A stretch of DNA of 50,127 nt from Kangiella sp. (GTDB lineage: Bacteria > Pseudomonadota > Gammaproteobacteria > Enterobacterales > Kangiellaceae), in NCBI GenBank assembly GCA_028284185.1, contig JANQSG010000031.1, positions 1-50,127 on the forward strand, read 5' to 3'. Below the pieces are notes generated by a model. It searched no databases, was not told the origin of the DNA, and saw nothing but the letters and a program-made list of their open reading frames with translations. Shown here piece by piece: positions 1 to 50,127 of the stretch; within the stretch, counting starts at the first letter, position 1, and each line of letters opens with the position of its first letter. A program made the position numbers and the translations under genes.

Positions 1-1
1 A

Positions 2-3000
2 AGTAATACTAGTCGTACGGGTCAAGCGACCTTCCCTTTGGAGGCGGGTACGAATGAGTTGAAGTGGTATTACTATAAGAATCATTCAGGTACGGCTCAG
101 CCTCATCGTTTTGTGATTGATAACGTTAAGGTGACAGTGTCAGATGGAATTGTTGATAGTGATACGGATGGTATTGATGACAATTGGGAGTTGACTTATT
201 TTGGTAATTTAACGACAGATCTAAGTATTGACCATGATGGTGATAATTTATCCAGTTTCCAGGAATATAATTTAGGTACTAACCCTCAAGATGTTGACTC
301 AGATACTGATGGTATGAGTGATGATTGGGAATATCAGAATCAACTTAATCCAACCAATGCTAGTGATGCTAGTCAAGATCCTGATGGTGATTCATTTATT
401 AATTTAGATGAATTCTGGGGGCAAACAGATCCTAATAATACTAATGAATTCCCTCTAGGCGTTGCTATTAAATTTGAAGGCTCTGAGATTATGCCTTTAA
501 ATTGGATAATGGAAGGTTCAGCACCATGGACATTTGACAATACTACTTATTCTGAAGGCTCTCAGTCTTTACGCTCGGGAACCATTGGCCATAGTCAAAG
601 TTCAATCACTAAAGTTGCTGTCAGTGCTTACGATGGTTTTATTCGTTTTGATGCAAAAGTAGATGCTCAAGCTTGTTGTGACATCCTTAAGTTTTATATT
701 GATGATGTTTTAAAACAGACTATTCAATTAACTGAATTTAAAACTTTCTACTTACCCATTTCAGCCGGCCCGCATGAGTTAAAGTGGGAATACACGAAAA
801 ATGGTGGAACTTCGACAGGTCAAGATGCTGCTTGGATCGACAATGTCTTTATTACTGCCGCAGAATACTTTGATAATTCCCCACCAGGGCATGTAATTCC
901 AACATTGACTAGAGTAAACACAGGCACCCAAGTTGATATTAATTGGTCAGATTATGATGCAGTAGCTAATGGCGATGATATTGCTTCTTACAGAGTTTAT
1001 CAATCTAGCACCGAGTTTACTGATATTACTAATGCTACTTTGTTAGCTACGGTAGAAAGCAATATCAGAAATTATCGTGTTAATAATCTTAATCGTGATA
1101 CTCAATATTATTTTGCGGTTGTTGCAGTCGATCTATTAGGGAATAAATTAACGGCTATTAATTCTCATTCAATAACCACGGTCGATACTTTAGCACCAAG
1201 TCAAGTTTATGGCACTTCAGTCGATTCAAAAGATACATCTTTTGTCGCCACATGGCAGCCATCGAACTCTGATGATATCGCTGGATATCAACTCGTTCTA
1301 AATGATGAAACACCAGTTGAGGTTTCAACAACTACTTTGTCTTATGAGTTTTCAGGATTAGCAGCTAACTCTCGGTATCAAGTAATTATCAAGGCGGTTG
1401 ACGCTTCAGGCAATATTAATTCAGGTCGTTACATTAGTGCGGCAACACTGTATGAAAACCCATCAATTACCAATATTGAAGAGTTAAGCGGTAAGGTAAC
1501 TTTAAATTGGTTGCCAGTAGGTGATGTATCAGGCATTAGCCAATATAAAATTTATGTAAGTCAAACACCGATTACGGATATTACCCATTTAACTCCAGAG
1601 GTTTCAATATCTGGTAATGCGGCTTCAGCATCAGTAGCCCGTTTAACCAATGGTGTAGAGTATCACTTTGCGGTTGCTGCCGTTAACATTAATGGTTTTA
1701 AAAAATCATTAGTAACAAGCATGACTGCTACGCCTGGCGAGGATACGCAAGGGCCGAATGTAACTTCGGTTAAATTAAACGGCGTGGAATTAGTTGACAA
1801 TGCTGTGTTATCTTCAGATGGCATCGCTTCGGTTACTGCTCAAGATCAAAGTGGTGTGTCTCGAGTTGAGTTCTATTTAGATGGAAATTTATTTGATACT
1901 AAATTCTCTTCTAACGGTACCTATAGCACGACTTTGCAAGTGGCTGATATTACTGATGGCAATCATAATTTATTAGTTAAGGCTTATGATACGTTAGATT
2001 TTGCAACAGAAGTTGTACGCGTCATTAATGTTGATTTGCCTGCTCCAGATGCGCCAACTTGGACATCACCAGCGAATAACTCGACAACTAATGAATCAAG
2101 AATTGATTTAATAGCTCAAACTGAGGCTAGTGAATATCAAATCAGTAATAACGGTTCAGTTATTCAGGATTGGACTACTTATTCTGGTAATCAATTCCAA
2201 GTAAATGTTGAACTTACTGAAGGGGAAAATCGTTTAACCGCTAAAGTGCGCAACCGTGGTGGCGAGAGTTCTGAAAGTTCAGTTTTAATTATAAACTTGG
2301 ATACGAGTATTCCAGAAGCGCCAACAGGCCTGGTCGCTTCAAGTAAACCAATGGGACAGATACAGCTTTCATGGAATGCCAGCGCTGGAGATAAAGTGGC
2401 AGGATATGATGTCTACCGTAGTAATGGTCCATTTGATGACTTAACTGTTGCGACTCGTGTTAACAGTGCTCATCTAAACACGACACGCTTTGATGATATG
2501 CCTGAAGACGATGGTACCTATTATTATCGCGTTGTAGCGATTAATGAGCTGGAAACTCCTAGTCAATTATCAAATAGTGTAGAAGCTGTCGCAGATAGTA
2601 CAGCACCAACGGCTACCCTTAGCTATGAACCTTTAAGTGCTTATGATGCAACAACTGAAACCTATGGGCGCGGTGAAGTTAATGTCACTATTGAAGTTTC
2701 CGAACCATTATTAACGGTTCCCTTTGTGGCAATTAAACCAGCTGATGGTGCCATTCAGATGTTGGATTTACAAAAATCTTCGGAAACGGTTTATACGGCT
2801 AAATTGCTCATTGACCAAGATAACCAGTCAGGAATGAGTACCGCCACCTTCTCTGCAAAAGATAAAATTGGCAACCAGGGCACTGATATAACGGAAGGCT
2901 TAAGTATCAAAATTGACTCAAAAGGTCCGAATGTTATTGCGTTAACTACAGAGCCTGCGCATCCAATTAAGAATGATGAAACGACGCCTGTTACCATTAC

Positions 3001-6000
3001 CGTCAATTTTAGTTTAGACGAAGCCGTTAAACCGGGTACGACTCCAACGCTAAGCTATCGCTTATCAGGTACTGATAGACTTGAGACGGCGATTGATAAT
3101 GTTGCTGCTGTTGATGGTCAAGAAAACCAATGGAGTGGTAGCTTTGAACTGCCTTCTGATGCTGGTTTAGCTGGAGTTGAATTATTGAGTTTTGTTTACC
3201 AAGCTGAAGATGCCTTAAACAACTCATCAACTGAAATTGATAACTCAAACCGTATTCAGGTTTATCAAGGTGATTTACCACCACTGGATACGCCATTTGG
3301 ATTGAAGGCTGAGGTACAGGCTGGAGGTCAAATTAAGATTTCCTGGTATGAAGTTCCAGAAGCTGCTGATTATCAACTTTATCGTCAAGCACCTGAAGAA
3401 ACTGAGTTAACAGAGTTTGTTCGGATCGGAGCTGGAGATATTCTAGAGTACCTTGATGCTACTGGTCTTGATGGCGAGTACCGCTATGCAATTGCCAGCG
3501 TACGCCAAAGTAATGGCGAAGAAACTTTAAGTGCCATGAGCGAAGTAGTGACGGCATCTGCTGATAGTCAGTTGCCTGAAGCACCAACCAACCTAACGCT
3601 TGAATTAACGCCTATTGGTATCCAAGCGAATTGGGTGTTAAGCACTTCGGATGATGTCGCTTCTTATCAGTTGTATCGAGCTGAAACAACGCCTATAAAC
3701 TCTATTGAAGGCTTAGAAGCTGCTATTGAAGGTATCCCTGCTTCCAGCCCATCAGTGGTTGATCAAAAGCCTGAGCAAACGCTGCCAGCTTATGTCGTAG
3801 TTGCCATAGATGAAGCAGGCAATTTATCAGCGCCAAGTAACACAGCTTACTTAAACGTTGAGTTGTTCCCTGTTGCAACCATAGCGGTTGAGCAATCATT
3901 GGATCAAAACCCAGTATTAAGTTGGACGCATAAAAATACCGATATCGCAGGTTTTGATTTGTATCTGGGTGATAAAGACACTGGCTTTAAAGTCAATGAT
4001 GCTTTAATTACTGGACTCGATTTTACCGATTCAGGTTATGCTAATGATAACCGTCAGTACACCATAGTTGCTAAAGATTCCAATGGCGTTGAGAGTTTAC
4101 CAAGAAGTATCTTCTTGCCTAAGCTTGATATCCAATTAAAAGAAGGTGAGTTATTAAAAACCAACTTAATTAATGAGTTGGAGTTCTTAGTTACCAATCA
4201 TAATGAACAAAGTTACAATAATAACCGCTTGAAGTTAGTGATTGCAGGTAAAGAACACTTATCTGAAAGTTTCTCGTTAGCAGCTAACTCAACTGAACTT
4301 ATTAAAGTTGTGGTTGGTGGTTATGAAGAATTATCGACCTTAAGTGATTTTGAGGTCACTTGGGAAAGTAAACCATCAGCAACAGAAACCATCAGCGTTA
4401 AACGCAATGATCAAGTCGAAGTCTTGCCTGGTGCTTTAAATGTAGCTCTTGAGACCAAAGACATGATCCGAGGCGGTGCAGGTCAGGTTCGTTTTAGCAT
4501 CGACAATACTGGTGAAGCCATGATGGAGCTTATAACAGCTTTAAGTCGTGGTAATGCTGATTCACATGATATTCGATTTATCTTAAAAGATTTAGATGGC
4601 AATGTTTTAGCCACTCAGAAGTTCAAACAAGCTCTAGGTGATAGCGTATTAACTTTGGCTTCGGGCCAAACGGTTGTGCGTATCCCGGCAGGACAAACTT
4701 GGATCTCTAATTGGGTGGACTTTAATATTCCAGTAGCAGCACCAGAACAAGTACAGTTGCAAGTTCAGATTGATAAGATTTATCGAAATGTGGGCTTGCC
4801 TGAAGCCGTGTCTCTAAAAGGGACTAACACCAACCGTGATTTATCGCTAATTGATACGCCCTATACAGGAGGCGCTGTTACGATAACACCTGTATCTTCA
4901 TTTGGCGATCAAGACATTACTATTACTGGTAAAGCGATTGAAAGAGCAACCTTAGCAGCGTTGCCAAATGTAGAGCTTAAACTAGTAATAACGGTTAATG
5001 GTTTTGAGAAAGTCTCAACGATTACAACCGATGCTAATGGCGACTTTAGCTATGTCTATACACCGGATAATGATGAGTCAGGTACTTATAAAGTTTCAGT
5101 CATTCACCCTGAGTTAACTGAGCGTCCCGATCATGGTCAGTTTGTGATTAATGATGTGGTTATTCGTCCGAATAATTTAACGGTTCGTATTCCTAAGCGT
5201 TATACCCAGGAATTGCCAATCTCGGTAACGGGCGGTGATGGAACTAACTTAACCAACGTTCGTTTTGAATTGATCGCAGAAGAGCAGCCTAATGCAACCT
5301 TGCCGGCAGATATTAATTTAGTTTTTGCAGAGCCAGTATCTATCGGTTCAAAGCAGCGTAAGAATCTGTATGTGCAAATGACCCCAGGCGATGGCGCCGC
5401 AGAGCAAAGCTCTTTTGTGTTAAGCCTTATGTCTGATGAAAGCGGAACAACACCTATCGGCAAGGCTATCGTGAATTATAGTCTGACAGAAGCTCAGCCT
5501 GCGCTATATTACTCACCAAGCTTTGTAGAAACCGGGGTTACTCTGGAAGGTGAAGTCAGCGAAACGATTACTTTGGAAAACAAAGGTGTCGATACCATGC
5601 GCGATATTAACTTAGAATTATTGCGCCAAGATGGTTTTGCAGCGCCTAACTGGTTATCCATGAATGTAAATGCTAATTTTGGTGATATTGAAGTTGGTCA
5701 AAAACGTCAATTAGCCATAACGGCAAGACCGCAAAATCAAGCATCCCCAGGTGTTTATGAATTTAAACTTCGAGTATCTTCCAGTAACCATCCGGTTAGA
5801 GATATTCCTGTGTTTGTTTCTTTAACTGAGTCGGGAGTGGGCGGCTATCAGTTTAAAGTCTCGGATATATACACTGCAACTTTAGATCCGAATGGTAATT
5901 TAATCCAGGGGTTACAAGGTGCCACTATTCGACTGCAAAACGAAGATGTGCCAAGCATTGAGTTCTCTTTAAGCACCAATCAGTTAGGTGAAGTCTTATT

Positions 6001-6766
6001 TGATAACTTACCAGCGGGTCGTTACAGCTATTGGACAAGTGCGGATAAGCATTTAGAAAAACATGGCCGTTTGGACGTTCGCCCAGGTGTCATTCGTAAT
6101 GAAAGTGTTTTCCTTGATTATCAATTAATTACCCTTGAGTGGTCGGTACGTGAAATTACTATTGAAGATCGTTATGAAATTATCTTAACGGCAACCTATG
6201 AAGTCGATGTGCCTGCTGCAGTGGTAGTTTTAGCACCTTCTTCAGCGACCATCCCAGATATGCAGACAGGTGATGTTTTCTATGGCGAGCTAACCATTAC
6301 TAACCATGGTTTAATCCGCGCTGATGAAGTGGTTTATAACTTGCCACAGTCAGATCAGTATTATCAGTTTGAATTCTTAACTTCATCGCTTCCTGAAAGT
6401 TTGGAAGCAAAAGAAGTGAAACGAATCTCATACCGTGTTACCGCTTTACAGTCGCTTGAACCTGAAGTGGATGGAACCGGTGGTGGTTGCTATACCTACC
6501 GTTCATGTATGGATAGCAAGGCTAGTTATCAATGCGCTAATGGCGATGAATCCAGTAGTTCAAGCACCAGTTGTTGGACAAGAAGCTATGGTGTCTGCGG
6601 AGGTGGCTCTGGCGGCGGTGGCGGTTGGTTTGGCGGCGGTGGTGGCTATGGCGGAGGCGGATCCGGAGGCTCAAACTATGATCCTCCAAAACAATCCCCA
6701 TTGCCGCCATGTGCAGCCGATGGTAAGGATTGTAATGCTGATGGAAATGGTTCGGGAGAACAATGA
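2..6766 (+). CDS. Giant exported Ca-binding / fibronectin-III repeat protein, 5'-truncated by window edge
   Basis: The reading frame is open back to base 2, so the true start lies outside the window; the TTG at 38 is not a real start. The visible N-terminus is the tail of a module (NELKW, then VIDNV) that is repeated complete at about residues 145-275 (HELKW, then WIDNV), so at least one earlier copy is missing. Residues are counted from base 38. Order: thrombospondin-3/EF-like DxDxDG repeats (about 45-140), the lectin-like module, many FN3 and Ig-like domains (about 285-1300), an Ig-like A-type domain near 1630-1690, a NEW3-like domain from about 1824, a carboxypeptidase-regulatory-like fold (about 1937-2018), then a Cys-containing, Gly-rich tail (about 2150-2242). 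It probably acts outside the cell as an adhesin or scaffold. Its stop overlaps the RHS start (ATGA), so it is likely cotranslated with that gene. Molecular function is unknown. Confidence 0.85.
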   Translation, partial: SNTSRTGQATFPLEAGTNELKWYYYKNHSGTAQPHRFVIDNVKVTVSDGIVDSDTDGIDDNWELTYFGNLTTDLSIDHDGDNLSSFQEYNLGTNPQDVDSDTDGMSDDWEYQNQLNPTNASDASQDPDGDSFINLDEFWGQTDPNNTNEFPLGVAIKFEGSEIMPLNWIMEGSAPWTFDNTTYSEGSQSLRSGTIGHSQSSITKVAVSAYDGFIRFDAKVDAQACCDILKFYIDDVLKQTIQLTEFKTFYLPISAGPHELKWEYTKNGGTSTGQDAAWIDNVFITAAEYFDNSPPGHVIPTLTRVNTGTQVDINWSDYDAVANGDDIASYRVYQSSTEFTDITNATLLATVESNIRNYRVNNLNRDTQYYFAVVAVDLLGNKLTAINSHSITTVDTLAPSQVYGTSVDSKDTSFVATWQPSNSDDIAGYQLVLNDETPVEVSTTTLSYEFSGLAANSRYQVIIKAVDASGNINSGRYISAATLYENPSITNIEELSGKVTLNWLPVGDVSGISQYKIYVSQTPITDITHLTPEVSISGNAASASVARLTNGVEYHFAVAAVNINGFKKSLVTSMTATPGEDTQGPNVTSVKLNGVELVDNAVLSSDGIASVTAQDQSGVSRVEFYLDGNLFDTKFSSNGTYSTTLQVADITDGNHNLLVKAYDTLDFATEVVRVINVDLPAPDAPTWTSPANNSTTNESRIDLIAQTEASEYQISNNGSVIQDWTTYSGNQFQVNVELTEGENRLTAKVRNRGGESSESSVLIINLDTSIPEAPTGLVASSKPMGQIQLSWNASAGDKVAGYDVYRSNGPFDDLTVATRVNSAHLNTTRFDDMPEDDGTYYYRVVAINELETPSQLSNSVEAVADSTAPTATLSYEPLSAYDATTETYGRGEVNVTIEVSEPLLTVPFVAIKPADGAIQMLDLQKSSETVYTAKLLIDQDNQSGMSTATFSAKDKIGNQGTDITEGLSIKIDSKGPNVIALTTEPAHPIKNDETTPVTITVNFSLDEAVKPGTTPTLSYRLSGTDRLETAIDNVAAVDGQENQWSGSFELPSDAGLAGVELLSFVYQAEDALNNSSTEIDNSNRIQVYQGDLPPLDTPFGLKAEVQAGGQIKISWYEVPEAADYQLYRQAPEETELTEFVRIGAGDILEYLDATGLDGEYRYAIASVRQSNGEETLSAMSEVVTASADSQLPEAPTNLTLELTPIGIQANWVLSTSDDVASYQLYRAETTPINSIEGLEAAIEGIPASSPSVVDQKPEQTLPAYVVVAIDEAGNLSAPSNTAYLNVELFPVATIAVEQSLDQNPVLSWTHKNTDIAGFDLYLGDKDTGFKVNDALITGLDFTDSGYANDNRQYTIVAKDSNGVESLPRSIFLPKLDIQLKEGELLKTNLINELEFLVTNHNEQSYNNNRLKLVIAGKEHLSESFSLAANSTELIKVVVGGYEELSTLSDFEVTWESKPSATETISVKRNDQVEVLPGALNVALETKDMIRGGAGQVRFSIDNTGEAMMELITALSRGNADSHDIRFILKDLDGNVLATQKFKQALGDSVLTLASGQTVVRIPAGQTWISNWVDFNIPVAAPEQVQLQVQIDKIYRNVGLPEAVSLKGTNTNRDLSLIDTPYTGGAVTITPVSSFGDQDITITGKAIERATLAALPNVELKLVITVNGFEKVSTITTDANGDFSYVYTPDNDESGTYKVSVIHPELTERPDHGQFVINDVVIRPNNLTVRIPKRYTQELPISVTGGDGTNLTNVRFELIAEEQPNATLPADINLVFAEPVSIGSKQRKNLYVQMTPGDGAAEQSSFVLSLMSDESGTTPIGKAIVNYSLTEAQPALYYSPSFVETGVTLEGEVSETITLENKGVDTMRDINLELLRQDGFAAPNWLSMNVNANFGDIEVGQKRQLAITARPQNQASPGVYEFKLRVSSSNHPVRDIPVFVSLTESGVGGYQFKVSDIYTATLDPNGNLIQGLQGATIRLQNEDVPSIEFSLSTNQLGEVLFDNLPAGRYSYWTSADKHLEKHGRLDVRPGVIRNESVFLDYQLITLEWSVREITIEDRYEIILTATYEVDVPAAVVVLAPSSATIPDMQTGDVFYGELTITNHGLIRADEVVYNLPQSDQYYQFEFLTSSLPESLEAKEVKRISYRVTALQSLEPEVDGTGGGCYTYRSCMDSKASYQCANGDESSSSSTSCWTRSYGVCGGGSGGGGGWFGGGGGYGGGGSGGSNYDPPKQSPLPPCAADGKDCNADGNGSGEQ

Positions 6767-9700
6767 TGGTTAATAATACGAATCAAATTAAGATAATGGC
6801 ATTAATGAGATATACCTTTAAGGCTTTCACGGCAATAGCGCTTACCTGTTTTATGAGTCATGTTGCTATATCGGCCGCTAGCGGCCGTATCATCAGCCGC
6901 GTTGATTACAGTGGTGCGATTTATGAAGAGACGGTCACTGATATGCAGGTTAAAGTGCTTGGTGGCTATGTTTCATTAAAGCGCAAATACAATAAAGATG
7001 GATGGACTCTTAATTCGAATTGGCAAAACTTGACCTTCAAAGACCCTGCCAATAGGTCTGTGCGCTACGTCTCTGCCTCTGGGAGCTCAGGCTCAGACAC
7101 AAGCAGCGAAATTGTTGTTCGTCCTGGCGATCCCGAGCCAGTCATTCGAACGATTATGCGCGGTCGTTTTGAATATAAACCGGTATCCAGTCAAGAGCCG
7201 GATCGTTATGTTGATGAGTACAACCCATCGTTGCAAATTGTTCGCACAGAGACCGGTTATCGCTGGAGTAATAAACAAGGCGATTGGATTGACTATAGCG
7301 CTACCGGTGCGACAAAGGCTTACGCTAATAAGAATGGGGTAAGCGTTAATTTTGTGCGTGACGCTAATGGACGTATCACCACCGTTAACGACCATTCAGG
7401 CAATTCTGTTTTAACTTATGATTATTCAACCGATGGACGATTGGTCGTTACTGATTATGAAGGTCGAACCGTGAAATACCATGGTCATTTTCCATTTATT
7501 GATAAGGTAACCGATGTTCGTGGCAATGATTGGCTTTATACCTATCAGTCGATTAAGGGACAACTCTATTTAAGCAGTAAAACAGATCCACAAGGGCGTA
7601 AAACTGTCATTGGCCATGAGTTAGTTCCTGGCGGTTTGCAAACCATTAACATAGGTACTGATTCAGTCTGGACGATTGAGGAAATTACCGACCCTGTAAC
7701 CGGAGAAGTAACGGTTCGGGAGTCTTATAATAGCTCGGGTTCAGGACTGGTAGCCCGCTCTTATATGGTTCCAGCCAAAGTGATGTATACCCACATGATC
7801 TATGCTGATGGTGGCAGGGTTGATTACCGCTATTTTTATAATCAAAACACAAAGACTTACTCTTTAGTAGAAAAAAACAGTGATGGTATTGTCAGTGATA
7901 AGTGGTATGCCTTAGACGGTAAATTAAAACGCTATTCAGTAGGTGGAAAAATACTGTTTACCCGGGCAGAAGCTTCAAACGGTAGTCAAGCGGTTAAAAC
8001 GGATATCAAAGGACGTAAAACTAACTTTAACTATAATCAATGGGAAAAAATCTCAAGCATCGTACATCCAGATGGAACTTCTGCTTCCTATAGCTACCAT
8101 CCAAAATTTGCATTCATTACGGGGTTCACCGATGAAGATGGTCATAAGACGGCTGGTGAATACGATGATTTTGGCAATCTAACCAAAATTACGCGTGCTG
8201 CCGGTACGGCTAATCAGCGCGTTACTGAATTTGAATACGATGAATACGGTCAAGTGACTGTCATTAGACAAGTGGGTGATGAACATACCCAAACATCCAT
8301 TACCGAGTTCAGCTATGATACCAAAGGTAATGTGACTCAAGTCAAAGACCCCGAAGGCTTTATCACCAAATACCAGGATTACAACGCCTTAGGTTTGCCA
8401 AAAAAGGTGATTGATACTCGTCAGAAAACTTGGGAGTTTAGTTACGATGCTGCCGGCAATATCACTCAGCAAAAATCACCATTAGGATTCGTCACCAGCT
8501 TGACTTACGATAAAGTGGATAACTTAAAATCGCTTACCGATCCCGAACTCAATATCACTCAGTTTGGTTACGATGCACGTGACCGCTTAGTGACCTTAAC
8601 CAATCCGCTAGAAGATAGCTTCACGCTCAATTACTCTTTGGATGGGCGTCCTTTATCAGCGATTAATGAAGAAGGTCATCAAGCCAACTTTACTTATGAT
8701 CGCCAAAGGCGCTTGAAAAAGGTTGTGGATGCAGAGGGCTTAGCGACTGATTTTAATTACGAAGATGAAGATAAATCGGCTTTAGCGCGTTTAGATTCGA
8801 TTTTAACGCCGAATGGAAAGTTAAAATTCTCTTTGGATGAGCGAGGAAGGGTGGTGAGTCAAACCACAGCCAATGCGGATGATAGTATCGCTTTAGCCAC
8901 GCAATTTGAATATAACAAGCGTAATCTGACGACAAAAGTGACGGATGCTGAAAATAATAATTCAACTTATGAATATAATGCGCACAATGAGCTAGTGAAG
9001 GTTACCAATGCTTTAGGTCATATTACTCGCTTTGAGTATGATAGACGCGGTAATTTAACCAAAGTGATTGACCCTAAACAGAGTGCTACCACTTATCAGT
9101 ATGATCGCCGTAATTTACTCAAAGTTGAAACCAAACCGATGGGACAAACGATGTCCTATGAGTATGATGGTGAAGCGAATCTATTATCGGTCATCGATAG
9201 TAAAAACCAGGTGATGGTGTTTACTTACGATGATGATGGTCGTTTAACCAAAGAAGAACATAAAACGACGGTCAGCGCTACAACGACTGAAAAGACGGTA
9301 ACCTACAATTACAATAAAAATGGTTATCTTACCGCTTATAACGATGGCACCACCTCGGCGACTTATACCTTAGACAAACTCAGCCGCTTGCAATCCAGCA
9401 CCATTAACTATGGGAGTTTTAGCAAGCGTTTTAGTTATGAATATGCCAAAGACCAACAGGTAGCCAGCTTTACCAATGCCGAAGGGATTAAATCCAGTTA
9501 TCGGTATGATAAAGCCAATCGCTTAAGCCTGATCCAAATCGCAGGCCAGGGGAGTATCGCCTATACCGAATATGAAGGTTATCTGCCGAAGAAAATCGTT
9601 TATCCGGGTGGTGTTAATGTTACCAATAGCTACGATGGGATTGGCAGGTTGCTACAAGAAGCGGTTAAAGACCCTGCTGGCAATAGCCTGCAAGCCACGC

Positions 9701-11187
9701 ATTACCATTATGACAAGGTGGGTAATGTTATAAACAAAACCACTAGCTTAGGTGCTTTTGCTTACGAATACGATGCGATTTATCGGTTAACCAAAGCCGA
9801 CCAGCTCGCGCCATTGCAAAATCGAATCTATCAATACGATGAAGTAGGCAATCGCACCAGCACCGAAGTGGCAGGACAGAGCTGGCAATACAATGCCAAT
9901 CATGAATTACTCAGCTATGGCACAACATCAGAACAAACCCGCTTTGATTATGATGCCAATGGCAGTACAGTTACGAAAACGACCACCATGGATGGTGGAA
10001 GTGCTGGTAACGCAGGAGCAGTTACCAGTCCCACATCAACAGGTACAGAAACCTATCAATACGATGTGGCGAATCGTTTAAGAGAAGTCCGCAGAAATGG
10101 TGATTTAGTTGCCAGTTATTATTATGACCCCTTTGGCAAACGCCTTTCCAAAACGGTGAATGGTGAAACCACTTATTTCCTCTATGCCAATGAAGGCTTG
10201 ATTGGGGAATATGACGGAACAGGTGCTTTAAAACAAAGCTATCAATATTTACCAGACGCCCTATGGGGTACCGCACAACTGGGGATGATAAAAGGTGGAG
10301 AAGCTTATTTTTACCAACATGACCAGATTGGAACACCAAATTTATTGACCAGTAAAACCGGACAAGTCAAATGGAAAGGCACGGTAGATGCTTATGGGCA
10401 AATGCACACACAAATCAGCACTATCGACAGCCCTCTAAGATTCGCAGGTCAATACTTTGATAGTGAAACAGGGTATCACCAAAATTATCATCGTGACTAT
10501 AACCCAAGTACAGGAAGGTATTTACAATCTGACCCGATTGGATTAGCTGGGGGGATAAATATCTATGGGTATGTGCATCAGAATCCGATTATGTTGACAG
10601 ATCCAACGGGACAGTTTGCCTGTGGTGGTGTTTGTATTGCAGCAATAGCCGGAGGAATTATGGCTGGGCTCGATTATCTGTATCAAACACAAGTTGAAGG
10701 AAAATCAAATGAATGTGTTAATTGGTGGGAAGTCGGTGCTTGGGGATTAAGTGGAACTGGTATTGGAATAGTTGCTAGAAGTGCGTTATTTCATGGAGGT
10801 TTAGGGACTGCGATAAGACGATTCTTTTGGGATCCGCGTAAATGGAATCAAGTTGGCCGCAAATATTGGGATGCTCGTGGTGGTGCAGGTATGAGTTCAA
10901 TTGACCACTATATATTTGCACATGCTAGCGCAGTATATAGAGGCGGTTCTCTGCCGGCAGGACTTGTTAATGCGGGTTTCAATTTAGTTCGAATGCCAAT
11001 TGCTATGAACTCATACTTGGGGGGGATAGGTGTTTCAGGTGGTATGGGAAGTCAGATACTTCTTAATACTGCTCGGTTTGGCGCGTCAGCTTTTGTTGGT
11101 TTAACGGCTTTAACCGGTGCTGCAGGTGGTTATATGGTTGGTACTTTAGCGCAAGAAGATAATAGTTCATGCGAATGTAGCCAATAG
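6763..11187 (+). CDS. RHS/YD-repeat protein with Sec signal and variable C-terminal domain
   Basis: The 1474-aa protein has a hydrophobic signal near residues 20-40 (AISA/ASG cleavage region); ATG 6805 is an alternative start. From about residue 190 it carries dozens of YD repeats (YDxxGNLT, FxYDxxxRL), which in RHS/Tc proteins build a closed beta-shell around a C-terminal cargo. The RHS-associated core is at about 1250-1285 (RYLQSDPIGL, then GYVHQNP and DPTGQF), with the usual aspartyl self-cleavage motif DPxGL. The last roughly 190 residues differ: hydrophobic Gly/Ala segments flank a part with SIDHYIFAHA and NAGFNLVRMPIAMNS, which resembles a common RHS tip with conserved His and Asn, nuclease-like by inference only. 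A Sec signal rather than a PAAR domain argues against T6SS loading. The neighbours suggest toxin display on a surface assembly. Confidence 0.88.
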   Translation: MMVNNTNQIKIMALMRYTFKAFTAIALTCFMSHVAISAASGRIISRVDYSGAIYEETVTDMQVKVLGGYVSLKRKYNKDGWTLNSNWQNLTFKDPANRSVRYVSASGSSGSDTSSEIVVRPGDPEPVIRTIMRGRFEYKPVSSQEPDRYVDEYNPSLQIVRTETGYRWSNKQGDWIDYSATGATKAYANKNGVSVNFVRDANGRITTVNDHSGNSVLTYDYSTDGRLVVTDYEGRTVKYHGHFPFIDKVTDVRGNDWLYTYQSIKGQLYLSSKTDPQGRKTVIGHELVPGGLQTINIGTDSVWTIEEITDPVTGEVTVRESYNSSGSGLVARSYMVPAKVMYTHMIYADGGRVDYRYFYNQNTKTYSLVEKNSDGIVSDKWYALDGKLKRYSVGGKILFTRAEASNGSQAVKTDIKGRKTNFNYNQWEKISSIVHPDGTSASYSYHPKFAFITGFTDEDGHKTAGEYDDFGNLTKITRAAGTANQRVTEFEYDEYGQVTVIRQVGDEHTQTSITEFSYDTKGNVTQVKDPEGFITKYQDYNALGLPKKVIDTRQKTWEFSYDAAGNITQQKSPLGFVTSLTYDKVDNLKSLTDPELNITQFGYDARDRLVTLTNPLEDSFTLNYSLDGRPLSAINEEGHQANFTYDRQRRLKKVVDAEGLATDFNYEDEDKSALARLDSILTPNGKLKFSLDERGRVVSQTTANADDSIALATQFEYNKRNLTTKVTDAENNNSTYEYNAHNELVKVTNALGHITRFEYDRRGNLTKVIDPKQSATTYQYDRRNLLKVETKPMGQTMSYEYDGEANLLSVIDSKNQVMVFTYDDDGRLTKEEHKTTVSATTTEKTVTYNYNKNGYLTAYNDGTTSATYTLDKLSRLQSSTINYGSFSKRFSYEYAKDQQVASFTNAEGIKSSYRYDKANRLSLIQIAGQGSIAYTEYEGYLPKKIVYPGGVNVTNSYDGIGRLLQEAVKDPAGNSLQATHYHYDKVGNVINKTTSLGAFAYEYDAIYRLTKADQLAPLQNRIYQYDEVGNRTSTEVAGQSWQYNANHELLSYGTTSEQTRFDYDANGSTVTKTTTMDGGSAGNAGAVTSPTSTGTETYQYDVANRLREVRRNGDLVASYYYDPFGKRLSKTVNGETTYFLYANEGLIGEYDGTGALKQSYQYLPDALWGTAQLGMIKGGEAYFYQHDQIGTPNLLTSKTGQVKWKGTVDAYGQMHTQISTIDSPLRFAGQYFDSETGYHQNYHRDYNPSTGRYLQSDPIGLAGGINIYGYVHQNPIMLTDPTGQFACGGVCIAAIAGGIMAGLDYLYQTQVEGKSNECVNWWEVGAWGLSGTGIGIVARSALFHGGLGTAIRRFFWDPRKWNQVGRKYWDARGGAGMSSIDHYIFAHASAVYRGGSLPAGLVNAGFNLVRMPIAMNSYLGGIGVSGGMGSQILLNTARFGASAFVGLTALTGAAGGYMVGTLAQEDNSSCECSQ

Positions 11188-11201
11188 TAGGGTGGAAGAA
11201 T

Positions 11202-11621
11202 ATGTTCACGTTATTTAAAAAAGCTAAGGATATCACTATTGATAAGGTAGGCTTACTTCGATTCAGAGATGGCTCTTGGCAAGGTGTTTTGAGAATTGGC
11301 GACAATGATGTTGAGCTTTCATTAGATGGAAAAAAAGAAGAACCAAACACTTTTTGCATAGATTATTTAACTGAAAACATAGTAAAGCTAAATATCCTCT
11401 GGAGTGAGGCAATTGAATTTTCAAGGTTGAAAATGACAGAAAAAAACTTTGATAAAAAAGTGATTGACTCAAGTTTCCAACTAGTTGCAGTTTCAATTCA
11501 TAGACAAGGGGTGTTTGATGGAGGTGAACTCGTTTTTTGGTTTGAGATTGAAGCAGATACTAATGGAGGCTATTACGTATCATTTAAGGAGAACGCTCCT
11601 ATTAACTTTCATCGTGATTAA
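11202..11621 (+). CDS. Small cytosolic protein, candidate RHS immunity protein
   Basis: The 139-aa protein starts 14 bases after the RHS stop and has no signal peptide or membrane segment. It is rich in alternating beta-strand patterns (GLLRFRDGSWQGVL; GGELVFWFEIEAD), similar in style to small all-beta immunity proteins of polymorphic toxin loci. I do not recognise the exact family. A cytosolic gene of this size directly after the variable RHS tip is the standard place for cognate immunity, so the role is inferred from position. After its TAA the frame stays open for 26 further codons (starting EAWNQWGKT), so the present stop may be recent or the protein may once have been longer. Confidence 0.6.
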   Translation: MFTLFKKAKDITIDKVGLLRFRDGSWQGVLRIGDNDVELSLDGKKEEPNTFCIDYLTENIVKLNILWSEAIEFSRLKMTEKNFDKKVIDSSFQLVAVSIHRQGVFDGGELVFWFEIEADTNGGYYVSFKENAPINFHRD

Positions 11622-11943
11622 GAAGCCTGGAATCAATGGGGTAAGACCAGAGTAATTGATTTTCAGTGGGTAGTAATTGGACTCAATAAAGTTCGTGTTT
11701 AGCTACTCCATCCATCGAATAAAGGAGATAGATTTATTTTTTTAAGAAATTAGATTCCAAATAATTATTATGAAGTATAAGAATAATATTGAGTACAAAG
11801 AATTTGATATCGAAAAATCAGCCGAAGGTAAGAGTCAATACGATAAAGTTAAATTGCAGAATTTGTAATAAATGGGATAGGAAAGTATTACGCGGTCCTG
11901 GTAACAATAGTGAAAAGGTTTGAAGGAAAAAAGGCATCGAAAC
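11622..11943 (+). other. Coding-like remnant tract with no intact gene
   Basis: This 322-base gap has no ORF that looks functional. Three short pieces read like protein in different frames: a 26-codon continuation of the previous gene after its stop, a 32-codon ATG ORF at 11770-11868 (MKYKNNIEYKEFD at its start) without a visible ribosome site, and a stretch from about 11872 (YYAVLVTIVKRFEGKK) that runs into the next gene in another frame. Such debris is typical where toxin-tip/immunity cassettes have been exchanged in RHS loci. It could also be ordinary AT-rich spacer. Confidence 0.35.
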
Positions 11944-14900
11944 ATGCAGGATATAATAAAAAACATGATGAAGAATATAAAATACATTAAAAGTGTTGTA
12001 CTGCTCAGCTTTTTAATGCTGATTATGGCCACTTCGGTAAAAGCGGAAGATTCGATTTGTGCCGTTGTAAAAATTGAAATTTTGCAGGAATTGACTTTAG
12101 AGCGTCAGGGTTTTGAGGCTGAGTTAAAAATTGGCAATGTTTTAGATTCAGGTTCGATTGATAATATATCCATCAATGTTTGGTTTAAGGACGAAAATGA
12201 AGAATCTGTATTAGCCACTTCAAATCCTAATGACACAACGGCCAAGTTTTTTATTGATATTCAATCCATGCAGAACATTAATGATGTATCAGGTAACGGC
12301 ACGATTGCTGCGGGTGAAGAAGCGATTGTTAAATGGTTAATTATTCCTGCGCCTGGTGCTTCCGGTGGGCGTGAACGCGGTACTCTATATTTTGTGGGTG
12401 CAGATTTTAATTACACTTTAGAAGGTACAGCAGAAACCATTACCGTTGCGCCTGATACTATCTATGTTAAGCCAATGCCGCTGTTAACTTTGGATTATTT
12501 CTTACCAAGAAATGTATATGGCGATGATCCTTTTACGGATGAAGTGGAAGCGTCAGAGCCATTTACTTTAGGTGTGCGTGTTCAAAACAATGGCTATGGC
12601 GATGCGCACAAGTTAAAGATTGATTCAGCCCAACCTAAAATTGTTGAAAACGAACAAGGCTTACTGATTAGTTTTGAACTATTATCCAGTTATGTGGGTA
12701 ACGATCCGGTGAATAACAGTTTACTCCTCGATTTTGGTGATATTGAAGCCAATCAATCCAAAGTGGGCCGCTGGCAAATGCAAGTCAGTTTATCGGGTCG
12801 CTTTACTGAGTTTGGCGCAACTTTTACCCATGCTGATGAACTAGGCGGTCAGTTAACTTCTTTGTTAGAAGCGACGAATACTCACTTCTTAATTCATGAT
12901 GTGGTCAATGATATTGCCGGGCGTGATGATATCCGTGATTTCTTAGCTGAAGGCTTGGCGTCTCCGCGATTATTTGAATCTGACGGTACCACTTCTGACG
13001 TTCAAGATATTTCGGCTGATGCCACTTTCGAGTTTGAGCAAAATGCAGGTGAATATGCTCGTTATAAAATGACCCTGCCTCTAAACACGGGCTTAATATA
13101 CGCTAAGGTTTCAGATCCATTAAATGGAAACAAACAATTAGCCTATGTCACTCGCTCTGATGGTAAAAGCATTCACCAGCAAAATGCCTGGCTTTCAAGA
13201 GTGCAGGATAGAGTGACCCATAATTGGAGCCATTATGTGAATTTATTCGATGCTAATGGCACTCAAGAATATTACTTTTATTACCAAGATATCGTTATTC
13301 CACCAAAACCACCGGTCATTGCCTTTATTCCACAGCGAATTACCCATGAAACGGCAGATATAGGTTTTGTGGTTAATGCTTCCGATCCCGATGGTAATCC
13401 TGTTTCTATTAGTGCTAACCCATTACCACAAGGTGCGAGTTTTACAGATAACGGCGATGGCACTGCAAGCTTTAATTGGACCCCAGCAGTTGGTCAAGCT
13501 GGATTATATCCAATCACTTACATTGCCAATGATGGCTCTGCTACTTCCAGTAAAACGGCCACTATCGTTGTTCATCCGCATGATGACATTGACGGTGATG
13601 GGTTGAATGATGACTGGGAACGCGAGCATTTTGGTAACTTAGATCAAGATGCTTTTGGTGATTTTGATGGAGACGGTATTAGCAACTTGACTGAATTTGA
13701 AAATGGTACTAATCCAGCGGTTCCAGATGGTCCGCCTACACCGACGGTATTTACACCAGCGATTGACGGTGAAGTTACTCAGTTGCCGGTTGAATTAAGT
13801 GTCGAAAACGGCATTTATGATGGTCCGCATGAAGTGATTTATCAGTTTGAGCTTTATGCTGATGAGGGCATGACCGAGCGTTTGGATTATTATAACTCGA
13901 TCGCTTGGGATACCGATGGAGTAAGCTCTTGGACGCCATCTATACAGCTTGACGATAATAAAGGCTACTACTGGCGTGCCAGAGCCTATGACGGCTTTAC
14001 TTACAGCAGTTGGGCTAATGGACATTTCTTTGTCAATACTGTCAATGATTTACCCTCTATTCCAACTTTATCGGCTCCTGCATTAGGTGCAGAGTTGATC
14101 GATACGAATCCAAAACTTGAGGTAGGTAACAGCCAGGATATTGACCGCGATAGCTTGTATTACAATTTTAAGGTGTATTCAGATAGTGATTTGCAAAATT
14201 TAGTGGCGGACTCCGGCGTGGTCGAAGAGGGTAGCGATGGCATGACCGCTTGGATGATCGGTTTGTTGTTAAACGATTTGCAAACCTATTATTGGAAAGT
14301 CAGTGTTACCGATGAGCATAATGCTTCTGTTGAGACGGATGTCTTTAACTTCGTATGGCGTGTTTCTAACCAGGCGCCTCCAGCTCCAACAATAGTATCA
14401 CCAATTGATAATGCTGAAGTGACAAGATTAACGCCTGAATTAAAGGCTGGCAAAGTCATTGATCCTAATAATGATCCTGTGGAATATATTTTCCAATTGG
14501 ATAGGGTGAATACTTTTGATAGTGCTGAATTGGTTGAGCAGCTGGTTACTGTTGATGAAACTCAAGCCAATGTCGTTTGGACTTTATCGGGTTTGAATGA
14601 CAACAGCACCTACTTCTGGCGTGTCAAAGCCCGCGATCCTAGCTTGGCATCCAGTGATTGGGTATCCGCGAGTTTCTTTGTGAATACCGAAAACGATGTG
14701 CCTAGTGTTCCAGTGATTAAAAACCCAGGGCATGAAGCCTGGGTTGATTCAAGAACGCCATTATTAGAGGTGTTTTCAAGCAGTGATTTGGATAATGATC
14801 CCATTCGCTATGAATTTGAGGTTTACGCTGATGAGGCTATGAGCGTTAAGGTGATGGGTTTTGTTAGCAATCTACCTGAATGGCAAACATACACTTTAAA

Positions 14901-16032
14901 TGATAATTCCTACTATTACTGGCGCGCTAGAGCTTTGGATAATGAAGATGCCACTAGTAATTGGACTGCACTAAATAGTTTCTATGTTAACGACAATGAG
15001 TATGATGATCCGCCGACTTTTACTTGGTTAGCACCATTAGAGACAATTAAGGCAACGCCAAATACTGAAGTGCAGCTAGCATGGCAAGATAAAGATTCTG
15101 ATAGTTCTGCGGTGATCCGTTTGTATTATTCAGTGAATGAAGATGGTTCAGAACCGATTGTAATTGCTGAGAATATTGCTGAGGATGCTGATGCAGTAGG
15201 GGATAGTTATAGCTGGAATATAGGTGAGCTTGAGTTAGGTTTCTACTATATTTTCGGTGAAATTAGCGATGCTAACTCAACGATTACGGCTAAAGCACCA
15301 GGTTTATTAGAAGCCATTCCAGAGCCAATTATTCCAGGTAATGTAATTGTCACAACTGAGCCTTTGATTGACTTGTATGAAGTCTATCAAAGCCCGGTTT
15401 CTAAGAGCTTTACAGTGCACTTAGATAAAGAGCCTAAAGCGAATGTAATAGTTCCGATTATTAATCCAGAGCCATTAAGATTTACTATTAGTGCTAGTTC
15501 GTTGACGTTTAATGCTGATAATTGGAATACACCGCAAAGCGTTATTTTGACACCACTGAATAACTGCTTTGTGGATGGTCATGTTAACTATGAAATTGGT
15601 GTGGATTTTGCGACTAGTGATGACAAAGCTTTTGATCAAATCAAAGGCGATAATGTCAAAGTGATGTTGTATAACGATGATCCAAAGCTTTATGCTGAAA
15701 ATCAAACCAGCCTTAGCGAAAACCTGGCTATCTGTGGTTTAGTTGAAAAGAATCATATTGTTTTAAGTAATAGTACTCACCAATATGAGTATGTGTTTTA
15801 CCTTAAAAACTTAGCTAATCAAACAATAGAAGAAGTGGAAATTGAGTTGAAGAGTAAGCAAGCTCAGATAAAAACAGTCTCTGATAGCATTGGCTTCCCT
15901 GAAATGGCCCCACAAGCGATTAGTAAGTCAGAAGAGCAAGTGATGTTTGTCGTGTATAATGCATTACCAGCTATCAATTGGTTAAATCCAGGCTGGTATG
16001 AATTAATTATTGATGAAATGGACTTTGACTAG
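11944..16032 (+). CDS. Second giant exported Ig/FN3-repeat protein of the RHS locus
   Basis: The frame is open from TTG 11920, but ATG 11944 has an AAGG about 10 bases upstream. ATG 11965/11968 would give a neat signal peptide (MKNIKYIKSVVLLSF, then SVKA/ED). About 1362 aa. Order from 11944: an N-terminal all-beta region (about 40-440) unlike common repeats; a cadherin/He_PIG-like domain (about 458-546, DPDGNPV, GTASFNWTP); a thrombospondin-3-like DxDGDG segment (about 548-593); four tandem FN3-like units of roughly 100 aa (about 600-1019), each ending in YYWRARA/YFWRVKA; a Calx-beta-like region with NADNWNTPQSV; and a final beta domain. It is predicted periplasmic or surface exposed. The tandem WRxRA units suggest internal duplication. 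It probably partners the RHS protein and the upstream giant; no enzyme motif is visible. Confidence 0.85.
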   Translation: MQDIIKNMMKNIKYIKSVVLLSFLMLIMATSVKAEDSICAVVKIEILQELTLERQGFEAELKIGNVLDSGSIDNISINVWFKDENEESVLATSNPNDTTAKFFIDIQSMQNINDVSGNGTIAAGEEAIVKWLIIPAPGASGGRERGTLYFVGADFNYTLEGTAETITVAPDTIYVKPMPLLTLDYFLPRNVYGDDPFTDEVEASEPFTLGVRVQNNGYGDAHKLKIDSAQPKIVENEQGLLISFELLSSYVGNDPVNNSLLLDFGDIEANQSKVGRWQMQVSLSGRFTEFGATFTHADELGGQLTSLLEATNTHFLIHDVVNDIAGRDDIRDFLAEGLASPRLFESDGTTSDVQDISADATFEFEQNAGEYARYKMTLPLNTGLIYAKVSDPLNGNKQLAYVTRSDGKSIHQQNAWLSRVQDRVTHNWSHYVNLFDANGTQEYYFYYQDIVIPPKPPVIAFIPQRITHETADIGFVVNASDPDGNPVSISANPLPQGASFTDNGDGTASFNWTPAVGQAGLYPITYIANDGSATSSKTATIVVHPHDDIDGDGLNDDWEREHFGNLDQDAFGDFDGDGISNLTEFENGTNPAVPDGPPTPTVFTPAIDGEVTQLPVELSVENGIYDGPHEVIYQFELYADEGMTERLDYYNSIAWDTDGVSSWTPSIQLDDNKGYYWRARAYDGFTYSSWANGHFFVNTVNDLPSIPTLSAPALGAELIDTNPKLEVGNSQDIDRDSLYYNFKVYSDSDLQNLVADSGVVEEGSDGMTAWMIGLLLNDLQTYYWKVSVTDEHNASVETDVFNFVWRVSNQAPPAPTIVSPIDNAEVTRLTPELKAGKVIDPNNDPVEYIFQLDRVNTFDSAELVEQLVTVDETQANVVWTLSGLNDNSTYFWRVKARDPSLASSDWVSASFFVNTENDVPSVPVIKNPGHEAWVDSRTPLLEVFSSSDLDNDPIRYEFEVYADEAMSVKVMGFVSNLPEWQTYTLNDNSYYYWRARALDNEDATSNWTALNSFYVNDNEYDDPPTFTWLAPLETIKATPNTEVQLAWQDKDSDSSAVIRLYYSVNEDGSEPIVIAENIAEDADAVGDSYSWNIGELELGFYYIFGEISDANSTITAKAPGLLEAIPEPIIPGNVIVTTEPLIDLYEVYQSPVSKSFTVHLDKEPKANVIVPIINPEPLRFTISASSLTFNADNWNTPQSVILTPLNNCFVDGHVNYEIGVDFATSDDKAFDQIKGDNVKVMLYNDDPKLYAENQTSLSENLAICGLVEKNHIVLSNSTHQYEYVFYLKNLANQTIEEVEIELKSKQAQIKTVSDSIGFPEMAPQAISKSEEQVMFVVYNALPAINWLNPGWYELIIDEMDFD

Positions 16033-16044
16033 AGTGATTTGCTA

Positions 16045-16914
16045 ATGATTTATCGCAGTTTTTTTCGCATAATTATTTTATTTTTGATGTCATCCGTTTC
16101 TTTTGGAGACGAACTGAAAGAAGTTTTATCAAATAACACGATTAAAGTCTGTAAAACAAGTGATGAAGTTTTTGAATTTGGCTTAAAAAATAAATTTTCT
16201 GATAGGCAGTTGAGTTTATATATACCGCCATTTGAGGCCAGCCAAGCCTATCAACAAGGTAAGCTTCTTATAATTGATGTAAGGGATCCGAAAGAATACG
16301 CAAAGTTTCGTATTCCTGATTCCATTAATTTACCAGTAAATAGTATCCAGCATAAAAGTATATTCAAGAAAAAACGTTTGTTACTGATTAATAATGGTAA
16401 GCACTATAAAGCTTTGGAAGCGGCTGCTCAGTTACTTTTAGAAAAAGGCTTTGTCAGCGTAAAAATTTTAGATGGTGGTATTAAAACCTGGAAAGACACT
16501 ATTCGTCTAATGGATGGGCAAGCAGGATTAACAAGTAATTTAAAATACTTAGGAGTTCGTGAATTTCTGCCAGAATCACAACATGGTCCCTGGTTAATTG
16601 TCGATGTAGGAGATGAGCCGAGCTTTAAAGAAAAAGTAAATGGCGAAATTAAATATTTGAAGCTGGATGAAGCGTTTGCTGCAAACCTGAATTCAATTCT
16701 GCGTGAAGAATTAAACCCTTTAATTCGTGTATTGTTCGTTTCTAATCAAGCTGATTTTTCTAATCAGCTTGAACATCAATTAAAGCAAGTCAGTATTGGC
16801 CCCTATCATGTGCTTAAGCATACTACGGACTATATTGATGTTTTAAAGCGTCAAAGTTTATTAGCACACAAAAAGAGCACAAGAAATTTGGATGCTTGTG
16901 GTTATGAATCGTAA
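16045..16914 (+). CDS. Exported rhodanese-fold protein lacking the catalytic cysteine
   Basis: ATG 16045 is preferred over the in-frame TTG at 16039 because the product then begins with a clean signal peptide (MIYRSFFRIIILFLMSSVSFG). About 289 aa. Residues near 62-155 form a rhodanese domain: VRDPKEYAKFRIPDSINLP is the family's first signature and ILDGGIKTWKD the last. At the active-site loop (near residue 115), where active members have a Cys followed by a basic six-residue loop, the sequence reads INNGKHYKA, so no sulfur acceptor is present. The C-terminal half looks like a second, degenerate rhodanese fold (IVDVGDEPSFKEK). Sulfurtransferase activity is therefore unlikely and a binding or structural role more likely. 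It starts 12 bases after the giant gene and overlaps the transglutaminase gene by 11 bases (ATG 16904), so these are probably cotranslated. Confidence 0.78.
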   Translation: MIYRSFFRIIILFLMSSVSFGDELKEVLSNNTIKVCKTSDEVFEFGLKNKFSDRQLSLYIPPFEASQAYQQGKLLIIDVRDPKEYAKFRIPDSINLPVNSIQHKSIFKKKRLLLINNGKHYKALEAAAQLLLEKGFVSVKILDGGIKTWKDTIRLMDGQAGLTSNLKYLGVREFLPESQHGPWLIVDVGDEPSFKEKVNGEIKYLKLDEAFAANLNSILREELNPLIRVLFVSNQADFSNQLEHQLKQVSIGPYHVLKHTTDYIDVLKRQSLLAHKKSTRNLDACGYES

Positions 16915-17776
16915 TCTTGTTTTAGGAGTATTAGCGATTGTACTCTTGGTTGGAGTAGGTGGGTATTATTATTTCGGTAAAGAGAGTGTAGTAGTAGCTC
17001 CCGAATATCCTATAAAAAAACACTTTAAATGGCGCTATAAGCTGACTAATACATCCGATCAAATGCTTGAAAATGTGATTTTTACTACGCAAATCCCACT
17101 TGAAAAATCTTCTTTTCAAATTAGAGAAAAGCTTAAAGCCAGCTTACCATACAAATCAGAAACCACTGCCTTTGGTGATACAGTCATATTCACGATTCCG
17201 ACCTTATCTCCTTATCAATCTAAATTTATCGATTTGAAATCAAATATGGCCTTCAATGTAGTTTCACAAACAGCAAATAATAACGAAAGCTTGGAAAAAT
17301 ATTTATTGACTACAAACTTAATTCAAGTTGATTCCCCTGAAATTAGCGGGTTAGCTAAAAAACTAATAGGCAATAATGATAAAAAAACAGCCAGTAATAT
17401 TTATCACTGGATTAAAAATAATTTAAAGTATTCTGGCTATATAAAGAAAGATTTAGGTGCGCTATATGCCCTAGAGCAGAAAAAAGGCGACTGTACTGAA
17501 TACGCAATGCTTATGGCTGCTCTGGCAAGAGCAAGTGGAATTCCTACAAAAGTCATTAGTGGTTTTGTCTATCAAAACAGCTCGGTTATTAAAGCTGAAG
17601 ATCTTCATAACTGGGTTGAAGTTTACATTGATGGTAAGTGGCAAATCATAGACCCGCAAAAAGAAAGATTTATGGAAAAAGAGCATGAGTATCTTGCTTT
17701 TATGATTTATGATGGCAGTGGCAAGAATATTCCTATTTCAAAAGTATTTTCTCCTAACGTATCAATAGGGCTTTAG
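16904..17776 (+). CDS. Membrane-anchored transglutaminase-like (papain-fold) protein
   Basis: ATG 16904 gives one N-terminal membrane anchor (LVLGVLAIVLLVGVGGYYYF) and a 290-aa protein; ATG 16892 is four codons earlier in frame. Residues 40-150 form a beta-rich periplasmic domain with no clear family. Residues about 165-255 are a transglutaminase-core domain with an intact triad: Cys197 in GDCTEYAML, His235 in LHNWVEVYI, Asp250 in IIDPQ. Bacterial members are cysteine proteases, amidases or crosslinkers. In this locus it could process or crosslink the giant repeat proteins or the RHS shell, which is inference. It is the last gene of the + strand cluster and is followed by a strong hairpin terminator at 17849. 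Confidence 0.85.
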   Translation: MNRNLVLGVLAIVLLVGVGGYYYFGKESVVVAPEYPIKKHFKWRYKLTNTSDQMLENVIFTTQIPLEKSSFQIREKLKASLPYKSETTAFGDTVIFTIPTLSPYQSKFIDLKSNMAFNVVSQTANNNESLEKYLLTTNLIQVDSPEISGLAKKLIGNNDKKTASNIYHWIKNNLKYSGYIKKDLGALYALEQKKGDCTEYAMLMAALARASGIPTKVISGFVYQNSSVIKAEDLHNWVEVYIDGKWQIIDPQKERFMEKEHEYLAFMIYDGSGKNIPISKVFSPNVSIGL

Positions 17777-17848
17777 TTTTTATTTAAAGCTATCAGTTTC
17801 GTTAACGGTTATATCACTAAAACCACACTAAATTATTTCTTAAAAACG

Positions 17849-17875
17849 AAAAAGGTGATTTTCATCACCTTTTTT
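17849..17875. terminator. Bidirectional intrinsic terminator between RHS locus and nrdB
   Basis: A perfect 11-bp stem (AAAAAGGTGAT / ATCACCTTTTT) with a TTTC loop lies between two convergent genes. The A-tract on one side and T-tract on the other allow termination in both directions. Confidence 0.9.
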
Positions 17876-17915
17876 AAAATTTCATTATCTGTGCAAAATA
17901 ACGATTGTTGTCAGA

Positions 17916-19220
17916 CTAGTCCCAATTCAGTGCTCCTCCTGTTTGGTACTCAATAACGCGAGTTTCAAAGAAGTTTTTCTCTTTTTTAAGATCCATGATT
18001 TCACTCATCCACGGGAATGGATTGGAAACGCCTTTAAATTGCTCTGGCAGGCCTAGTTGAGCCAAGCGGCGGTTACAAATAAATTGCAGATATTCTTCCA
18101 TCATGTTGGCATTCATGCCGAGTACACCGCGTGGCATGGTGTCACGTGCATATTCGATTTCCAATTGAGTACCTTCCAGGATCATCTGAGTCACTTCTTG
18201 TTGGAATTCTTTTGTCCAAAGGTGAGGATTTTCCAGTTTGATCTGGTTGATAATATCAACCCCAAAGTTTAAGTGCATCGATTCATCGCGCAAAATGTAT
18301 TGGAACTGTTCTGCAACCCCAGTCATCTTGTTGCGACGCCCCATAGACAAGATTTGGGTAAAGCCACAGTAGAAGAAAATACCTTCAGTAACGCAATAGA
18401 AACCAACCAGATTACGCAATAACTCCTGATCTGATTCAGGAGTGCCAGTTTGAAAATAAGGATTTGAAATCCCTTTGGTGTGCTCAATACTCCAGGCGGC
18501 TTTCTTGGCAATACTAGGTACTTCACGGTACATATTAAAGACTTCTGCTTCATCCATACCTAAAGACTCAACACAATATTGGTAAGCGTGGGTATGAATT
18601 GCCTCTTCAAAAGCCTGGCGCAAGATATATTGACGACACTCAGGATTGGTGATCAAGCGGTAAATAGCCAGTACCAGATTGTTAGCCACCAGTGAATCAG
18701 CTGTTGAGAAGTAGCCTAATGAGCGCATGACGATTTTGCGTTCGTCTTCGGTCAGGCCATTCGGATCTTTCCAGGTAGCAACATCTTTGGTCATGTTGAT
18801 TTCCTGTGGCATCCAGTGATTAGCACAACCATCCAGATATTTTTGCCATGCCCAATCGTATTTAAAGGGCACCAGCTGGTTTAGGTCGGCACGGCAGTTG
18901 ATCATTTTTTTATCATCAACCTGAATACGAGCCGCACCCATTTCTAACTCTTCCAGACCAGGAGCCACATTTAACTTATCCAAACCGGCTTGCGCGCGCT
19001 CAGTTGGATTTTCAATACTTGAATAGTTTGCTTTTGGCTCAGTGACTTGTGCTGCTGTAGCTTGAGTTGTATTGGTCGCCGTAGGTGCAGTCGCTTCTAC
19101 TGGAGAAGCCACATTAGTTTCTGCTTGCGAAACTTTTTCTGAAATTGTTTGAGCTGCCTGAGAAGCTGGTTTTTTCGCTTCTGGCTGCTCGTCTTTATTA
19201 TAATCGTCCCAATTGAACAT
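17916..19220 (-). CDS. nrdB: Class Ia ribonucleotide reductase, beta (radical) subunit
   Basis: NrdB houses the diiron-tyrosyl radical that NrdA needs to make dNDPs. The 434-aa protein carries the diiron ligands Asp175, Glu206, His209, Glu279, Glu313 and His316 and the radical tyrosine Tyr213 (EAIHTHAY), aligned by motif to E. coli D84, E115, H118, E204, E238, H241 and Y122. The ATG has GAGGT six bases upstream. Residues about 10-75 form an Ala/Thr/Gln/Glu-rich low-complexity linker after a short MFNWDDYN start, making the protein longer than E. coli NrdB (376 aa). It lies 261 bases downstream of nrdA on the same strand, presumably cotranscribed. Confidence 0.96.
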
Positions 19221-19481
19221 AGTTACCTCAATTTATTAACACTTGGTGTTTATCATTTAAAAAGTGGGGGGTAGAAATTGGACAAAACCCCCTGGTTGTT
19301 GCTTATGCCCAGGCTCTAGCCCCCTAACTTTTTGTTGTCACTTTTACGTCATGGCGCTTAACTAGCTATTCATGAATAATTAGTCGCGCCTTCTTCTCTT
19401 TTGTTTTATGTCTGCCTTTCTTTACCAGCCTAAGCAGACGATTAAGCATGTTTGATCAATTTCCTGTTCAGCGGCTTACGA

Positions 19482-22367
19482 CTATTGACAAGCTTCGCAA
19501 TCAGGATCATCTATCGAACATGCTTGTGGTGCAGCAGAGCCTACAGGCGCTGCAGCTACGGCGTTTAGTTTGCCATCGCTAATGGTTGATTTTTCAGTAC
19601 TGGTTGCACCCATAGAGCGCAAATAGTAAGTGGTTTTCAAACCACGGAACCAAGCCATACGATAGACCATATCGAGTTTCTTGCCTGACGGCTCGCTCAT
19701 ATAAAGATTCAATGATTGGGCCTGATCAATCCATTTTTGACGGCGACTCGCTGCTTCGACCAGCCAACGAGGCTCAACCTCAAAAGCAGTTGAGAATAGT
19801 TGTTTCACATCATCAGGAATACGGTCAATTTGAGTTAAACTACCTTCGTAGTATTTCAAATCATTAACCATCACTTTATCCCATAAATTACGGGATTTAA
19901 GCTCGTTAACCATGTATGGATTTACTACCGTAAACTCGCCCGATAAATTCGATTTTACATACAGGTTCTGGTAAGTGGGTTCAATTGACTGAGAAACACC
20001 GGTAATGTTGGAAATCGTTGCGGTTGGTGCTATCGCCATTACATTCGAGTTGCGCATACCAATGGTTTCCACGCGTTTTCTCAAAGCATCCCAATCCATG
20101 CTTTCGCTCATGTCCACTTCAATAAAATCATTGCCACGTTCTTCTGCCAGCTTTTGTACAGAGTCAATCGGCAGAATTCCCTGTGACCATAAAGAACCTT
20201 CATAAGTTTCATAACAGCCGCGTTCTTGTGCCAACTCGGTTGAGGCCTGAATGGCATAGTAAGAGATCGCTTCCATTGCGCGATCGGCAAACTCAACTGC
20301 AGCATCTGAAGCGTAAGGCAACTGCTGCATATAAAGCGCATCTTGGAAGCCCATCATGCCAAGACCGATGGGGCGGTGGCGCATATTAGAGGCACGAGCG
20401 GTTTCTACCGGATAGAAATTAATATCGATCACGTTATCCAACATACGCACAGAAGTGGTAATGGTTTGTTCAAGTTGCTCTAAATCCAACTTGCCATCTT
20501 TCATATGCTTGGGAAGATTCACGGAACCTAGATTACAGACCGCAATTTCTTCGCGTGCTTTGGTGTTCAGGGTAATTTCAGTACACAAGTTGGAGCTGTG
20601 AACTACACCAACATGCTGTTGCGGCGAGCGCACGTTACAAGGATCTTTGAAAGTGATCCAGGGGTGACCAGTTTCGAACAGCATGGAAAGCATTTTGCGC
20701 CACAAGTCTTTAGCCTGGATGGTTTTAGCGGTTTTCATTTTACCGTATTTGGCCATCTCTTCGTAATACTCGTAACGTTCTTCGAAGTCTTTACCGTATA
20801 GATCGTGCAGATCCGGCACCTCGTGTGGACTGAATAAAGTCCATTCACCATCTTGTGAAACACGTTTTAAAAATAGATCCGGCACCCAGTTGGCAGAATT
20901 CATATCGTGAGTACGACGACGATCATCACCAGTATTTTTACGTAGCTCCAAAAACTCTTCAATATCGCTATGCCAGGTTTCCAGATAGGCACAAACCGCA
21001 CCTTTACGTTTACCGCCTTGATTGACTGCAACGGCAGTATCATTAGCTACTTTTAAGAAAGGTACCACGCCTTGAGATTTACCGTTAGTGCCTTTGATAT
21101 AAGCGCCTAAACTACGTACTGGTGTCCAATCGTTACCCAAGCCACCAGCAAATTTAGATAATAGGGCATTGTCTTTAATGGCGCTATAAATCCCGTCCAG
21201 ATCGTCAGGCACATTGGTCAAATAGCAGCTTGAAAGCTGCGGGCGTAAAGTGCCTGAGTTAAATAGCGTCGGGGTTGAGCTCATATAGTGGAAGCTCGAT
21301 AAATTATCGTAGAACTCAATAGCTCGTGCTTCACGATCATCTTCGTTGACCGCAAGCCCCATACAGACACGCATCCAGAATACTTGTGGCAATTCGATAC
21401 GGGTTTCATCTTTATGGATAAAGTAGCGATCATATAAGGTTTGGAGGCCAAGATAGGTAAACTGCATATCGCGCTCAGGCTTGATAGCAGCAGCCAGACG
21501 CTCCAAATCAAAGGTTAATAACTCAGGACTTAGTAGTTCATTATCCACGCCTACTTGCAAATAGGTTTTAAAGGCTTGCGGATAAATGGTGGCCATTTCC
21601 GCCTGAGTGGCGCGTTTGGCAACTCCTAAAGCTTGCAAAGCTTCGGTACGGATAGAATCCATTAGCAAACGAGCGGTAACATAGGTATAGTTCGGCTCAT
21701 TTTCGATCATGGTACGCGCCGTCATGACCATTGCTTGATAAACGTCTTTAATGGCTACACCATCATACAAATTGCGCATAGTTTCCTTGATAATGGCATC
21801 GGGATCAACGTCATCCAGATCCTTACAGGCTTCCAGCACTACTGTGTGCAAACGTTGCACATCCAAAGGGCGTTGCGAGCCATCTTCTACGGTTACCGTA
21901 TATTGGTGATCACCAACAATGGCATCCAGTTTAGCACTATCACGTTCGGCGCGCTCTTTGGCTCTTTCTTCACGGTATAACACGTAAGCGCGGGCAATTT
22001 TTTGCTCGCCATTACGCATTAAGGCTAATTCCACCTGATCTTGAATATCCTCAATGTGGATAATACCGCCAGCAGGCATACGACGTTTAAAGGCTTCGCT
22101 GATCATCTGGGTTAACTGTTTAACCGTTTCATGTACACGACTGGAAGCTGCCGCAGCACCACCTTCAACCGCCAAAAAGGCTTTGGTCATGGCCACTTCA
22201 ATTTTTGAGTCGTCATAGGGCGTTACTTTGCCATTACGACGGATCACGCGAATTTCCCCGGGTTTAGTCGCTTGAATTTCCGGGTGATTAGTATCTTCTG
22301 ATGTTGTTGCTGCAGCTGTTTGTTTCATGCTTTTGTTGTCAGCTATTTTGCTGGCTTCGGTTTCCAT
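19482..22367 (-). CDS. nrdA: Class Ia ribonucleotide reductase, alpha (catalytic) subunit
   Basis: This is the catalytic subunit for NDP to dNDP reduction. ATG 22367 with GGAGG just upstream is chosen over an in-frame TTG at 22379 that has a poorly spaced site. The 961-aa protein has two ATP-cone domains in its first 240 residues (VIRRNGKVTPYD; then a second cone after YTVTVEDGSQRPLD), more than the single cone of E. coli. Catalytic motifs are present: the SSCYLTN cysteine, NLCTEITLN (Asn/Cys/Glu), AVCNLGSVNL, the NSNVMAIAPTATISNITG region, and the C-terminal redox pair in DPDCEACQ. NrdR boxes lie upstream at 22533-22579. The duplicated ATP cone suggests strong dATP feedback control. Confidence 0.97.
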   Translation of the reverse strand: METEASKIADNKSMKQTAAATTSEDTNHPEIQATKPGEIRVIRRNGKVTPYDDSKIEVAMTKAFLAVEGGAAAASSRVHETVKQLTQMISEAFKRRMPAGGIIHIEDIQDQVELALMRNGEQKIARAYVLYREERAKERAERDSAKLDAIVGDHQYTVTVEDGSQRPLDVQRLHTVVLEACKDLDDVDPDAIIKETMRNLYDGVAIKDVYQAMVMTARTMIENEPNYTYVTARLLMDSIRTEALQALGVAKRATQAEMATIYPQAFKTYLQVGVDNELLSPELLTFDLERLAAAIKPERDMQFTYLGLQTLYDRYFIHKDETRIELPQVFWMRVCMGLAVNEDDREARAIEFYDNLSSFHYMSSTPTLFNSGTLRPQLSSCYLTNVPDDLDGIYSAIKDNALLSKFAGGLGNDWTPVRSLGAYIKGTNGKSQGVVPFLKVANDTAVAVNQGGKRKGAVCAYLETWHSDIEEFLELRKNTGDDRRRTHDMNSANWVPDLFLKRVSQDGEWTLFSPHEVPDLHDLYGKDFEERYEYYEEMAKYGKMKTAKTIQAKDLWRKMLSMLFETGHPWITFKDPCNVRSPQQHVGVVHSSNLCTEITLNTKAREEIAVCNLGSVNLPKHMKDGKLDLEQLEQTITTSVRMLDNVIDINFYPVETARASNMRHRPIGLGMMGFQDALYMQQLPYASDAAVEFADRAMEAISYYAIQASTELAQERGCYETYEGSLWSQGILPIDSVQKLAEERGNDFIEVDMSESMDWDALRKRVETIGMRNSNVMAIAPTATISNITGVSQSIEPTYQNLYVKSNLSGEFTVVNPYMVNELKSRNLWDKVMVNDLKYYEGSLTQIDRIPDDVKQLFSTAFEVEPRWLVEAASRRQKWIDQAQSLNLYMSEPSGKKLDMVYRMAWFRGLKTTYYLRSMGATSTEKSTISDGKLNAVAAAPVGSAAPQACSIDDPDCEACQ

Positions 22368-22532
22368 ATTCCTCCACAAACCTCACTTTTAGTCGTCATT
22401 TAGTTGTGTTCAATATCAATTGTCGGGTTATTTTTTGTATGCTTGATTTAAGAATCATGGATAAAAAGTACAAAAAACAACCAAAAAACCGCGCGTTCAC
22501 CATAAATCAAAGAGTTAGCGCAGACTCTTTAT

Positions 22533-22548
22533 TGTCAATATATAGTGT
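22533..22548 (-). promoter_or_regulatory. NrdR box 1
   Basis: The 16-mer TGTCAATATATAGTGT matches the published NrdR consensus (acaCwAtATaTwGtgt) at 13 of 16 positions, including the whole central part. It lies about 165 bases upstream of nrdA. Confidence 0.82.
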
Positions 22549-22563
22549 TCTATTCGCAGATAG

Positions 22564-22579
22564 GTACAAGATAGTGCGT
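22564..22579 (-). promoter_or_regulatory. NrdR box 2
   Basis: The 16-mer GTACAAGATAGTGCGT matches the NrdR consensus at about 12 of 16 positions and sits exactly 31 bases from box 1. That is three helical turns, a spacing reported for paired NrdR boxes. The weaker box is credible because of this phasing. Confidence 0.7.
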
Positions 22580-22689
22580 TTTTACGGTGTTGGCAAGAGG
22601 ATAATTAAGCGAATTTATTGTAGATAATTTGTGGGCAAATTGGGGATAAGTCGCAAAGCCTTGAGCTACTTGAGCTAGCGTAAAGTCAA

Positions 22690-22711
22690 GCAGAAAAAAT
22701 TTTTTTTCTGC
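22690..22711. terminator. Terminator of the ABC ATPase gene
   Basis: A perfect 10-bp inverted repeat (GCAGAAAAAA / TTTTTTCTGC) with a 2-base spacer lies 12 bases after the stop of the minus-strand ABC gene. The AT-rich stem limits certainty. Confidence 0.6.
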
Positions 22712-22722
22712 GTCAAAATATT

Positions 22723-23817
22723 TTACAAATTAATCTTGTTTGGATACACGATCAGGTGCTTTACATCCAGATCCAACCCAATATCTTGAGATAAAGGGTA
22801 ATCATGATGACTGGCGAATAAAGCTTTCAGGGACTCCTTATTAGCGAGTTCCAGCTCATATTCGATGATTGCCCCTCGAAACACCTTATGCGTCACTCTG
22901 GCGCGCAAAGAGGAGCTTGGATTGGGGGTAATATCATCAGGCCGCATCAAAACCAGTACCGGCTCCTGATCCTGAAACTGATCCACCAGATAAGTATTGC
23001 CGTTAGCAATGGGAAAATCGCCCAAAACGGTACTGACGTTAGGGGACTGTTCCGGGTTTTGAGGGCGCTGAATGGTGCCGCTGATAAAATGCCCATCACC
23101 AATAAAGCTGGCAATTTGCGGATCGGCGGGTTGATGATACAGATTATAAGGGGTATCCCATTGCAATAGGACGCCACGATGCATAACTCCGATATAGTCA
23201 GCCATGGCAAAGGCTTCTTGCTGATCGTGGGTCACCAGCAAAGAGGCTATGCCTTGCGCCTGTAATAGTTCTTTAAGCTCGCGTGCTAAGGAGCGTCGCA
23301 GGTGAGTGTCCAAGCTGGAAAAGGCTTCATCCAGTAAGATCAGTTGAGGTTTCGGCGCTATGGTTCTGGCCAGGGCCACTCTTTGCTGCTGGCCGCCGGA
23401 AATTTGATGTGGAAAGCGCTCGCCTAAACCTGCTAACCCTACCAATTCCAAACATTCTTCAAGGCGCTTATTTTTTTCCTTGCGCGAGAGCTTCCTCAGG
23501 CCAAAGGCTACATTGTCGGCAATGGACAAGTGCGGAAAGAGTGCATGATCCTGAAACACCAGACCCAAATGGCGTTTTTCAGGCGGCACGATTTTGTTGG
23601 TGCTGGAACAAAGCTGACCATGAATATGGATCTGACCATTATAAATCGGCTCCAAGCCTGCAATAGCTCGCAGTAAAGTAGTCTTACCGCAACCGCTAGG
23701 GCCTAATAAACAAGCATTTTCACCAGCCTTGAGTTCAAAGCTAACCTCTTTGACCACCACTTGTTGTGCATGGCGACATTCAATATTCTCAAGGCTGAGG
23801 ATACTTGACTGGTTCAT
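22723..23817 (-). CDS. ABC transporter ATP-binding protein, FbpC-like (ferric iron type)
   Basis: The 364-aa ATPase energises import through a membrane permease. Walker A GPSGCGKTT, Q-loop FQDHALFPH, signature ISGGQQQR, Walker B LILLDEAFSSLD and H-loop THDQQEA are all intact, followed by a C-terminal TOBE-type regulatory region (about 245-364). Length and TOBE place it in the CUT1/FbpC/PotA group. A good Fur-like box at 23839-23853, 22 bases upstream of the start, supports the ferric-iron (FbpC) assignment. No permease or binding-protein gene is adjacent, so its partners must be encoded elsewhere. Putrescine or sulfate ATPases are the alternatives. Confidence 0.85.
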   Translation of the reverse strand: MNQSSILSLENIECRHAQQVVVKEVSFELKAGENACLLGPSGCGKTTLLRAIAGLEPIYNGQIHIHGQLCSSTNKIVPPEKRHLGLVFQDHALFPHLSIADNVAFGLRKLSRKEKNKRLEECLELVGLAGLGERFPHQISGGQQQRVALARTIAPKPQLILLDEAFSSLDTHLRRSLARELKELLQAQGIASLLVTHDQQEAFAMADYIGVMHRGVLLQWDTPYNLYHQPADPQIASFIGDGHFISGTIQRPQNPEQSPNVSTVLGDFPIANGNTYLVDQFQDQEPVLVLMRPDDITPNPSSSLRARVTHKVFRGAIIEYELELANKESLKALFASHHDYPLSQDIGLDLDVKHLIVYPNKINL

Positions 23818-23838
23818 GAAGAAAGTTTTTACTTGGAG

Positions 23839-23853
23839 TGAGATTAATTATCA
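23839..23853 (-). promoter_or_regulatory. Fur-like box upstream of the ABC ATPase
   Basis: On the minus strand this reads TGATAATTAATCTCA, 12 of 15 to the 7-1-7 Fur consensus TGATAATNATTATCA. Its place just before the ABC ATPase start predicts iron repression of that gene. Confidence 0.65.
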
Positions 23854-23952
23854 TTTGGAACTATTGTAACCAGCTTGGTGAGCCTTGCCTAGTGAGAATT
23901 AAGGCTTAATCAATCCCGATTAATTTTTAAGCGCAGTTTTTAATGGTTAGCA

Positions 23953-23981
23953 CTGCCACTTCGCCTTGAAATCCGTATAAT
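23953..23981 (+). promoter_or_regulatory. Sigma-70 promoter of grxD
   Basis: A perfect -10 TATAAT at 23976-23981 has a 4/6 -35 (CTGCCA, 23953-23958) at 17-bp spacing. It lies about 50 bases upstream of the glutaredoxin start. Confidence 0.65.
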
Positions 23982-24029
23982 AGCGCCCATTAATAGCTTG
24001 TTATTTTTATTAAGCCTGTTGAGGAAACC

Positions 24030-24380
24030 ATGAGCGAAAATACCCCAATTAATGAAACGGTTGAGCAAATCAAGCAACAAATTTCTGATAACAAAGTAGT
24101 TTTATATATGAAAGGCTCGCCGAAGTTACCCATGTGTGGTTTTTCAGCACAAGCGGTGCAAGCAATCATGCAATGTGGGCATGAATTTGCTTATGTGGAC
24201 ATTTTACAAAACCCTGATATCCGCGCGGAATTACCCAAATATGCTAACTGGCCAACTTTTCCACAACTATGGATTGATGGTGAGTTGCAAGGTGGCTGCG
24301 ACATTATTTTGGAAATGTACCAGGCGGGTGAATTGCAACAAGTATTGGATGAATCTTACGGTAAACCAGGTCAAGTTTAA
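24030..24380 (+). CDS. grxD: Monothiol glutaredoxin Grx4 (Fe-S carrier)
   Basis: The 116-aa protein has the monothiol CGFS active site (Cys36), the upstream KGSPKLPMCGFS context, the WPTFPQLW cis-Pro region and the GGCDIILEMY glutathione-binding segment, all diagnostic of the GrxD/Grx4 family. These proteins bind a glutathione-coordinated [2Fe-2S] cluster, pass clusters on and work with BolA proteins in iron homeostasis. GAGGA lies a few bases before the ATG. It is monocistronic, between a good promoter and a strong terminator, and diverges from the Fur-boxed ABC ATPase. Confidence 0.96.
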   Translation: MSENTPINETVEQIKQQISDNKVVLYMKGSPKLPMCGFSAQAVQAIMQCGHEFAYVDILQNPDIRAELPKYANWPTFPQLWIDGELQGGCDIILEMYQAGELQQVLDESYGKPGQV

Positions 24381-24405
24381 GCATCGCTTCATTTGTTCTT
24401 TCTAT

Positions 24406-24433
24406 AAAGCCAGTGTCTCACTGGCTTTTTTGT
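24406..24433 (+). terminator. Intrinsic terminator of grxD
   Basis: A perfect 10-bp stem (AAAGCCAGTG / CACTGGCTTT) with a TCT loop is followed by a T-run. Confidence 0.93.
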
Positions 24434-24523
24434 TTTTGAAATCAGCTATATTTTAAATAGGTTACATTCCGGTTACATGGCCTTTTGTATTCTAAGTTTT
24501 TCGATAATTTAGGATGTAAAATC

Positions 24524-25693
24524 ATGTTTAAAAAAACAGTTGTAACCTTTCTTATTACCAGCTCTTTACTGGTATCGGCAGCTAGCGCTGAAGAGATGCT
24601 AGCCAAAGATATAGAGTCTTATCTAAGCCAAAATCAATTTCCAGGCATGGTGACTCTAGTGTTGAAAAATGATGAGGTGGTACACTTTTCTGCGATTGGC
24701 TTTAATAATCTGGAAAAGAAAAGCGCTATCCAAAAAGATCATATTTTTCGTATTTATTCCATGACTAAGCCGATAGTTGCCCTGGCCTTATTGCAATTGG
24801 TAGAGGCGGGTAAAGTACACTTAGATGCGGATATTCGGGAATATCTGCCCGCATTAGAACCTTTCGAGTTTGCAGACGAAGAAGTCACTATCACTGTGCA
24901 TCAATTACTGTCGCATACTGCAGGTCTGGGATATTTTGGTGGCTTTACTAGCTGGAATGACTTTCTTTATCTAGTGCTTGCCCCCAATGACCGTGATAAC
25001 ACTACCGATGAGATGATCAGTGATGTTTCGGGAATTGAATTAAAGCATAAGCCAGGTGCGCAATGGCGTTACAGTATTGCCAGTGATCTACAGGGCGCTA
25101 TTATTGAAAAGGTTACCGGGCAAAGATTGGAAGTTTATTTGCAGCAACATGTTTTTAAGCCTTTGGGCATGACTGAAACTTCTTTTATCGTGAGTCAGTC
25201 AATGGCACCGCGTTTGGTCGATATGTACGAATATGAAGATCAAGAAGTAGATTTAAGTGAACTTGCGGGAAAAAGCGATTATCTTGAAGCGCCTAATTTG
25301 CACTCTGGTGGTGGCGGTTTGGTTTCAACTGCAACGGATTATGCAAAATTTGTGCAATTGCTTTTGCATAAAGGTCAGTATCAGAATAAAAGAATTATTG
25401 GTGCTAAGTATGTAGAGATGATGTTATCTGAACACACCAAAGGCATGGATACTTGGTTGTTACCCCGGCTTTATATCAACAGTGGTTTTGGCTATGGTAT
25501 TGGAGTAAAGGTAGGAGAACAGGATGTAAGACCTCAAGGTAGTTTCTTTTGGGCAGGTAAAGGCGGCACCTTCTTTTGGGGCGATCCTAAAAACAATATC
25601 GTTGTGGTTGGTATGATTCAACTAGAGGATGGTTGGAGAAAAATGGATCGCTGGTTAACGCCAAAGGTTTATCAATATTATGGGCAACAATAA
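24524..25693 (+). CDS. Exported serine hydrolase of the beta-lactamase/EstB family
   Basis: ATG 24524, with AGGA about 8 bases upstream, gives a clean signal peptide (MFKKTVVTFLITSSLLVSAASA); the earlier in-frame start 24485 would precede it with extra residues. About 389 aa, periplasmic. The SxxK motif is SMTK (Ser79, Lys82). The second motif is YSIA (Tyr183), not the YxN of class C beta-lactamases. The third is in WAGKGGTFFWGDP, as seen in EstB-like esterases. It is therefore more likely an esterase or D-Ala peptidase-like hydrolase than a resistance enzyme. It heads an apparent operon with a two-component system and a GDPD, and its 3' end overlaps the regulator's frame. Confidence 0.85.
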   Translation: MFKKTVVTFLITSSLLVSAASAEEMLAKDIESYLSQNQFPGMVTLVLKNDEVVHFSAIGFNNLEKKSAIQKDHIFRIYSMTKPIVALALLQLVEAGKVHLDADIREYLPALEPFEFADEEVTITVHQLLSHTAGLGYFGGFTSWNDFLYLVLAPNDRDNTTDEMISDVSGIELKHKPGAQWRYSIASDLQGAIIEKVTGQRLEVYLQQHVFKPLGMTETSFIVSQSMAPRLVDMYEYEDQEVDLSELAGKSDYLEAPNLHSGGGGLVSTATDYAKFVQLLLHKGQYQNKRIIGAKYVEMMLSEHTKGMDTWLLPRLYINSGFGYGIGVKVGEQDVRPQGSFFWAGKGGTFFWGDPKNNIVVVGMIQLEDGWRKMDRWLTPKVYQYYGQQ

Positions 25694-26379
25694 ACAATAA
25701 ACAACAAACAATTTTAATTGTAGAAGATACCGTAGATCTGGCCGAAGGCCTCGCTGAATTTTTAGAGGCCGACGGTTTTCAAACGGACTTTGCTTATCGT
25801 GGAGATACAGCTTTAAGCCTAATGGAAACTAATAATTACGATCTGATTTTGCTGGATATCAATCTACCTGGACTGAATGGAATAGAAGTGTGTAAAAGCC
25901 TTACACAAAACCAACTGGCTCCAGTGCCTGTTTTGATGATAACGGCGCAAACTGAGTTGGATGATAAGCTGTCGGGTTTTGAAGCAGGTGCTTGGGATTA
26001 TTTAACCAAGCCGTTTTCATTTAAAGAGCTCAGAGCCCGAGTTTACTCCTTGTTGGCGCGAAACAATCTGAATTTGCAGCAGGAGATTCAAGCAGGGGGG
26101 CTAAAACTCAATTTAAAAACCGATGAAATTTTTTGTCACACTAGACCGGTAAAATTGCAGCGGAATTTGCACTTATTATTAAGAAAGTTGATTGAACAGG
26201 CACCTGCTATTGTATCGAATAATGATTTATCCAGATTGCTTTGGGGAGAGCAAATTCCCCAGAGCGAACCACTACGAGCACAAATTTATAAACTGCGTCA
26301 AGCCATCAAGGATTTGGATACGGGATGTCAAATAAAAACTACAAAAGGGCGAGGATATTCAATTGAAGCGACTAATTAG
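25633..26379 (+). CDS. OmpR/PhoP-family response regulator (unusual start)
   Basis: An N-terminal receiver domain (TILIVEDT, phosphoacceptor Asp in LLDINLPGLNG, TAQ, conserved Lys in KPF) is followed by a winged-helix output domain (LLWGEQ, LRAQIYKLRQAI, KGRGYSIE). Homologues normally begin a few residues before ILIVED, near base 25700, but no ATG or GTG exists there. The only standard start in frame upstream is TTG 25633, with AGAGG 4 bases before it, which overlaps the hydrolase gene by 61 bases and adds about 23 residues. A non-canonical ATA or ATT start closer to the domain is possible. It overlaps the kinase start by 17 bases and likely controls the envelope operon it sits in. Confidence 0.85.
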   Translation: MEKNGSLVNAKGLSILWATINNKQQTILIVEDTVDLAEGLAEFLEADGFQTDFAYRGDTALSLMETNNYDLILLDINLPGLNGIEVCKSLTQNQLAPVPVLMITAQTELDDKLSGFEAGAWDYLTKPFSFKELRARVYSLLARNNLNLQQEIQAGGLKLNLKTDEIFCHTRPVKLQRNLHLLLRKLIEQAPAIVSNNDLSRLLWGEQIPQSEPLRAQIYKLRQAIKDLDTGCQIKTTKGRGYSIEATN

Positions 26380-27568
26380 TTGGTTTAAAGCGAAAACTCT
26401 CAGTCAGGGTATTTTTCGCAGTTATATTTTATTGGGTGCTTTGGTATTTCTGGTTACGGTAGCTACTTCGATCATGATTTTATACTCCATCGAAGATATT
26501 TTTTTAGAACGAATGCTTTTGCGAGCAGAACAAGATTATAAAATGCAAAATAATTTATCTGACGCTATTCAGTACTATTCAGAAAAGGCTGCTCCGAGGC
26601 CATTAGCGCAATATTCGAAAGACGATGAGACAATTAGAGTTGAATATTTCGATGGTGGTAAAAACTACCATGCACTTAAAGTAAACTTACAGGGAAGTAG
26701 GGGATGGTTAGTGTTAGATGCATCAGACCATGTGCTTATCAGTCAAGCCCTACGAGAAATCATTGGTATTTTTTTGCAGGCTTGTTTATTTTTGGCGCTA
26801 CTTTATTGGCTATTGGCGAAGCAGTTGAGCAAACAAATATTAAAACCGTTTCAAACTTTATTAAAACAAGTAGAAGACCCCAAAGTATCATTATTAGAGG
26901 TTCAAGATATAGAATATCTCGATGTGAAAGTGGTTGCTGAGCAATTGATCCATAACTTAGATGAGAAACAGCGATTGTTAGAACAGAACTTTCTTTTTAA
27001 CAAAGGAGTGAGTCATGAGCTAAGAACGCCATTGCAGGTGATACACAACTCAATTGAAATGATTCGAGCTGATGATAAGGTATCAGCGAATTCAAAAAGT
27101 CTCCAACGCTTGCAAAATGCCAGCACACAATTACAACAAATCGTTTTATCGTTTTTATGGCTCAGTAGTTCCGAAGCTTATAACGGCGAAACCGATGTTA
27201 AGGCTTGTATTGATAGGTTGATTTTAAGACATGCAAAGGCTGCCAGCAGTTCGGGAATAGAGTTAAAGGTACAACATCACGCTGATTTAAGCTTTAAGGT
27301 ACCAGTAGAAGTTGTCGAGGTTATTTTAAATAACTTGCTGCAAAATGCCATGAATCATTGCTCAGCTCCTTCGAATATCGATATAAAAGTTGATTCAGAA
27401 GGTGTTTGTATTGAAAATGATAGCCGTAAAAAATCTGAACTTAGTGAAAGTTTTGGTCTGGGAATTTCTATTGTAAAAGGTTTAACTGAACGATTTGATT
27501 TATTGCTTAATGTTCATGATGCTGGAGATCGATTTGTGGTAAAAATAATGAATAGTAGTCAGGACTAA
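26363..27568 (+). CDS. Sensor histidine kinase
   Basis: The 401-aa kinase starts at TTG 26363 with GAGGA about 7 bases upstream, inside the end of the regulator gene. TM1 is near residues 20-40, a periplasmic sensor of about 85 aa follows, and TM2 is near 130-150. The HisKA box is VSHELRTPL with phospho-His218. The ATPase domain has the N-box NNLLQNAMNH and G-box GLGISIVKGL; between these the usual DxGxG is degenerate (ENDSRKKSELSESFGLG). It is expected to phosphorylate the preceding regulator. The ligand is unknown, but genomic context points to envelope lipids or peptidoglycan fragments. Confidence 0.88.
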   Translation: MKRLISWFKAKTLSQGIFRSYILLGALVFLVTVATSIMILYSIEDIFLERMLLRAEQDYKMQNNLSDAIQYYSEKAAPRPLAQYSKDDETIRVEYFDGGKNYHALKVNLQGSRGWLVLDASDHVLISQALREIIGIFLQACLFLALLYWLLAKQLSKQILKPFQTLLKQVEDPKVSLLEVQDIEYLDVKVVAEQLIHNLDEKQRLLEQNFLFNKGVSHELRTPLQVIHNSIEMIRADDKVSANSKSLQRLQNASTQLQQIVLSFLWLSSSEAYNGETDVKACIDRLILRHAKAASSSGIELKVQHHADLSFKVPVEVVEVILNNLLQNAMNHCSAPSNIDIKVDSEGVCIENDSRKKSELSESFGLGISIVKGLTERFDLLLNVHDAGDRFVVKIMNSSQD

Positions 27569-27576
27569 GGTCTTGT

Positions 27577-28263
27577 ATGTTAATCTTCGGCCATCGTGGT
27601 GCTGCAGGTTTAGCGCCAGAAAATACCTTAAAATCTTTTCAAACAGCAATTGATTTAGATGTAGATGGGATCGAGTTTGATGTACGGTTTTGCTGGGATC
27701 GGTTGGTGGTATTTCATGATAAAAGGCTTAGTCGATGCACTAATGGTCAGGGAAAACTTAAAAATACTAGCTTTAAGACTTTAAGAAAACTGGACGCTGG
27801 GGCAGCGCAACTTATTCCAACGCTGCCGGAAGTTTGTGAATTGGTAGCCAAGCAGGCATCAAGTGATTTTATTATTAATATAGAGCTGAAAAGTAAGAAA
27901 ACTGCAAAACCTGTGCTGGATTATTTGTTATCAAACGATAATGAAATTCTATTTGAACAATTTATTATTTCCTCTTTTCATTATAAAGAATTAAAGCAAG
28001 CCAGGAAGATTAATCCCGATATTAAGATTGGTGTTTTGGCAGATAAACGCTACAAAAAAGCGTTAAAATTTGCTGGCGATATAGGCGCTTATTCCTTTCA
28101 TCCTTGTATAAAAAGTGTTAAGCAAAAACATTTGCTAGAAGCTCAATCTCTAAGCTTAAAAACCTATGTTTACACCGTTAATCAGGAAAAGGATTTTGTA
28201 AAATTAAAGCACTGGAAAGTTGATGGGGTTTTCACCGATTTTCCTGATAGAATCAAAAAATAA
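27577..28263 (+). CDS. Glycerophosphodiester phosphodiesterase
   Basis: The 228-aa TIM-barrel protein has the GDPD motifs HRGAAGLAPENT at its N-terminus, DGIEFDV (catalytic Glu/Asp), VVFHD (second catalytic His) and NIELKS, with YTVN near the end. It hydrolyses glycerophosphodiesters from phospholipid turnover to glycerol-3-phosphate and an alcohol. There is no signal peptide, so it is cytosolic like UgpQ. It begins 8 bases after the kinase gene and closes the operon, followed by a long AT-rich hairpin. Confidence 0.9.
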   Translation: MLIFGHRGAAGLAPENTLKSFQTAIDLDVDGIEFDVRFCWDRLVVFHDKRLSRCTNGQGKLKNTSFKTLRKLDAGAAQLIPTLPEVCELVAKQASSDFIINIELKSKKTAKPVLDYLLSNDNEILFEQFIISSFHYKELKQARKINPDIKIGVLADKRYKKALKFAGDIGAYSFHPCIKSVKQKHLLEAQSLSLKTYVYTVNQEKDFVKLKHWKVDGVFTDFPDRIKK

Positions 28264-28281
28264 TTGTTATTTTTTGATTCT
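28249..28281 (+). terminator. AT-rich 15-bp hairpin overlapping the GDPD stop
   Basis: A perfect 15-bp inverted repeat (AGAATCAAAAAATAA and its complement) with a TTG loop contains the GDPD stop codon in its left arm. It probably terminates the + strand operon; the T-run lies within the stem, so the match to a classic terminator is only partial. Confidence 0.6.
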
Positions 28282-28353
28282 TCATTCCTGCCTTCTCGGG
28301 CGACCAAAGGAAAAGTCCATGCTGAATGACGGAAATATTTTATTTAGCAGGAT

Positions 28354-29475
28354 TTATAAGTTAACTTCTTTCCACGCTGCCAAGACTTTAGCTTCTTTAT
28401 CAGGTTTTATACCAGCACGTAATTTTTCTTGACGTTCTTGTGGCAGGGTCACAAACCAGCTGTAAGTATCTTTGATAATGTTTTTTAAAGGCCTTTGTTT
28501 TAAGCCATTGGCGTAAGCCTTCTCTGAACTCATGGTGCCTGCGCCAGCAAAATCGCCTTTCGGTGGAAACCAGGCCGGCATTTCCGCCCAGGGTTGCACA
28601 GAGTGTTTTTCTAGAAACTCGGTAGGCACCCAAACTAGATTGGTTTTGGGATTAAGCGTCATTTTACAGCTGATCAGCAACTCGCCAATGGTGATATCAT
28701 TGCCATCGGTTTGCGCATTAAAAATCCCAGTGATCTTTTTATTACCACAATGTACCGTCCATTCCGCCAGATCACGCACATCAATAATTTGAATAAAGTC
28801 TTTACCTTCGCTGGGACAAAGTACGTCGCCGCCTTTTGCGATACGCACCGGCCAGTAGGTAAAACGATCAGTTTTATCACCAGGGCCGACAATTAGTCCA
28901 GGACGAATAATGGTTGCTTTATCGCCCAAACGATCCAGTGCCGCTTTCTCGCAAAGCGCTTTTAGAGGGCCATAAGTTTGTCCTGTGACTTTTTCCGTAG
29001 TTGGATCATCTATGCTGCCAACAGGCGCGGTTTCATCCATGTTTTTCTGTGTCCAGTCGCCATACACCGAGATGGTAGAAATTAAAATATATTGGCCAAT
29101 GTTTTCACCCACTTGATCGAGCAGCATATTGACTACGCGAGGATAATAACTCGAAGTATCGATCACCAGATCCCATTTGGTGTCTTTTAACTGCTTAATA
29201 TCGTCAGTCTTACGATCACCTTTAATTAAAGGCAGGGAAGCTAATAGTTCTGGATATAAGGTTGGCTTGGTTTTGCCACGATTAAACAATGTGACCTTAT
29301 GGCCCGCATCAATCGCTGCTTTTACCGTATGCGGGCCTAAAAATCCGGTACCACCCATAAACAGGATATTTAAAGACTTATTGGTTTTTGGTATGACGCT
29401 GGTTGCTTGACAGGCGGTTGCTAAGCCAGCGCTGGCAATCAAGGAGTTTTTAATAAACTGACGACGATTTGGCAT
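28354..29475 (-). CDS. Tat-exported NAD-dependent epimerase/dehydratase-like (SDR) protein
   Basis: The start at 29475 (MPNRRQFIKNSLIASAG) is chosen because GGAG precedes it at good spacing and it yields a twin-arginine signal; the frame is open further upstream to 29532. About 373 aa. The signal is followed by a Rossmann nucleotide-binding motif GGTGFLG (about residue 40), a YGPLKALCE segment (the YxxxK catalytic pair of extended SDRs) and late motifs FNAQTDG and WFPPKGDFAG. Export by Tat makes sense for a protein folded with NAD(P) before secretion. The ATACQ context is a weak lipobox, so it might be a lipoprotein. The substrate is unknown. It is monocistronic and convergent with the GDPD operon. 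Confidence 0.85.
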   Translation of the reverse strand: MPNRRQFIKNSLIASAGLATACQATSVIPKTNKSLNILFMGGTGFLGPHTVKAAIDAGHKVTLFNRGKTKPTLYPELLASLPLIKGDRKTDDIKQLKDTKWDLVIDTSSYYPRVVNMLLDQVGENIGQYILISTISVYGDWTQKNMDETAPVGSIDDPTTEKVTGQTYGPLKALCEKAALDRLGDKATIIRPGLIVGPGDKTDRFTYWPVRIAKGGDVLCPSEGKDFIQIIDVRDLAEWTVHCGNKKITGIFNAQTDGNDITIGELLISCKMTLNPKTNLVWVPTEFLEKHSVQPWAEMPAWFPPKGDFAGAGTMSSEKAYANGLKQRPLKNIIKDTYSWFVTLPQERQEKLRAGIKPDKEAKVLAAWKEVNL

Positions 29476-29609
29476 AGCCCACTCCATTAAAAAAATTAAA
29501 CCCGGATAAAGATATCCAACCAACCCTAACAAGAGCTATCGTTATCAGCAAATGTCAAACTGTAACCAAGTGTTGCGTCCTCTAGGCAATTGACTGATAT
29601 GGCTATAGT

Positions 29610-30950
29610 ATGAAGCTATTGTCAATTATCAAAAATTATATGGCTCAACTTCTAAACCGCCTTAAACAGGTACTGGACAAAAGCATCAAGGTTCACCCCA
29701 ATGAACTGAAAGCTACTCTGGTGTCATTTGTGATTATTTTTATCTTAATGGCATCTTATTTTATTTTGCGCCCTGTGCGTGATGCGATGGCGAGTGATTG
29801 GAGTGATTCTGAAGTGAGCTTTTTATGGAATCTACAGTTTTTTATTAGCGCAGCTATTGTTTCACTCTATGGCTTTATTATTTCCAGGATAAAATTTAAA
29901 AATGTGGTGCCATTGGTTTACAGTGCTTTTGCTTTTAGTTTTCTGGCTTTTTATTTTTTAACTCCATTATTTTCTGATCCAACCTTTGTTGAGAAAAGTT
30001 TTTATATTTGGGTGAGCGCTTTTAGCTTGTTCCATGTATCAGTGTTTTGGAGTTTTATGGCGGATACTTTTAGCAAAGAACAATCCAAGCGAATTTTCTC
30101 AGTAGTAGCTGCAGGAGCCAGTGCTGGTGCCATTTTTGGACCTATGATCCCGACTCTGTTTGCCGAAAAATTAGGTCTGGATACTTTAATGCTATTGGCT
30201 GCACTGGGTTTAATTGGTGTGGTTCCTTTGGTGTTTTATATGTATCACCTAAAAGCAAAGGATCTGCATAATGAAGAGCTGCAGGCTGATTTGTCGCAGG
30301 CCAAACTTAAAGCCCAATGGTGGACTGGATTTAAGGCAGTTGTTAGCAATAAAACCTTATTGGTTATTAGTGCCTTTATATTGCTTTATGTTTTTATTGG
30401 CTCTTTTGTTTATTTTGAGCAAAAGAATTTATTAGCGGATTATTCCAGAGCGGATAGGGCACAAATTCTTGGTGGTATTGATTGGATAACCAATACATTA
30501 ACATTTATTTTGGCCTTTTTTGTGACTGGGAGATTGACTACCAAACTTGGCATGGCGGCAACTTTAGCTCTGGTGCCTTTTATTATAATGGCAGGAATGT
30601 TGGTATTAGCTTTCGCGCCTATCATAGTAGTCTTGCTTGCGCTGCAGGTAACCAGGAGGGCGGGAAACTATGCGGTAACACGCCCCGCACGTGAAATGTT
30701 ATTTACTGACGTTTCCAAAGATGAGCGATTTAAGGCCAAGCCAGTGATTGATATTGTGGTTTATCGAGGCGGGGATGCGGTTAGTGGCTCGATATTTGCT
30801 TTGTTGAGTGAGGGTTTTGGATTAGGGCTTGCTGCTATATCAGTTGTTGGTGCAGCAGTTGCTGCAGGATGGGGTGCTTTAGCGGTTTATCTAGGACGAC
30901 AATATGATGGTGTAAAGCAGCAATTTTCAGAGATAAAAAAGGAGGCTTAA
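29610..30950 (+). CDS. NTP/NDP-exchange-like MFS membrane transporter
   Basis: The 446-aa protein has about 12 hydrophobic segments and the early motif SYFILRPVRDAMAS, typical of proteins related to the ATP:ADP antiporter (NTT/AAA) branch of MFS carriers found in free-living bacteria, where substrates are mostly unproven. Other marks are VSVFWSFMADTF, RRAGNYAVTRPAREMLFTDV and VYRGGDAVSGS. ATG 29640 is an alternative start; neither has a strong ribosome site. It stands alone between a divergent SDR gene and a convergent bacterioferritin gene, sharing a hairpin with the latter. Confidence 0.82.
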   Translation: MKLLSIIKNYMAQLLNRLKQVLDKSIKVHPNELKATLVSFVIIFILMASYFILRPVRDAMASDWSDSEVSFLWNLQFFISAAIVSLYGFIISRIKFKNVVPLVYSAFAFSFLAFYFLTPLFSDPTFVEKSFYIWVSAFSLFHVSVFWSFMADTFSKEQSKRIFSVVAAGASAGAIFGPMIPTLFAEKLGLDTLMLLAALGLIGVVPLVFYMYHLKAKDLHNEELQADLSQAKLKAQWWTGFKAVVSNKTLLVISAFILLYVFIGSFVYFEQKNLLADYSRADRAQILGGIDWITNTLTFILAFFVTGRLTTKLGMAATLALVPFIIMAGMLVLAFAPIIVVLLALQVTRRAGNYAVTRPAREMLFTDVSKDERFKAKPVIDIVVYRGGDAVSGSIFALLSEGFGLGLAAISVVGAAVAAGWGALAVYLGRQYDGVKQQFSEIKKEA

Positions 30951-30965
30951 AGCCCCCCTTTTTTG
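30935..30965. terminator. Bidirectional hairpin between transporter and bfr
   Basis: A stem with A-tract, GGAGGCT / AGCCCCCC pairing with one mismatch, and a T-tract lies between two convergent genes. It overlaps the transporter stop codon. Confidence 0.75.
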
Positions 30966-30977
30966 TATTAATAGTTC

Positions 30978-31457
30978 CTAGTTTCCATCGTCGTGCATTT
31001 TTTCAGCCAGATAATTTTGGATACCAATTTTGTCAATCAGGCCTAACTGAGTTTCCAGCCAGTCCACATGCTCTTCTTCACTTTCAAGAATATCCTGCAA
31101 TATATCGCGACTAATAAAATCGCGAGCACTTTCACAATAAGCGATACCTGTGCGTAAGTCAGGGATGGCGTCTAATTCCAGCGCCAAATCGCATTCCAGC
31201 ATTTCTTTAGTGTTTTCGCCAATACGCAGTTTGCCCAGGTCCTGCATATTAGGCAGGCCTTCCAAAAACAAAATACGCTCTACTAAAACATCAGCATGCT
31301 TCATCTCATCAATGGATTCTTCATATTCGTGATCGGCAAGCTCCTTTAACCCCCAATCCTTATACATACGTGCATGTAAAAAATACTGGTTAATAGCAAT
31401 TAGCTCATTGGCCAATACTTTATTTAGAAATTCAATAACCTTGGGATCGCCTTTCAT
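30978..31457 (-). CDS. bfr: Bacterioferritin
   Basis: The 159-aa ferritin-fold subunit forms a 24-mer that oxidises and stores iron. All ferroxidase ligands are present: Glu18, Glu51, His54, Glu94, Glu127, His130. Met52, the haem axial ligand between subunits, is also present (DEMKHAD), marking it as a true haem-binding Bfr. It lies downstream of bfd on the same strand with a gap of 178 bases that contains its own Fur-like sequence, so it may have a separate promoter. Confidence 0.97.
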
Positions 31458-31560
31458 TTTAGGTCCTTTTCATGTGAGTTGTTCAGAATGAATGCTAATA
31501 CTCGATTCTAACGCCAGCAAGAGGGAATAGCAACAGACTTAGCTGCTAAGTTATTGATAT

Positions 31561-31584
31561 TTAATGATAATTAGAATCGTTCTT
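31561..31584 (-). promoter_or_regulatory. Possible Fur-like sequence upstream of bfr
   Basis: The stretch holds repeated NATAAT-like hexamers (TTAATGATAATTAGAATCG), about 100 bases before the bfr start. The match to the Fur consensus is moderate. Confidence 0.4.
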
Positions 31585-31635
31585 GATTGAGAATAAATCC
31601 CAAAGGGCAGGGATTTTTAATGTCACTGAGTTAAT

Positions 31636-31839
31636 TTAAGCTGGAATGGCTAAGTCGAAATTAAACGCAGCCTGTTCTTGTTTGTGGGCTTTTAAGATCT
31701 GACGAGCATCTTTAGCGCATTTGCCACACTGAGTCGCTACCCCTAACTCTTTATTTAAACAACGCATGGTTTTACAGCCAGTTTCTACTGCCTGGCGGAT
31801 CTGAGTATCGGTTATAGCTTTACACAAACAAACGTACAT
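31636..31839 (-). CDS. bfd: Bacterioferritin-associated ferredoxin
   Basis: The 67-aa [2Fe-2S] protein has four cysteine ligands in the Bfd pattern: Cys4 and Cys6 (VCLC), then Cys38 and Cys41 (CGKC). Bfd donates electrons to Bfr to release stored iron under iron limitation. A strong Fur box lies upstream (31893-31907), as expected. It is the first gene of the bfd-bfr pair and diverges from a peroxiredoxin gene. Confidence 0.95.
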   Translation of the reverse strand: MYVCLCKAITDTQIRQAVETGCKTMRCLNKELGVATQCGKCAKDARQILKAHKQEQAAFNFDLAIPA

Positions 31840-31892
31840 AGGGTTAGATTAAAAATATGATTTAACATTTGATAATGCGAATTATAAACAAA

Positions 31893-31907
31893 TGAGAATG
31901 ATTGTCA
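31893..31907 (-). promoter_or_regulatory. Fur box of bfd
   Basis: TGAGAATGATTGTCA matches the 7-1-7 Fur consensus TGATAATNATTATCA at 12 of 14 defined positions, about 55 bases before bfd. A second partial GATAAT/ATTATA repeat lies at 31871-31886. Confidence 0.82.
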
Positions 31908-31950
31908 ATAGCATTGTATATTGATTTTTACCAGTGCTTATAAAGCTATC

Positions 31951-31987
31951 ATAGACAAAATCTATAAGCGTTATAGTCAAGCCTAAA
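31951..31987 (+). promoter_or_regulatory. OxyR-type operator of the peroxiredoxin gene
   Basis: ATAG-N7-CTAT-N7-ATAG with exact OxyR spacing; the fourth element (CTAT) is degenerate (TAAA). Three of four tetramers are perfect. It lies just upstream of the -35 region of the promoter with -10 at 32027, where OxyR activates. Confidence 0.72.
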
Positions 31988-32026
31988 GATCTTAAAAAAG
32001 TAAAAGATTTTCCATGGCCAGAGCGT

Positions 32027-32032
32027 TATAAT
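32027..32032 (+). promoter_or_regulatory. -10 element of the peroxiredoxin promoter
   Basis: A perfect TATAAT 65 bases before the start codon, with a poor -35 (AAGATT), as is usual for activator-dependent promoters. Confidence 0.6.
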
Positions 32033-32096
32033 TCCTCCTCAAAATTTAAATCCCTATTTTAAACTTAATGCAAAAACAATCCATTGGAGGATTATT

Positions 32097-32702
32097 ATGG
32101 GCGTATTAGTAAGCCGTAAAGCACCAGACTTCACAGCTCCAGCCGTACTAGGTAGTGGCGAAATCGTTGATAACTATAACTTTGCGGAAGCCACTAAAGG
32201 CAAACCAGCGGTAGTTTTCTTTTATCCACTAGATTTCACTTTCGTATGTCCTTCTGAGTTAATCGCTTTTGATAAGCGCTTAGGTGAATTCACAAAGCGT
32301 GGTGTTGAAGTTATCGGCGTATCTATCGATTCACACTTCTCGCACAATGCTTGGAGAAATACTGACATCAACAACGGTGGTATTGGTCAAGTAGGTTACA
32401 CATTAGTTGCTGACATGAAGCACGAAATCTGCCAGGCGTATGATGTTGAGCACCCAGCAGAAGGTGTTGCCTTCCGTGGTTCATTTTTAATTGACAAAGA
32501 GGGCGTGGTACGTCATCAGGTAGTTAATGACTTGCCATTAGGTCGTAACGTGGACGAAATGATTCGTATGGTTGATGCGCTTCAATTCCACGAAGAGCAC
32601 GGTGAAGTTTGCCCAGCAGGCTGGAATCAAGGCGATAAAGGTATGGATGCGTCTCCAGATGGTGTGGCGAAATATTTATCTGAAGAAGCTGATAACCTAT
32701 AA
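32097..32702 (+). CDS. Typical 2-Cys peroxiredoxin (AhpC/Prx1 group)
   Basis: The 201-aa thiol peroxidase reduces H2O2 and organic hydroperoxides. The peroxidatic Cys51 is in FTFVCPSE with Pro44/Thr48 in the PLDFTFV loop, Arg127 is in FRGSF, and the resolving Cys172 is in EVCPAGW, so it is a typical 2-Cys enzyme cycling as a dimer. GGAGG precedes the ATG at good spacing. No AhpF gene is adjacent, so thioredoxin is the probable reductant. The OxyR-like operator implies peroxide induction. It sits divergent from bfd, linking iron release and peroxide defence. Confidence 0.95.
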   Translation: MGVLVSRKAPDFTAPAVLGSGEIVDNYNFAEATKGKPAVVFFYPLDFTFVCPSELIAFDKRLGEFTKRGVEVIGVSIDSHFSHNAWRNTDINNGGIGQVGYTLVADMKHEICQAYDVEHPAEGVAFRGSFLIDKEGVVRHQVVNDLPLGRNVDEMIRMVDALQFHEEHGEVCPAGWNQGDKGMDASPDGVAKYLSEEADNL

Positions 32703-32706
32703 TTTA

Positions 32707-32827
32707 ATGGGCTAGATTGTCCGATTACTGTGTTAGAAGTTGTTGCCTGGTGCTCGATTACCTAATTGGTAACCTGCGCTCCCCCAACAACTTCTGCCTT
32801 GTACTCGAAACAATCTATCACCATTAA
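32707..32827. ncRNA. Nested stem-loop element A downstream of the peroxiredoxin
   Basis: Nested inverted repeats span most of this convergent intergenic region: outer arms TTAATGG...TAGATTGT pairing with ACAATCTA...CCATTAA, then AGAAGTTGTTG with CAACAACTTCT, then an inner TTACC-TAATT-GGTAA hairpin. The core TGCTCGATTACC and GGTAACCTGCGCT recurs in element B at 45441-45500 with different arms. It could be a structured RNA, a processing/termination structure or a mobile palindromic element; the strand is undecided. Confidence 0.5.
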
Positions 32828-32835
32828 AAGTTGTC

Positions 32836-32855
32836 ATTCCCGCGAAGGCGGGAAT
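32836..32855. repeat. REP-like palindrome (ATTCCCGC...GCGGGAAT)
   Basis: A perfect 8-bp inverted repeat with a GAAG loop, within GTCATTCCCGCGAAGGCG, the form of a palindromic repeat widely dispersed in proteobacterial genomes. It lies between convergent genes. A diverged relative is at 39217. Confidence 0.7.
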
Positions 32856-32869
32856 CTATAAAGGCTGCA

Positions 32870-33220
32870 TTAACTTGTGGCTTTTTTTGTGGGTATAATT
32901 TGATAAATAATAAAGACTAAAATTGCGACTGGGATTGTTGAAACTAATGCAAAGGTTAAATTGCCTGAGTTAAAAACCAATACCGCTGAAATTGCAAAAG
33001 CAATTAAACAAATTATAGATCCAATCAATTTAGTTTTTGGGACTAATAATAAGATGCCACCAAGAATTTGAATAATCCCGAAAATGATTATCAAGTTTAG
33101 GCTTAAGCCTTGACTAGTTAAAAACTCTACTTCTTGCGGGGCTTGCATTACTTTGGCTGCTCCAGCAGCAAGGCTAAGCAAAGCGATTGCGATAGTTAAT
33201 CCTAAAACAACTTTATTCAT
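32870..33220 (-). CDS. Small DoxX-like integral membrane protein
   Basis: The 116-aa protein has four predicted membrane helices (about residues 5-22, 43-62, 65-85, 88-107) and the GAAKV motif after the first helix, seen in DoxX/DUF-type small membrane proteins. Function in this family is poorly defined; links to redox stress are known for some members. No charged catalytic site is visible. It is separated from the ankyrin gene upstream by about 220 bases in which I see no gene. Confidence 0.65.
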   Translation of the reverse strand: MNKVVLGLTIAIALLSLAAGAAKVMQAPQEVEFLTSQGLSLNLIIIFGIIQILGGILLLVPKTKLIGSIICLIAFAISAVLVFNSGNLTFALVSTIPVAILVFIIYQIIPTKKATS

Positions 33221-33439
33221 AATTCATCCATTCCTATATATTTATCTTGTTATTGTATTTGTTTCACCCAAGCATTAATAGCAGATAAACCAAAACAGCC
33301 TTCAGGCGCTAGATAACTGATAAGTATAAGCTGATGTAGATAGTGAATAAGTTGGCTATCAAGCAGGAACAAGGTTTAGAATAAACCTTGTTCTGTGATC
33401 GTTAGAGTTTTATGACCAGTTTATTATTTGAGTTTTAAT

Positions 33440-34081
33440 TTAGCCTTTTTGTTGGCTTTTAAGTTTCAGCTTGTTCAAATATTCTGGGTCTAAATGATGG
33501 TTTGCAAGAAAGTGTTCGAGCATTTCTTTTTGATTTTTTTCGGTATCCAGAATATTTAACAAAAGAGATTCAACGTAAGGTTGATCAGGCCTTACTCGCT
33601 TATCCATATCGGTCTTTTTTAATAAATACTTGAATAGCTCAAGATTGCCTTGATCAACGGCAACATCAAGAGGCTTTAATTTCCAATCGCAGTAATTATC
33701 AGGATCGGCCCCTTTGTCAATTAATACTTTGACTAATTCCAGGCTTTCACTTTCTGTTACTATATGCAGATAGGTATCTCCAGTAGGTAATATGTTATTG
33801 ATATTGTTGATTAAATTGATAATTTGTGTGGAATAATCAAATTTTTCATCTACCACGTACAGTATAAATAACCTTAAATGCTTTTTATCGGGTAGGTTGA
33901 ATGGTTTTATACATGAAATTACATCTTGAAAAGCAGCAAAGTTATCTTGCTTATAGTGTTGGACAAGCTTTTCTTCTAATACGGATAATTCTTTATTGCA
34001 TGATGTTTTGTTATCTGCTTTTAGAGAAAAAGATGTAAACCCAAACAATAGTAATATTACAAATATAACGCTTTTTTTCAT
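33440..34081 (-). CDS. Exported ankyrin-repeat protein
   Basis: The 213-aa protein begins with a signal peptide (MKKSVIFVILLLFGFTSFSLKA). About two recognisable ankyrin repeats lie at residues 95-165 (TYLHIVTESESLELVKVLIDKGADPD; LKPLDVAVDQGNLELFKYLL). Periplasmic ankyrin proteins often bind and block a partner enzyme. The start overlaps the GST stop by one base (TAATG), so translation is coupled. The partner is unknown; the exported isoaspartyl peptidase two genes upstream is a conceivable candidate. Confidence 0.8.
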   Translation of the reverse strand: MKKSVIFVILLLFGFTSFSLKADNKTSCNKELSVLEEKLVQHYKQDNFAAFQDVISCIKPFNLPDKKHLRLFILYVVDEKFDYSTQIINLINNINNILPTGDTYLHIVTESESLELVKVLIDKGADPDNYCDWKLKPLDVAVDQGNLELFKYLLKKTDMDKRVRPDQPYVESLLLNILDTEKNQKEMLEHFLANHHLDPEYLNKLKLKSQQKG

Positions 34082-34677
34082 TATTTCATCTCAATATATT
34101 GGTTTTGTTGTTTTATTCTTTTTATCCATTCATTTATAGCAGGATAATCGGATAAGTCAAATCCGCCTTCATGGGCTACGTGAGTGTAGGCATAAAGACT
34201 AATATCGGCGGTGGTGAATTGATCGCTAACTAAGAATGGTGTTTGCTTGAGTTGTTGCTCCATAACCTTTAATGCTTTATGACCACCTTCCTGTTTAGAT
34301 TCATACTCAGCTTTTCGATCTTGGGGCAAACCGAGATATTTATTGATAAAGCGTGCGACTGCAATATAAGGCTCATGGCTGTATTGTTCAAAGAATTGCC
34401 ATTGCTGAATTTTGGCTTTTTGCCAAGCATCGATTGGCATCAGCTTTGAACCATCGGCTAAATAGTTAATAATGGCATTGGATTCCCATAAGGTGCGTCC
34501 ATCATCCAACTCCAAAGTTGGAGTTTTACCATTGGGATTTTTTGCCAAAAATGCTTCAGTTCTGGCTTCACCTTTGAGTAAATCCATCTTGATCCACTCG
34601 TGCTCAATACCAAGCAGAGCACAAGTCAATGCTACTTTATAGCAGTTGCCGGAAATAATATCGCCATAGACTTTCAT
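34081..34677 (-). CDS. Glutathione S-transferase family protein
   Basis: The 198-aa protein has a thioredoxin-like N-terminal domain (SGNCYKVALTCALLGIEHEW, then NPNGKTPTLEL with the cis-Pro, and LWESNAIINYLAD, the glutathione-binding Glu-Ser) and an all-helical C-terminal domain (TTADISLYAYTHVAHEGGF). It is a soluble cytosolic enzyme of the bacterial theta/beta-like group; the substrate is not predictable. It lies 12 bases after the lipoprotein gene and is coupled to the ankyrin gene by a TAATG overlap. Confidence 0.9.
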   Translation of the reverse strand: MKVYGDIISGNCYKVALTCALLGIEHEWIKMDLLKGEARTEAFLAKNPNGKTPTLELDDGRTLWESNAIINYLADGSKLMPIDAWQKAKIQQWQFFEQYSHEPYIAVARFINKYLGLPQDRKAEYESKQEGGHKALKVMEQQLKQTPFLVSDQFTTADISLYAYTHVAHEGGFDLSDYPAINEWIKRIKQQNQYIEMK

Positions 34678-34689
34678 TAACTTAATTCT

Positions 34690-35190
34690 CTAGTTGCAGC
34701 TGTTTTTGTGAATGATCTTGATAAACTTTAATGGAATCAAATGCTCTTTATCATCGCCTTCCATTGCCGGGCGCTCGGCATATTCGGCTTCTAGTTCCAC
34801 TAACAGTCTTTGTCCCTCTTGCTCGACCAGGGACGAATATGCAGATTCCAAAGCAATATTATCTGCTTCGAGTGCCACCGGATATGTTTTGCCAGTTACA
34901 CAATCGGTAAAACTCGCTGCATCAGCGTAATATTGATAAAGACCTATCACTTGATTGGAGCCTAGCTTATCAACAGAACTTTTAGCCACATTAGCGTTGG
35001 TCGTTACTGACTCTGATGTTGTTTGCTCTGGCGCTACTGGTTCTGGATTAGCTTGCCCGGCAGGAGCTTGTTGTTTAGGAGCAGTTTGCGGCTGCTTTTC
35101 GTTATCGTTAGAGCAGCCACTTAAGACTAATAAGCTAAAACATAGTGGCAGGCAAATTGATTTCATAAAGCTATTTTCTGCTAAGAACAT
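34690..35190 (-). CDS. Lipoprotein with NlpE/META-like C-terminal motif
   Basis: The most likely mature form derives from the lipobox LSGC (MKSICLPLCFSLLVLSGC begins at 35166), giving an outer-membrane-type lipoprotein (Ser-Asn after the Cys). A Pro/Gln/Ala-rich linker (to about residue 65) is followed by a compact domain with YYADAASFTDCVTGKTYPVA and LESAYSSL, a pattern seen in NlpE-like and related copper/META lipoproteins. Two Cys are in the mature domain. The upstream ATG 35190 overlaps the peptidase stop (TAATG), so translation may begin there, 8 residues before the lipoprotein start. Function is unknown. Confidence 0.75.
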   Translation of the reverse strand: MFLAENSFMKSICLPLCFSLLVLSGCSNDNEKQPQTAPKQQAPAGQANPEPVAPEQTTSESVTTNANVAKSSVDKLGSNQVIGLYQYYADAASFTDCVTGKTYPVALEADNIALESAYSSLVEQEGQRLLVELEAEYAERPAMEGDDKEHLIPLKFIKIIHKNSCN

Positions 35191-36206
35191 TAGTCTTGAT
35201 AAATTTTAATAGTTACTTTTCCTTGACTATCAATGCTGGCTCGGTACATGCCCTTAGTATTAAAACTCATCATAATATTACCTTCAGCATCAAGTCCAAT
35301 TACACCACCATCACCGCCCATTTTTTTAAGTTTGTCATGGATCACTAGATCAGCCGCATCCTGGATAGATAATGATTTGTAATCCACTAAAGCACAAATA
35401 TCATGGGTAACTGCGGCGCGGATAAAGTACTCGCCATGCCCCGTAGCCGAGACCCCACAATTCTGATTGGCATAGGTGCCAGCGCCAATAATAGGCGAAT
35501 CACCAACACGGCCATAGCGTTTATTGGTCATACCACCGGTTGAAGTACCAGCACTGATGACGCCATTTTGATCCAAAGCTACTGCGCCAACGGTACCAAA
35601 TTTAAAATTATTGGCTTCATCCGTAGGGATTTGTGCTTGTTCAGCGTCCTTTTTTAAGGCTTTTTGTAGGGATTTCCAACGTCTTTCAGTATAAAAATAT
35701 TGGGGATCAACTTGCTCAATATCATTTGCTTTGGCAAAGTTTTCAGCACCTTTTCCAGCCATCATCACATGCACCGAATTAGTTCTAACTTTGTCCGCTA
35801 ACAAGATGGGGTTTTTAATGGTTTCAACACCAGCAACCGCGCCCGCAGATAGATCCTTACCGACCATAATAGAAGCATCCAGCGAGTTCTTGCCATCATG
35901 GGTAAAAACCGCGCCTTTGCCCGCATTAAATAAAGGTGAATTTTCCATAATGCTGATGGTTTTTTTAATGGCGTCAGTGCTGGAACCTTGCTTGATCAGC
36001 ACCTGATAACCAGCAGTTAGCGCTTCTTTCAGCTTATCCTTATATTGCTGTTCCAGCTCCGGCGTCATGTTCTTTTTCAAAATAGTGCCAGCACCGCCGT
36101 GCAATACAATGGCAACAGGGCTGGTGGCTTTTTTATTTGCTGGTTCTGCGATTGAGGGGGTTATACTAAATAACAGAATTAGGGAAGTGATAATAATGAT
36201 ACGCAT
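35190..36206 (-). CDS. iaaA: Exported isoaspartyl peptidase / plant-type L-asparaginase
   Basis: This 338-aa Ntn-hydrolase removes isoaspartyl residues from dipeptides and hydrolyses L-asparagine. It has HGGAGT near the N-terminus, FNAGKGAVF, LDASIM and the autocleavage/catalytic Thr205 in GTVGAVALD, followed by STGGMTNKRYGRVGDSPIIGAGTYA; all family motifs are intact. Unlike E. coli IaaA it begins with a signal peptide (MRIIIITSLILLFSITPSIA), so it is predicted periplasmic, as in several marine gammaproteobacteria. It heads a four-gene operon. The palindromic Fur box at 36310 lies about 105 bases upstream on the divergent side. Confidence 0.93.
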   Translation of the reverse strand: MRIIIITSLILLFSITPSIAEPANKKATSPVAIVLHGGAGTILKKNMTPELEQQYKDKLKEALTAGYQVLIKQGSSTDAIKKTISIMENSPLFNAGKGAVFTHDGKNSLDASIMVGKDLSAGAVAGVETIKNPILLADKVRTNSVHVMMAGKGAENFAKANDIEQVDPQYFYTERRWKSLQKALKKDAEQAQIPTDEANNFKFGTVGAVALDQNGVISAGTSTGGMTNKRYGRVGDSPIIGAGTYANQNCGVSATGHGEYFIRAAVTHDICALVDYKSLSIQDAADLVIHDKLKKMGGDGGVIGLDAEGNIMMSFNTKGMYRASIDSQGKVTIKIYQD

Positions 36207-36309
36207 AGCTAAATCTAAAATTTTTGGTTAATTATTTCCGCATAGCATAATCAGTCTTTTGATCAATGTCATGATTTCGTTCAAAAAAACTTAAATTAGT
36301 CTTGCATTA

Positions 36310-36340
36310 TTTTTAAATGAGAATTATTCTCATTTAAAAA
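36310..36340. promoter_or_regulatory. Perfect 31-bp palindromic Fur box
   Basis: TGAGAAT-T-ATTCTCA forms the centre of a perfect palindrome of 15-bp arms around a single base. The centre fits the 7-1-7 Fur consensus closely. It lies 18 bases before the 77-aa gene. Confidence 0.85.
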
Positions 36341-36358
36341 TAGGTTAGGAGTATAGAA

Positions 36359-36592
36359 ATGTTACTAACGATTAATGCCTGGTTGGATAAGGATAAACCT
36401 GAGTTATCAGTAATAGATGCCGAAACTGGAAAAGTGGTTGCTAACTGGAGGGGTAAAGCACTGCGAGACTTGTTTACTAATGGTATTTTAACTTATCAAG
36501 AATTGGCTGAAAGCAACAAACTGCGGATCAAACGGCTGGCTAAATTCTTATTGTTGCAACATGCCTGTGAGGAACTGGATAAGGCCAATTAA
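36359..36592 (+). CDS. Small Fur-boxed protein of unknown function
   Basis: The 77-aa protein (starting MLLTINAWLDKDKPELSV) follows the Fur palindrome directly, with AGGAG about 7 bases before the ATG. It has a beta-rich first half (VIDAETGKVVANWRG) and a helical basic second half (LRIKRLAKFLLLQHACEEL), no signal or membrane segment and a single Cys. It is not HemP and I do not recognise the family. Strong iron repression of a tiny cytosolic protein suggests a role in iron sparing, haem or Fe-S handling; this is inference from the operator alone. Confidence 0.75.
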   Translation: MLLTINAWLDKDKPELSVIDAETGKVVANWRGKALRDLFTNGILTYQELAESNKLRIKRLAKFLLLQHACEELDKAN

Positions 36593-36599
36593 GGGTTAA

Positions 36600-37202
36600 T
36601 CAAGCTATTTTGGTGTTATTGACCAGATAGCAGAAAAGTTCGGCGGTTTTCTTTGCATCATACAAAGCCGAATGAGCATCTTTTTGGCTAAAAGCAATAT
36701 GCGCCAACTCACAAGCTTGGGCCAGTACCGTATGCCCCAATACCAATGCAGATAAAGAAGCGGTATCAAAACTGGTAAAAGGGTGAAAAGGATTGCGCTT
36801 GATATTCGAACGTTCTACTGCCGCATTTAAAAAACTTAAATCAAACCAAGCATTGTGTCCGACTAATACACATCGATTGCAGCCTGAAGCTTTTTGTTCA
36901 ATACGCAAGCTTTTAAAGATTTCTTGTAAGGCAAATTTTTCATCCACCGCGCCGCGTAGCGGGTTTTTAATATCAATACCGGTAAAATCTAAGGCTTTTT
37001 GTTCAATATTGGCTCCAGCAAATGGTTCTACATGGTAATGATAGGAATTGGCGACTTCCAGCCGCCCTTGTTTATCAAAACGGGTGGTGACGGCGGCAAT
37101 TTCTAGTAGAGCATCGGTTTTTGCTTCAAAACCGCCAGTCTCAACATCCACGATAACGGGGAAGAAACCGCGAAACCGATCTTTCATTTCAAAAGCTGCC
37201 AC
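36600..37202 (-). CDS. rnt: Ribonuclease T
   Basis: The 200-aa DEDDh exonuclease trims 3' ends of tRNAs and other stable RNAs and turns over tRNA CCA ends. Exo I motif is VDVETGG (Asp19, Glu21), Exo [13 protein letters not shown], Exo [13 protein letters not shown]. The start is GTG at 37202 with AAGGA 6 bases upstream; ATG 37187 is a weaker alternative. Length is near the E. coli enzyme (215 aa). It lies 37 bases downstream of pyrC on the same strand, a linkage seen in several gammaproteobacteria, and converges with the Fur-boxed orphan gene. Confidence 0.95.
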
Positions 37203-37239
37203 TTGATATCCTTAGACTTTATATAGTCACTCTTTAGAA

Positions 37240-38274
37240 TTAGTTTTGAAGTTTCCATTCGACCATTTCATCGGCTCGAAACGGGATCAATGTTTGGTTG
37301 CCAAGATTTAAATGTCGCGGCATTTTCCACTGTTTTTTCACCAGTGTAATGGTTCCCTCATTGCGCGGTAAGCCGTAAAAATCGGGGCCATTAAAACTGG
37401 CAAAGGTTTCCAGTTTATCCAGTGCATTGGCTTTATCGAAAGCTTCGGCATACAGTTCAATTGCGGCATAAGCGGTATAAGCACCAGCACAACCACAAGC
37501 CGATTCTTTTTTATCCTGCGAATGAGGGGCGCTGTCGGTACCGAGGAAAAACTTTTTTGAGCCAGAAGTTGCCGCCTCAATTAAAGCCACTTGATGTTCC
37601 GAGCGTTTTAAAATCGGCAAGCAATAAAGATGCGGACGAATACCGCCGACTAACATATCGTTACGGTTATGCAACAAATGATGGGCGGTAATGGTTGCTG
37701 CTACATTATCAGCTTGGCTTTTCACAAACTCTACCGCCTGTCTGGTGGTGATATGTTCAAGCACTAACTTTAAAGTCGGAAATTTTTCCAATAAAGGCTC
37801 TAAAATAGTTTCAATAAATTCAGCTTCGCGATCAAAAATATCAATATGCGAATCAGTTACTTCACCATGTACTAATAATGGCAAACCCAGCTCTGCCATT
37901 TTTTCAAACACTGGATAGGCGTTTTCGATATTGGTTAAACCTGAATCGGAATTGGTGGTAGCGCCAGCAGGGTAAAGCTTACAGGCGTAGACTTTGTCTG
38001 AAGCTACCGCCTCTTCGATATCTTTTACGCTGGTATTATCTGTGAGATACAGAACCATCAATGGCTCAAGGGAAACACCAGAAGGGGTGTAGCGCTTAAT
38101 CGATTTGTAATAGTCTTCCGCCATTTCAACTGTAGTCACTGGCGGCACTAAATTAGGCATTACAATGGCGCGAGCAAATTGCCGCGCAGCGTCTTGTACT
38201 GTGTGTTGTAAAGCCGCGCCTGAGCGTAAATGAATATGCCAATCGTCAGGTTGGGTAATGGTAATGCTTTGCAT
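37240..38274 (-). CDS. pyrC: Dihydroorotase (class II)
   Basis: The 344-aa zinc amidohydrolase closes carbamoyl-aspartate to dihydroorotate in pyrimidine synthesis. It has DWHIHLR (HxH metal site), the IVMPNLVPP substrate loop, [12 protein letters not shown] (carboxylated Lys), [14 protein letters not shown] and GTDSAPH with the catalytic Asp. Length and motifs match the E. coli type (348 aa). It is probably cotranscribed with rnt and diverges from gloA. Confidence 0.97.
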
Positions 38275-38405
38275 AGTATTAATTTTGATTGCTTAGCCGT
38301 TAGATTCTATTAAGCCCTAATCTAGGTAAACAGTTTTTCAAATGGCAATTGGCAGGCTATTATACGCAAGTCCAATCAATAGTGTAACTGTTTTAAGGTA
38401 AGTCT

Positions 38406-38798
38406 ATGCGAATACTGCACACCATGATCCGGGTTGGTGATCTGGATAAATCCATTAAATTTTATGTCGATGTTTTAGGCATGAAGCTGATCCGCAAGCA
38501 TGATTATGAGTCAGGCCGCTTTACGCTGGCCTTTGTCGGTTATGGGGAAGAAAAGAACTCAACTGTGATTGAGTTGACTCATAACTGGGATATTAAAGAG
38601 TACAATTTAGGCAATGGTTTTGGTCATTTAGCCATAGCAGTGGACGATGTTTATGCCGCTTGTGATAAGATTCGGGCCGCTGGTGGCAAGATCACCCGGG
38701 AACCTGGGCCAATGAAACACGGCTCGACGATTTTAGCCTTTGTAGAAGATCCCGATGGCTATAAAATTGAATTACTGGAAGATAGACATAATCAATAA
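38406..38798 (+). CDS. gloA: Glyoxalase I (lactoylglutathione lyase)
   Basis: The 130-aa enzyme isomerises the methylglyoxal-glutathione adduct to S-lactoylglutathione. The four metal ligands are His5 (LHTMIRV), Glu56 (VIELTHNW), His74 (GFGHLAIAV) and Glu122 (YKIELLE). The short form without extra loops is the Ni-dependent bacterial type. AAGG lies upstream of the ATG. The following membrane-protein gene begins 12 bases after it, so they are probably cotranscribed. Confidence 0.97.
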   Translation: MRILHTMIRVGDLDKSIKFYVDVLGMKLIRKHDYESGRFTLAFVGYGEEKNSTVIELTHNWDIKEYNLGNGFGHLAIAVDDVYAACDKIRAAGGKITREPGPMKHGSTILAFVEDPDGYKIELLEDRHNQ

Positions 38799-38810
38799 TA
38801 GAGAACCAAA

Positions 38811-39209
38811 ATGCCTAAAAGCGCCAAAACCCTATTAACCATTAATTCCATCATTATGATTGGCTTGTTAATTTTAGCCTTCCAGGTTTATATGAACTGG
38901 CAGGCAGAATACTTCTTGGCTTATTTAAGCGCCGCAGTGATTGGTGGCTTGTTTTTATGCCAAATGGTCATTATGTATAGAGGCCGTAAGCTGTGGAATA
39001 TGCTTAGAGCCATTATCTATGTTTTGGCTTTATTGGTAGCCTTGTTTTTTGTGGCTTCGTTGGCAGATCTGTTTACCCTGGTGGGCTTCTTTAAGTGTTT
39101 AGGCTCACTACTGTTAACTTTATACTTAATTGGCTTACGCGGTTATCTTAACTCTAAAGAGTTTTTGGGCTACTTTACTGGCTTGGAACAAACCGAAAGT
39201 GAATCTTAG
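38811..39209 (+). CDS. Four-helix membrane protein of unknown function
   Basis: The 132-aa protein has four hydrophobic segments (about residues 8-26, 34-54, 63-83, 90-110) and a short acidic tail. No conserved catalytic motif is visible and I do not recognise a named family. It starts 12 bases after gloA and is likely in the same transcript. Confidence 0.7.
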   Translation: MPKSAKTLLTINSIIMIGLLILAFQVYMNWQAEYFLAYLSAAVIGGLFLCQMVIMYRGRKLWNMLRAIIYVLALLVALFFVASLADLFTLVGFFKCLGSLLLTLYLIGLRGYLNSKEFLGYFTGLEQTESES

Positions 39210-39532
39210 ATATGTTATTCCCCTATAGACGGGAATCCTCTATGAAAAAATGCATGAGTTAATTTTAAAGCATTACTATTTCTGAGGGCTTGCTATGTTT
39301 TTCTTGTTCATTTTCTCTCTAAAGAGACTTCCTTTGGTCGTTTGCTTGTCCAAAGAAAACGAACCACAAAATTGCCAGGAGCAATTTTGAATGGCGAAGC
39401 CAGCCCGTAGGGTGAAATACAAGGATGTATTTCATAAAAGAAAGGACACCCGATATTTAGGTCGCTGTGCGACTGCCCTCAAAAATACGCCTTATTTAAC
39501 GCACCATGAAAAACAGCACTCGTAGCAAACTA
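39210..39532. repeat. Intergenic region with palindromes and dispersed-repeat-like sequence
   Basis: No gene is seen. It holds a REP-like palindrome at 39217-39236 (ATTCCC...GGGAAT, related to 32836), a tract CTTCCTTTGGTCG at 39329 similar to one at 28301 on the other strand, and two perfect 9-bp hairpins whose loops carry AGGA: 39367-39389 (CAAAATTGC-CAGGA) and 39413-39434 (TGAAATACA-AGGA). This has the look of a genome-wide intergenic repeat; an RNA with GGA loops is the alternative. Confidence 0.55.
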
Positions 39533-40183
39533 TTAAGCTAAAGTCAGCACTTCGCGGACTAACGCATCGGCACCTTTATAAATGTCCGAAACCTTAGCAT
39601 CCAGCATATAACAAGGAGTTGTCACCACCTTATTAGCCGGATCAATCACTACTTCGCCGTGTCTAGTATTGGAATGGCTTGCGCCTAAAGATTCAAGCGC
39701 TTCTGCGACACCAGCATCGTCGCCAATGGTGAGATTTACATTAGGAATTAACTTGGCCAAAATCACTGGCGCAATACATAAGGCACCAATCGGTTTTTTC
39801 GCATCATGCGTAGCACGAACCGTATTTTCCACTTCAGGATTAATGGAACAAGCTGGGCCGTCCACTGCAAAGCTGGAGAGGTTCAAAGCAGCACCAAAGC
39901 CACCAGGCATTACTAAAGCATCAAAATCATTCACATTAAATTCTGCTAGGGATTTAATATCACCACGCGCAATACGCGCTGATTCCACTAACACATTACG
40001 ATTTTCTGAAACCTGTTCGCCGGTTAAATGGTTTTGTACTTTAAACTGCTCTACATCGGGTGCAAAACATTGATAATTAGCACCTTGCTGATCCAAAGCC
40101 AATAAAGTCATGACTGACTCATGAATTTCAGCGCCATCCTGAAAGCCACATCCTGATAAAATTACCGCTATTTTTTTGTTCAT
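39533..40183 (-). CDS. elbB: ElbB, DJ-1/PfpI-type glyoxalase-like protein
   Basis: The 216-aa class I glutamine-amidotransferase-like protein has the nucleophile-elbow Cys136 in GALCIAP and the ElbB-specific N-terminus VILSGCGFQDGAEIHE. E. coli ElbB (GlxIII-related) was named for an effect on isoprenoid synthesis and has weak glyoxalase activity; its real role is unclear. It is soluble, with no signal peptide. It is monocistronic, about 90 bases from the monooxygenase gene on the same strand. Confidence 0.94.
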   Translation of the reverse strand: MNKKIAVILSGCGFQDGAEIHESVMTLLALDQQGANYQCFAPDVEQFKVQNHLTGEQVSENRNVLVESARIARGDIKSLAEFNVNDFDALVMPGGFGAALNLSSFAVDGPACSINPEVENTVRATHDAKKPIGALCIAPVILAKLIPNVNLTIGDDAGVAEALESLGASHSNTRHGEVVIDPANKVVTTPCYMLDAKVSDIYKGADALVREVLTLA

Positions 40184-40272
40184 AACCCAATCTTATACAT
40201 ATTTCATTAGAGTAGCCTAGCGTATCATTTTTGTTGGAGTTTATAAATTCACGCCAACCTATCTTTGGTTTT

Positions 40273-40584
40273 TTACCTTTCTGAAATTGGATCGGTTGGC
40301 GTAAATTCCATATTAGCAATTAATGGTCTGGCTTTAGAGATAATTTCACCGACACCATCATCATTTAGTGAAGCCTGATGTTGATCACGACTGGTCCAGA
40401 CTTCATTGACAAAAATAGTATCAGGGTCTTCGAGTGATTGTTGCACCAGGTAAAGTTTGCAGCCTTTCATTTGGTTTACTTTTTTTGACGCTTCAACTAT
40501 CAGATCCGCAAGCAAGCTACCTTTGCCCTCGATTGCCGTCATGGTGACCGCTAAGCCATGCAGTTCCTCCGCGTTTATATTCAT
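40273..40584 (-). CDS. ABM-domain (YgiN-like) quinol monooxygenase family protein
   Basis: The 103-aa protein matches the antibiotic-biosynthesis monooxygenase fold: an N-terminal beta strand (LAVTMTAIEGKG), a central helix, CKLYLVQQSLEDPDTIFVNEVWTS and DQHQASL. Such small dimers act on quinones or serve as haem-degrading or signalling domains. GGAGG-like sequence precedes the ATG. It points away from thrS, so the region between holds both promoters. Confidence 0.88.
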   Translation of the reverse strand: MNINAEELHGLAVTMTAIEGKGSLLADLIVEASKKVNQMKGCKLYLVQQSLEDPDTIFVNEVWTSRDQHQASLNDDGVGEIISKARPLIANMEFTPTDPISER

Positions 40585-40809
40585 ACTATCCTCAGCTATA
40601 GGTTATGGAAATTTATATCTTTTTTTAATCTTAGCAAAAAGCAGCTGTAAACCAGCAGATTTTTGGCCTAAAAGGGCTAAAAATACCGACGAAATGCAAT
40701 AAAAGCTTGAGTATTAAGACAATTCCGTTTTATGATCCGACTATCTATTGCTCAAGAAGGGGCGGCATTCTTAGTCAGCACCTTTGGCAATCATTACCAA
40801 AACTTTATG

Positions 40810-40829
40810 TAGCCCGTTGGTAGGGGCTA
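40810..40829 (+). promoter_or_regulatory. tRNA-Thr anticodon-like hairpin in the thrS leader
   Basis: A 6-bp stem TAGCCC / GGGCTA closes the loop GTTGGTAG. The loop contains U-GGU-A, the U33-anticodon-A37 arrangement of tRNA-Thr(GGU). It lies 22 bases before the thrS ATG, the position of operator domain 2 in E. coli thrS, where ThrRS represses its own translation. Confidence 0.5.
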
Positions 40830-40851
40830 TTGAGAACAGAGAGAAAAGAAA

Positions 40852-42765
40852 ATGCCAGTCATTACATTACCTGATGGTAGCAAGCGTGAGTTTGATGGCG
40901 CGGTATCGGTTTACGATGTTGCACACAATATTAGCCCTGGTTTAGCCAAAGCTGCTTTGGCGGGGAAAGTCAATGGTGAATTGGTAGATACCAATTTTGT
41001 CATGGACCAGGATTCAAGTTTAGCCATTATTACCGATCGTGATGAAGAAGGTTTGGAAGTTATTCGCCATTCAAGTGCCCATCTGTTGGCGCAAGCGGTT
41101 CAGCGTCTATATAAAGATGTGCAAGTGACTATTGGGCCAGTAATTGACGATGGTTTTTATTATGATTTTGCTACCGAGCATCCTTTTACTGAAGACGATT
41201 TAAAAGCCATTGAAAAGGAAATGGGACGGATCGTCAAAGAGAATATCAAGGTTGAACGTTCAATAATGGATCGCGATGAAGCGATTAAGTTCTTCCGTGA
41301 TATGGGCGAAGAGTACAAGGCAGAAATCATCGAAGATATTCCCGCTGGAGAAGAACTGTCTTTGTACCGTCAGGGTGACTTTATTGATTTATGCCGCGGT
41401 CCTCATGTGCCTTCAACTGCTAAATTAAAAGCCTTTAAACTAATGAAAGTAGCAGGTGCTTATTGGCGCGGTGACTCCAATAATGCCATGCTATCGCGGA
41501 TTTACGGCACGGCCTGGACAAACAAAAAAGATTTAAAGGATTATTTGCACCGGCTGGAAGAAGCGGAAAAGCGCGATCATCGCAAGATCGGTAAAGCACA
41601 AGGATTGTTTCATATCCAGGAAGAAGCGCCGGGTATGATTTTTTGGCACGATAAAGGCTGGACCATTTATAAAACTCTTGAGCAATATATCCGTGATTGT
41701 TTGAAAGATCACGATTATGAAGAAGTGAAAACCCCGCAAATTGTGGATCGTACTCTATGGGAAAAATCGGGTCACTGGGATAAATTCGGCGATGATATGT
41801 TCACCTTGCACTCTGAGCATCGTGAATATGCGATTAAGCCCATGAATTGTCCATGCCATGTGCAGATTTTTAATGTGGGTTTAAAGTCTTATCGCGATTT
41901 GCCGCTACGTATGGCGGAGTTTGGTTCCTGTCATCGTAACGAGCCATCGGGGGCTTTACACGGCATTATGCGCTTGAGAAACTTTGTGCAAGATGATGCC
42001 CATATATTCTGTACTGAATCTCAAATCCAACAAGAAGTGTCCAAATTTATTGAATTGTTGTATGAGGTTTATGCTGATTTTGGTTTTACTGAGGTGATTG
42101 TCAAATTATCGACTCGTCCAGAGCAGCGTGTAGGATCGGATCAAGTTTGGGATAAAGCTGAAACTGCGCTGGCAGAAGCACTCAAAGCTAATAATATTGA
42201 ATTTGAATATCAGCCAGGCGAGGGCGCTTTCTATGGCCCCAAAATTGAATTTACTCTCAATGACTGTCTGGGCCGTCATTGGCAGTGCGGTACCATGCAG
42301 GTGGATTTTTCCATGCCAGGGCGTCTTGGCGCTGAGTATGTGGCGGAAAATGGTGAAAAAGAAGTCCCAGTGATGCTACATAGAGCCATTTTAGGCTCAT
42401 TAGAGCGTTTTATCGGTATTTTAATCGAGGAATATGAAGGTAAATTCCCGGCTTGGCTGGCGCCAACTCAGGCGGTAATAATGAATATTACCGACAAACA
42501 GGCCGAATTTTGCGAAAAAACCGCCGAAACCTTGAAAAATAAAGGATTTAGGGTCAATTTAGACTTGAGAAATGAGAAGATCGGCTTTAAAATTCGCGGT
42601 CAGACTTTGGCACGTGTGCCATATCTCTTGATCGTTGGCGATCGAGAAGTCGAAAATGGTCATGTTGCGGTTAGAACTCGTGAGGGTGAAGACTTGGGCA
42701 GCATGAGCATAGAAGCCTTTGCAGAGCTGCTTGAGAAGGCAGTGGCCGCCAAAGGCCGCAAGTAG
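40852..42765 (+). CDS. thrS: Threonyl-tRNA synthetase
   Basis: The 637-aa class II synthetase charges tRNA-Thr. It has an N-terminal TGS domain ([14 protein letters not shown]), the editing domain with [12 protein letters not shown] and [11 protein letters not shown], motif 2 [19 protein letters not shown] and motif 3 [11 protein letters not shown]. The catalytic zinc ligands are in [10 protein letters not shown], the HIF segment and LHRAILG. The anticodon-binding domain is at the end. It begins the thrS-infC-rpmI-rplT-pheST cluster. A leader hairpin that copies the tRNA-Thr anticodon loop suggests autoregulation as in E. coli. Confidence 0.98.
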
Positions 42766-42821
42766 CGGATAAATAGCGGACGTAAGCAAGGTTAAGTATT
42801 TAATTACAGAGGGTAACTACC

Positions 42822-43364
42822 ATTAGAAAACATGACAAGCGCGGCGGTTTTAAAAACAGACAGCGCATAAATGATGATATTACCGCACGTGAAGTGCGAT
42901 TGATTGACGCCGAAGGTGAAAACGTAGGCGTTGTGGCTTTAGAGGAAGCCTTGCGTTCGGCAGAAGATGCTGGACTGGATCTGGTAGAAATTTCACCAGA
43001 AGCAAAGCCACCAGTATGTAAGGTCATGGATTTTGGTAAATATCTTTTTGAGCAGAAAAAAGCCAAAGCTGCAGCCAAAAAGAAACAAAAAGTAACCCAT
43101 GTAAAAGAAATCAAGTTTCGCCCAGGGACGGACATAGGGGATTATCAGGTAAAACTACGCAACCTGATACGTTTCCTGGAAGACGGGGACAAGGCGAAAA
43201 TCACAGTTCGCTTCCGTGGTCGTGAGATGGCGCATCAAGAGCTCGGAATGGAGTTATTGAAGCGGGTCGAAAAAGACCTGGAAGAGTACGGTACTGTTGA
43301 GAGTCGTCCGTCAATGGAAGGTCGTCAGATGACGATGATGATTGGTCCCAAAAAGAAAAAGTAA
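42822..43364 (+). CDS. infC: Translation initiation factor IF-3 with an ATT start
   Basis: The first ATG or TTG-type start in this frame (TTG 42894) would remove a conserved part of the N-domain. Reading from ATT at 42822 gives [20 protein letters not shown] followed by [11 protein letters not shown], the normal IF-3 N-terminus, and exactly 180 aa, the E. coli length. GAGGG lies 9 bases before it. E. coli infC also uses AUU, and IF-3 rejects such starts, giving autoregulation. The linker KKKQKV and C-domain ([17 protein letters not shown]) are intact. It starts 56 bases after thrS. Confidence 0.96.
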
Positions 43365-43383
43365 CTTTTTCGCTATTGCGCTC

Positions 43384-43468
43384 GTGATTAGGGCGTTAAA
43401 TGGCACGAAAAATAGCTCATTTACACTTGTAAAATCGCGATTTTTCACACCATTTGCCTGCTAATCAC
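43384..43468 (+). promoter_or_regulatory. Long imperfect hairpin in the infC-rpmI leader
   Basis: The unusually long 289-base infC-rpmI gap opens with paired arms GTGATTAG/CTAATCAC, AAATGG/CCATTT and GAAAAAT/ATTTTTC, stacked with small internal loops. In E. coli the same interval holds the L20-binding operator that represses rpmI-rplT translation. The rpmI start here also lacks a strong ribosome site, fitting a regulated leader. Confidence 0.5.
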
Positions 43469-43653
43469 TTCGCTCATGACGCGATACAGGGCTTTGCAAA
43501 GAGTTCTTTGAGTTATTTTTTCAATTTAGGTTGGATGGAAAGGGGTTGTAGCCGGAACATCCGTTTTTGTAACTAGTTATGGCTTTTAACGATTGATGAT
43601 CATGAAAGATTAGAGCAATGGCCATAGCAGGTAACTAATGCGAGTATTTAACT

Positions 43654-43851
43654 ATGCCAAAAATGAAAACTGATAGCGGTGCTCAGAAGCGTTTCAAGAA
43701 AACAGCTTCAGGCCGTTACAAGCACAAACAATCGCACTTGCGTCATATCTTGACCAAGAAATCCACTAAGCGTAAGCGTCATTTGCGTCACGGTAAATTG
43801 GTAGATGCTGCCGATACCAAGCAAATCGATCGTATGCTTCCTAACGGTTAA
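43654..43851 (+). CDS. rpmI: 50S ribosomal protein L35
   Basis: The 65-aa, very basic protein has the L35 sequence pattern [20 protein letters not shown] at its N-terminus and [20 protein letters not shown] at its end. It sits between infC and rplT as usual, 17 bases before rplT. Codon use is that of a highly expressed gene. Confidence 0.99.
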
Positions 43852-43868
43852 TAGTGAGGGTTTAAGAG

Positions 43869-44228
43869 ATGCCAAGAGTAAAACGTGGTGTGACCGCACA
43901 CGCTCGTCACAAGAAAGTATTAAAGCAAGCTAAAGGCTATTACGGTGCTCGTTCACGCGTATATCGTGTAGCGAAACAAGCAGTAATTAAAGCAGGTCAA
44001 TATGCATACCGTGACCGTCGTCAACGCAAGCGTCAATTCCGTGCCTTATGGATTGCGCGTATCAACGCTGAAGCACGTGTAAACGGTTTGTCTTACAGCA
44101 AATTCATCAATGGTTTGAAAAAATCAAACATTGAAGTTGACCGTAAAATGTTAGCTGAATTGGCAGTGTTTGATAAAGTAGCGTTTGCTGCTTTTGCAGA
44201 ACAAGCAAAATCTGCCCTGGAAGCTTAA
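43869..44228 (+). CDS. rplT: 50S ribosomal protein L20
   Basis: The 119-aa basic protein has the family N-terminus [20 protein letters not shown] and C-terminal globular part ([20 protein letters not shown]). L20 is needed for early 50S assembly and in E. coli represses its own operon by binding the rpmI leader. It follows rpmI and is followed by a strong terminator. Confidence 0.99.
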
Positions 44229-44274
44229 TCCTAATTTAGTTTTAGTTTTTTAATACTGAAATTTAGGTTCTTAT

Positions 44275-44306
44275 AAAAGGAAGGGCAGTAATGTCCTTCC
44301 TTTTTT
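44275..44306 (+). terminator. Terminator/attenuator between rplT and pheS
   Basis: AAAAGGAAGG pairs perfectly with CCTTCCTTTT and a T-run follows. In E. coli this place holds the Phe-rich pheM leader and attenuator; here no ATG lies between rplT and the hairpin, so simple termination is more likely. Confidence 0.88.
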
Positions 44307-44324
44307 ATTTTTGAAAATTGATAA

Positions 44325-45410
<1,086 letters not shown>

Positions 45411-45440
45411 TAGCTATTTAGCTAGAAACTGTTTTGTTAA

Positions 45441-45500
45441 AATCATTTTCAGCTTGCTCGATTACCATAAGGTAACCTCCGCTTCTGAAAATAATTTTGC
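45441..45500. ncRNA. Structured element B between pheS and pheT
   Basis: Arms AAAATCATTTTCAG and CTGAAAATAATTTT (13 of 14 paired) enclose TGCTCGATTACC-ATAA-GGTAACCTCCGCT. The enclosed core is nearly identical to that of element A at 32707-32827, while the arms differ in sequence but keep pairing. Shared flanks are ACTGTKTT on the left and a TGCCT...TCG motif on the right. Confidence 0.5.
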
Positions 45501-45514
45501 CTCACATTTTCGTC

Positions 45515-45538
45515 GCACATAACGCTATTAATATGTGC
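45515..45538. repeat. Short inverted repeat before pheT
   Basis: GCACATA and TATGTGC form a 7-bp stem around 10 bases, 45 bases before the pheT start. It may be part of the intercistronic structure. Confidence 0.4.
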
Positions 45539-45582
45539 ATAAATGTAAGGCAAAGTATCGAATTTATGATTGGAAATAAACT

Positions 45583-47961
45583 ATGAAATTTAGTGAAAAC
45601 TGGTTAAGAGAGTGGGTTAATCCGGATATTTCTACGGAAGAATTAGTAGAAAAATTAACCATGGCTGGCTTGGAAGTTGATGCATTTGATTTTTTAGGTG
45701 ACAACTTTTCGGGAATTGTAGTTGGAGAAATTTTAGAAGCAGAGCAACATCCTGATGCTGATAAGTTGCGTGTTTGTACGGTAAATGTTGGCGACAGATC
45801 TGATGAAGATTTGCAAATTATTTGTGGTGCACCAAATGCCCGAAAAGGCATTAAAGTTGCTGTTGCAATGATCGGCGCTATACTTCCTGGTGATTTTAAA
45901 ATTAAGAAAGCTAAGCTTCGTGGTGTCGCTTCATTTGGTATGTTATGTTCTAGCAAAGAATTAAATTTAGGCGAAGATCATGACGGTATTATGGAGTTGC
46001 CAGTGGACGCACCTTTAGGTCAGGATTTTGTCGAGTTTATGCAGTTGAATGACACCGAAATTGAAGTGGACTTGACGCCTAATCGCGGTGACTGTTTAGG
46101 TATCCGTGGTATCGCTCGTGAAGTTGGTGTTTTAACGCAAGCTGAAGTTAATGAAGTTCGTGTAAATTCGATTGAAGCTACTATTACAGATGTTTTACCG
46201 ATTGAATTATCAGCACCACAAGCTTGTCCACGCTATTTAGGTCGAGTGATTCAGGGCATTAATCCATCAGCAAAAACTCCAGACTGGATGGTCAGAAAAA
46301 TTGAACGCTCAGGCATTCGTTCCATTGATCCAGTAGTTGATATTACCAACTATGTTTTATTGGAGCTTGGTCACCCAATGCACGCTTTTGATTTGAATAA
46401 TATCGATGGTGGTATTGATGTGCGTATGGCTAAACAGGGTGAAAAACTAACTTTGCTTGATGGTCAGGAAGTTAAGCTTTCCGATGACACCTTAATGATT
46501 GCCGATCATAAAAAGCCATTAGCCATTGCTGGTGTTATGGGCGGTGAATTTTCAGGAATTAATGCAGCAACCAAAGATGTCTTTTTAGAATCTGCTTATT
46601 TTGATCAGGTGGCGATTGCTGGCCGTGCTCGTCAGTATGGTCTGCACACCGATGCTTCACACCGTTATGAGCGAGGCGTTGATTTTGAATTGCAAGGTAC
46701 CGCAATGGAGCGTGCAACAGAATTACTGCTAGAGATCGTTGGTGGCGAAGCTGGTGAAATTATTGAAGCGGTTAATACTGAATATTTACCAACAAAACGC
46801 AGTTTGGTTTTACGTCGTGCACGGATTGAACGTCTAGTCGGTTTTGCATTTGAGGATGCGCAAGTTGAAGATATCTTAACCCGTTTAGGTTTAGAACTTT
46901 CAGCAAACGCAGAAGGTTGGGATGTGATCGTTCCTTCGTTCCGTTTTGATATTGATAATGAAGAATCATTAATTGAAGAGTTGGTGCGTGTGTATGGTTA
47001 TAACAATTTACCAATGCGTAAGCCTGTTGCTGAAATGACCATGTATCGTCAACCAGAAGATCGCGTTTGGAAAAATCAGATGCGTGAGGTTTTAGTTGAT
47101 CGTGGTTATCAAGAAGCCATTACTTATTCATTTGTTGAGCCTGAGCTGCAAAAGAAATTACAGCCAGATCAAGAGCCATTGCCATTACTAAATCCGATTT
47201 CCAGTGAGTTAGGCGTGATGCGAACTAACTTATTGGCAGGTTTGGTGCAGGCGGCTAAATTCAATCTGAACCGCCAGCAGACTCGAGTACGTTTGTTCGA
47301 ATTGGGTTTGCGTTTCGATAATTCTGGTGCAGCATTGGCGCAAATTCCGACAATAGCAGGATTAATTGCTGGCAGTCGAGCTGCTGAGCAGTGGAACGCT
47401 AGCGCTGACAAAGTGGATTTTTATGATCTTAAAGGGGATTTGGAGTCTGTGTTGTCATTGACTAATATGAGTTATCAGTTTGAACCAACAACAATGGAAA
47501 TTTTGCATCCTGGTCAAGCGGCTGTGATTAAGGCAGATGACAAAACTGTGGGGTATCTGGGCAAAATTCATCCGAAATTACAGCAAGAGTTGGGCCTCGA
47601 AGAGGAATCTTTTGTTTTTCAGTTGGATTTAGAAGCTATTTCTGAGCGCCAATTGCCTGAATTTACACCTTTATCCAAGTTTCCGTCGATTCGCCGAGAT
47701 ATCGCTTTAGTTGTGGATGATTCGATAAAAGGCGGGGAATTGATTGATTTTATTGTAAAAAATGGTGCTGATTTAATGACAGATGTGCGTATTTTTGATA
47801 TATACAAAGGTGAACATCTTGAGGCTGGCAAGAAAAGTGTGGCTTTGGCTATGACTATGCAGCATCCAGAGAAAACTTTGGAAGATTCAGAAATCAATGC
47901 TGTTATGGATACTCTGATCCAGGGTCTGGAAAGCAGATTTGCTGCCAGTTTGAGAAGCTAG
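45583..47961 (+). CDS. pheT: Phenylalanyl-tRNA synthetase, beta subunit
   Basis: The 792-aa protein has the bacterial PheT domain order: N-terminal B1, EMAP-type tRNA-binding domain ([20 protein letters not shown]), B3/B4 editing domain ([17 protein letters not shown]), B5, the catalytic-like core ([28 protein letters not shown]) and the ferredoxin-fold anticodon-binding domain at the end ([14 protein letters not shown]). It edits mischarged Tyr-tRNA-Phe. Length equals the usual 795 aa. ihfA follows 53 bases later. Confidence 0.98.
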
Positions 47962-48014
47962 CCTTTGAGATCGCTGAAATAATTGCTCATTGGCAGTTAA
48001 AGAGGACTTATTAT

Positions 48015-48314
48015 ATGGCATTAACCAAAGCGGATATGGCTGAGCGTTTGTATGAAGAGTTAGGTCTTAACAAGCGTGAGTCAAAGGAAATTGTGGAAGC
48101 ATTTTTTGAAGAGATCCGAGATGCACTCGAAGATGGCTATAATGTCAAGTTATCAGGATTTGGTAATTTTGAATTACGCGATAAAGCATCGCGTCCAGGC
48201 CGTAACCCGAAAACTGGTGAAGAAGTTTCTATTAGCGCTCGTCGCGTGGTGACGTTCAAACCAGGGCAGAAATTAAGAGGCAAAGTAACCCATTATGTTG
48301 GAACCGACCAATAA
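48015..48314 (+). CDS. ihfA: Integration host factor, alpha subunit
   Basis: The 99-aa DNA-bending protein pairs with IHF-beta. Its [20 protein letters not shown] start, the [13 protein letters not shown] core, the beta-arm [22 protein letters not shown] and the GQKLR end are the IhfA pattern (HU would differ at the arm and N-terminus). GAGGA lies 8 bases upstream. Location after pheT is conserved in gammaproteobacteria. Confidence 0.98.
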
Positions 48315-48657
48315 TAACGAATTACCACCGATTCCAGCCAAACGCTACTTCACTATAGGTGAGGTCAGTGACTTGTGCGCGGTTAAGCCACACGTATTGC
48401 GCTATTGGGAACAAGAATTTGAACAGCTCGATCCGGTAAGGCGGGGTAATCGTCGCTATTATCAGCGTGATGATGTATTAGTAGTACGTCAAATTCGTTC
48501 GTTACTTTATGAGCATGGCTATACCATTGGCGGTGCGCGTCAGTGTCTGATCGATGCTGAATCAGGCAATAATAATGAGGCTTCAGGCCCTTCCAAAGCT
48601 CAAATCGATGAACTGATTGAAGAGCTGGAAAAAATAAAGGAACTTCTCGTCGCTTAA
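48295..48657 (+). CDS. MerR-family transcriptional regulator
   Basis: The 120-aa protein overlaps the end of ihfA by 20 bases. A MerR winged helix-turn-helix occupies residues about 17-85 ([59 protein letters not shown]), followed by a short helix ([12 protein letters not shown]). There is no ligand-binding Cys cluster or effector domain. The same small regulator follows ihfA in many gammaproteobacteria, but its target is not established. Confidence 0.93.
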
Positions 48658-48687
48658 TAGCAATCTTTATATTGCAAATCTTTAAAG

Positions 48688-48715
48688 ATGCGGTACCATT
48701 GGCACCGCATTTTTA
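48688..48715 (+). terminator. Intrinsic terminator after the merR-type gene
   Basis: ATGCGGT / ACCGCAT arms with a further CC/GG pair and an ATT loop, then TTTT. Confidence 0.9.
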
Positions 48716-48742
48716 ATGCCTTATTGTTATTCAATTAAATGT

Positions 48743-48819
48743 CGGAGCGTGGCGCAGCTTGGTAGCGCACTTGCATGGGGTGCAAGGGGTCGGAGGTTCA
48801 AATCCTCTCGCTCCGACCA
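48743..48819 (+). tRNA. tRNA-Pro(GGG)
   Basis: A 77-base cloverleaf: acceptor CGGAGCG/CGCTCCG, D-arm with GGTAGC, anticodon stem CTTGC/GCAAG around the loop ATGGGGT (anticodon GGG, reading CCC and CCU), T-arm GGTTCAAAT and an encoded CCA end. Its position after ihfA-merR is conserved. The 3' end is a typical integration target, but I see no repeat of it in the window. Confidence 0.97.
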
Positions 48820-49366
48820 ATTCATTAGCTTTTTAAGGACTCCAGCTAACTTTTTTCGGTTCAAGTTTTGTAACGGTTTGTATCGGTTTGTTGTGAACCA
48901 GTTCTCATTTTGTTTTTGCTAGTGTATAATTATTGTTCAGTGCGTTACGCATTTCTGGTTAGATAGAGTTAATTTTAAGTCGTAACTAACTTATTGATTT
49001 ATAAGGACTGGTCGGAGCTTTTTGTGAAATACGACACACTTTGTAAAATGTTTGCTGGACAATAATTTGTCTAATTAAGCTAACTTATTGAAACTTAAGC
49101 TATTTATGGAATTGATATAATTTTGTATATGAAACAGTTTTGCTAAGTTTATCAATAAGATATAGCAATTAAGTTAAATTAAAATATAATGCAAATATGA
49201 ATTATCATAATGCAAATATGAATTATTGATGAAAGTGTTGCTAAGCAAATTGCAGTATAGTTGGATTTATAGTTGGATCATAAGTTCATTACAAGGCAGT
49301 TACCAGATAAATAATTTCAGGTAATTTTAAGTGGCTAAACTGGGACTGCGGTCTGTTAATATCAGT
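48820..49366. other. AT-rich intergenic region with a 21-bp tandem repeat
   Basis: No gene or RNA is recognised in these 547 bases. A GGTTCA...TGAACC inverted repeat encloses repeated CGGTTTGT near 48860-48901. A TATAAT is at 49116-49121 without a well-spaced -35. A 21-bp unit (ATAATGCAAATATGAATTAT plus one base) is repeated twice head to tail at 49186-49227, differing only at the last base. TTGGAT is repeated near 49261 and 49273. The length and composition suggest a regulated promoter for the following exported protein. Confidence 0.6.
49186..49227. repeat. Two-copy 21-bp tandem repeat
   Basis: Two adjacent 21-base units identical at 20 positions, about 140 bases before the last gene. They could be paired regulator sites or a recent slippage duplication. 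Confidence 0.75.
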
Positions 49367-50127
49367 ATGAAGAATTTTGCCTTACGCATTGTGCTAGCGG
49401 GAGCTTTTATTACGTCTGGGTTTTTTGCTCATACCGCGATTGCTGCAGATTATCCTGCAAAAATTACTAATAAAGTAACAGTCACTTTACCTACCGACGT
49501 TACTGATCCAAATCTTACCAACAATGAAAGCAATACTGCTGCCGGAGGAGTTACACCTGTTGTGGGCCAAGCATGTACTGCAGTGGAGACTGATCTAGAT
49601 ACCGCTTGCGCCACAGATACGAATACTCTAAGTGTAGTCACTCCTCAGCCAACAAAATCTTTTTCACCCACAACAGTAGATGTTGATGATGTTTCTACAT
49701 TAACTATTACCTTAACCAACACCAATAATTTTGTAGCAACGCTACAGTCTAATTTTGTTGATACTTTCCCTGCTAATTTAGTGTTAGCAACCCCAGCCAA
49801 CGCTTCAACTACTTGCGGAAGTGCCACTTTGGTTGCCATAGATGGTGGGACATCAATCACTTTAAATGCGGGTGCGACAATTCCTGCTAATGGATCATGC
49901 ACTATTACCGCAGACGTTACCTCCTCATCAACGGGAACTTACAACAATGTTTCAGGGACGCTAGATACAGGTATGGGGACTAGTGGTACCGCAAATGCAA
50001 GCCTGCAAGTTCAATCTGCAACCATTACCATTAACGATGTAGTGCTGGCAGAGGGTAATGCGGGAACGACTAATTTTGTGTTTACGGTGAGTATTACCAA
50101 TGGCGTAACCACGACTTCGAACATTAG
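49367..50127 (+). CDS. Exported repeat protein with Calx-beta domain, 3'-truncated by window edge
   Basis: An open frame runs to the right edge without a stop. ATG 49367 gives a signal peptide (MKNFALRIVLAGAFITSGFF, then HTAIA/AD); a GTG at 49331 in frame would add 12 residues. The 253 visible residues hold a short region ending in several Cys, a conserved-repeat domain of the DUF11/DUF7933 type (SFSPTTVDVDDVSTLTITLTN, then a Cys-containing NGSCTITADVTS) and the start of a Calx-beta domain (ITINDVVLAEGNAGTTNFVF). Such proteins are large, secreted or surface bound, and often carry a C-terminal sorting or autotransporter-like region not visible here. Function is unknown. Confidence 0.75.
   Translation, partial: MKNFALRIVLAGAFITSGFFAHTAIAADYPAKITNKVTVTLPTDVTDPNLTNNESNTAAGGVTPVVGQACTAVETDLDTACATDTNTLSVVTPQPTKSFSPTTVDVDDVSTLTITLTNTNNFVATLQSNFVDTFPANLVLATPANASTTCGSATLVAIDGGTSITLNAGATIPANGSCTITADVTSSSTGTYNNVSGTLDTGMGTSGTANASLQVQSATITINDVVLAEGNAGTTNFVFTVSITNGVTTTSNI

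Follow-up and report, generated by a model that had tools for sequence, protein, structure and literature searches.

The window analysed here, a stretch of 50,127 nucleotides, is the entire contig G000:C8 of a 2.5-Mb Kangiellaceae genome. It begins with an RHS gene set between two genes for giant scaffold-like proteins and followed by genes for a rhodanese-fold and a transglutaminase-like protein. This arrangement raises the question whether these genes encode one device and, if so, how an RHS protein would leave the cell and be presented in such company. Six open reading frames are found on the plus strand in the order P1, RHS, a 139-aa ORF, P4, ROD and TG, with the following features:

2-6766, plus strand: P1, a giant scaffold protein with fn3/Big/TSP3-like repeats, a CarboxypepD_reg module and a Cys-/Gly-rich C-terminus; truncated 5′ by the edge of the contig
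6763-11187, plus strand: RHS protein of 1474 aa with RHS_repeat and Rhs_assc_core matches, a signal-like N-terminus and a core reaching to residue ~1285
10618-11184, plus strand: variable C-terminal tip of the RHS protein, 189 aa, a probable toxin domain without a family match above cut-off
11202-11621, plus strand: 139-aa ORF, a probable immunity protein without known family, 14 bases 3′ of the RHS gene
11920-16032 (first ATG at 11944), plus strand: P4, probably exported; the P4N module is followed by Ig-like repeats
12043-13278, plus strand: P4N, the conserved N-terminal module of P4, ~410 residues, the marker of the family
16039-16914, plus strand: ROD, a rhodanese-fold protein with a signal-like start and a Rhodanese family match
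16892-17776, plus strand: TG, a transglutaminase-like protein with an N-terminal membrane anchor, a Transglut_core match and an intact Cys-His-Asp triad
17916-19220, minus strand: ribonucleotide reductase, the next gene after TG

The ORF coordinates and domain matches confirm the original prediction of five genes with RHS between the two giants; the 139-aa ORF and the variable tip of the RHS protein had been overlooked. The tight junctions described there are present between P1 and RHS (overlap of 4 bases), between P4 and ROD (spacing of 6 bases) and between ROD and TG (overlap of 23 bases), but 298 bases separate the 139-aa ORF from P4, so that tightness is not true of every junction. Promoter- and terminator-like sites are no more frequent than in shuffled sequence. 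In agreement with the predicted absence of PAAR, VgrG and Tc components, a domain search of the six locus proteins gave no match to T6SS (PAAR, VgrG) or Tc (TcA, TcB) domains, and the absence of T6SS domain matches within the locus is in line with the view that it is not a T6SS effector locus.

The distribution of the gene set was followed with the P4N module. The first 300 residues of P4N (six-row alignment A1) served as query against genome contigs, which yielded 317 pattern-matched stretches; 194 were confirmed as P4N relatives and 80 were kept for study. A full match to P0004 is found in this genome only among 20 of its genus, and additionally in G004 among 40 of the family. The P4 N-terminus gave eight matches, six of them strong, in 394 genomes of the order, and four of these order-level matches belong to one family (taken as Orbaceae) and have the order P4-ROD-P1-RHS. 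P1, RHS, P4 and the rhodanese/transglutaminase genes recur jointly in records named as gamma-, beta- and deltaproteobacteria. P4N itself has no match among solved structures. On the plasmid records inspected, the proteins of the set are annotated as hypothetical, Ig-like or beta-helix.

The genes of the 80 loci were labelled with profiles built from P4-linked rows. RHS was found in 46 loci, the C-terminal module of P1 (P1C) in 35, ROD in 35, TG in 25 and at least three components of a type II secretion system (T2SS) in 18, many of the contigs being short. Among the 46 loci having at least 3 kb on either side of P4, 33 contain RHS. In the fetched flanks of the 80 loci all 104 neighbouring core-gene pairs lie on the same strand, with a gap of at most 60 bases in 72 of them; beyond the first flank, P1C in L094 is opposite in strand to P4. 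The order of the window, P1-RHS-small ORF-P4-ROD-TG, is found again in L081, with one extra ORF before ROD in L085 and without the small ORF in L093. The order P1-RHS-small ORF(s)-P4-GspG-F-E-L-M-C-D, or most of it, is mainly that of Burkholderiales and Xanthomonadales relatives. P4-ROD-P1-RHS is the order in Gilliamella, Snodgrassella and Saezia, and in the Desulfobacterales loci L111 and L129 TG-P4-ROD precedes a P1-RHS frame. As had been proposed as support for a system, all five genes co-occur in several genera: the full set stands on one contig in L081, L085, L093, L168 (a Methylomonas plasmid) and G697, as well as in L109, L111 and L129 when the reading is extended past the initial flanks.

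The 13 loci without RHS despite flanks of at least 3 kb on both sides were inspected individually. In five of them (L109, L111, L129, L134, L138) RHS lies on the same contig just past the flank, and in L094, L110, L144 and L153 P1C is followed by the contig end. The contigs of L100, L116 and L130 break off within a large gene and gave no P1C match; the L116 genome carries a P1C-RHS frame on a different contig. L140, with neither P1C nor RHS near P4, is an exception. In a search of 26 genomes, chosen because P1C or RHS was missing from the locus or the locus was truncated, P1C was matched at some place in 21 and RHS in 22. The idea that RHS-less rhodanese/TG loci with beta-helix giants form a separate cargo class was mostly dropped, since RHS lies past the flank or the contig ends. 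Judged by its recurrent gene content, the five-gene locus is a conserved module and not a chance neighbourhood.

The RHS protein itself has the signature of a polymorphic toxin. Its core matches RHS/YD repeats and the RHS-associated core domain, and its nearest solved structures are Rhs proteins, several of them T6SS-linked (8h8a and 8cp6 among the best), followed by bacterial Teneurin-like proteins and then, weakly and for the end of the core only, by Tc toxins. The end of the core was set by profile boundaries, which replaced two sequence patterns, one of which had failed wholly and the other had caught 11 of 48 ORFs. In 42 of 47 RHS ORFs the core is complete and is followed by a tip. Pairwise comparison of these 42 proteins (861 pairs) shows similarity over the last 600 core residues in every pair, but between the tips in just 55. 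A small ORF at most 60 bases 3′ of the RHS ORF is present in 27 of 47 cases, and these small ORFs are similar in none of 351 pairs; P4N is similar in 3240 of 3240. Such constancy of core and P4, alongside tips and following small ORFs that vary, is characteristic of polymorphic toxins and their immunity genes. The tip in the window is accordingly listed above as a probable toxin domain, and the 139-aa ORF is predicted, again as probable, to be its immunity protein; neither has a Pfam match above cut-off or a match in the plasmid collection.

As regards the Sec signal originally predicted for the RHS protein, the N-terminus appears signal-like by eye; in a crude test for hydrophobic starts it falls slightly short of the threshold. 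By the same test such a start is present in P1 (11/16), RHS (30/42), P4 (72/81), ROD (31/37) and TG (20/25), figures to be read against its positive result in 86 of 212 other ORFs and 2 of 19 GspE.

Since the contig edge is also the window edge, the P1 frame runs off 5′, and its start and signal peptide are therefore not visible here. At the end of contig C19 of the same genome lies a P1-like N-terminus of 343 aa whose start is signal-like; this piece was compared with P1, not joined to it, and may be the missing part. The CarboxypepD_reg module of P1, which is TTR-like, is located at residues ~1969-2029. The C-terminal module P1C comprises ~640 residues, was aligned in 34 rows and has no convincing match among solved structures. 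In several relatives P1 and RHS are united: a single open frame spans P1N-P1C-RHS in L131 and L142 and P1C-RHS in L160, and on the Methylomonas plasmid L168 P1C and RHS share one frame whose protein is annotated as beta-helix. Nine more frames are apparently of this kind, P1C and RHS falling on the same contig and strand in open frames of equal length. With these fusions, P1 and RHS look like parts of one particle. A fusion of P1 with P4, at first suggested by labels on four ORFs and later by one (L130), was dropped, as no P1C domain scores above 15 bits there.

A sample that was not chosen by P4, namely 369 genomes of the class, was searched with the P4N, P1C and TG profiles. P4N was found in nine genomes (one weak fragment), P1C in five and the TG family in seven. 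All P1C and TG genomes among the 369 also carry P4N (TG threshold E<=1e-25), a figure that is biased towards linked members because the profiles come from P4-linked loci; in part of the search at most seven candidates per genome were scored. In seven of seven TG genomes TG is located on the P4N contig within ~15 kb. RHS is present in the stretches read of four of them, namely the genome of the window, G475 (RHS-ORF-P4-ROD-TG; P1 lies at the edge of a different contig), G633 (TG-P1-RHS-P4) and G697 (ROD-TG-TG-P1-P4-RHS); G470 shows the order P1-RHS-P4-RHS. In G519 P4 and TG occur with no RHS in the 20 kb read, and in G508 and G618 P4, ROD and TG occur with no RHS in stretches reaching nearby contig ends. 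Overall, RHS was not seen beside P4 in three of the eight class genomes with a strong P4N match. The finding that would speak against a common system, rhodanese and transglutaminase genes usually unlinked to RHS genes, was not borne out, within the limit that RHS was seen in the stretches read of four of the seven TG genomes; TG lies near P4 in all seven.

Rhodanese and transglutaminase differ in the state of their active sites, as deduced from alignments limited to rows with a model coverage of 70% or more. At the position of the rhodanese catalytic cysteine, which we take to be three residues before the conserved Gly, the aligned rows contain V, I, M or L (33/33; Ile in the window) and never Cys (0/33), in line with the predicted inactive rhodanese. 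The second half of ROD reads as degenerate rhodanese-like. In TG, by contrast, all 24 rows, that of the window included, retain Cys, His and Asp. A conserved dead rhodanese next to a transglutaminase with intact triad suggests that ROD is an adaptor and TG an enzyme, which may crosslink, cleave or only bind its partners.

The predicted ROD/TG pair is found in the relatives as well, but the list of partners had missed their type II secretion genes. In 18 of the 80 loci, mainly from Burkholderiales and Xanthomonadales relatives, T2SS genes stand where ROD and TG would be. Among 50 loci with at least 3 kb 3′ of P4, 18 carry at least three T2SS components, 25 carry ROD and/or TG, seven carry neither set and none carries both; if fewer than three components are counted, one or two T2SS-like genes stand on the opposite strand in L111 and L130, loci that carry ROD and TG. 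Pfam assigns one gene each to T2SSE, T2SSF, T2SSG and the secretin (D); for the two genes named L and M from their position Pfam gives no match. The Eleftheria terrae plasmid is arranged likewise: gspG, F and E are annotated downstream of P4, and two prepilin-like genes are present in addition. Ten genes near P4 or TG in L081, L085, L093, L120, L147 and L155 have no match to a T2SS family. In a quick tree all 18 T2SS loci fall into one P4N clade of 26 rows (SH-aLRT 99), which also holds the Methylococcaceae loci L093 (ROD-TG) and L105 (ROD); the mutual exclusion of the two sets consequently rests on at least two changes, perhaps no more.

The pseudopilin T2SSG was found in 33 of 41 genomes searched, with one match in the genome of the window. 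At least two well-covered matches are present in 12 of 13 cassette-type genomes, the thirteenth having one match and two short fragments. Several genomes without linked T2SS genes also carry two or three T2SSG matches, so multiple copies are not special to the cassette genomes and it is by their position that the linked genes may be called dedicated. Eight genomes with P4-ROD-P1-RHS loci, from Orbaceae, Neisseriaceae and Saezia, gave no T2SSG match, hence type II secretion cannot be the sole route. Machinery for a T2SS-exported toxin is thus linked in 18 of 80 loci and available in the genome of the window, and is not seen in these eight relatives. Passage of the outer membrane is probably by type II secretion in many hosts, the bee-gut relatives excepted.

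The reading that we favour, with a probability of about 0.6, is that of a polymorphic RHS toxin that leaves the cytoplasm by Sec and is borne by a giant scaffold outside the cell, with either ROD, alone or with TG, or a T2SS set as accessory genes. In such a device P1 would be an adhesive stalk and RHS the cocoon holding the toxin tip, and P4 would act as a partner in the outer envelope that holds or presents the particle. The type II pathway would provide the exit through the outer membrane in many hosts, its genes being linked in one branch and located elsewhere in the genome here. The dead rhodanese would serve as a binding adaptor, and TG, whose job we infer, as a periplasmic enzyme that cleaves P1, P4 or RHS or fixes them covalently. 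The target would most likely be competing bacteria, the small ORF shielding kin. The functional interpretation given in the original prediction, which this account extends, is as a whole partly supported, with tethering and crosslinking of the shell remaining predictions.

Other explanations were weighed against the scaffold-borne toxin. The RHS protein could be a stand-alone Sec-exported toxin with P1 as its adhesin, in which case P4, rhodanese and TG would be surface genes unrelated to the toxin. Precedents have been listed, namely Sec/'T2SS' RHS toxins without signature neighbours (PMC3482391), and in G508, G519 and G618 the stretches read contain P4 and TG but no RHS. We nevertheless consider this unlikely, as RHS is present in 33 of 46 well-flanked P4N loci and just past the flank in five of the other 13, as TG (E<=1e-25) is confined to P4N-containing genomes among the 369, and as the set is kept although its gene order varies by lineage. 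Similarly improbable is a structure for adhesion or colony cohesion, in which P1 and P4 form fibres, TG crosslinks them and RHS serves cohesion or kin recognition and not killing. The giant Ig/Fn3/beta-helix repeats, the intact TG triad, the analogy to teneurins and a P1 match, far below cut-off, to the cohesion protein MtsD are consistent with this proposal; the turnover of tip and next ORF at a conserved core, the pattern of a toxin-immunity arms race, argues against it.

A further proposal concerns the accessory genes and is less probable still: TG and ROD would constitute a separate pathway for handling or anchoring the particle, in place of the linked T2SS genes, with TG cleaving a site in it and attaching it to the surface. 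It would explain why none of 50 loci carries both sets, why ROD-TG (L093) and ROD (L105) appear within the T2SS clade, and why bee-gut genomes devoid of T2SSG retain ROD. However, those T2SSG-less genomes have no TG in the stretches read, the changes on the tree that are independent of each other are few, the genome of the window has a T2SSG match elsewhere, and the ROD- and TG-bearing L111 and L130 carry the T2SS-like genes on the other strand mentioned above.

In order to place the scaffold-borne toxin among known systems, the locus was compared with four groups of RHS proteins. Zhang et al. 2012 list 'T2SS/Sec-dependent' RHS toxins without signature neighbour genes (PMC3482391), and the protein described here resembles that class in its signal-like start, RHS repeats, variable tip and small adjoining ORF. 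Some of the RHS toxins in that source contain transglutaminase and bacterial Ig domains; there an inactive transglutaminase lies inside the toxin, whereas here TG is a separate protein with intact triad and the neighbours are recurrent. Bcn-A, an RHS bacteriocin of Xanthomonas perforans and a precedent for dependence on type II secretion, lost its activity in an xpsD (T2SS) mutant (PMC7259588). It likewise is an RHS toxin with an immunity gene and kills from the supernatant, but its locus consists of five ORFs (1398, 124, 100, 290 and 145 aa), none of them P1- or P4-sized. For bacterial Teneurin-like proteins the delivery route is stated as unknown in a 2026 study (PMC13018210). These proteins, found there by FN-plug, NHL and YD-shell profiles, combine adhesion domains, TTR, a YD shell and a toxic C-terminus with an immunity gene and an inferred surface display. 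Unlike them, the locus proteins have no NHL match at E<=1, and separate genes often encode the YD shell and the adhesion/TTR-like part, with P4 and an accessory set in addition. The RHS core is like that of the T6SS Rhs proteins (8h8a, 8cp6), but here the partners are giant scaffolds and PAAR and VgrG domains are unmatched in the six proteins; Tc toxins (TcB-TcC) share the RHS cocoon, but a search of the six proteins for TcA and TcB domains gave no match.

A literature search, with many subscription papers and all preprints outside its scope, found no description of the gene set, and the passages seen of PMC13274458 and PMC5727410 are not about it. As far as its sequence tells, the locus encodes a polymorphic toxin of the RHS type whose set of partners is of a new kind. 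More tentatively, at slightly less than even odds, it would represent a distinct, unnamed class of RHS delivery, a stalk-mounted toxin cocoon with P4N as the defining partner, which is served by a type II machine of its own in one branch, by a dead-rhodanese/TG pair in others, and which extends over several proteobacterial groups, Desulfobacterales and plasmids. P4N, P1C and the TG/ROD pair provide markers for finding such loci, and the linked T2SS genes in 18 of them make the question of how YD-shell toxins are delivered open to a direct genetic test.

The giant scaffold protein P1, which opens the locus, is cut at its 5' end by the contig edge. Elsewhere in the same genome a P1-like N-terminus of 343 amino acids with a signal-like start is itself cut off at a contig end (C19, positions 3-1031), and this fragment, which was compared with P1, is perhaps its missing start. 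The 2.5-Mb genome contains eight RHS-associated core matches, one of them within the locus, distributed as follows.

Contigs C4, C8 (the window), C11, C14, C17 and C19: RHS-associated core matches

P4, the giant, probably exported protein, is followed by another RHS gene, the second, in the relatives L084, L086, L087 and L189/L190. The gap 11621-11920, which separates the probable immunity ORF from P4, harbors a 32-codon ORF, found by eye, that may be what remains of a tip or an immunity cassette after its displacement.

The module is plasmid-borne in Methylomonas (L168, NZ_CP023670.1) and in Eleftheria (L169, NZ_CP106952.1), with the immunity position of the latter occupied by an ankyrin-repeat protein. 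On the plasmid pTCL26-01_C of the cyanobacterium Nostoc (L170), a giant Calx-beta protein contains a stretch with 34.6% identity to the conserved N-terminal module of P4.

In Desulfoluna spongiiphila (L116, 15432-18298), the genes between P4 and the rhodanese-fold protein are a CAAX-protease-like gene and one for a single protein in which a C25 peptidase is fused with a prolipoprotein diacylglyceryl transferase; together these represent a possible surface-sorting pathway. A 292-aa gene 3' of the transglutaminase-like gene in L120 (15675-16553), similar in length to the rhodanese-fold protein and without a Pfam match at E<=0.001, may encode a very divergent rhodanese. In the window, the GC content of positions 16001-18000, which cover the rhodanese and transglutaminase genes, is 0.336, the minimum among 25 segments (0.370-0.458 in the remainder), and hints at a different origin of these two genes.
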